Below, piece by piece: positions 1 to 23,561 of a stretch of 23,561 nt of DNA. The stretch spans positions 1-23,561 of the IMG/VR virus record IMGVR_UViG_3300036766_001044. One strand, written 5' to 3'. The position numbers and the translations under genes were made by a program. Below the pieces are notes generated by a model. It saw nothing but the letters and a program-made list of their open reading frames with translations. It had not been told where the DNA came from and made no database searches. The stretch is from a virus. How positions within the stretch are numbered: position 1 is the first letter of the stretch; every line of letters starts with the position of its first letter.

Positions 1-53
1 AGCGGGTGATGGGACTCGAACCCACGATATCTTGCTTGGGAAGCAAGCGTTCT
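1..53 (-). repeat. attL: Left attachment-site repeat (3' fragment of tRNA-Gly)
   Basis: These 53 bp are identical to 23509-23561. Read on the minus strand they give the 3' part of a tRNA-Gly: the end of the D stem, an anticodon arm with loop TTCCCAA (anticodon CCC), the T arm with GTTCGAGTCC, and an acceptor 3' strand CACCCGC. Bases 54-75 do not supply a matching 5' half (no GCGGGTG), so this copy is a tRNA remnant and the intact gene should continue beyond 23561. The integrase stop codon is only about 28 bp away. The repeat is inferred to be the att core. Confidence 0.9.
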
Positions 54-81
54 CGCGCTGATGGCTTGCTGTGATTATATC

Positions 82-933
82 TCATGGCTTCGGTTTCAGC
101 ATGTTTCCCACCGGCAAGTACTGCCGCATGGCTTCGAGTTGCAGGGTGCGGGTGTAGCGGTGGATCATGGCACTGTCTGACCAACGTCCGCCCGCCATGA
201 GGACACGCTCGGGCGCGCCGTTGAGAGTGGCGAGGACCGCGAAGGATCGGCGTAGATCGTGGGGCGAGAGTTTGATGTCGAGAGTTTTTCCCCAATGCCC
301 CACAATGCGATTGAGTTCGTTTGGCTGTAACGCCTTCCCGGTGCGCTCCCTGACAAACAAGGTGGGCGCGGGGTGCATGTCTTGGCGATAATCTTTCCAG
401 CGTTCGATGTGGGCGGCGGTCTCCTGGCTGAATACAGCCGCTTTCCACTGTCCGCCTTTCACGATCACCTGGAGGACTCTCCTTTCGGTGTCCGTGTCGG
501 CTTGAAGCAGGCGGCAGAGTTCGGAGCATCGCAGGCCGGTGTCGAGCATGAGTGCACATAGGGCAAGGTCACGTGCGCCGCGTAAAGACATTGTGTTGAA
601 GGATGCGAGTAAGCGCAGGGCGGTATCGAGATCGAGCGCGCGTTGTGGTTTTCCCTGAATGCGTTTCAATCGAGCGGACAGCGCGGGATGAGTCTGGCCG
701 TGTAACCAGCCGATGAACTTTTGACAGGCCGCCATGGCCACACAGCGATTGGAGTTTCCCCATTCGGTGCGGGATACAAACGTGACTAGACCAGGTGCGG
801 TCACGGTTGATGAGTCACATTCGTTCAGGAAGAGTTCAAGGATGAATGCGTATTTGCGTCGGGTGGTTTCGGCGTAGGGGTGTGAGGCAAGGAAGTTTCC
901 CAAGTCATTATTCAATTGTTCCTCCATGGGCAT
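82..933 (-). CDS. int: Tyrosine recombinase (phage-type integrase)
   Basis: A 283-aa site-specific recombinase that would integrate and excise the element at the tRNA-Gly 3' end. Residues 10-85 form a SAM-like core-binding domain. The catalytic domain (about 95-280) shows the full set of active-site residues: R135 in GLRCSEL, K159 in VIVKGG, H225 and R228 in SPHDLRRS, W251 in GGRWSD and the nucleophile Y260 in HRYTR. The length is normal for a small phage integrase. I see no extra insertion of the integron-integrase (IntI) kind between the catalytic boxes, so it is unlikely to be the enzyme that moves the attC cassettes elsewhere in the window. Start chosen at 933; a second in-frame ATG at 927 is equally possible. 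It is transcribed toward the adjacent att site. Confidence 0.95.
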   Translation of the reverse strand: MPMEEQLNNDLGNFLASHPYAETTRRKYAFILELFLNECDSSTVTAPGLVTFVSRTEWGNSNRCVAMAACQKFIGWLHGQTHPALSARLKRIQGKPQRALDLDTALRLLASFNTMSLRGARDLALCALMLDTGLRCSELCRLLQADTDTERRVLQVIVKGGQWKAAVFSQETAAHIERWKDYRQDMHPAPTLFVRERTGKALQPNELNRIVGHWGKTLDIKLSPHDLRRSFAVLATLNGAPERVLMAGGRWSDSAMIHRYTRTLQLEAMRQYLPVGNMLKPKP

Positions 934-1000
934 TATCAGGCCACTGCAAACCCGCTGGCCTGTGAATGTGTCTGCGTTCGTAGCGCAGGCGTTGTCAAGC

Positions 1001-1049
1001 GACCGTCTGGCCGGGGAGAATAGTCACAAACCCGACCGGCGAGACGGTC
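1001..1049. promoter_or_regulatory. Inverted repeat upstream of integrase
   Basis: GACCGTCTGGCCGG (1001-1014) and CCGGCGAGACGGTC (1036-1049) form a 14-bp inverted repeat with one mismatch and a 21-nt loop. The loop contains GGAGAATAGTCACA, which recurs exactly as the ribosome-binding leader of the gene at 1206. It lies in the divergent region between the integrase (minus) and the plus-strand genes. It could be an operator, a recombinase arm site or an RNA hairpin. The structure is seen; the role is inferred. Confidence 0.4.
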
Positions 1050-1092
1050 AACGATATTCTACATGAGAAAGGAGAAAAGGAAAAGTATAAAA

Positions 1093-1147
1093 AAGTTCGA
1101 AGTGTGAAGTAGGAAGTGTGAAGTTCGAAGTTGAAAGTTGGAAGTAG
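1093..1147. repeat. Degenerate tandem GAAGT repeats
   Basis: About seven imperfect direct repeats of 6-8 bp built on GAAGT (GAAGTGT, GAAGTAG, GAAGTGT, GAAGTTC, GAAGTT...) lie in the non-coding stretch 934-1205. Apart from these, the 1001-1049 inverted repeat and the ribosome-binding site of the next gene, I see nothing else in this 270-bp gap. Confidence 0.5.
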
Positions 1148-1205
1148 AGTGCGGTTCCACGCGGTGGGGCCGGCTTACCTAATAAAACGATTGGAGAATA
1201 GTCAC

Positions 1206-1913
1206 ATGAATGAGCAAAAAGAATATAAGCCTGAAGGTGCGAAGTTTTTCGCTGGCGCTGTGTACGTGGGAGTCGTGTTGGCCGCGACCACTCTGTTTAT
1301 CTCGATGGTGCTTTCCGCTTTCGCGGCAGATGCGTATTTCTCTCGAGCGGTGATGTCTGTGGCCGGATTGATGATCGGCGCGTCGATGCTGGCCTTTCCT
1401 GTCGCCCTGCATGCTTGGGCAGTGGAGGCAAAGCATCATCTCGTGACCACGGTTTTGTATTACGTGGAAATGCTGTTCATCGCCGTCAATACGATTGTGT
1501 CCTTCCTGGTTCTGCTTGGTAGCAACACTGGCTACGTTGTGCCGGAATGGGCAATGATGTATGAGCCGTTTTCCGTTGGCGCCATCGTCTACACTTTGGC
1601 GGCCTGGGGCACGGTGTTCTTGCTCGATCCGTCTCATAAGCGATTGCAAAAGTCGCGTGAAGCGCATGAGCGTTTTCAGGATAAGGTCAGTGCGAAGGAA
1701 ATGGAGTTCCTGGATAGCGTGGAAGGTGAGGAAGCTGTCATGACGGCGGCTATGGCAAAGATTGCTGAACGGTATGATGCGTCGAAATTCAGCAGTGATA
1801 AAAAACACTTTGGCAAGGCATCTGAGCCGGCCCTGGCTGATCAGTTGTTTACCAAGAAAGAGGCGGAAGCGAAAGCGACCCCCTTTCGTTCCGGAGATAG
1901 TCACGAGAGTTGA
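1206..1913 (+). CDS. Four-helix membrane protein, unknown function
   Basis: 235 aa starting at the ATG after GGAGAATAGTCAC, a good Shine-Dalgarno with 7-8 nt spacing; a longer reading from 1131 has no ribosome-binding site. About four hydrophobic segments are visible: residues 15-40, 50-70, 80-105 and 120-142. They are followed by a charged, probably cytoplasmic tail of about 90 residues (HKRLQKSREAHERF...), partly helical. The N-terminus is short and hydrophilic. I do not recognise a family. Its place as first gene after the integrase would fit a lysogeny-expressed membrane protein such as superinfection exclusion, but nothing in the sequence proves that. Confidence 0.7.
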   Translation: MNEQKEYKPEGAKFFAGAVYVGVVLAATTLFISMVLSAFAADAYFSRAVMSVAGLMIGASMLAFPVALHAWAVEAKHHLVTTVLYYVEMLFIAVNTIVSFLVLLGSNTGYVVPEWAMMYEPFSVGAIVYTLAAWGTVFLLDPSHKRLQKSREAHERFQDKVSAKEMEFLDSVEGEEAVMTAAMAKIAERYDASKFSSDKKHFGKASEPALADQLFTKKEAEAKATPFRSGDSHES

Positions 1914-1917
1914 GACT

Positions 1918-2109
1918 GTGTACGCGCCGGTTTCCTTTACCGGGAACCGGCGACCGCTTCTGACGAAGGTCTGTGAATGCGGATGCGGTCGGGTCTTTAC
2001 GACCCACTTCCCAAACAAACGTACGATTGATGGGACGCACAAGAAACGGCGACAAAGGCAATTGAACCAGTCGGGCATCCCGTCACGTGTCGAGACAATC
2101 AGCGTGTAG
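1918..2109 (+). CDS. Small cysteine-cluster protein
   Basis: 63 aa from a GTG start five bases after the preceding stop. The core is CECGCGRVF followed by THFPNKRTIDGTHKKRRQRQ: three closely spaced cysteines, a histidine and a basic tail. This resembles the small zinc-ribbon-like proteins often found in phage accessory regions. Only three cysteines plus one histidine are present, so metal binding is uncertain. The start is not certain because the frame is open back to 1762 inside the upstream gene and the ribosome-binding site is weak. It may bind nucleic acid (inference). Confidence 0.5.
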   Translation: MYAPVSFTGNRRPLLTKVCECGCGRVFTTHFPNKRTIDGTHKKRRQRQLNQSGIPSRVETISV

Positions 2110-2124
2110 CCACTAAGGAACAAT

Positions 2125-2331
2125 ATGAACAATTATGCAGTACGTCTGTTGGACCTGCGAGTGAATGTTACCCTGGAATATCTTATCCAAGCCGGATCGC
2201 CGTACAAGGCGGTGGCGAAGGCGTTCGATCGCGCCTGCCGGGACGCCGGTCTGCCGGAGAGTGCTGGCGGCGGGACGTTTCAACTGCTCGGGGTGAACGT
2301 GACCGAGCACGACTCGCTGATGGTGGTGTAG
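2125..2331 (+). CDS. Small hypothetical protein
   Basis: 68 aa with AAGGA 6 nt before the ATG. The protein starts MNNYAVRLLDLRVNVTLEYL, then a short helical, charged part (YKAVAKAFDRACRDAGL), then a glycine-rich and beta-like end. I do not recognise a family. It sits between two other small genes; its stop and the next ATG at 2333 are one base apart, which suggests translational coupling. Confidence 0.6.
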   Translation: MNNYAVRLLDLRVNVTLEYLIQAGSPYKAVAKAFDRACRDAGLPESAGGGTFQLLGVNVTEHDSLMVV

Positions 2332-2332
2332 G

Positions 2333-2818
2333 ATGCCGCGTCGGTTGATCGTGAAAAAGAATGAGATTTACGTGGAGCGCGCGGCGGTGTGGGAGTATCG
2401 TTACCGATGCCGTCAGACCGCCAAAGCGATGATCGATAATGGTTGGGGTGCGACGCGTATCATCGAAGTGCTCGAGCGCGCGCCGGTTCCACACCTGGCG
2501 ATAGATGCCAGCTTGCTGGATGCGCCGCCCGCTGATCGTGTATCTCCGATGGAATTGATGCGTGACCTGGCCTGGCCGGTGGACTATCGGGAACTGCTGT
2601 GCGTCTGGTATTGGAGTGAAGCGCACTGGATGTTGTTTGTCCACGAGTTTCAGTCCTTGCCTGAGCCGGTTGGAGATTACTACTATCTCTATGATGGCGA
2701 AATGGATACCTTTCACCTGGTCCCCATGGCTTCGAAGGCGAAAAAGCCAAGTACATCTCAAGTACAACCCAAGTACAACCCAAGTACAACTATGGCACTT
2801 GTACCTGGAAATGGGTGA
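2333..2818 (+). CDS. Hypothetical protein ending in the iteron array
   Basis: 161 aa. The N-terminus is basic (MPRRLIVKKNEIYVERAAVWEYRYRCRQTAKAM), followed by a mixed alpha/beta region rich in Trp and Tyr. The last 30 residues (KPSTSQVQPKYNPSTT...) are encoded by 11-bp GTAC repeats and are probably a low-complexity by-product of the DNA signal. The start directly follows the upstream stop. No known replication-initiator motif is visible, but its position directly before an iteron array makes an iteron-binding role worth considering (inference only). Confidence 0.6.
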   Translation: MPRRLIVKKNEIYVERAAVWEYRYRCRQTAKAMIDNGWGATRIIEVLERAPVPHLAIDASLLDAPPADRVSPMELMRDLAWPVDYRELLCVWYWSEAHWMLFVHEFQSLPEPVGDYYYLYDGEMDTFHLVPMASKAKKPSTSQVQPKYNPSTTMALVPGNG

Positions 2819-2914
2819 GTGAGTTGGTACTTCCCAGGGATGTACCTAAAAACGGGTAGTTGTACCTGGGAAGTACCTGACTTGTACCTGACTTGTACCG
2901 GAGAAGTACTTGAG
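2749..2914. repeat. 11-bp phased GTAC iteron array
   Basis: Twelve GTAC cores occur in 160 bp, at 2751, 2762, 2773, 2784, 2801, 2827, 2842, 2862, 2873, 2884, 2895 and 2906. The first four and the last five are spaced exactly 11 bp apart. Block 1 units are AAGTACAACCC; block 2 units are of the WWGTACCTGRS kind (AAGTACCTGAC, TTGTACCTGAC). The array covers the 3' end of the upstream gene and the following intergenic space. Phased iterons of this kind are typical of replication origins, centromere-like sites or cooperative operators. An open frame at 2819-3001 across it is probably not a gene. Confidence 0.8.
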
Positions 2915-2917
2915 ACT

Positions 2918-2961
2918 AAAAAGGCCGGTCTCTTCTATGCACAAGTAAAAATGGCCTTTTT
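2918..2961. terminator. Probable terminator after the iterons
   Basis: AAAAAGGCC (2918-2926) pairs with GGCCTTTTT (2953-2961), giving a 9-bp stem ending in a T run on either strand. The loop is long (26 nt), so efficiency is uncertain. It would separate the upstream small genes from the SH3b gene at 2998. Confidence 0.5.
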
Positions 2962-2997
2962 GTTTCGCCCTACTACTACGACTAAAATAGGTGAACT

Positions 2998-3390
2998 ATG
3001 AATAAACAAACTGTAATGATCTTGGCGCTCGTGCCAATTCTCGGATTGGCCTGCATGTCCAGTATTGCCCAGGTTACCGTGACCGCAACCGTCCCCGCCT
3101 CCACGTCGCAGGCGGTGTTGCTCGATGATCTTGCTCATCACGGCCCGCTCGTGGTCGAGGGGCCGGCACGAGAAGTGCAAAGTAAGTGTTATCGCGTGAT
3201 TGCGGATGAGTCCCTGTGGGTGCGCGGGGCAGGGGAATATCAGGCGGCGGTGGTCGGCTACCTGGCGCATGGTGACATCGTCACCGCTGACGGGGCGGGA
3301 TCCGCTGGCTGGCAGAAGGTGATTGCGGAGCATGGCGCGCTGACGGGGTGGGTCAACGCGGCGTATCTGGAAGAAGTGGAGTGTGGATGA
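2998..3390 (+). CDS. Exported bacterial SH3-domain (SH3b) protein
   Basis: 130 aa with an N-terminal signal sequence (MNKQTVMILALVPILGLAC...), probably cleaved near SSIAQ or possibly at C19; the site does not match a strict lipobox. From about residue 60 it has the pattern of a bacterial SH3 domain: CYRVIADESLWVRGAG, then GYLAHGDIVTAD, then GWQKVI, and GWVNAAYL at the end. SH3b domains usually bind cell-wall peptides and often sit in lysis or wall-associated proteins. No catalytic domain is attached, so it is not an endolysin by itself. In this element, which lacks a recognisable lysin, it may act at the envelope (inference). The stop overlaps the next start. Confidence 0.7.
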   Translation: MNKQTVMILALVPILGLACMSSIAQVTVTATVPASTSQAVLLDDLAHHGPLVVEGPAREVQSKCYRVIADESLWVRGAGEYQAAVVGYLAHGDIVTADGAGSAGWQKVIAEHGALTGWVNAAYLEEVECG

Positions 3391-3719
3391 TCCCCAAGAA
3401 ACTTCTTCGGCTTCAAAAGAAATTGGGAACGCGGCGTAAGCCTGCATCCTTTCGTACGATCGCCAGTTTCTGTGGTGTCAATGTGCGATGGGTGAGTGAT
3501 ACCTTCAATGGCATCGAGCCGCGTAATCCTGTTATTCGGAAGGTGCTCGGCTTTCCGAAGTTGGCGCGACGGGCACGCGTGACGAAGGTCATGCTTTCGC
3601 AACTGCCGCACCGTGCCTGGTGGCGGCGATTGAGTGTGAATGATCGTGACGCGTGTATCTGGAATGAACACAAGATTTATTTGGAAGTTCAAAAAGAGGA
3701 GCAACGAAATGAAAAATAA
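3387..3719 (+). CDS. Small HTH-like basic protein
   Basis: 110 aa, started at the ATG that overlaps the preceding TGA (ATGA). It is strongly basic: MIPKKLLRLQKKLGTRRKP, followed by SFRTIASFCGVNVRWVSDTF, which reads like a helix-turn-helix (helix, turn at GVN, recognition helix), then more basic residues (ARRARVTK, WWRR). A DNA-binding role such as a regulator is likely but not proven. The overlap with both neighbours (SH3b gene upstream, 11-nt overlap with the next gene) points to an operon. Confidence 0.55.
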   Translation: MIPKKLLRLQKKLGTRRKPASFRTIASFCGVNVRWVSDTFNGIEPRNPVIRKVLGFPKLARRARVTKVMLSQLPHRAWWRRLSVNDRDACIWNEHKIYLEVQKEEQRNEK

Positions 3720-4059
3720 AAACGGTTTGGTTCCTGTGACCTTGAGTGGTAAGCTGGCGCGGTCCGCGAAGGATGCGAAGGCAGGAAAAGCGCCGGTGCA
3801 CGATGCTTTGAAAGGCGGTCTGCATATTTGGATTGAGTACAAAGATGCGCAGTATTTCTTGAAGATCGGTCGGCGTGGGTGTGTGCCCTCCGCGGTAGAA
3901 TGGAGGACGGTGTTGAATGCCTGGATGTGGCCGGTCACCCGTTCGCCGGACGAAAGCACACAAGCGCCGGACTGGTTCTATCTCTCGGCATCGATCCCGG
4001 ATCGGCGCGTGGCGGAACAGCAGGCGTTGGAAATTCCGGCTGATTACTTGCAGGGATGA
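3709..4059 (+). CDS. Hypothetical protein
   Basis: 116 aa from an ATG preceded by GAGGAG at good spacing; it overlaps the end of the previous gene by 11 nt. The N-terminus is lysine-rich (SGKLARSAKDAKAGKAP), then a beta-like region HIWIEYKDAQYFLKIGRRG and a Trp-rich part (EWRTVLNAWMWPV). No family recognised. Operon position with the HTH-like gene suggests a shared early or lysogenic role. Confidence 0.6.
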   Translation: MKNKNGLVPVTLSGKLARSAKDAKAGKAPVHDALKGGLHIWIEYKDAQYFLKIGRRGCVPSAVEWRTVLNAWMWPVTRSPDESTQAPDWFYLSASIPDRRVAEQQALEIPADYLQG

Positions 4060-4063
4060 TGAT

Positions 4064-4141
4064 GTGTCAGTCTCGACCTTTCGTCCTGACTTGACAAAAT
4101 ATCGCGTGATGTTGGAAGAGTTTGACTGCCCAGGTGAATGA
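4064..4141 (+). CDS. Possible micro-ORF
   Basis: A 25-codon frame from a GTG just after the previous stop: start, SVSTFRPDLTKYRVMLEEF, then DCPGE. Composition is protein-like and the stop overlaps the next candidate start at 4134. There is no clear ribosome-binding site, so it may be translated by coupling or not at all. Confidence 0.3.
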   Translation: MSVSTFRPDLTKYRVMLEEFDCPGE

Positions 4142-4268
4142 GGATGCTTTATTTCCTTTGTCCCTGACGGATGTTGTGAAGATGTGCATCGAGAAGGTTG
4201 CAAAAGAGAAGTTTCCAGACGTGAAGTTTGAAAGTAAGCGAAAGAGATTTGTCCGTCTGGATTATTAG
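4134..4268 (+). CDS. Small basic hypothetical protein
   Basis: 44 aa from a GTG start (an in-frame TTG lies at 4122, just after GGAAGAG). The peptide reads NEDALFPLSLTDVVKMCIE, then KVAKEKFPDVKFESKRKRF, then VRLDY: an amphipathic helix and a basic end, with good codon use. It overlaps the micro-ORF upstream by 8 nt. Function unknown. Confidence 0.45.
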   Translation: MNEDALFPLSLTDVVKMCIEKVAKEKFPDVKFESKRKRFVRLDY

Positions 4269-4312
4269 AAAGATGATGTACAAGTTGGTCAATACATAGT
4301 TGGAAGGACTCT

Positions 4313-4531
4313 ATGTACAAATGTATTTTGTGTGAGCAAGACCTGAAAGAAGCCCCGACTGACGATTTTTGGTTTGGGGTGTCCACTCTGAAAGGTATCC
4401 ATTATCATTGTGTAGATCACCTTGCAGATGTTCTCGCGGCAATTAGACAAAGCCTTCCAACTACGAATGCAGTGGATTTGCTAGAGTCGCCCGAGAAATC
4501 AGCGAGTCTGGCAAAACCCGCAAACCACTAA
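4313..4531 (+). CDS. Small zinc-binding-like protein, cassette-like
   Basis: 72 aa with GGAAGG before the ATG. The N-terminus carries CILCEQDL (CxxC) and HYHCVDHL about 28 residues later, which together can make a four-ligand zinc site. The base composition is more AT-rich than in the phage genes around it. It ends 10 bp before an isolated attC-type GTTGGGC core, which suggests it is the first gene of a cassette cluster running to 5127. Function unknown. Confidence 0.55.
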   Translation: MYKCILCEQDLKEAPTDDFWFGVSTLKGIHYHCVDHLADVLAAIRQSLPTTNAVDLLESPEKSASLAKPANH

Positions 4532-4540
4532 TTCAAGTAC

Positions 4541-4547
4541 GTTGGGC
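4541..4547 (+). other. Isolated attC-type R' core (GTTGGGC)
   Basis: GTTGGGC matches the GTTRRRY core of integron attC sites. It lies between two small AT-rich genes, and the next ATG follows 10 bp later, as in integron cassettes. I could not find a convincing partner arm upstream, so the site is partial or degenerate. Confidence 0.35.
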
Positions 4548-4556
4548 AGATACCTT

Positions 4557-4784
4557 ATGGCAAAGAAGAAGCATAAAAACGTAGAAATTGAACAAATCCA
4601 CACTTGGCTAAATATGTGGCTAAAGACGCTTGGCAAAGAAGAATCATATTGGGATGGTGTGTGTGCAAGTGAATGTCATGTAGCCTATGGTATGGTTATA
4701 GGCGATGGAGATAGTTTTATTAATTGGCTTTCGGCTAATTGGGAAAATCTGCCCAACAATGCGTGCACTGGACAATTGGCGTAA
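4557..4784 (+). CDS. Cassette-encoded hypothetical protein
   Basis: 75 aa, MAKKKHKNVEIEQIHTW..., acidic and Trp-rich in the middle (WLNMWLKTLGKEESYWDGV). The ATG at 4557 is chosen over 4542 because it follows the GTTGGGC core at 4541-4547. The C-terminus LPNNACTGQLA is encoded by the left half of an attC-like site (GCCCAACAATGCGTGCA), a hallmark of integron cassette genes whose stop codon lies inside attC. AT-rich compared with neighbours. Function unknown. Confidence 0.6.
   Translation: MAKKKHKNVEIEQIHTWLNMWLKTLGKEESYWDGVCASECHVAYGMVIGDGDSFINWLSANWENLPNNACTGQLA
4751..4784 (+). other. Truncated attC-like left arm
   Basis: GCCCAAC (R'' type, RYYYAAC) followed by AATGCGTGCACTGGAC resembles the left arm of the attC at 17270-17166 (GCCCAACAATGCTTGCAGCGGAC on the minus strand). 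No matching right arm follows; the next cassette gene begins at 4799. It is probably an attC that lost its 3' half. Confidence 0.45.
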
Positions 4785-4798
4785 GGAGAAAATAAATC

Positions 4799-5044
4799 AT
4801 GTTGCTGAAAATCTACGAACTCATAAAGAAAATCGAAGGCGAAATTGGTAATGATGCAACTGTCAGGTTATCCGCTGGCGAAGGTACGTTTATCATCAGG
4901 GTTGATTGGTGGGATGATGACTTCCACGCCATGCACCATTTCAGCAATACGGAACTGGCGCAAATTGTGGATGATAGTTTGCCGTTGAATTACTTTGTTG
5001 AGTATTGCAAAAAAGAATATGCCCGTAAAAAGAGCGCGGGCTAA
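4799..5044 (+). CDS. Cassette-encoded small acidic protein
   Basis: 81 aa with TAAGGAG upstream of the ATG. MLLKIYELIKKIEGEIGNDA is followed by beta-like and acidic stretches (FIIRVDWWDDDFHAMHHF) and a helical end (YFVEYCKKEYARKKSAG). The TAA stop lies within the R'' core of the complete attC at 5039-5127, as is usual for integron cassettes. AT-rich. No family recognised. Confidence 0.65.
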   Translation: MLLKIYELIKKIEGEIGNDATVRLSAGEGTFIIRVDWWDDDFHAMHHFSNTELAQIVDDSLPLNYFVEYCKKEYARKKSAG

Positions 5045-5127
5045 CAAATCGTGCAGGCGACAAGGGCAGGCGGTGGTTGTCTACTGCCAAAGTTATACCG
5101 CCCTTGCGCCTAACGCAACCGTTGACA
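5039..5127 (+). repeat. attC: Integron attC site (plus orientation)
   Basis: Left arm: GGCTAAC (5039-5045), then CGTGCAGGCGACAAGGGC. Right arm: ACCGCCCTTGCGCCTAACG, then GTTGACA (5121-5127). The arms pair as AGGCG/CGCCT and CAAGGGC/GCCCTTG with an unpaired A between AGGCG and CAAGG, the extrahelical base typical of attC hairpins. Length 89 nt is within the known attC range. It directly follows a small cassette-like gene whose stop lies in it. Confidence 0.7.
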
Positions 5128-5216
5128 CGTACGCGGGGAGGTGGTATCTTCGCTTGTGGCGCACTGATTGGATGCCCCCCTCATCCCGTCTTTGCGCCGA
5201 GAAAACCCCATTGAAA

Positions 5217-5253
5217 GAGACGTCCATCTGGTACCGGTGGGCGTCTCGCTTTT
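5217..5253 (+). terminator. Terminator after the left cassette cluster
   Basis: GAGACG (5217-5222) pairs with CGTCTC (5242-5247), extended by inner CCA/TGG pairs, and is followed by GCTTTTAATT. It closes the upstream transcription unit before the virion-operon promoter. Between the attC site and here (5128-5216) I see no gene. Confidence 0.7.
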
Positions 5254-5286
5254 AATTACAAAACTCTACTATTCCTATTGTTTGAA

Positions 5287-5315
5287 TTGACTCAATCGTA
5301 ATATTGTGCTATCTT
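5287..5315 (+). promoter_or_regulatory. Promoter of the virion operon
   Basis: TTGACT (5287-5292), 17-bp spacer, TATCTT (5310-5315) with an extended -10 TG one base upstream. The predicted start is near 5322, so the RNA would begin right at the hairpin described next. This is the only clear promoter between the upstream terminator and the packaging genes. Confidence 0.55.
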
Positions 5316-5321
5316 GATTTT

Positions 5322-5378
5322 GGCCGTCCCGCATCCCTGATTGCGGACGGCCAGTCTTTTAATACAGGGATGCGGGAC
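5322..5378 (+). promoter_or_regulatory. Leader with mutually exclusive hairpins (attenuator-like)
   Basis: GGCCGTCC plus GCA (5322-5333) pairs with TGC plus GGACGGCC (5342-5352) and is followed by AGTCTTTT, a classic terminator. But GTCCCGCATCCCTG (5326-5339) is also a perfect 14-bp inverted repeat of CAGGGATGCGGGAC (5365-5378). Forming the second, longer hairpin would dissolve the terminator. The structure lies between the promoter and the first gene at 5392. Control by a protein or by translation is inferred; no riboswitch class is recognised. Confidence 0.6.
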
Positions 5379-5391
5379 ACGCAAGGAAAAG

Positions 5392-5766
5392 ATGATCTCT
5401 CTTGACGCGATAAAAGATTTCGGACCGTGGGCGATTTTCAGTTGGCTGGTGTTGGCGCAACTGGTGATCCCGCTTGCTACAAAGATGTTGCCTGCTGCCC
5501 AGCGGCGCGCGGTGGTAGTGGAAGATCGCAAGTTGGATATTGAAGATCGGCGCGTGGATGAGTTGGCGAAAATTGCAGACGCGGTGTTGGTTAGCAACGA
5601 ACGCATGGCGGCTATCGAGAAGAGTGTGGATATGTATGGCAGTGGTCACGGGTTGATTGTTTCAAATCAGGCTGAAATTATTCGTGTGCTCGGGGAAATC
5701 ACAAGGTACGTAGCTATCAGGGAAGATCGTTTTGCTGGCGGTCGCGAAGTGCGCAAGGATATGTGA
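5392..5766 (+). CDS. Membrane-anchored coiled-coil protein, first gene of virion operon
   Basis: 124 aa with AAGGAAAAG directly before the ATG. One hydrophobic segment at residues 9-32 (FGPWAIFSWLVLAQLVIPLA) is followed by a charged helical region (VVVEDRKLDIEDRRVDELAKI) and a soluble C-terminus. One transmembrane helix plus a coiled coil could fit a holin- or spanin-like protein, but similar small proteins also occur without known role. Its TGA overlaps the next start (TGATG), so it is coupled to the small-terminase candidate. Confidence 0.6.
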   Translation: MISLDAIKDFGPWAIFSWLVLAQLVIPLATKMLPAAQRRAVVVEDRKLDIEDRRVDELAKIADAVLVSNERMAAIEKSVDMYGSGHGLIVSNQAEIIRVLGEITRYVAIREDRFAGGREVRKDM

Positions 5767-6140
5767 TGGTTGCGAAAAGAAAGCCCAAGGCGAAAGCCAA
5801 AGGCAAGAAGGGGGGGAAAGGTGGTAATCAAAATGCGCGCAAGCATGGCCTGTACGCAAAAAATCAACCGCCGGTTGACCCTGCGGTAGCGATTGGGGCG
5901 CAACGACGCGAAGCCATTTTAGATAAGATTATTTTGGACTTGGATGCGCTGTATTGGACGCTAAAAAAAAACGAAGAAAAGTTCCAGTGCGTCAATTCGA
6001 TCTCGAACGCGGTCACATCCGCGAACGGATGCCAGCGGACGGCGGCGCTGGTCTCGGGCAAGTTGACGATCTTGAACGAAGCCATTGAAAGGTTGTTGAA
6101 CGAAGATGATCCGTATGATGCAAGTACCACTGTCGGGTGA
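5766..6140 (+). CDS. terS: Putative terminase small subunit
   Basis: 124 aa (a GTG one codon earlier could also start it). The N-terminus is very basic (VAKRKPKAKAKGKKGGKGG) and leads into NQNARKHGLYAKN, a motif common at the start of proteins encoded just before large terminases. The rest is helical (REAILDKIILDLDALYWTL; SGKLTILNEAIERLLNEDD), which fits an oligomeric DNA-recognition subunit. It overlaps the large terminase by up to 35 nt. The assignment rests mainly on position and the NQNARKHG motif; direct HTH evidence is weak. Confidence 0.6.
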   Translation: MVAKRKPKAKAKGKKGGKGGNQNARKHGLYAKNQPPVDPAVAIGAQRREAILDKIILDLDALYWTLKKNEEKFQCVNSISNAVTSANGCQRTAALVSGKLTILNEAIERLLNEDDPYDASTTVG

Positions 6141-7626
6141 TTTTCTTTACCGTAAGGTAAAGGCTCGATCCTGGCGTAACCCGGAAGAATGGGCACGCCT
6201 GAACGGTGTTCACCTGCGTCCGTACCAGGTGGAAGTGGTGTGCGCTATTGTGGACTCGGTGGTGAATAAGCGCGGCCTGACCTTTGTTGTCGTCCTGCCG
6301 CGGCAAAGTGGCAAGAATGAATTACAGGCGCACTTGCTGGCATGGATGATGTTTCGCTTTTCTCGCAAGGGGGCGCGCATGGTCTCGGTCTCTCCGACCT
6401 TCAAACCGCAAACAATCAATAGTATGGATCGTGTGCGCGCGTCGCTGGATCGCAATTCTGTGACGATGGGCAATTGGCGCGCGTCAAGCGGCTTTGTGTA
6501 CAAGTATGGACAGTCTCGCTTGCAATTCTTTTCCGCTGATCCTTCTGCGAAAGTGGTCGGCGCTACTGCTGACATGGTGCTCTCGGTGGATGAAGCGCAA
6601 GACGTGGCAATCAATAAATTCGATAAAGATTTTGACCCGATGACGGCCTCCACAAATGCTACGCGCGTCTTTTGGGGTACGGTCTGGACGGCGGATACCT
6701 TGCTGGCCAGGCAAATGCGGCAAGCCAAGCAGGAGCAGGAGCGGGATGGCATCAAACGGTTGTTCATATACAGCGCGGAGGATGTCCGCAAGTTGGTGCC
6801 TGAATATGGTCTGCACGTGGATCGCGTCGTCGCTGAAAAAGGGCGGCAACATCCGCTCGTGAAGACTCAATATTTCTGCGAAGAAATCGACGCGCAAGCC
6901 TCCATGTTCCATCCCGGTCGGCGCGCTCTTATGCTTGGTGATGAACCGGCGCGAGAAACGCCCGGCGGGGCCGGCCTACCGTACGCGTTTCTTTTGGATG
7001 TGGCCGGGCAGGATGAAGCGAGTTTGAACCTGGACGGCTTGGGCAACCCGGGGCGGGATAGCACTACGCTCTCTATCGTGGCTGTGGATCTGAGTACGTT
7101 GGCGACACTGCAAGCGCCTACATACCGCGTGGTCAAGCGCGTGGCGTGGACGGGGCTCAATCATCTGGATGTGTTCGGACAGATAAAAGCCATGGCTGAC
7201 TTGTGGCGTCCTATGTACCTGGCCGTGGATGCTACCGGAGTGGGGGAGGGGATGTGGGCATTATTGGACAAGTCGTATCCTGGGAAAGTGCTTCCGGTGA
7301 AATTCTCGCAACAAGTGAAAAGTGAGATTGGTTGGAAGTTTCTTGCCATCATCGAAACCGGCCGCTTTCGAGATTGCTGTTCGACTGCGGAAGTGGATGA
7401 ACAATATCTCAAGTGTCAAAGCGAGATATTGCCTGGTCCGGCAAAGACCTTGCGATGGGGCGTGAAGGATGGGACGCGTGGCGCGGAGGGCAGACTCGTA
7501 CACGATGACTTTGTATTGGCGGATGCACTGTGCGCGGTGCTGGACGATCTCAAATGGTTGATCTCTTCTGAGACCGTGATGATCCATCCGGTTGATCCAC
7601 TGAAGGCAATGGATAGGAATTTTTAA
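6106..7626 (+). CDS. terL: Terminase large subunit (packaging ATPase-nuclease)
   Basis: 506 aa, normal length. ATPase domain: adenine-binding region near RPYQVEVV (38-45), Walker A LPRQSGKN with K70, Walker B VLSVDEAQDV with D162-E163, and a probable coupling region near FWGTVWTAD (189-197). Nuclease domain of RNase H fold: D298 (LLDVAGQDE), D375 (YLAVDATGVG) and D467/D468 (HDDFVLADAL). It pumps DNA into the prohead through the portal and cuts it. The start could be 6106, 6115 or 6118; the first gives the longest overlap with the small subunit. An intact motor shows that this element packages DNA itself or recently did. Confidence 0.95.
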   Translation: MIRMMQVPLSGDFLYRKVKARSWRNPEEWARLNGVHLRPYQVEVVCAIVDSVVNKRGLTFVVVLPRQSGKNELQAHLLAWMMFRFSRKGARMVSVSPTFKPQTINSMDRVRASLDRNSVTMGNWRASSGFVYKYGQSRLQFFSADPSAKVVGATADMVLSVDEAQDVAINKFDKDFDPMTASTNATRVFWGTVWTADTLLARQMRQAKQEQERDGIKRLFIYSAEDVRKLVPEYGLHVDRVVAEKGRQHPLVKTQYFCEEIDAQASMFHPGRRALMLGDEPARETPGGAGLPYAFLLDVAGQDEASLNLDGLGNPGRDSTTLSIVAVDLSTLATLQAPTYRVVKRVAWTGLNHLDVFGQIKAMADLWRPMYLAVDATGVGEGMWALLDKSYPGKVLPVKFSQQVKSEIGWKFLAIIETGRFRDCCSTAEVDEQYLKCQSEILPGPAKTLRWGVKDGTRGAEGRLVHDDFVLADALCAVLDDLKWLISSETVMIHPVDPLKAMDRNF

Positions 7627-7627
7627 G

Positions 7628-7765
7628 ATGCCAAAGACAAGCAGGGATCCCACCGGTGAGCAATACAAACGGCGCATTGTCTTTATTCAGCAAAAGACCG
7701 CCGGTCCGGGTCGTTCAAGTTCTGTCGGTAATTTTGTTACGCTTGGCGCGCGTGGTGCGCGTTGA
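7628..7765 (+). CDS. Small gene interrupted by in-frame UGA
   Basis: 45 codons (MPKTSRDPTGEQYKRRIVF...) ending GARGAR then TGA at 7763-7765. The same frame stays open for 47 more codons (TEPTESQGAIPPGEDLSGF..., IEVDYGHGGGWTEIVY, CLPGEDPAG) to a second TGA at 7907-7909, followed by KVFYVAI and a third TGA at 7931. The composition after the first TGA looks like real protein, and Trp would fit both earlier TGA positions. So it may be a readthrough product, a degrading pseudogene of about 100 codons, or a short gene plus chance. It sits between terminase and portal, 1 bp after the terminase stop. Function unknown. Confidence 0.5.
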   Translation: MPKTSRDPTGEQYKRRIVFIQQKTAGPGRSSSVGNFVTLGARGAR

Positions 7766-7919
7766 ACGGAACCAACCGAATCGCAGGGTGCGATTCCTCC
7801 CGGTGAAGATTTGAGCGGTTTTGGAAATCTAATAGAAGTTGATTATGGCCATGGCGGTGGATGGACTGAAATTGTCTATTGTCTGCCAGGTGAAGACCCG
7901 GCAGGTTGAAAGGTGTTTT

Positions 7920-9233
7920 ATGTCGCAATCTGAAACCGAGCAAATCTTTTTGATAGGTCAACAGTGGAACGGTCTCTATCGGGATCGTTACGCGTATGAT
8001 CGTCAGACTCTTTTGGAGAATGCCTTGCTGGCGTGGCGGCTCAATCCGCTGGCGCGTCGGCTGGCGAATTTGTACAAGATGTACAACGTGGATGGGGTCG
8101 AGTTTCATTGTGACCATAAGGCAACCGACGACTTCCTGCATGAGTTTTGGAATCATGACTTGAACCAAATGGATGACATGCTTGAAGAAATTTCAAACGA
8201 ATTATTTCTGACCGGCAATCTCTTTCCGTTATTTTCCGTGGATGGTTCGGGCATGACCTATGTCCGCATTTTTCCCACCGACCAGATAGACGAGATTATC
8301 ACGGCGGATAACGACATTCGTCAGGAAACGATGTATACCACAAAGACGATGGGAGACCTGGCGGCGCGTTCATTCGTGAACCCGCGCGGTCTGGTGTCGT
8401 CGCTTACGCCTAAATTCATGGAGCATTACGTCATCAACAAATTGGCGGGCGTGGCCTGGGGGGAAGGCGAGATTTGGCCTGACCTGCCCTGGCTTGGACG
8501 ATATGCGACCTGGCTCGAAGATCGTGTTCGCTTGAATCACTTCCGTAATTCGTTTATGTACGTGGTGCGCGGTGAATTCAAGAGTGAGGAAGAACGTAAG
8601 AAGCGTGAAAGGGAAGTCAATGCCAACCCTCCCCGGCCTGGTACTGTGTTGGTGGTGAATTCGCTTACCGAAGTCTGGGGCATTCTTTCTCCGACCCTGG
8701 ATGCTTTCGATGCTTCAATGGATGGCATGGCCATCAAGAAGATGGTGGCAGTAAATCACGTGCCGATGCACTACCTGGCGGAGGGGGAGTCGTCCACGCG
8801 CACCACATCGGATGCGGCGGGTACGCCCAGTTTCAAAGCGTTTGAAAATCACCAGAAGATTTTCTTGAAGATCGTCAAGAAAATTTTGGAGATAGCGCGT
8901 GCCCGGCGCGCGGAGAAGGATAGCGCAATCAGCAAGGATGCGTTGATCGAAGTCACCGCGGCGGATGCCACCGAACGCGATAACGCTGGCCTGGCGCTGG
9001 CCACCGGTCAGATCGTGGCGGCCATCGGTGAATTATTCGATCGTGAATTGATTGACGAGCGCGAGTACCTGCGCCTGGTGTATCGCTTCTCGGGCGAGAG
9101 TATGAGTGCGGATACGGTAGTGCCGAAGGGCAAGCGTAGGCCGATTGTCCAGTCGGGCCGGCCTGCGCCGCAAGGCGGTTTGAAAACGGACGCCGCGACC
9201 GGCGAGGTGAAAGTACCTGATAAAACAGGATGA
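7920..9233 (+). CDS. Portal protein
   Basis: 437 aa from the ATG at 7920 with AAAGGTG upstream; a longer reading from 7839 has no ribosome-binding site. Position between terminase and the protease/capsid gene is the canonical portal place. The sequence fits: an N-terminal arm with WRLNPLARRLANLYKMY, an alpha/beta wing (FMYVVRGEFKSEEERKKRE), the stem-like FLKIVKKILEIARARR around residue 320, and a C-terminal region ending in basic, proline-rich residues. Portals form a dodecameric ring at one capsid vertex and dock the terminase. Assigned to the HK97/SPP1-like portal group by context and general pattern. Confidence 0.8.
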   Translation: MSQSETEQIFLIGQQWNGLYRDRYAYDRQTLLENALLAWRLNPLARRLANLYKMYNVDGVEFHCDHKATDDFLHEFWNHDLNQMDDMLEEISNELFLTGNLFPLFSVDGSGMTYVRIFPTDQIDEIITADNDIRQETMYTTKTMGDLAARSFVNPRGLVSSLTPKFMEHYVINKLAGVAWGEGEIWPDLPWLGRYATWLEDRVRLNHFRNSFMYVVRGEFKSEEERKKREREVNANPPRPGTVLVVNSLTEVWGILSPTLDAFDASMDGMAIKKMVAVNHVPMHYLAEGESSTRTTSDAAGTPSFKAFENHQKIFLKIVKKILEIARARRAEKDSAISKDALIEVTAADATERDNAGLALATGQIVAAIGELFDRELIDEREYLRLVYRFSGESMSADTVVPKGKRRPIVQSGRPAPQGGLKTDAATGEVKVPDKTG

Positions 9234-9241
9234 GGTGAACG

Positions 9242-11218
9242 ATGAGTAATCCACGAAATACAGAATTGCGCTTCGATAGTTTTAGTGAGAGCGCGCCGAC
9301 CAAAACTGCAAAGGGATACGAGATACTTTGCATCCACCCGTCGCAAGCGAACGGCTGGCGTTTTTCTGAGGACGTTTTGAAGAACGCGGTCAAGTACTTC
9401 GATGACGTGGAATGTTTCGCCGATCACAACGTGATGGGTGAATCGGTTCACGACCTGGCTGGCGTTTTCTACAATCCCCGTTGGGATGAGAGTCGGCCTG
9501 GCATTGTGGCCGATCTGCGTCCTGCCGGGCCTGCCGCCGATCTATTGCGGATGTACGCCGACGAAATGTTGAGTGACGAAGACCATCACCCGAACATGGG
9601 TTTCTCGCCGGTCATCATCTTCACAGCGAAAGGCGAAGACGTGGAGAATATATTGCGTGTCCGCTCTGTGGACATGGTAATCAATCCCGCGTTCAAGACA
9701 AAATTCATCGCTGAGAAATTTCAGCAAAGGAGTACTACTACGATGGAAAAGAAAATCGAACCTGTGGCGGATGTTGTCCCGGAAGAGACCATTGCCGCCA
9801 TGAGAGAAATCACCGGCGCGCAAGCTGAAATCACTGCGGCTGTACAGGGCGCGAAGGAAACGCATTTGGAAATGTGTTCCAACCTGCTGAACACGGCCCT
9901 GGATGCGGCGAGCGTGGATCTGCCGGAAGCGGCGCTCAAGATGATCCGCGAGCGTTTCCAGAACAAGACCTTCAAACCGACCGAGTTGAAGGCGGAAATC
10001 GACTCGTTCAAAAATGCCTTCGTTCAGCAATCGGCGGCGCTCTCGATTGTCGGGCCGGCACAGGTTACCGGGATGTTCAACTCCGGCGACCAACTGCAAG
10101 CGGCCATGGATGACCTGTTGGCCGCGCCGCGCGAGAAGGGCGCCGAGTCCCTGAAGGTGCATCGTTTCTCCGGCATCCGTGAAGCCTATCTCATGTTGAC
10201 GGGTGACTACGGCTTCGTGGGCGACGTGGAAGAACGGCTTGCGAAGTTTCAGGGCACGACTGCCAACTTCCCCAACCTGGTCGTGAATGCCTTGAACAAG
10301 GCTGTGGTGGCCAACTGGAACATGCTCGGCAAGGCCGGGTACAACTGGTGGGAGAAGATCGCCACCGTTGAACCGTTCGAGAGTTTGCAGTCCATCACCT
10401 GGCTTCGGCTGGGTACGATTGCCAGTCTCCCGACCGTGGCCGAAGGCGCGGAGTACACCGAACTCGCCCTGGGCGACAACGGCGAAACGTCCACCTTCAT
10501 CAAGTACGGTGGTTATCTCTCCTTCACATTGGAAGCCATGGATCGCGACGACACGCGCAAACTGCGCGCGGCTCCGCGTGAGATTGCAAGTGCGGCTATT
10601 CGCAACATCAGCGAACAGATTGCGGCTATCTTCTCGGCGTCGTCCGGGGCTGGTCCCACTCTTGCGGATGGCGGCGCGCTGTTCAATTCGACGGCCGTCA
10701 CCACCAAAGGTGGGCACGCCAACCTGTTGACGACCGCCCTCGGCACGGATTACACGGCTTGGAACACGGTTGCGGCGGCCATGTACAACCAGCCTTTGCT
10801 GGTTGCGAATGCCGTGGGTGACAATGTGCTGACCTACGGCAAGAAACAGGCGCTCGAACCGACCATCTGCCTGGTGCCGCGCGCTCTCAAAGTGGCGGCG
10901 GAAGCGTTGTTCATCCCGCGTTGGGATGTTTCTGGTTCCATTCCCGCGACTACGGCTGTGACCTGGGGCGGGCGGGTTGATCCGGTGACGGTCCCGGATT
11001 GGACAGACGCCACGGATTGGGCGGCCGTGATTGATCCGGCGCTCCTGCCGGGCGTGATGATCGGTACGCGTTACGGACTGATCCCGCAAATCATCCTGGC
11101 GGGTGAACAGACTAACCCGGCCATGTTTATGAACGATGAAAGCCGCTTGAAGGTACGTCACTTCCTGGCGACCGGCATCGGCAACTGGTCGGCGTTGCAC
11201 AACAACCACGTCGCGTAA
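9242..11218 (+). CDS. Prohead protease - scaffold - major capsid protein fusion
   Basis: 658 aa. Residues 1-165 look like an HK97-type (S78) prohead protease: H62 in CFADHN, S122 in MGFSPV, and the family-end pattern RVRSVDMVINPAF. Residues 168-330 are mostly helical and charged, like a scaffold/delta domain. From about 335 the sequence reads as a capsid of the HK97 fold, Mu gpT-like group: NFPNLVVNALNKAVV, WWEKIATVEPFES, RLGTIASLPTVAEGAEY, then IKYGGYLSFTLEAM. An in-frame ATG at 9743 with its own AAAGGAG would yield a separate scaffold-capsid product of 491 aa. GGTGA precedes the first ATG. The autoproteolytic maturation route is inferred from the family. Confidence 0.85.
   Translation: MSNPRNTELRFDSFSESAPTKTAKGYEILCIHPSQANGWRFSEDVLKNAVKYFDDVECFADHNVMGESVHDLAGVFYNPRWDESRPGIVADLRPAGPAADLLRMYADEMLSDEDHHPNMGFSPVIIFTAKGEDVENILRVRSVDMVINPAFKTKFIAEKFQQRSTTTMEKKIEPVADVVPEETIAAMREITGAQAEITAAVQGAKETHLEMCSNLLNTALDAASVDLPEAALKMIRERFQNKTFKPTELKAEIDSFKNAFVQQSAALSIVGPAQVTGMFNSGDQLQAAMDDLLAAPREKGAESLKVHRFSGIREAYLMLTGDYGFVGDVEERLAKFQGTTANFPNLVVNALNKAVVANWNMLGKAGYNWWEKIATVEPFESLQSITWLRLGTIASLPTVAEGAEYTELALGDNGETSTFIKYGGYLSFTLEAMDRDDTRKLRAAPREIASAAIRNISEQIAAIFSASSGAGPTLADGGALFNSTAVTTKGGHANLLTTALGTDYTAWNTVAAAMYNQPLLVANAVGDNVLTYGKKQALEPTICLVPRALKVAAEALFIPRWDVSGSIPATTAVTWGGRVDPVTVPDWTDATDWAAVIDPALLPGVMIGTRYGLIPQIILAGEQTNPAMFMNDESRLKVRHFLATGIGNWSALHNNHVA
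9726..9745 (+). promoter_or_regulatory. Internal ribosome-binding site and start within the protease-capsid gene
   Basis: AAAGGAG (9726-9732), 10-nt spacer, then ATG (9743-9745), in frame with the 9242 gene at residue 168, exactly at the end of the protease domain. Use of this start would make extra capsid protein relative to protease, as nested starts do in other phage head genes. Confidence 0.6.
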
Positions 11219-11236
11219 GTGTGATGATTGTATTCA

Positions 11237-11268
11237 CCCAAAGGGTGAACTCTCGTTCACCTTTTGGG
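11237..11268 (+). terminator. Hairpin after the capsid gene
   Basis: CCCAAAGGGTGAA (11237-11249) pairs over 13 bp, with one G-T wobble, with TTCACCTTTTGGG (11256-11268), followed by ATTTAGT. The T run is poor, so it may be a partial terminator or an mRNA-stabilising hairpin after the most highly expressed gene. Confidence 0.55.
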
Positions 11269-11317
11269 ATTTAGTCTGTTTCGACTTACCATGAGTTGAA
11301 GCAAGAGGAGATTTGTC

Positions 11318-11824
11318 ATGGGTTACGTAAATGATACGCATATGGCGCAGTACATCCCGCCGAACACATTTCACTGTGTGACCGGGACCTGGACGGATGT
11401 CGCCGGTCAGGTGTCTGGGACGATTGCGCGGCATAAGGCCGCGACTGCGGAAACATCCACCATCAATATTCCGATTACGATCCCTTCCAACGCGTCCGTG
11501 TTGAAGGGTGCGAAGTTGAAGTACGTTGAAGTGGATTATGAAATTCTGGTGGCGGCCTGTACGTCCTGGACGATGAGCATCGTCAAGGTGGTGCGCGGCG
11601 CGGATACAGTGGTGGCTGTGGTCTCTGCTCCGGCTGGGACGCAACTGCTGACGGCGGCCACGACTGCCGCGACGGTTGACCAACATCGTGACCGCTTCAC
11701 GCTGACGACTCCGGTCTATATCGACGATGACGAGTATTACTTTCTGAAAATCGTTGCGATTGCCGCCGCCTCTACTACCATTGACCTGCTCTCGGCGGTG
11801 GCGTATTTTGATGAAAGGTTGTAA
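11318..11824 (+). CDS. Putative virion structural protein (beta-rich)
   Basis: 168 aa with GAGGAGA before the ATG. The protein is almost entirely beta-type, rich in Thr, Val and Ala (STINIPITIPSNASVLKGA, TMSIVKVVRGADTVVAVVS, FTLTTPVYIDDDEYYFLKI) and has no charged helices. Its position straight after the capsid and its composition fit a head decoration or head-fibre protein. A weak overall similarity in style with the 14368 gene is visible. No specific family recognised. Confidence 0.6.
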   Translation: MGYVNDTHMAQYIPPNTFHCVTGTWTDVAGQVSGTIARHKAATAETSTINIPITIPSNASVLKGAKLKYVEVDYEILVAACTSWTMSIVKVVRGADTVVAVVSAPAGTQLLTAATTAATVDQHRDRFTLTTPVYIDDDEYYFLKIVAIAAASTTIDLLSAVAYFDERL

Positions 11825-11826
11825 CG

Positions 11827-12048
11827 ATGGCCGAAGAAATCAAAATCCCTGCGCAAGTGTTGGCGTTGGCCGAGCAGTCTGCGACCGAACGCGTGCCGCA
11901 TCCGAACCCGATTGCCTGGAAGGAATATCCGGACAAGTGGGTGGTGGTCTTTGAGGATGGTCGTAAGATGACCTTTGGTAAAGACGAAGCGAAGGCGAAG
12001 TCTGCTCCTGCTCCGAAGGCCAAGCCTGCGAAGTCTGAGACTGCGTAA
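11827..12048 (+). CDS. Small hypothetical virion-operon protein
   Basis: 73 aa, starting 2 bp after the previous stop. A short folded part (PNPIAWKEYPDKWVVVFED GRKMTF) is followed by a lysine/alanine/proline tail (KSAPAPKAKPAKSETA). Comparable small proteins with KA-rich tails are common near phage head genes; the role is unknown. Confidence 0.6.
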   Translation: MAEEIKIPAQVLALAEQSATERVPHPNPIAWKEYPDKWVVVFEDGRKMTFGKDEAKAKSAPAPKAKPAKSETA

Positions 12049-12119
12049 GCAGTTTTGGAAAGCGTCGTACCCGGCAACGGGGCCGGCACGAGAAGTTCAA
12101 ACCAAGAAAGTGAGAAAGT

Positions 12120-12314
12120 ATGTCTAACCTGCCTCCTGTTTTGAAGTCGCGCAAGTTTTGGGCGGCTGTCATGGCCCTGGCGTTGGTGTTGCTCCGTTCG
12201 TTTGTTCCCAACTTTCCGATTACAGATGAGCGGCTGACCGAGATAGTGTACGTGTTGATCTCGTACATCATCGGCACGGGTCTGTCCGATATTCGCGTTG
12301 CCAGCGCGAAGTAG
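12120..12314 (+). CDS. Holin-like small membrane protein
   Basis: 64 aa. Residues 8-29 (LKSRKFWAAVMALALVLLRS) form a membrane helix after a basic start, and residues 39-57 (LTEIVYVLISYIIGTGLSD) a second one. This two-helix pattern with the LKSRKFWA start is seen in phage proteins annotated as holins. AAAGTGAGAAAG upstream gives a weak ribosome-binding site. If it is the holin, the partner lysin is not recognisable in this window. An alternative is an unrelated membrane protein. Confidence 0.55.
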   Translation: MSNLPPVLKSRKFWAAVMALALVLLRSFVPNFPITDERLTEIVYVLISYIIGTGLSDIRVASAK

Positions 12315-12335
12315 GGTGTCTCTCCTTCTCCCGAA

Positions 12336-12428
12336 GCCCCTGTTACCGAAAGTAACAGGGGCAGGGAGCGCGGCAAATGGCAGGGATGGTAAAAGGCTCG
12401 ACTGATCGAAAACGCCCCGTCCTGGGGC
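12336..12428 (+). terminator. Two hairpins in the 12315-12447 gap
   Basis: First hairpin: GCCCCTGTTAC, loop CGAAA, GTAACAGGGGC (12336-12362), a perfect 11-bp stem without a T run. Second: GCCCC/GGGGC (12414-12428) followed by TTCTGTGAGGTTTTT. They lie between the holin-like gene and the connector gene and probably modulate transcript ends. Confidence 0.5.
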
Positions 12429-12447
12429 TTCTGTGAGGTTTTTAGCA

Positions 12448-12470
12448 TCCTAAAGGATACGGTGTACCTA
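12448..12470 (+). repeat. CCTAAAGGATA...TACCTA element, copy 1
   Basis: A 23-bp element whose core CCTAAAGGATA and end TACCTA recur at 16425-16447 and 22797-22818. In this copy AAAGGA sits 11 nt before the ATG at 12470, so the element may also serve as ribosome-binding site. TCCTAAAGGA is a small inverted repeat (TCCT/AGGA). Confidence 0.6.
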
Positions 12471-13123
12471 TGTCTGATAGTTTGACGACCATCATCAGTA
12501 AGGCACAGGCGACCCTGCTCGATGCGGGGACGCGTTTTACTACTGCGACCCTGACGGCGGCTTGCCGGTTGGCGCTCACGAAGTTCAACCTGCGCGCGCC
12601 GCGTTCGGCTGGGACGTTGGAAGACGTGGTTGCCAGTCAAAAGGAATATGTTCTGAGCGGCACGGACTACGCGCGCTTGATCTCGATCTCGGATGTTCTG
12701 TTGTGGGATGCGTATGGCGACGATCACGAACCGCTGGACCATGACCAATATTTTGAAGACGACGTGGCTGTGGTCCGCTTGCGCGTTGCGCGTAATGCCG
12801 GGGAGTTCCTGGTGGTGCGCTTCACCGAAGCGTACACGGTCAACGGGTTGGACAGTGAAACCAGTAGTACGCTCCCGGCGTTCTTCGATCCAATCTTGTT
12901 GGATGGCGTGTGCTATTTTGCGTTGACCATCCGGGATGTGGGTGTGGCGGAAACCTACAAACTGGATCCCAACGCGCCGCGCAATTACGATGAATTGAAA
13001 GTGGTGTTCGGCGCGGCATTTGAAGAAGGTTTGAAAACTGCGGCGGGGCGCAAGCCTGCGGTGGGTCAACCCGACACGCGCGCCTGGAATGATGAATGGC
13101 ATAATTCGAATGTGTGGGGATAA
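12470..13123 (+). CDS. Putative head-tail connector/adaptor
   Basis: 217 aa, MSDSLTTIISKAQATLLDAG..., starting within the repeated 23-bp element. The N-terminal helices (TIISKAQATLLDAGTRF, ATLTAACRLALTKFN) followed by a beta region with many Asp residues resemble neck/adaptor proteins that sit under the portal. The position after head genes and before tail genes supports this. No motif is decisive; a general structural role is the safe call. Confidence 0.5.
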   Translation: MSDSLTTIISKAQATLLDAGTRFTTATLTAACRLALTKFNLRAPRSAGTLEDVVASQKEYVLSGTDYARLISISDVLLWDAYGDDHEPLDHDQYFEDDVAVVRLRVARNAGEFLVVRFTEAYTVNGLDSETSSTLPAFFDPILLDGVCYFALTIRDVGVAETYKLDPNAPRNYDELKVVFGAAFEEGLKTAAGRKPAVGQPDTRAWNDEWHNSNVWG

Positions 13124-13128
13124 AGTAT

Positions 13129-14358
13129 ATGTTGAGCATTGATCCGATCTTGTCTACGGCCATGTTGTATGGTTCCGGTGAACCTGTGATACAGGCCGTG
13201 GTGAATGGCGTTACGTATGACGTGCGGCGCTACCGTTGGGATAACCTGGCTTTGGATATCGAGATTCAGGGTGTGGTGGCGGCGGTCAACCAGGACACAT
13301 TACTGCTCAAGCGCGGCATGCAAGTGGCGGGAGTCGATTACCTGGTGAATGTGGGAACGTTCTTTATCGAAAGTTTTATGATTACGCCTGCGCAAACCAG
13401 TCGGATAAAAGCGCATGCATTTCCGTCCGTGGCCTTGCAGGATTTGGGCGCTGGAAGCGCCACGTACAAGGATATTATGAACACGGTGGGGACTGCGATC
13501 GGTGTCACCTTCGATGCGTTGACCGGCAACTGGTGGGACGGTTGGGATGCGTTGGAAACGGGGCGCACGTTGTCTATGATCTCCTCCCGGTTGTTGCAAG
13601 GTGTGCTCATGTCACACCGGCGCGCGCATATGTTTCAGCGGCAGACGAAAATCCTGGTCAGTAACCCGGCCTGGGAAGCGGGGACGATTGCGTCTTCTGC
13701 GTACGCATTTCCCGAACAATATTCCGTTTTTGTGCGCGCGTTGCGTCACTTGATTATTTACACGTATGATGAAAACAACTTTCAATCGAGCGCATACTAC
13801 AGTCCGCCCGCGCCTGCAACGGCGCCATCTATCAACATCGGTTATCTGCATTCGGGCGTGGGCGATCCGTCTCTGCTCGGTAAGGATGGCGGCGGGGAAT
13901 TTTCTTTTGTGCAAATGCCCGACCTGGCTTTGGAGCAGGGGGAAGCGGTGACGATGGCCGGGTTTGCCGGAGTGCGCCGACTGAGTTTTATCGAGTACTT
14001 CAATTGGGGCGGCGCGCCCGCCTGGCGGCAGGTGGTGAGTGATCTGACCTGGCAAAGCAATACCGGTTCGGGGTATGGGCAAGTCCCAATTCAGGCTGTG
14101 GACGTGACCATCATCAATAACATCGAGAACATCGTTAACAACATCGTCAACAACACGATCAACAACATCATTCAGCAATTCTTCGAAGAGTACACCATCA
14201 ATAATATCGGGAATACGGCGGATAAGGTGAATGTGAACACGGCGAGTTTTGGAATGTTGTTCAACTCCTCCCATGCCCTGGTGCAAGCGTGCCTGGATGT
14301 GTTGGATGATCATCAGCATGGTCCGATGACCTGGTATCTGTACGATAATTTTCAATAG
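13129..14358 (+). CDS. Putative tail protein with Asn/Ile repeat stalk
   Basis: 409 aa from the ATG at 13129, 5 bp after the previous stop. The first 320 residues are mixed and beta-rich (VNGVTYDVRRYRWDNLALD, MISSRLLQGVLMSHRRAH). Residues about 326-355 are a run of NNI units (IINNIENIVNNIVNNTINN) encoded by repetitive AACAACATC-type DNA; such Asn/Ile heptad-like stretches form trimeric stalks in phage fibres. The end (NVNTASFGMLFNSSHALVQ, DDHQHGPMTWYLYDNFQ) looks like a small tip domain. It is a candidate for the tail body or fibre base of a short tail; the exact family is not recognised. Confidence 0.55.
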   Translation: MLSIDPILSTAMLYGSGEPVIQAVVNGVTYDVRRYRWDNLALDIEIQGVVAAVNQDTLLLKRGMQVAGVDYLVNVGTFFIESFMITPAQTSRIKAHAFPSVALQDLGAGSATYKDIMNTVGTAIGVTFDALTGNWWDGWDALETGRTLSMISSRLLQGVLMSHRRAHMFQRQTKILVSNPAWEAGTIASSAYAFPEQYSVFVRALRHLIIYTYDENNFQSSAYYSPPAPATAPSINIGYLHSGVGDPSLLGKDGGGEFSFVQMPDLALEQGEAVTMAGFAGVRRLSFIEYFNWGGAPAWRQVVSDLTWQSNTGSGYGQVPIQAVDVTIINNIENIVNNIVNNTINNIIQQFFEEYTINNIGNTADKVNVNTASFGMLFNSSHALVQACLDVLDDHQHGPMTWYLYDNFQ

Positions 14359-14367
14359 GAGAATTGC

Positions 14368-14769
14368 ATGGCTACTCCCAACACGTTGCCTATTTTTGTC
14401 AAAACGCCCGCGCTCGGCTCGGTGTTGATCTCGGCGGCGAATGCCAGCCGTACGGGAACGGGAACTATTTTGCAAGTCATCGCGGGGGCGGTGAACGGGA
14501 CGCGCATCAACAAGATTTTCATCAAGGCGCAAGGCAATACCACCGCGGGTATGGTGCGCTTATTTCTCAAGACCAATCTGGGTGATTATCACCTGTGGAA
14601 GGAAATCAAGGTGACTGCGATTACTGCTAGTGCTATCGTCCAGACCTTTAATTTTGATATTTTATTGCCTGGTGAAAATGCTCTGGTGCTTCCCACGGGT
14701 TGGTATCTGTATGCCAGCACGGAAAAGGCCGAGATATTCATTGTGCAAGCGCACGGAGGGGATTACTAA
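14368..14769 (+). CDS. Small beta-rich structural protein
   Basis: 133 aa with AGGAG before the ATG. Beta-type sequence: GSVLISAANASRTGTGTIL, RINKIFIKAQGNTTAGMVR, LPTGWYLYASTEKAEIFIV. The pattern resembles small phage structural proteins with a beta-sandwich, and the style is close to the 11318 product. The TAA overlaps the ATG of the next gene, so it is probably made together with the fibre protein. A virion surface or fibre-cap role is inferred. Confidence 0.55.
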   Translation: MATPNTLPIFVKTPALGSVLISAANASRTGTGTILQVIAGAVNGTRINKIFIKAQGNTTAGMVRLFLKTNLGDYHLWKEIKVTAITASAIVQTFNFDILLPGENALVLPTGWYLYASTEKAEIFIVQAHGGDY

Positions 14770-16424
14770 TGAGCGGCTTCAATCCTAATCCGTTCGCGTT
14801 CTGGTTTGGTGAAGGAAATCCGTTCGACCCGGCGACGCTTCCGACCGGCGTCGGCGCGAGTTACCCGGGGTTGGTGGTGACGAATGTGACCGATGGTACA
14901 CAGGTCAATTATTTGTTCTATGTCTTCGCCGCGGGTGCGATGTTAATCGGGATTGCAAGCGATGGGACATTCAATGTCTTCGACGCGCTTGGCGTGTTGC
15001 AGGTGGGTTTCAACGCGCTGGGACAGTTCCTGGCGGCTGGCGGTAATTGGATTCTTGACGCCACTGGTTTGACGATCACCGGTGTACAATTTATTGAAAA
15101 TCATACCGCAACAATAGGCGCATATGCCCGGCGTGCAAGGCGCGGCTTTCAGGAATTGTCCAGCAAGCCCGCCTATCTCATCGAATTTATCGATGATGCT
15201 GTGGCGGCAAATCTCATCACTATAAATGCAGACATCGAGACCGGCAGTCTGGCAACGGGATACTCGGCGTACACCAACTGGAGCGCGGACAACGTTCATC
15301 CGCACGCGGGGGTCTACTCTGCCAAAATTGAAATGAGCAACGCCAACGCACTCACTACAAACAAATACGCAGTGACGGCTGGCACTTCTTACCGCGTCAC
15401 GTATTGGGCGGATATGGATTTCAACGCGGGCGAGGTATTGACTGGGCAGGCGAAATGGTACAACGCGGTTCCCACACTTCTCAAGACCGACACCATCAAT
15501 GCCTCCAATGAAAAATATGGCTACCATCAGCGCCGGGTCACTCTGCTGGCTCCAGCAGGCGCAACTCAACTTGAACTGAACCTGTACCTATCCACAACGG
15601 GCGCGGCTGGGCATTACTGCTGGGTGGATGATCTGGTCGTCGAAGCCATCACGGAGTACGCCGCACTTCGCCTGAGCGACTCGGGTGTGGATTTGATGGA
15701 TGAGTTCGGCGTCATTGCATCTTTCAGCGCGGGAAAGATGGACGGGATCGCCACCAAAGCGCCAAGTGGCACAGGTGCTATCACTGCCACGGAAGCCTAC
15801 TGGCAATGGCATACGACGCGAAAAATCTTGTCGTTGTACGACGGTCAACGCGAGCGGGCGCTCTCTGCGATGGGTTGGTTGCCATACGCGTACCAGATTG
15901 GCGGTGGGCCGGCTGATGTATCTGCTTCAGGTACCAACCTGGCACTCAATGGCGGTGTGATGGCAACGCCAGTGAATCTCACTGCCAGCATGTTGCTGGA
16001 AAGCGTCTCGTGCTGGAATGGCGATACGTCCCTTGCGCGTGGGTGGAACTGGACGTTGTATGAGCAATATCTCAATAATGGCAATGCCGGTGAAAACACA
16101 CTGACGTGTGTCGCGTATGGCACGGCGGCGGAGGTGTTCACTCCGGGCGCGGCCAGTCTGCGGACGATTGACGCGGCGTCGAAGCCCGCCTATCTGCCGC
16201 CGGGCCTGTATTGGCTGTGTATTCAAAACACGAACACGTCGCGCACTTTTGGATTAGGCGGTGTGGGCGTGGGAACGATGGGGCTCAATACGTCGCAATA
16301 TAAAACGCTGGCGATCCCGCTCGGCGCTACGCTGGACTTTGTCGCGGCCACCTGGAGTACGGCAGGCAAGGTATATCTTGTTCGGTTGAATGGCCGTGTG
16401 TTCGGTCAAACCACATCGTTCTAA
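14769..16424 (+). CDS. Putative receptor-binding / tail fibre protein
   Basis: 551 aa from the ATG overlapping the previous TAA (the longer reading from 14700 lies inside that gene). Residues 1-115 are a glycine-rich beta-repeat region (IGIASDGTFNVFDALGVLQ, LTITGVQFIENH) as in fibre shafts. Residues about 150-305 resemble a jelly-roll carbohydrate-binding module: WSADNVHPHAGVYSAKIEM, YAVTAGTSYRVTYWADMDF, and CWVDDLVVEAI at its end. The C-terminal 200 residues are Asn-, Thr- and Gly-rich, with YLPPGLYWLCIQNTNTSRT. Last large gene of the operon, the usual place of the host-recognition protein. Glycan binding on the cell surface is inferred. Confidence 0.65.
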   Translation: MSGFNPNPFAFWFGEGNPFDPATLPTGVGASYPGLVVTNVTDGTQVNYLFYVFAAGAMLIGIASDGTFNVFDALGVLQVGFNALGQFLAAGGNWILDATGLTITGVQFIENHTATIGAYARRARRGFQELSSKPAYLIEFIDDAVAANLITINADIETGSLATGYSAYTNWSADNVHPHAGVYSAKIEMSNANALTTNKYAVTAGTSYRVTYWADMDFNAGEVLTGQAKWYNAVPTLLKTDTINASNEKYGYHQRRVTLLAPAGATQLELNLYLSTTGAAGHYCWVDDLVVEAITEYAALRLSDSGVDLMDEFGVIASFSAGKMDGIATKAPSGTGAITATEAYWQWHTTRKILSLYDGQRERALSAMGWLPYAYQIGGGPADVSASGTNLALNGGVMATPVNLTASMLLESVSCWNGDTSLARGWNWTLYEQYLNNGNAGENTLTCVAYGTAAEVFTPGAASLRTIDAASKPAYLPPGLYWLCIQNTNTSRTFGLGGVGVGTMGLNTSQYKTLAIPLGATLDFVAATWSTAGKVYLVRLNGRVFGQTTSF

Positions 16425-16447
16425 ACCTAAAGGATATGGAATACCTA
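16425..16447 (+). repeat. CCTAAAGGATA...TACCTA element, copy 2
   Basis: It differs from copy 1 at only a few of 23 positions (the core CCTAAAGGATA and the end TACCTA are identical). It lies directly after the fibre gene stop and 12 bp before the ATG at 16460; the following AAAGGAG is the ribosome-binding site. Confidence 0.6.
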
Positions 16448-16459
16448 AAGGAGTCTCGC

Positions 16460-16819
16460 ATGGAATATGAATTCAAAGACTTTCGTGTCATCCTGTCCGG
16501 CGACGAGCAGGTGGCGATAGCCACGATCCACGTCAAGCCATGGATCCCGGAAAACCCGGGCTACGACCTGGGTCAATTGACGTTGCGCGAGAAGGTTGTG
16601 GAGGTGGTCAAGTTTCCACAGCCGGAGAAGCGCGATGTGTTGCAGGAAATGATCCTGGGCCGGCATAAGAGCGGCTTGGTGGCCTACGTGGCCGGGTATC
16701 CCGAGCTGACGTCTCAAGATGTGATGAAAAAATATTGGGAGGACAAGCATCGCGACTTTATGGAGCGGGCGCGGCGCCGGGAACATAAGCAAATGCAAAA
16801 GGAGCTGGATCGCAGATAA
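16460..16819 (+). CDS. Hypothetical protein, end of virion operon
   Basis: 119 aa from the ATG preceded by AAAGGAG; an in-frame ATG at 16436 falls inside the repeated element and is not used here. The first half is beta-like (YEFKDFRVILSGDEQVAIA), the second half helical and strongly charged (KKYWEDKHRDFMERARRRE, then HKQMQKELDRR). Could be a tail-associated or assembly protein; no family recognised. A perfect hairpin follows the stop. Confidence 0.65.
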   Translation: MEYEFKDFRVILSGDEQVAIATIHVKPWIPENPGYDLGQLTLREKVVEVVKFPQPEKRDVLQEMILGRHKSGLVAYVAGYPELTSQDVMKKYWEDKHRDFMERARRREHKQMQKELDRR

Positions 16820-16822
16820 GCA

Positions 16823-16850
16823 AGTCTCCCACCTGGCCGGATGGGAGACT
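16823..16850 (+). terminator. Hairpin after the last virion-operon gene
   Basis: AGTCTCCCA (16823-16831) and TGGGAGACT (16842-16850) form a perfect 9-bp stem, three bases after the stop. No T run follows, so termination may rest on the next hairpin at 17082. Confidence 0.5.
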
Positions 16851-17081
16851 CATTGGTCGGCCTGGGTCGCCCGTCTCCGGGTACGTGCAGGTCAACGTTC
16901 GTTTTGATTGTAGCACTTGTATAGATGGTTGTCTATGTGTGGTTCTGCGCGTGAGGCGTCATCCGCCGACTGAGGGGGATGGCTCTTGATCGTGCCCTGG
17001 CTCGGCTCGTGGGCGGAGTCGCAAGCGGTCGAGAAGGCGGGAGCGGAAGCAGTCGGCGCTCTGGTCGGCGGTGAGCGAAAA

Positions 17082-17108
17082 CGCAAACGGAGTTTGCGCG
17101 AATTTTTT
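17082..17108 (+). terminator. Rho-independent terminator of the virion operon
   Basis: CGCAAAC, loop GGA, GTTTGCG (17082-17098), then CGAATTTTTT: a compact stem with a six-T run on the plus strand. It separates the plus-strand operon from the convergent cassette genes. The gap 16851-17165 holds no gene that I can support. Confidence 0.75.
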
Positions 17109-17165
17109 CCCCGGAAATAGGACAATCCCGTTGGATTATTGGCGGGGATTGTTGGTGGGCCGGCT

Positions 17166-17270
17166 GGCCAACGGCTGGCTTTAGCGGCGGCGCATTGTAA
17201 AGACACGCCCGCTAAAAACAACCTACTAAATCGGCGCGACTCGCGCCGTCCGCTGCAAGCATTGTTGGGC
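17166..17270 (-). repeat. attC: Integron attC site of cassette C
   Basis: Read on the minus strand: GCCCAAC (R'', 17270-17264), then GCTTGCAGCGGACGGCG. The right arm CGCCGCCGCTAAAGC is followed by GTTGGCC (R', 17172-17166). The inner arms pair (AGCGG/CCGCT, CGGCG/CGCCG) with an unpaired A between AGCGG and CGGCG. The loop carries an extra palindrome GGCGCGAGTCGCGCC. Length 105 nt. It contains the stop of the upstream cassette gene. Confidence 0.75.
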
Positions 17271-17468
17271 TTCTTCTTCGCTGATGATCCATTCACAACG
17301 AGGACAATACCCAACCCATGAGCGTTCTTCATCACGCTCTTCTGTTGCCACTTCGACATACTCACGCATTTCTAAAAATCCTTTATGACAATGCGGGCAA
17401 TTCGGTTTTGGCATTACGTACTTTTGCGGGTGATACACCACGCGAATTTTGTTATTTTTCTTTTGCAT
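17226..17468 (-). CDS. Cassette C: small double-CxxC zinc-ribbon-like protein
   Basis: 80 aa starting MQKKNNKIRVVYHPQKYVMP. It has NCPHCHKGF (CxxC) and, 27 residues on, GYCPRCEW (CxxC), enough for a zinc ribbon. The ATG at 17468 is 7 bp after the attC core of cassette B, the usual cassette start. A longer reading to 17579 would run back through that attC and is rejected. The C-terminus AQQCLQRTARVAPI is encoded by the attC arm. Function unknown; small zinc-ribbon proteins are common among cassette genes. Confidence 0.65.
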   Translation of the reverse strand: MQKKNNKIRVVYHPQKYVMPKPNCPHCHKGFLEMREYVEVATEERDEERSWVGYCPRCEWIISEEEAQQCLQRTARVAPI

Positions 17469-17475
17469 GATAGAA

Positions 17476-17569
17476 GCCCAACGGTTTGCGTAACCCGCAG
17501 AAACGGGTTGTGCAAGACCCTTCAATTTTGCCCCGACGTAGTTTCTGTTGGGTTCACGCTTTGTTCGGC
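17476..17569 (-). repeat. attC: Integron attC site of cassette B
   Basis: Minus strand: R'' GCCGAAC (17569-17563), spacer AAA, L'' GCGTGAACCC; later L' GGGTTACGC, spacer AAACC, R' GTTGGGC (17482-17476). L'' and L' pair perfectly except for one extrahelical G (GCGT-G-AACCC against GGGTT-ACGC). R'' and R' pair with a central mismatch. A separate hairpin (TTGC...GCAA) is formed in the loop part. Length 94 nt. This is the textbook attC arrangement. Confidence 0.75.
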
Positions 17570-17728
17570 GTCGCTCCATCCGAAGAAGCGAATACCTTTA
17601 TTCGTCCATCCGAAATCTTCGCCGTGATGTAATAACCAACTTTCAGCCTGCTCATAAGTTTCAAACATCGCTGGCTTCCCATCAAAACGCAAAAAATCTC
17701 GTAACCCAAAATCAATGATTGACCACAT
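17522..17728 (-). CDS. Cassette B: hypothetical protein
   Basis: 68 aa, MWSIIDFGLRDFLRFDGKPA..., with AAAGGATAG before the ATG, 21 bp after the R' core of cassette A. The middle (FETYEQAESWLLHHGEDFGWT, split by loops) looks like a small alpha/beta fold with aromatic residues. The C-terminus DAEQSVNPTETTSGQN is encoded by the left attC arm. No family recognised. Confidence 0.6.
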   Translation of the reverse strand: MWSIIDFGLRDFLRFDGKPAMFETYEQAESWLLHHGEDFGWTNKGIRFFGWSDAEQSVNPTETTSGQN

Positions 17729-17748
17729 AGTCTATCCTTTCACGAAAC

Positions 17749-17806
17749 GCCGAACGGCTGTTTTTAGCGGCGGTGTTCTTCCGTCCGCTGCAAAACTTTG
17801 TTAGCA
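17749..17806 (-). repeat. attC: Integron attC site of cassette A
   Basis: Minus strand: R'' TGCTAAC (17806-17800), L'' GTTTTGCAGCGGACGG, short loop, L' CCGCCGCTAAAAAC, R' GTTCGGC (17755-17749). The arms pair (AGCGG/CCGCT, CGG/CCG, GTTTT/AAAAC) with the unpaired A between AGCGG and CGG that is also present in the sites at 17166 and 18308. Length 58 nt, near the known minimum. Confidence 0.7.
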
Positions 17807-17988
17807 AGCGAGGAAGAACGCAACGACCGCAAGACCATAATAAAATCTTCGCGCGCATCACCCGTAAGCAGAGCCAAGAACTCTTTGCGCTCACTTTCGG
17901 ATGCGCGAAATTTTTTGATAAAGACAGGATCGGGAGCGGGCTTTCGACCTGCTCCTTTTCGTGAACCGCCGTGACTATTCACGCGCAT
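17764..17988 (-). CDS. Cassette A, second gene: small basic protein
   Basis: 74 aa from the ATG at 17988, which overlaps the end of the preceding gene by 14 nt. The N-terminus GGSRKGAGRKPAPDP is an AT-hook-like/GAGRK basic tail; then KFRASESERKEFLALLTG, REDFIMVLRSLRSS, a helical pair that could be a ribbon-helix-helix or a small antitoxin-like fold. The C-terminus SSLANKVLQRTEEHRR is encoded by attC. With the upstream gene it forms a two-gene cassette under one promoter, an arrangement common for toxin-antitoxin pairs in cassettes (inference, not shown by motifs). Confidence 0.55.
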   Translation of the reverse strand: MRVNSHGGSRKGAGRKPAPDPVFIKKFRASESERKEFLALLTGDAREDFIMVLRSLRSSSLANKVLQRTEEHRR

Positions 17989-18187
17989 TCTCAATGGCGT
18001 TTTCCAATAGAGATATAACAACCGATTTTTTTACAAATTTATTGTCACTATCAACCCATCGGCTACCAGATTCATTGGCGAGCATGTAAATGCTCTCAGC
18101 GCAATCGTTTACTGTGCCAGTTGAAATGTCGCCCCAATTCATGACATATTGGCTATCAATATTGTCTACGCAAAACTGATTGTTCAT
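17975..18187 (-). CDS. Cassette A, first gene: hypothetical protein
   Basis: 70 aa, MNNQFCVDNIDSQYVMNWGD..., acidic, ending in a helical KKSVVISLLENAIENARE. Ribosome-binding site AGGAG is 7 nt before the ATG. It has its own strong promoter and a palindromic operator-like site (18211-18267). It overlaps the next gene. AT-rich against the phage background. No family recognised. Confidence 0.6.
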   Translation of the reverse strand: MNNQFCVDNIDSQYVMNWGDISTGTVNDCAESIYMLANESGSRWVDSDNKFVKKSVVISLLENAIENARE

Positions 18188-18210
18188 TTCAAACTCCTGT
18201 TTTTTGAATT

Positions 18211-18267
18211 GCTAAACCGTATTGTTTAGCGTGAAAACAGTATACCGTAATCAAATAGAGTTGTCAA
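18211..18267 (-). promoter_or_regulatory. Cassette A promoter and operator-like palindrome
   Basis: Minus strand: TTGACA (18267-18262), 17-bp spacer, TATACT (18244-18239), an almost perfect sigma70 promoter. Just downstream of the start point is the perfect inverted repeat GCTAAAC-6-GTTTAGC (18211-18230), a likely repressor site or 5' hairpin. This promoter can also read through cassettes B and C. Confidence 0.75.
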
Positions 18268-18307
18268 GGTTTTTAGATCGCCAGTTTTCGAGCAACTTTG
18301 CTCCGCT

Positions 18308-18362
18308 TGCTAACATTGAGATTAGCGGCGGAGATCGTCCGTCCGCTGGTTGAGAGTTGGCC
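18308..18362 (-). repeat. attC: Integron attC-like site at the head of the right cluster
   Basis: Minus strand: GGCCAAC (18362-18356), AACCAGCGGACGG, short loop, CCGCCGCTAAT, GTTAGCA (18314-18308). The arm sequences CAGCGGACGG and CCGCCGCTAA are the same as in the sites at 17749 and 17166. Length 55 nt, marginally short. It marks the upstream boundary of cassette A. Its own cassette gene, if any, is not clear: 120 bp separate it from the end of the gene at 18482. Confidence 0.6.
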
Positions 18363-18439
18363 GCGTGGGAGGTCCGCGGCCTGGGGATTAGATGGCAGTT
18401 TTCATGCGTGACATGTGTACTGTTGCAATTCTGCAACAT

Positions 18440-18467
18440 CCTGGCGGCGGGATCGCCTGCCGCCAGG
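18440..18467 (-). terminator. Hairpin at the end of the 19943-18482 operon
   Basis: CCTGGCGGC (18440-18448) and GCCGCCAGG (18459-18467) form a perfect 9-bp stem 15 bp after the stop of the last operon gene. There is no T run. Two other short palindromes follow: GTTGCA/TGCAAC at about 18422-18437 and GGCCGCG/CGCGGCC at 18359-18383. Confidence 0.5.
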
Positions 18468-18481
18468 CGGGGCCGGCTGGC

Positions 18482-18943
18482 TTACGCTTTGCCGATGATC
18501 TTCTTGGCGTAGTCGTATTGCAATTCTGGATTTTCGCCCAGGTCTGATTTGCCTGGACGCTTGGCGATTTCCACGCGCACGGCGACGGGGGCGGGGAGTT
18601 TGGTCTCTCCGAGTTCGCACGCATCGACGGCGATGATCGTGGCGAGGACCTCCGGCCAGATGCGGACACCGCTTTTGGTGTAGCGTCCGCCGCGCAATTT
18701 GTAGGCGTGTTTGCTATTCTGAAAATCGTGCATGACGGTATCAGCGATAAAGGTCTCGGTCGGGCCGGCTGGCGCGGGAGCGGCGGCGGCCTGCTGTAGG
18801 CCGGTGCGGATGGCGGCGATGTCGGATTGGATGGCGTCAATGTCGGCGTACATGTCGGCCAACTCGCGGCGCATGACGTCGAGTAGGGACATCATGTCTG
18901 CGCGAAATTGTTCGGCGGGGGAAAGTGTGGACGGGGTGGTCAT
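18482..18943 (-). CDS. Coiled-coil hypothetical protein
   Basis: 153 aa from the ATG preceded by AGGAGA; the open frame extends upstream but without a ribosome-binding site. Residues 5-50 are a long helical, probably coiled-coil part (SPAEQFRADMMSLLDVMRR, ADMYADIDAIQSDIAAIRT), then an Ala/Pro linker, then a folded domain with KLRGGRYTKSGVRIWPEVL and PVAVRVEIAKRPGKSDLGE. An oligomerising, possibly nucleic-acid-binding protein; no family recognised. Last of a four-gene set. Confidence 0.65.
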   Translation of the reverse strand: MTTPSTLSPAEQFRADMMSLLDVMRRELADMYADIDAIQSDIAAIRTGLQQAAAAPAPAGPTETFIADTVMHDFQNSKHAYKLRGGRYTKSGVRIWPEVLATIIAVDACELGETKLPAPVAVRVEIAKRPGKSDLGENPELQYDYAKKIIGKA

Positions 18944-18995
18944 GGAAAAATCTCCTGCCCGATATTTTTGGCCCTCGGGCGGGGGCGCGGATGAA

Positions 18996-19295
18996 TTAGA
19001 GACTGAATTGTTTTTGGATCTCTGCCGTGTACTTGGCGGGGGAAAATTCCTTGATAGGTGTTGGGCGCATGAAATAACGCTCGCTGACCTGCAAGCAGGT
19101 GTCATAAATTGCACCTGTTAGGCCGTGCGTGATGCACTCGCCAACCACAAAGGCGTTGTCCTTCATAGTGAGCGGCGGGACGCATTCGAGAAAATAATAG
19201 TAATCGGCCAGGCTGATTTCCGTCCAGCCACGTGCTACTAACTGCGCGCTGGTGCTGGTTTTGAGTTCATCGTAGTATTTCAAAATCTCGTCCAT
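18996..19295 (-). CDS. Hypothetical protein
   Basis: 99 aa, MDEILKYYDELKTSTSAQLV..., with helical start, a Tyr-rich part (LADYYYFLECVPPLT) and a short C-terminal helical segment. It begins 4 bp after the previous gene's stop (19300) and is followed 52 bp later by the coiled-coil gene, so it belongs to the same operon. Unknown function. Confidence 0.6.
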   Translation of the reverse strand: MDEILKYYDELKTSTSAQLVARGWTEISLADYYYFLECVPPLTMKDNAFVVGECITHGLTGAIYDTCLQVSERYFMRPTPIKEFSPAKYTAEIQKQFSL

Positions 19296-19299
19296 GATG

Positions 19300-19590
19300 T
19301 TACCAATCCTGATCTTGATCTACTGTCTCGCGCTGGTCTGCGAGTTGCATCGCCATCTGCCAATCGAGCGGCAGAGCAATCGGCGCGGCTTTGTACAGGG
19401 TGGCGGTGTAATCGCCGTGTCCGCGGTGGCTGATATAGTAGCCTGCGCGTTTGAGTGGGTTGAGTGCGGCGGCGAGGGCGAGCGTGCCGGAACCGATATG
19501 TCGCGTGATGCCGGTCTGTGCATTGTACGACCAGTAGCAATCGTCGAAACAATCTGCGCACCAGGCGCGACTAAACTCGATGCGGGTCAT
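19300..19590 (-). CDS. Hypothetical protein with N-terminal CxxC
   Basis: 96 aa, MTRIEFSRAWCADCFDDCYW...; three cysteines in eight residues (CADCFDDC) suggest a metal site. The later part is alpha/beta (LALAAALNPLKRAGYYIS, YTATLYKAAPIALPLDWQM). Its ATG overlaps the TGA of the gene before it (ATGA), indicating coupled translation. Unknown family. Confidence 0.6.
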   Translation of the reverse strand: MTRIEFSRAWCADCFDDCYWSYNAQTGITRHIGSGTLALAAALNPLKRAGYYISHRGHGDYTATLYKAAPIALPLDWQMAMQLADQRETVDQDQDW

Positions 19591-19943
19591 GACTGCACCT
19601 CCGCGAATTCAACCCAGGTGGGGACGGTCGCCGCTGGCGGTCTGCCGAACATTTCGACAACCTGGCTACCCTGCGCAAGCCAGACGCACAGGATGGACGC
19701 AAACGGCACAGTTAGGTTGTAGCGACCTGGTACGCGGACCTCGGCGGTACGGGTCGCGCCGTTGGCGGAGTTGATCTCTACCACTACCTGGGCGGCGTTG
19801 TGGATGATCTGCGCCATGAGTCGGAGGCGGTCGTCAATATATGGGGCCGTGATGATCTGCGCGCGTGACCGATCGGACGGTGTGCAATTGCGGCAGGGCC
19901 GGGCGTAGCATTCACTGGTTGCAATCTCTTCACATTGTTTCAT
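19587..19943 (-). CDS. Hypothetical cysteine-containing protein
   Basis: 118 aa. The ATG at 19943 follows AAAAAAGGAGAATAGTC, a strong Shine-Dalgarno whose GGAGAATAGTCA is shared with the leader of the gene at 1206. The N-terminus has CEEIATSECYARPCRNC, a four-cysteine cluster that could bind metal. The rest is beta-type (AQVVVEINSANGATRTAEV, YNLTVPFASILCVWLAQGS). First gene of the four-gene set. Function unknown. Confidence 0.6.
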   Translation of the reverse strand: MKQCEEIATSECYARPCRNCTPSDRSRAQIITAPYIDDRLRLMAQIIHNAAQVVVEINSANGATRTAEVRVPGRYNLTVPFASILCVWLAQGSQVVEMFGRPPAATVPTWVEFAEVQS

Positions 19944-20091
19944 GACTATTCTCCTTTTTTGGTACCCGCGAAACGCTCGCGGGTTAGATGGTGTGTGACT
20001 TGCAAAACCTTTGCTCTTCAAACCGGGACCGGGTGGGCGGGCGACAACCTAAACCACTTGAGACGCGTTCAGTCCGTGGAGAGTCTCTACC

Positions 20092-20129
20092 GCGTGTGGC
20101 TGGCGGGCAACCCCGCCCAAGCCACACGC
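20092..20129. other. Strong hairpin downstream of the SLOG gene
   Basis: GCGTGTGGCT (20092-20101) and AGCCACACGC (20120-20129) with inner GGGC/GCCC form a stable hairpin just past the SLOG stop. No T run on the minus strand, so it is an mRNA-end or pause structure rather than a clear terminator. The gap 19944-20138 otherwise shows no gene. Confidence 0.45.
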
Positions 20130-20138
20130 CCCCCCGAC

Positions 20139-20699
20139 CTAGAGCAGGGCCGGCTGATGCGGGGGCGCAAACAACCAAAACGACTGACCGAGCCAGGAGA
20201 CGAGGCGCGCCGGAACTGCGAGCAATGGAGGCAAGCCGCCCATGCCAGCGCAGGAGACCAGCACCGGGATGCCCTGCCGCAACGCGTGGCGGGCGACTTT
20301 GAGTGAGCCGATGCCAGGCTGGAAAAACACGGCCGCGCCGCAACCCACCAGGGCCGCGACCGAGCGAGCCATGAGCCGAGCGACCAGGGGGATGGAGAGT
20401 GGACCGCCAGCGAGCCAAGAGACAGGATGCCCGCACAACTGCACAGCCTGAACTGCCGAGCCTGGGAAAGAGCCTGCGCCAGATTGAGCAAATGCGGCGA
20501 ACACATGAACGCAAGAACCAAAAGCCGCGGATTGAAAACTGATTTGATCTGCGCCAGTGGCACAGCCAGCATGAAGCACAAAGCCGGAATTGAGCAATGA
20601 GCCGGTGAACTGGACGCAAGCCTGCCCAGCGGGTGACGAATGAACCAGCGAGCGTGAGCCGCCGACGAGAACGGAAGAATTAGAGGGGATGGAGAACAT
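20139..20699 (-). CDS. SLOG-domain (DprA/LOG-like) protein
   Basis: 186 aa from MFSIPSNSS; the frame is open to 20852 but the upstream part has no start signal. It has the Rossmann-like nucleotide-binding pattern of the SMF/DprA-LOG superfamily: VLVGGSRSL at the first strand, VLHAGCATGADQISFQ as the glycine-rich loop, LCGHPVSWLAGGP in the middle, and LRQGIPVLVSCAG near the end. Such proteins bind nucleotides, nucleotide-derived signals or single-stranded DNA. In phages they occur as recombination mediators or as parts of conflict systems. Which applies here is not visible. An isolated domain with no fused effector. Confidence 0.65.
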   Translation of the reverse strand: MFSIPSNSSVLVGGSRSLVHSSPAGQACVQFTGSLLNSGFVLHAGCATGADQISFQSAAFGSCVHVFAAFAQSGAGSFPGSAVQAVQLCGHPVSWLAGGPLSIPLVARLMARSVAALVGCGAAVFFQPGIGSLKVARHALRQGIPVLVSCAGMGGLPPLLAVPARLVSWLGQSFWLFAPPHQPALL

Positions 20700-21152
20700 G
20701 GCTATTTGACCTTGATATTGGTTTCGAGATATTTGGGTGTGGCTGATTTTGATGACCAATTGCAATGCTTGAAGCAATGGCGGGATGACGAATAACTGCC
20801 CACATAACCATATTGCAAAGCCGCCAAACCGACCTGGCGAAAGAGCGACCAAAAAACGAGATTGAACTGAACTGAACCGGGATTATAAAAACACATGGCA
20901 ACCTGACCTTTTGGAATGGATTGAACTATGCCCCAATGATACTTGATTTATATAAATAAAGCAAGGGTGAGAAGATGAGGAGAAGATTAGAAAAACAGCG
21001 ACCCACCCAGCCCGACGCGAGACGCGCAAACCCGACGCGGCCCCCAGACGGAGACCGGAGCCGCCTGCCCGATGGGTGGTTTGAATGGATGGATAGAAAC
21101 ATGCCCCGATTATGGTGGGGTAGTGGGTGAGGGCTGGCCGTGCAAGTGTGCG

Positions 21153-21252
21153 CCAAAAGTACTAATTGCGGTCAGATAAGGCATGGCAAAAAATGGGTTG
21201 TATGTCAACCGCATTTTTTGTCCATGTTACTTTGCGCAATTAGTTCTTTTGG
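21153..21252. repeat. 100-nt two-tier palindrome
   Basis: The outer arms CCAAAAGTACTAATTGCG (21153-21170) and CGCAATTAGTTCTTTTGG (21235-21252) match at 17 of 18 positions. Inside, CATGG, AAAAAATG and GGTTG pair with CAACC, CATTTTTT and CCATG around a TATGT loop, with only small bulges. It may be a replication-origin structure, a structured RNA or a small non-autonomous element with terminal inverted repeats. No T run follows, so it is not a simple terminator. Confidence 0.75.
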
Positions 21253-21387
21253 ACCGCTTGCACGAGTCCAGACCCATCCCACTATAATTACCCACCGGGG
21301 GCATGTTTACTGGTAGGTGTTGATCCCTGTGCGCGAATAGCGTGAGTACTACTACTAGCATCCCTTTATGAAATTGCGCATGACGGG

Positions 21388-21429
21388 CAGGCCGTGAGTG
21401 CTGGTGGACGTCCAGCACATCACGGCCTG
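21388..21429. repeat. Palindromic hairpin
   Basis: CAGGCCGTG (21388-21396) pairs with CACGGCCTG (21421-21429), and inner GTGCTGG pairs with CCAGCAC. One A/AT bulge separates the two stems and the loop is TGGACGT. No T run. It lies in the non-coding region with other palindromes. Confidence 0.65.
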
Positions 21430-21632
21430 AGCCGGGCGCGCAGGGTGTGGGTTTTGATCTGCGGCGTACCCGTCCGTCAAGAAAAGATTTGCTTGGCACG
21501 TACAAGAAAGTATGGCACGTTCAAGAACTGCATTGCTCTGGCTATGCCTTTACTTCCGGGCATAGCCGCTCTGCGTGGGTCTTTTCGCGTGCAGTTGTTG
21601 AAACGATGAGGAACGAAGGTTGCAAAGAAAAA

Positions 21633-21656
21633 CCCCGATTGCTCGGGGCTTCTTTT
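21633..21656. terminator. Bidirectional terminator
   Basis: CCCCGA-TTGC-TCGGGG followed by CTTCTTTT on the plus strand and by TTTTTCTTTG on the minus strand. It terminates the RHH-like gene (minus). Confidence 0.8.
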
Positions 21657-21876
21657 ACCTGATCTTCTTCGCTATGATGCGGATGGCTTCGCTTCGATTG
21701 GGACTGATGCGTTTGAGTGCGGCGATAGTCTCGTCATCGAGATAGTCGCCGTAAACTTTGGCGTTGGTGCCGATCACTTCGGTGGGACGGCCTAGTTTTT
21801 TGCCTTCGCCTGCGGTGCGCTTGCCTCCCCAAGTGTTCAACTTTCGAGTTTTGTATTTGATTTTTGCTTCGCTCAT
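21655..21876 (-). CDS. Putative ribbon-helix-helix DNA-binding protein
   Basis: 73 aa, AGGAGATCAAC before the ATG. A basic N-terminal tail (SEAKIKYKTRKLNTWGGKR) and an LGRPTEVIG strand-like stretch are followed by LDDETIAALKRISPNRSEA and IRIIAKKIR, the usual two helices of RHH/CopG-like repressors. It has a consensus promoter with a palindrome over the -10, and a bidirectional terminator, so it forms a single-gene unit. Copies of TGGCACGT lie on both sides. It may be the element's repressor, copy-control or partition-type DNA-binding protein (inference). Confidence 0.65.
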   Translation of the reverse strand: MSEAKIKYKTRKLNTWGGKRTAGEGKKLGRPTEVIGTNAKVYGDYLDDETIAALKRISPNRSEAIRIIAKKIR

Positions 21877-21894
21877 GTTGATCTCCTAACTTGA

Positions 21895-21922
21895 ATTATA
21901 TATATAACTGTGCGCGTGTCAA
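21895..21922 (-). promoter_or_regulatory. Consensus promoter of the RHH gene
   Basis: Minus strand: TTGACA (21922-21917), 16-bp spacer, TATAAT (21900-21895), both hexamers perfect. The palindrome TTATATATATAA (21896-21907) overlaps the -10 box and is a candidate autoregulatory operator. Confidence 0.85.
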
Positions 21923-22115
21923 GGTCTTGTGTGGCACGTAACAAAAATGCACTTTACCAAACGGCGCTTAAAGCGGGCGTGCGCAGGGTTTGCCGCTTTG
22001 GAAAAGCGGAGGGGGCAAACGGGAAGTCCCCCGTCCCCCTATCCCAACTTCAACACACCATGCTTCACCTGGCTTGGGCGGTGACAAGGGAGACGCCAAA
22101 CAAGCCAGGTGAGCA

Positions 22116-22148
22116 GGGGTGGGGGTTGGGTTTGGGAGGGGGCGGGGG
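22116..22148 (+). other. G-quadruplex motif
   Basis: Six G tracts of three to five bases separated by one to three bases: GGGG-T-GGGGG-TT-GGG-TTT-GGG-A-GGGGG-C-GGGGG. This exceeds the usual G3+N1-7 requirement for an intramolecular quadruplex. It lies in non-coding DNA next to the repeats at 22231. Confidence 0.75.
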
Positions 22149-22230
22149 CGGCCTGCGCATGATCCGCTCGCCGTGAAAACTGAGCGAGTGAAGCGCGTGT
22201 ATGTCACGCCTGAGCATCGTCGAAGAGTCT

Positions 22231-22333
22231 GCTCTTGATCTGTGGCGGTTGAGGCCGCCACCCCCGAAGGGCGCATCCGCTCTTGATCTGTGGCGGTTGA
22301 GGCCGCCACCCCCGAAGGGCGCATCTGCTCTTG
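22231..22333 (+). repeat. 48-bp tandem repeat, two copies plus partial third
   Basis: The unit starts GCTCTTGATCTGTGGCGG at 22231 and 22279, with a partial GCTCTTG at 22327. The two full copies are identical except for the last position. Each unit holds a GTGGCGG/CCGCCAC hairpin and a CCCCCGAAGGG mini-hairpin. Confidence 0.9.
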
Positions 22334-22796
22334 CGCGAGTGCACGTTGAGCGGAATGATAGCCGGGGCACGTTCACTTTTCCCGGCGTGGGAACTGTGTG
22401 GCACGTACAAGAACGTAATTGGCACGTATCTTCTGGCTATGCTTGGCGGGGGTGGGGGTCTCGGTATGTCCGAGCGACAAGCATTGCCAGACTCTTGGGA
22501 GCGTTCTTGGCATGGTGTGGGGCAGGAGGGATGGCCGCCGAGAAGGGAATGCCACGGAGATTGTGCGTGGAGCGGGCAGGAATGAATTGGCGAAAGCAAG
22601 GAAGGAATGCCAACCACACGATGCCAGCGACCTACCGTCAGCGTTCTTGCACTTGCTCATAACAGGCGCGAGTACGCACGCCCTGCGGGGCCGGCTGGAG
22701 AAGTTGGCGGGCGCGCTGGATGGCCTGGTCAACTGTGGGGGAGGTGGTGCCAAATTTGCCTGGTCCGGCTAGGGTCACGCGAGAAGCGGTTCTTCA

Positions 22797-22818
22797 TCCT
22801 AAAGGATAGGAGTACCTA
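22797..22818 (+). repeat. CCTAAAGGATA...TACCTA element, copy 3
   Basis: Same core and end as the copies at 12448 and 16425, with one base fewer in the middle. It lies about 23 bp upstream of the -35 box of the regulator promoter at 22842, the place of an upstream operator or activator site. No gene follows it directly. Confidence 0.6.
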
Positions 22819-22841
22819 ATCCACATGAAAAGAATTGGGGA

Positions 22842-22869
22842 TTGACACGTTGCGACTAAAGCGTATAAT
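22842..22869 (+). promoter_or_regulatory. Consensus promoter for a leaderless transcript
   Basis: TTGACA (22842-22847), 16-bp spacer, TATAAT (22864-22869), both perfect. The ATG of the next gene is at 22876, six bases after the -10 box, so transcription should start at or within a base or two of the ATG and leave no ribosome-binding site. Confidence 0.85.
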
Positions 22870-22875
22870 GCGTCT

Positions 22876-23094
22876 ATGCCAAAAACAACCAAACAGAATG
22901 AACTGCTTTCCGTTCCCGAAGTTGCGAAACGCCTGGGGGTCTCGCATGATACGGTCGGGCGCTGGTGCCGGTCGGGAAAAGTTTTTCCGAATGTCGTCTT
23001 GAAAAATCCGTTTGGGATTCGCTCCTGTTTTCTTGTTCCCGTTTTGGATGTGGATGCAGTGAGGAAAGTGTTGAATGAAAAACCTTCTGACTGA
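22876..23094 (+). CDS. MerR/excisionase-type HTH regulator
   Basis: 72 aa. LLSVPEVAKRLGVSHDTVGRW is the typical helix-turn-helix of the excisionase/HTH_17 (MerR-like) family, followed by CRSGKVFPNVVLKNP and a beta wing with VPVLDVDAVRKVL. Such proteins serve as excisionases or as regulators of phage integration. The gene lies at the right end; in the circular form it would be next to att and the integrase. Transcript probably leaderless, like the repressor transcript of some temperate phages. It overlaps the next gene by 20 nt. Confidence 0.8.
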   Translation: MPKTTKQNELLSVPEVAKRLGVSHDTVGRWCRSGKVFPNVVLKNPFGIRSCFLVPVLDVDAVRKVLNEKPSD

Positions 23095-23197
23095 TCTTCT
23101 GCATGAGTTCCATAGTCCTGACGAGCCGGATACGGTGGATCTGTTTGGTCTGGCGATTGGTCTGCTGGTCTTTGTGTTGATCGTAGGGATGAAATGA
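23075..23197 (+). CDS. Small single-helix membrane protein
   Basis: 40 aa: an acidic N-terminus (MKNLLTDLLHEFHSPDEPD) and one membrane helix near the end (LFGLAIGLLVFVLIVGMK). It overlaps the HTH gene by 20 nt and the next gene by 4 nt (ATGA), so it is translated in the same operon. No family recognised. The coupling to both neighbours is the main reason to believe it. Confidence 0.6.
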   Translation: MKNLLTDLLHEFHSPDEPDTVDLFGLAIGLLVFVLIVGMK

Positions 23198-23418
23198 TTT
23201 ATGTTTGGCGTGTTCATTCGAGATTGCCTGAAAGATACATGCAGTTGTGTAGGATAGTTTCTCGTGGCAAAAAGAATTCTTGCTTGGTTGAATTTAGTGA
23301 CGGGGAAAAGGTATTGACTAGTAGGAATTACTTGATGAAGTTGGATACAATGTTACGAAGATTGGCTCTTCGATCTTTGAAAATATTGGATAAGCAGGTT
23401 TTGGAAATACTGAAATAA
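23194..23418 (+). CDS. Hypothetical small protein
   Basis: 74 aa, MIYVWRVHSRLPERYMQLCR..., with a beta-type first half (CRIVSRGKKNSCLVEFSDG, EKVLTSRNYL) and a leucine-rich basic helix at the end (LRRLALRSLKILDKQVLEIL). The ATGA start-stop overlap links it to the membrane protein. The first half is reminiscent of small SH3-like barrels that hold nucleic acid, but this is only a pattern impression. AT-rich relative to the virion genes. Confidence 0.6.
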   Translation: MIYVWRVHSRLPERYMQLCRIVSRGKKNSCLVEFSDGEKVLTSRNYLMKLDTMLRRLALRSLKILDKQVLEILK

Positions 23419-23421
23419 AAA

Positions 23422-23451
23422 ACAAGTCCCACGGTAGGACGTGGGACTTGT
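23422..23451 (+). terminator. Terminator hairpin before the right att site
   Basis: ACAAGTCCCAC (23422-23432) and GTGGGACTTGT (23441-23451) form a perfect 11-bp stem, followed by a second small hairpin GACGGA/TCCGTC around 23456-23471. The T run is weak. It isolates the element's last operon from the tRNA gene, which is transcribed in the opposite direction. Confidence 0.6.
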
Positions 23452-23508
23452 CGATGACGGAGTTTTCCGTCGCAAGGTGAGAGTAGCACCTTAACAACAG
23501 AAAACAAA

Positions 23509-23561
23509 AGCGGGTGATGGGACTCGAACCCACGATATCTTGCTTGGGAAGCAAGCGTTCT
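23509..23561 (-). repeat. attR: Right attachment-site repeat (3' part of tRNA-Gly, runs out of window)
   Basis: Identical to 1-53. On the minus strand it reads as the anticodon arm (CCC), T arm and acceptor 3' strand of tRNA-Gly without CCA. The 5' part of the tRNA should lie beyond 23561, so this is probably the end at which the functional gene is kept. The window stops exactly where the repeat stops. Confidence 0.85.

Follow-up and report, generated by a model that had tools for sequence, protein, structure and literature searches.

The cluster of small genes on the plus strand of the window (that is, the whole stretch of 23,561 nucleotides analyzed, positions 1-23,561 of IMG/VR record IMGVR_UViG_3300036766_001044) is very probably an integron cassette array seated at an attI-like site of a phage, with the integron integrase IntI supplied in trans and the cassettes carried to new hosts. 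Cassettes, attC sites, a conserved acceptor and cassette turnover at G/TT (the slash marks the crossover) are observed at the level of sequence, and the window has no integron integrase; from these features we infer recombination activity and the action of IntI in trans. The window has the marks of a temperate phage, namely an integrase, an attachment repeat lying in a tRNA, a terminase, a portal and a capsid (Table 1). When the genes at 5392 and 1206 were used as queries, contig L001 was the sole relative recovered. At 22228-22323 the window also contains a 48-nt unit in two tandem copies, 98% identical.

Table 1. Positions of the analyzed features, in window coordinates unless another contig is given.
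Feature	Position	Strand	Evidence or remark
Terminal 53-nt direct repeat in tRNA (attachment core)	1..53, second copy 23509-23561		100% identity; Rfam tRNA at both ends
Phage tyrosine integrase, XerA/XerC-like, not an integron integrase	82..933	-	Pfam PF00589, 8.7e-24
Small gene, about 65 aa, frameshifted in the window	4070..4268	+	tblastn to L029 protein in two frames
attI-like acceptor GATGTACAAGTTGGTCAATACATAG/TT	4275..4301	+	crossover between G4299 and T4300
Cassette 1 (242 bp)	4300..4541	+	ORF 4313-4531 (72 aa) plus attC
attC of cassette 1, complete, 93 nt	4455..4547	+	R1 64.9 bits; bottom-strand fold
Fused cassette 2/3 (580 bp)	4542..5121	+	ORFs 4557-4784 and 4799-5044, one complete attC
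attC left half, GCCCAACAATGCGTGCA at 4751, right half lost	4751..4773	+	no attC fold, fold z +2.05
Last attC of plus array, 89 nt	5039..5127	+	R1 61.5 bits; fold z -2.23
Sigma-70-like promoter TTGACA-17-TATCTT	5122..5150	+	consensus scan, 10/12, TG before -10
Large terminase	6106..7626	+	phrog_5909, 5e-9
Minus cassette c (310 bp), attC 17166-17270	17172..17481	-	8/8 pairing; R1 70.4 bits
Minus cassette b (273 bp), attC 17476-17569	17482..17754	-	8/8 pairing; R1 78.2 bits
Minus cassette a (559 bp, two small ORFs), attC 17749-17805	17755..18313	-	8/8 own-R'' pairing; R1 47.9 bits
First attC of minus array	18308..18362	-	R1 35.3 bits
G438 IntI-like gene and array	L213:859-5825 (IMGVR_UViG_3300009285_001180)		intI co-oriented with array; separate phage integrase

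The plus array extends from G4299/T4300 to G5121/T5122. The 5' end of cassette 1, TTGGAAGG, pairs at 8/8 positions with its own R'', CCTTCCAAC; the left half of its attC lies at 4455 (CCAACTACGAATGCAGTGG...CCACTAATTCAAGTACGTTGGGC), and the site sits in the end of the 4313 gene. The unit that follows consists of two cassettes that became fused when the attC at 4751 lost its right half. Its 5' end, TTGGGC, matches the R'' at 4751 and not that at 5039 (6/8 pairs), and the remaining half-site is 87% complementary over 23 nt to the minus-strand attC at 17248-17270. Both the half-site and the fusion are common to the window and L001. An earlier, sequence-only reading of this DNA had described much of the layout correctly: the small genes at 4313, 4557 and 4799, the GTTGGGC core at 4541, the half arm at 4751, the complete 89-nt attC at 5039-5127 with the 4799 gene stopping inside it, and the location of this cluster on the plus strand and of another, at 17-18 kb, on the minus strand are all present. 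It had counted two broken sites; the one at 4751 is indeed a half-site, whereas the one ending at 4541-4547 is a complete attC. The present analysis adds to that reading the attI-like site at the head of the array and the finding that no integron integrase is present.

The -35 box of the promoter-like sequence at 5122..5150 overlaps R' of the last attC, and a similar sequence, TTGACA-17-TATACT, occurs in minus cassette a (18267-18239); promoter-like matches in the consensus scan were no more numerous than in shuffles. Two consecutive promoter-like sites at 5122-5250 and 5287-5365 each have a hairpin and a T run after them and may give rise to short transcripts.

The fold z of single attCs is modest (about -2), so the case for these sites rests on covariation and junctions. 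Ten candidate attCs from the window and L001 were aligned to build a covariance model, R1. Standard pairs occupy 90.5% of the cells in these ten sequences versus 24-38% when the partners are slid, and 10/19 pairs show changes on both sides. Because the structure was derived from the ten sequences themselves, R1 matches outside them serve as an independent test; such matches were found in L006, L012, L029, L030, L035, L112-L114, L186-L188 and host genomes. Sites of the window score 61-78 bits, apart from two minus-strand sites with 35 and 48. The covariance search proposed by the earlier reading has thus confirmed the window sites and revealed attCs in independent relatives. Another signature, which played no part in R1, is pairing between the cassette 5' end and its own R'', expected if a cassette was once circular: at least 7/8 bases pair in 24/28 cassettes, versus 23% of other pairings. 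The sites have the boxes R'', L'', L' and R', an extrahelical base and a foldable bottom strand, and the units are bounded at G/TT with 5' ends complementary to their own R'', as in integron cassette arrays. Counting complete attCs, the plus array has two and the minus array four, and the window also falls under the definition of a CALIN (at least two attCs, no integrase). An Rfam scan of the window at gathering thresholds returned no attC, and a regular-expression search for attC right arms matched L001 only. A home-made attC scanner failed to separate real sites from shuffles and was dropped for the covariance model.

The plus array opens with a conserved 25-bp attI-like motif, ATGTACATTCCG..AAACACTAG/TT. 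Pairwise identity among seven phages is 0.74 from -24 to the G, compared with 0.43 upstream and 0.35 downstream. The site occurs 14 times across 12 phage records, in every case ahead of an attC array. Searching viral contigs with the motif yielded 15 matches, 13 of them with an array within 500 nt, second arrays on the L112 and G437 records among them; for sites found in this way the motif match is circular and the arrays are not. The matches in L194 and L197 lack an array and were taken as chance. Two attI-plus-array sites per record are seen for L112/L202 (IMGVR_UViG_3300012228_000007), where, as in the window, the arrays are on opposite strands, and for L198/L204 (IMGVR_UViG_3300028840_002990).

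The small gene that precedes the acceptor adjoins it in several phages. It is intact in L029, L112 and L186-L188, differs at the 3' end in L113 and has an in-frame stop in L114. Its homologues in L029, L112, L114, L186, L187 and L188 are followed by the 25-base motif, with some changes, and then by different cassettes. The motif is absent from L113, which has the small gene and four attCs, and from L030 and L035, which have attCs upstream of the terminase. In several relatives the small gene is on one side of the array and the packaging genes are on the other, with TerL downstream of the array in L006, L029, L030, L035, L112, L113 and L186. On sequence grounds, an attI role of the conserved phage site is well supported.

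Turnover of cassettes is evident from L001, a contig sharing 99.7% identity with the window across 12 kb. Cassette 1 and the fused cassette 2/3 are both there, with three further cassettes between them and a different cassette ahead of cassette 1, whose neighbours thus differ on both sides. Every junction of these differences is at G/TT. Upstream of cassette 1 the window reads ATACATAG/TTGGAAGG and L001 reads AAACCG/TTGGAAGG; after cassette 1, TACG/TTGGGC in the window corresponds to TACG/TTAGGC ... ACCG/TTGGGC in L001. The difference is a gain in L001 or a loss in the window, and the L001 sequence stops within the array. Its incomplete first cassette contains a tRNA-like gene (L001:229-298) with an anticodon left unassigned by ARAGORN. 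The slot is occupied by other cassettes in related phages. In L012, a lone cassette sits in the virion operon (10670-10953), flanked by a holin-like gene and a connector gene and with a 5' end matching its R''. The earlier suggestion that the element is a regular cassette acceptor gains strong support from these three observations; aligned relatives do contain cassette-sized indels, with edges exactly at G/TT in L001, and the outcome that would speak against it, constant gene content without such indels, was not seen. The trait is patchy, as capsid relatives in 31 bacterial genomes contain zero R1 attCs.

Homologous recombination between phage arrays, with IntI active only in the distant past, could make similar differences. 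Members of the group resemble one another in their attC arms (about 80% in one pair), which offers some homology, but the compared junctions have only about 8 bases in common around G/TT, and the first cassette at an attI retains a 5' end that matches its own attC; we regard this explanation as unlikely. Slightly less probable again is a passive CALIN, in which part of a host array would have been taken up in a single illegitimate recombination event and would since have been inert and in decay. The lack of intI in the window, the half-site at 4751 and the frameshifted neighbour gene would all fit such a history. It is disfavoured by the near-identical L001, which differs by whole cassettes at G/TT, and by conservation of the acceptor across diverse phages with different cassettes. 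The decay proposed in the earlier reading is mostly contradicted, both by the complete attC at 4455-4547 and by the recent turnover in L001; damage is confined to the half-site and the frameshifted 65-aa gene.

The source of the recombinase is a separate question. No integron integrase was found in the window or in 14/17 other phage records searched, and neither the window nor any of the 17 has a TIGR02249 match above the cut-off of 265 bits. Most of the 17 lack any IntI match, and G037 has a 13-bit one. The exception is provided by G438, whose IntI-like gene (349 aa, 257.9 bits, just below the cut-off) is divergent and has the IntI extra-domain motif. It lies just upstream of a small-gene homologue and the attI motif, which are followed by five attCs; two further attCs are upstream of intI. 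Used as a query, this protein recovered no more relatives among viral contigs in a single-protein scan that reaches close relatives only. A different possibility is that the tRNA-site integrase of the phage itself, rather than an IntI, moves the cassettes. This enzyme is the tyrosine recombinase of the window, and Xer-like enzymes are related to IntI, but the 283-aa protein scores only 14.4 bits with TIGR02249 and lacks the IntI extra-domain motif, and in G438 the same acceptor stands beside an IntI-like gene, which makes the proposal quite improbable. An assembly artefact, with repeats stitched into arrays in metagenomes, is hardly credible even though all the phage records are metagenomic contigs, since the junction overlap of about 8 bases is shorter than common assembly k-mers and the pattern recurs in 12 records, most of them from different data sets.

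An array served by IntI in trans remains the preferred reading. The enzyme would come from a chromosomal integron of the host or from another phage such as G438. It would insert circular cassettes at the phage attI (attI x attC) and rearrange them by attC x attC recombination during lysogeny or infection, and the phage would then transport the cassettes to new hosts. Among Anaerolineae, 73/298 genomes have intI above the cut-off. The last 13 bases of the phage motif have their best match within 450 nt of intI at the attI position expected near the intI 5' end in 9/20 host integrons, where 0.58 would be expected by chance, although some of these loci are near relatives and the 20 are not fully independent; with all 27 motif positions, the best score is at the attI position in 6/20 loci, and in 11/20 the best match lies away from attI. 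A search allowing one mismatch gave four motif matches in 396 host genomes; in the wider locus of one of these, L206, neither an R1 attC nor a match to the IntI of G438 was seen.

The 53-nt attachment repeat of the window occurs in 12/298 Anaerolineae genomes with up to three mismatches, in five of them exactly. Six of these 12 have IntI matches, two of which are fragmentary or frameshifted. Several genomes with the phage attachment tRNA are rich in R1 attCs, e.g., G272 with 25 and G188 with 23. No host genome with the prophage of the window was found, nor was any shared cassette; the cassette 1 protein had no match among the 298 Anaerolineae genomes. In Leptolinea sp. HRD-7 (G014:C1:440220-443465, the same genome as L052), decayed intI pieces lie at a distance of about 3 kb from an attC.

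The minus array (17172-18313) contains three cassettes and four attCs. In the first attC, R'' is GGCCAAC, the complement of the TTGGCC that remains at the far end; the three cassettes thus apparently entered the core of a resident attC. Going by this arrangement, the first attC is probably the acceptor of the minus array. A shortened attC of the same type is found elsewhere in the genome of L023 (128-249), a phage with 43% capsid identity; it has flanks similar to those in the window, one of them 36/36 identical, and no cassettes between them. This nearly empty site is consistent with an empty version of the minus-array acceptor.

Phage-borne CALINs and integrons have been described previously (Qi et al., 2023; PMC9892861). 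That study reported attC arrays in phages without intI, cassettes with DNA methyltransferases, activity of phage attCs with IntI1 in an assay, and a Shewanella prophage CALIN with its own attI; it does not mention Chloroflexi. The window resembles these CALINs in having an attC array without intI, and its relatives in having cassettes that encode methyltransferases. It differs from them in the 25-bp attI-like site conserved in 12 phage records and in the different cassettes of near-identical phages. As for the sedentary chromosomal integrons of Anaerolineae, their attCs are matched by the phage-derived R1, and the ends of their attI sites, e.g., CCGTATAATCAATAG/TT and CATATAAACCCTAG/TT, resemble the phage site. 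Host arrays, however, lie beside an intI facing away, whereas most phage arrays have no intI and that of G438 is co-oriented. The L012 cassette and the minus array resemble cassette insertion at non-classical (attG) sites, being inserted at G/TT away from any attI-like motif, and the plus array differs in lying at a conserved attI-like site. In the literature, which was covered in part, no description of a conserved phage attI was found. Set against the known phage-borne attCs (PMC9892861), a phage attI shared across a lineage, together with live cassette turnover, seems to be a new variation.

By its sequence, the window has an attI at the array start that resembles host attI; it lacks intI in cis and is therefore classed as a phage-borne attI-plus-CALIN platform and not as a complete integron. 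Going by its sequence organization, the plus array would work like an integron. The chances are about even that it represents a distinct viral integron class, in which a Chloroflexota phage lineage with its own attI family, mostly integrase-less, keeps an array of counter-defence and other small genes and shares cassettes by means of a host IntI or a phage one like that of G438; phages and chromosomal integrons would then make up a single cassette pool. Among the genes of the G438 array there are matches to a DNA methyltransferase and to a Mom-like modification protein, and one cassette of L113 is a methyltransferase. These DNA modification cassettes in related phages suggest a reservoir of small accessory genes, those for anti-restriction among them.

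In summary, the virus lineage appears to be a travelling cassette shelf for Chloroflexota hosts. For the movement of cassettes between chromosomal integrons in environmental bacteria, this lineage offers a concrete vehicle, and the dedicated attI with visible turnover makes it a directly testable system. The integron may here be regarded as a plug-in site for phage accessory genes, including the DNA modification genes found in relatives.

Follow-up and report, generated by a model that had tools for sequence, protein, structure and literature searches.

Two integron cassette clusters without an integron integrase in a prophage of a probable Anaerolineales-type host

The DNA analysed here (the window, 23,561 nucleotides) is very probably a prophage of an Anaerolineales-type bacterium that carries two CALINs, the cassettes of which would be moved by an integron integrase (IntI) of the host acting in trans. 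A CALIN is a cluster of attC sites and gene cassettes without an integron integrase. The attC sites are genuine, no intI gene accompanies them, whole cassettes differ between near-identical phages, the arrays recur at one position in a phage family, and a cassette of that family is shared with a chromosomal integron. A CALIN inside a phage-like element had been proposed in a preliminary description of the sequence, and the results below support it.

The window is the entire IMG/VR virus record IMGVR_UViG_3300036766_001044 and is best read as a prophage of ~23.6 kb cut at its attachment repeats, given the tRNA attachment repeats, the adjoining integrase and the terminase, portal and capsid genes. 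Repeat comparison and RF00005 show that both ends (1–53 and 23509–23561) consist of one exact 53-bp direct repeat, which corresponds to the 3′ portion of a tRNA-Gly(CCC) gene; the tRNA match comes from RF00005, the anticodon CCC (Gly) being our own reading. Next to the left copy lies a gene for a phage-type tyrosine integrase (82–933, minus strand; PF00589, 8.7e-24), which is XerA/XerC-like and not an IntI. The plus strand encodes the terminase large subunit (terL, 6106–7626; PF17289 and PHROG terminase families), which defines the phage family, a portal protein (7839–9233; phrog_10963, 8.6e-18) and a protease-major capsid fusion (9242–11218; PF25209, 6.9e-20, and phrog_133). The terL relatives in bacterial genomes are overwhelmingly from Chloroflexota, the closest of them (55–60%) belonging to Anaerolineae/Anaerolineales or to unplaced Chloroflexi, and the best match among deposited phage genomes (50,697 phage records) is at 31%. 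An Anaerolineales-type host (Chloroflexota) is the best explanation of these comparisons, the record itself consisting of the virus alone. The tRNA attachment sequence recurs in two relatives (L033:2138–2212 and L026:2508–2583; 89–92% over ~75 bp, the 53-bp core being identical in L033), which suggests an integration site common to the family. In the non-structural end region, positions 22204–22300 contain a short tandem duplication, seen as the repeated peptides MRPSGVAASTATDQE.

The attC sites were located with a covariance model (R2) for which 27 attC sites were taken from host-order contigs that carry intI, with none of the window's sequence in the training set; it was used in place of the published IntegronFinder/HattCI attC model. 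The natural loop was retained in 12 of the 27 training sites and trimmed in 15, and loop length is thus modelled as an insertion. A first model (R1), with the loop trimmed in all training sites, was good for short-looped sites only, and R2 was built with natural loops for this reason. A hand-made scanner for R″/R′ was dropped, being unspecific, missing sites and assigning wrong strands.

An unfiltered search of the window with R2 gave five full attC sites with E-values from 2e-14 to 1.5e-8, well clear of background, the next best match having an E-value of 0.48. Three of them lie on the minus strand within 640 bp and belong to array 1: 17166–17270, at the 3′ end of the array (105 nt; 59.8 bits, E 2.2e-14), 17476–17569 (94 nt; 48.5 bits, E 2.9e-11) and 17749–17805 (57 nt; 41.0 bits, E 3.4e-9; R1 E 7.9e-6). 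The other two lie on the plus strand within 675 bp, in array 2: 4455–4547 (38.7 bits, E 1.5e-8) and 5039–5127, at the end of the array (41.6 bits, E 2.3e-9). The preliminary description had listed four minus-strand sites of 55–105 nt; the lengths agree and three of the sites are confirmed by R2, but the fourth, at the 5′ edge of array 1 (18308–18355), is degenerate. Only its inner arms are matched (E 0.53), the match being confined to 18323–18348 (11.3 bits), and its left spacer is ~8 nt short. The arm CAGCGGACGG/CCGCCGCTAA is common to three sites of the array 1 region, as had been claimed; array 1 itself is real, while the plus-strand array 2 (4299–5127) had been missed. As a positive control, R2 recovered five attC sites outside its training set in another integron contig. 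As a negative control, it was run on 950 kb of further related loci of bacterial genomes and gave one match at E<0.1; attC was found in 1 of 61 such related loci, most being without. A single attC-like site (L091:12072–12194, minus strand, 32.8 bits) lies close to a related terminase gene in a contig of Ornatilinea. Six other IMG/VR contigs (L054, L056, L057, L058, L060 and L062) also have sites of the CAGCGGAC type, which were picked out by pattern and confirmed by R2; these contigs need not be members of the window's phage family.

The sites have the anatomy of attC, with R″/R′ cores, L″/L′ arms, an unpaired base and a covarying structure. Over 43 phage attC sites, in an alignment fitted to the model, pair covariation was 0.487, compared with 0.139 for shuffled and 0.06–0.10 for slid alignments. 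The folding z-scores of the bottom-strand DNA are modest (-1.7 to -2.3), and the minimum-energy fold leaves R″/R′ unpaired at two sites. Some sites have deviating R′/R″ cores (GTTGGCC, GTTCGGC, GTTGACA) and may therefore be poor substrates. It is barely credible that the repeats are ordinary phage hairpins, such as terminators or RNA elements, that merely resemble attC. The arms are G+C-rich hairpins and terminator-like stems lie nearby, but the match to a model of intI-linked attC, core boxes and spacing included, contradicts this explanation, as do the cassette-gene layout, the junctions at GTT and the lack of any Rfam family match (the Rfam search returned tRNA matches only and none to an attC family).

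The genes between the sites are arranged as in gene cassettes, with small ORFs in one orientation. Array 1 comprises cassettes A, B and C on the minus strand and array 2 cassettes D and E on the plus strand, A and E each holding two ORFs. The small genes fit between the sites as first described: the ATG lies 14–27 nt past the core and the stop inside the next attC. A similar pattern is found for 44 ORFs in arrays of the phage family, which typically start 13–48 nt past the core and mostly stop inside the next attC. Cassette A contains two overlapping ORFs, the first of 70 aa (17975–18187) and the second of 74 aa with a GGSRKGAGRKP motif (17764–17988), preceded by a promoter-like TTGACA-17-TATACT (18239–18267, 11/12 consensus matches). 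Directly downstream of this promoter-like site lies an operator-like inverted repeat, GCTAAACAATACGGTTTAGC (18211–18230), and the combination with the overlapping ORFs suggests a gene pair under its own regulation. A pair with a similar layout and a GGANRGQGRKP protein is found in L002:2100–2730. Cassette B encodes a protein of 68 aa with no function assigned (17522–17728), and cassette C one of 80 aa (17226–17468) with a weak zinc-ribbon match under the Pfam cut-off (Zn_ribbon_19, 1.9e-5).

Array 2, which has two full attC sites and one half site, begins with a GTTGGAA core (4299–4305) joined to the phage leader, as aligned with L001:454–460 of a sister contig. The phage side has no attC half; the core is a candidate attI-like or secondary site. 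Cassette D has one ORF (4313–4531; 72 aa, no function assigned), also present in L001. Cassette E is a fused cassette: its first ORF (4557–4784) is followed by a truncated left-half attC inside the cassette (~4751–4786, 11.4 bits with R2) and then by a second ORF of 81 aa (4799–5044). A hairpin resembling an intrinsic terminator was found by a simple scan ~90 nt past the array (5206–5252). Searches of Pfam, PHROG, PADLOC and NCBIfam gave no confident function for the window cassettes. When two window cassette proteins were compared with 281 host-order genomes, one had no match and the other one weak match (32% identity, E 3.4e-4); the sister contig was the sole viral relative found for the cassette D protein, and array 1 DNA had no relatives in the 50,697 phage records.

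The preliminary description had also stated that an integron integrase is missing, and this is borne out. The integrase at 82–933 is the sole tyrosine recombinase seen in the window and scores 14.4 bits against a TIGR02249 cut-off of 265; there is no intI beside the arrays, which hence do not form a complete integron. None of the 24 virus records examined, which are related or contain attC and include fragments, gave an IntI match, and a search by eye of four 5′ array boundaries recognised no shared attI-like motif. On the host side, examined at the level of the order, IntI scores above the curated cut-off in 87 of 251 sampled genomes. Two genomes with related terL loci are above this cut-off, and a third has its IntI split over two frames; in the host-type genome G011, which carries a related terL locus, intI is followed by at least 10 attC sites. 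The phage attC type matches that of the host-order integrons, the same arms being found in both. It is very unlikely that the phage's own tyrosine recombinase, rather than host IntI, moves the cassettes. That enzyme does belong to the same superfamily, but it resembles XerA and phage integrases, falls far short of the integron-integrase cut-off, and its gene adjoins the tRNA att site, which accounts for its role; in addition, IntI occurs widely in the host order and the attC type is that of the host.

The arrays are not confined to the window. Among 66 viral loci with a related terL, 20 contain attC, with 43 sites in total. Of these sites, 38 lie at most 4 kb upstream of terL, a region that accounts for one quarter of the searched sequence, and every one of the 38 has the orientation of terL; where more than 3 kb upstream of terL is available, attC is present in 16 of 33 loci. 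Two pairs of attC-bearing loci are near-duplicates (L006/L046 and L292/L293), so that the independent number is ~18. In 16 of 19 arrays a terminator-like hairpin follows the last attC within 400 nt, compared with 21% at random positions (our own simple scan; array 2 of the window and L001 share one terminator). The loci L033, L044, L023 and L026 have a variable stretch that is flanked upstream by the same gene and downstream by a hairpin. Since the clusters stand at one recurrent place without an enzyme to move them, the host integron machinery probably loads them. In the window, the accessory operon that ends in array 1 occupies 16900–20852 on the minus strand. Its counterpart in L002 and L003 lies on the upstream side of terL and reads in the same direction as that gene, so that the window seems to have the module in an inverted or relocated form.

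Differences between relatives follow the boundaries of whole cassettes. The sister contig G001, from which loci L001 and L144 were taken, matches the window at 98–100% identity for most of the length that the two have in common, with one stretch of the portal gene at 91%. Locus L144 is 100% identical to window positions 11436–21816, which span array 1 and both its flanks. In array 2, G001 has three extra cassettes relative to the window (L001:703–1702). The junction reads CAAGTACGTTGGGCAG in the window, and CAAGTACGTTAGGCGC (left) and CAAACCGTTGGGCAG (right) in L001; the change therefore lies within CGTT, the recombination core, as in gain or loss of whole cassettes at G^TT. In L003, a 67% relative, the flanks of array 1 are adjacent, and the stretch between them holds CCGCCACTAATCTCAATGTT (L003:165–183); this sequence and the right half of the degenerate site 18308–18355 are 95% identical. 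From its sequence, L003 appears to have an empty array-1 site, a single case in which ~22 nt are also missing. The cassette-precise presence and absence that distinguishes cassettes from ordinary contiguous phage genes is thus seen at array 2 and, in this one apparent case, at array 1. The related pair L006/L007 also differs in an array-type region. At the end of contig G001, a tRNA gene (L001:229–297, 45 bits) lies just before an attC, and tRNA may therefore be cassette cargo.

Two further explanations bear on these comparisons. Misjoining of host integron contigs to phage contigs via repeats, an artefact to which attC repeats can give rise by breaking or misjoining assemblies, might be suspected because contig G001 ends inside array 2. 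This is extremely unlikely, as the second contig contains array 1 together with the phage flanks on either side at 100% identity, and as many contigs from other samples have arrays between conserved phage genes. The other explanation is that a stretch of host integron was acquired once, by illegitimate or homologous recombination, and that its attC sites are now inert passengers. Degenerate and half sites do exist (18308–18355, 4751–4786 and half arms in L033 and L007), and the phage has no intI. We nevertheless consider a single capture unlikely, since the difference between near-identical phages amounts to exactly three cassettes at a GTT core, ~18–20 family members have arrays in the same position and orientation with largely different cassettes, and strong covariation maintains the pairing of the arms. 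The precise cassette differences could also stem from inter-phage recombination following a rarer IntI event.

The phage arrays and the chromosomal integrons have a cassette in common. A C5-cytosine methyltransferase cassette of phage L052 is 67–70% identical over ~210–219 aa to a cassette of genome G270, where the gene sits between two attC sites of an intI-bearing chromosomal integron. A DNA methyltransferase of phage type (phrog_757) is the product of a further phage cassette.

For the favoured reading, action of host IntI in trans, the following course may be envisaged. During lysogeny or infection, host IntI would act on the folded single-stranded bottom strand of attC and would, at G^TT, insert cassettes into the phage genome or excise them from it. 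The upstream phage operon would transcribe the cassettes by read-through as far as the terminator, while cassette A may use its own promoter-like site. In this way the phage could swap small accessory genes with chromosomal integrons and carry them between cells, moving cassettes by integration or transduction as suggested earlier. A more ambitious proposal, which we put forward tentatively and to which we give somewhat less than even weight, is that a Chloroflexota phage lineage has evolved a dedicated docking place for cassettes, at the point where an early operon ends, ahead of the terminator and on the upstream side of terL. With host IntI acting in trans, this would be an integrase-less mobile integron platform that exchanges genes such as methyltransferases with chromosomal integrons.

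Phage CALINs as such are already known. Qi et al. 2023 (PMC9892861) reported 17 of them, in scattered phages from a set of 10,705 phage genomes, and of the six phage attC sites that were tested in that study, five were recombined with attI1 by IntI1; this result, although obtained with other phages, makes the action of host IntI plausible. The open-licence literature searched yielded no report of cassettes that dock at one recurrent place throughout a phage family and show turnover and sharing with the host. The recurrent locus, the host-shared cassettes and the turnover open two questions to direct test, namely whether phage genomes are edited by host IntI and whether cassettes spread between cells through phages, and the family arrays are a source of cassette-encoded accessory genes, methyltransferases included, in Chloroflexota phages. 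The arrays resemble the phage CALINs of Qi et al. 2023 in being clusters of attC sites and cassette genes without IntI inside phage genomes. They differ in belonging to a family of Chloroflexota phages where attC stands at one recurrent place in about half of the loci that have sufficient sequence upstream, in the presence of two arrays in one prophage, in the turnover between near-identical phages and in the cassette shared with a chromosomal integron. Some phages of Vibrio anguillarum, described in the same study, have captured segments of the chromosomal integron: they carry part of the host's integron, its intI included, and excision takes place at attC sites; these are likewise temperate phages with host-type cassettes, whereas here the tRNA att site is used and the arrays are internal. 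The arrays are also like the sedentary chromosomal integrons of Anaerolineales (G011, G270) in their attC arms (AACAAAGCGTGCACC...GGTAACGCAAACCGTTRGGC and GCAGCGGAC...CCGCTRA) and gene layout. In those integrons, however, intI stands beside a long array, while the phage arrays are short (2–7 attC sites), have no intI and have at most a candidate attI. Phage CALINs were thus previously known as scattered cases, and what is new is a family of phages in which the cassette position recurs and is probably served in trans by the IntI of the host.
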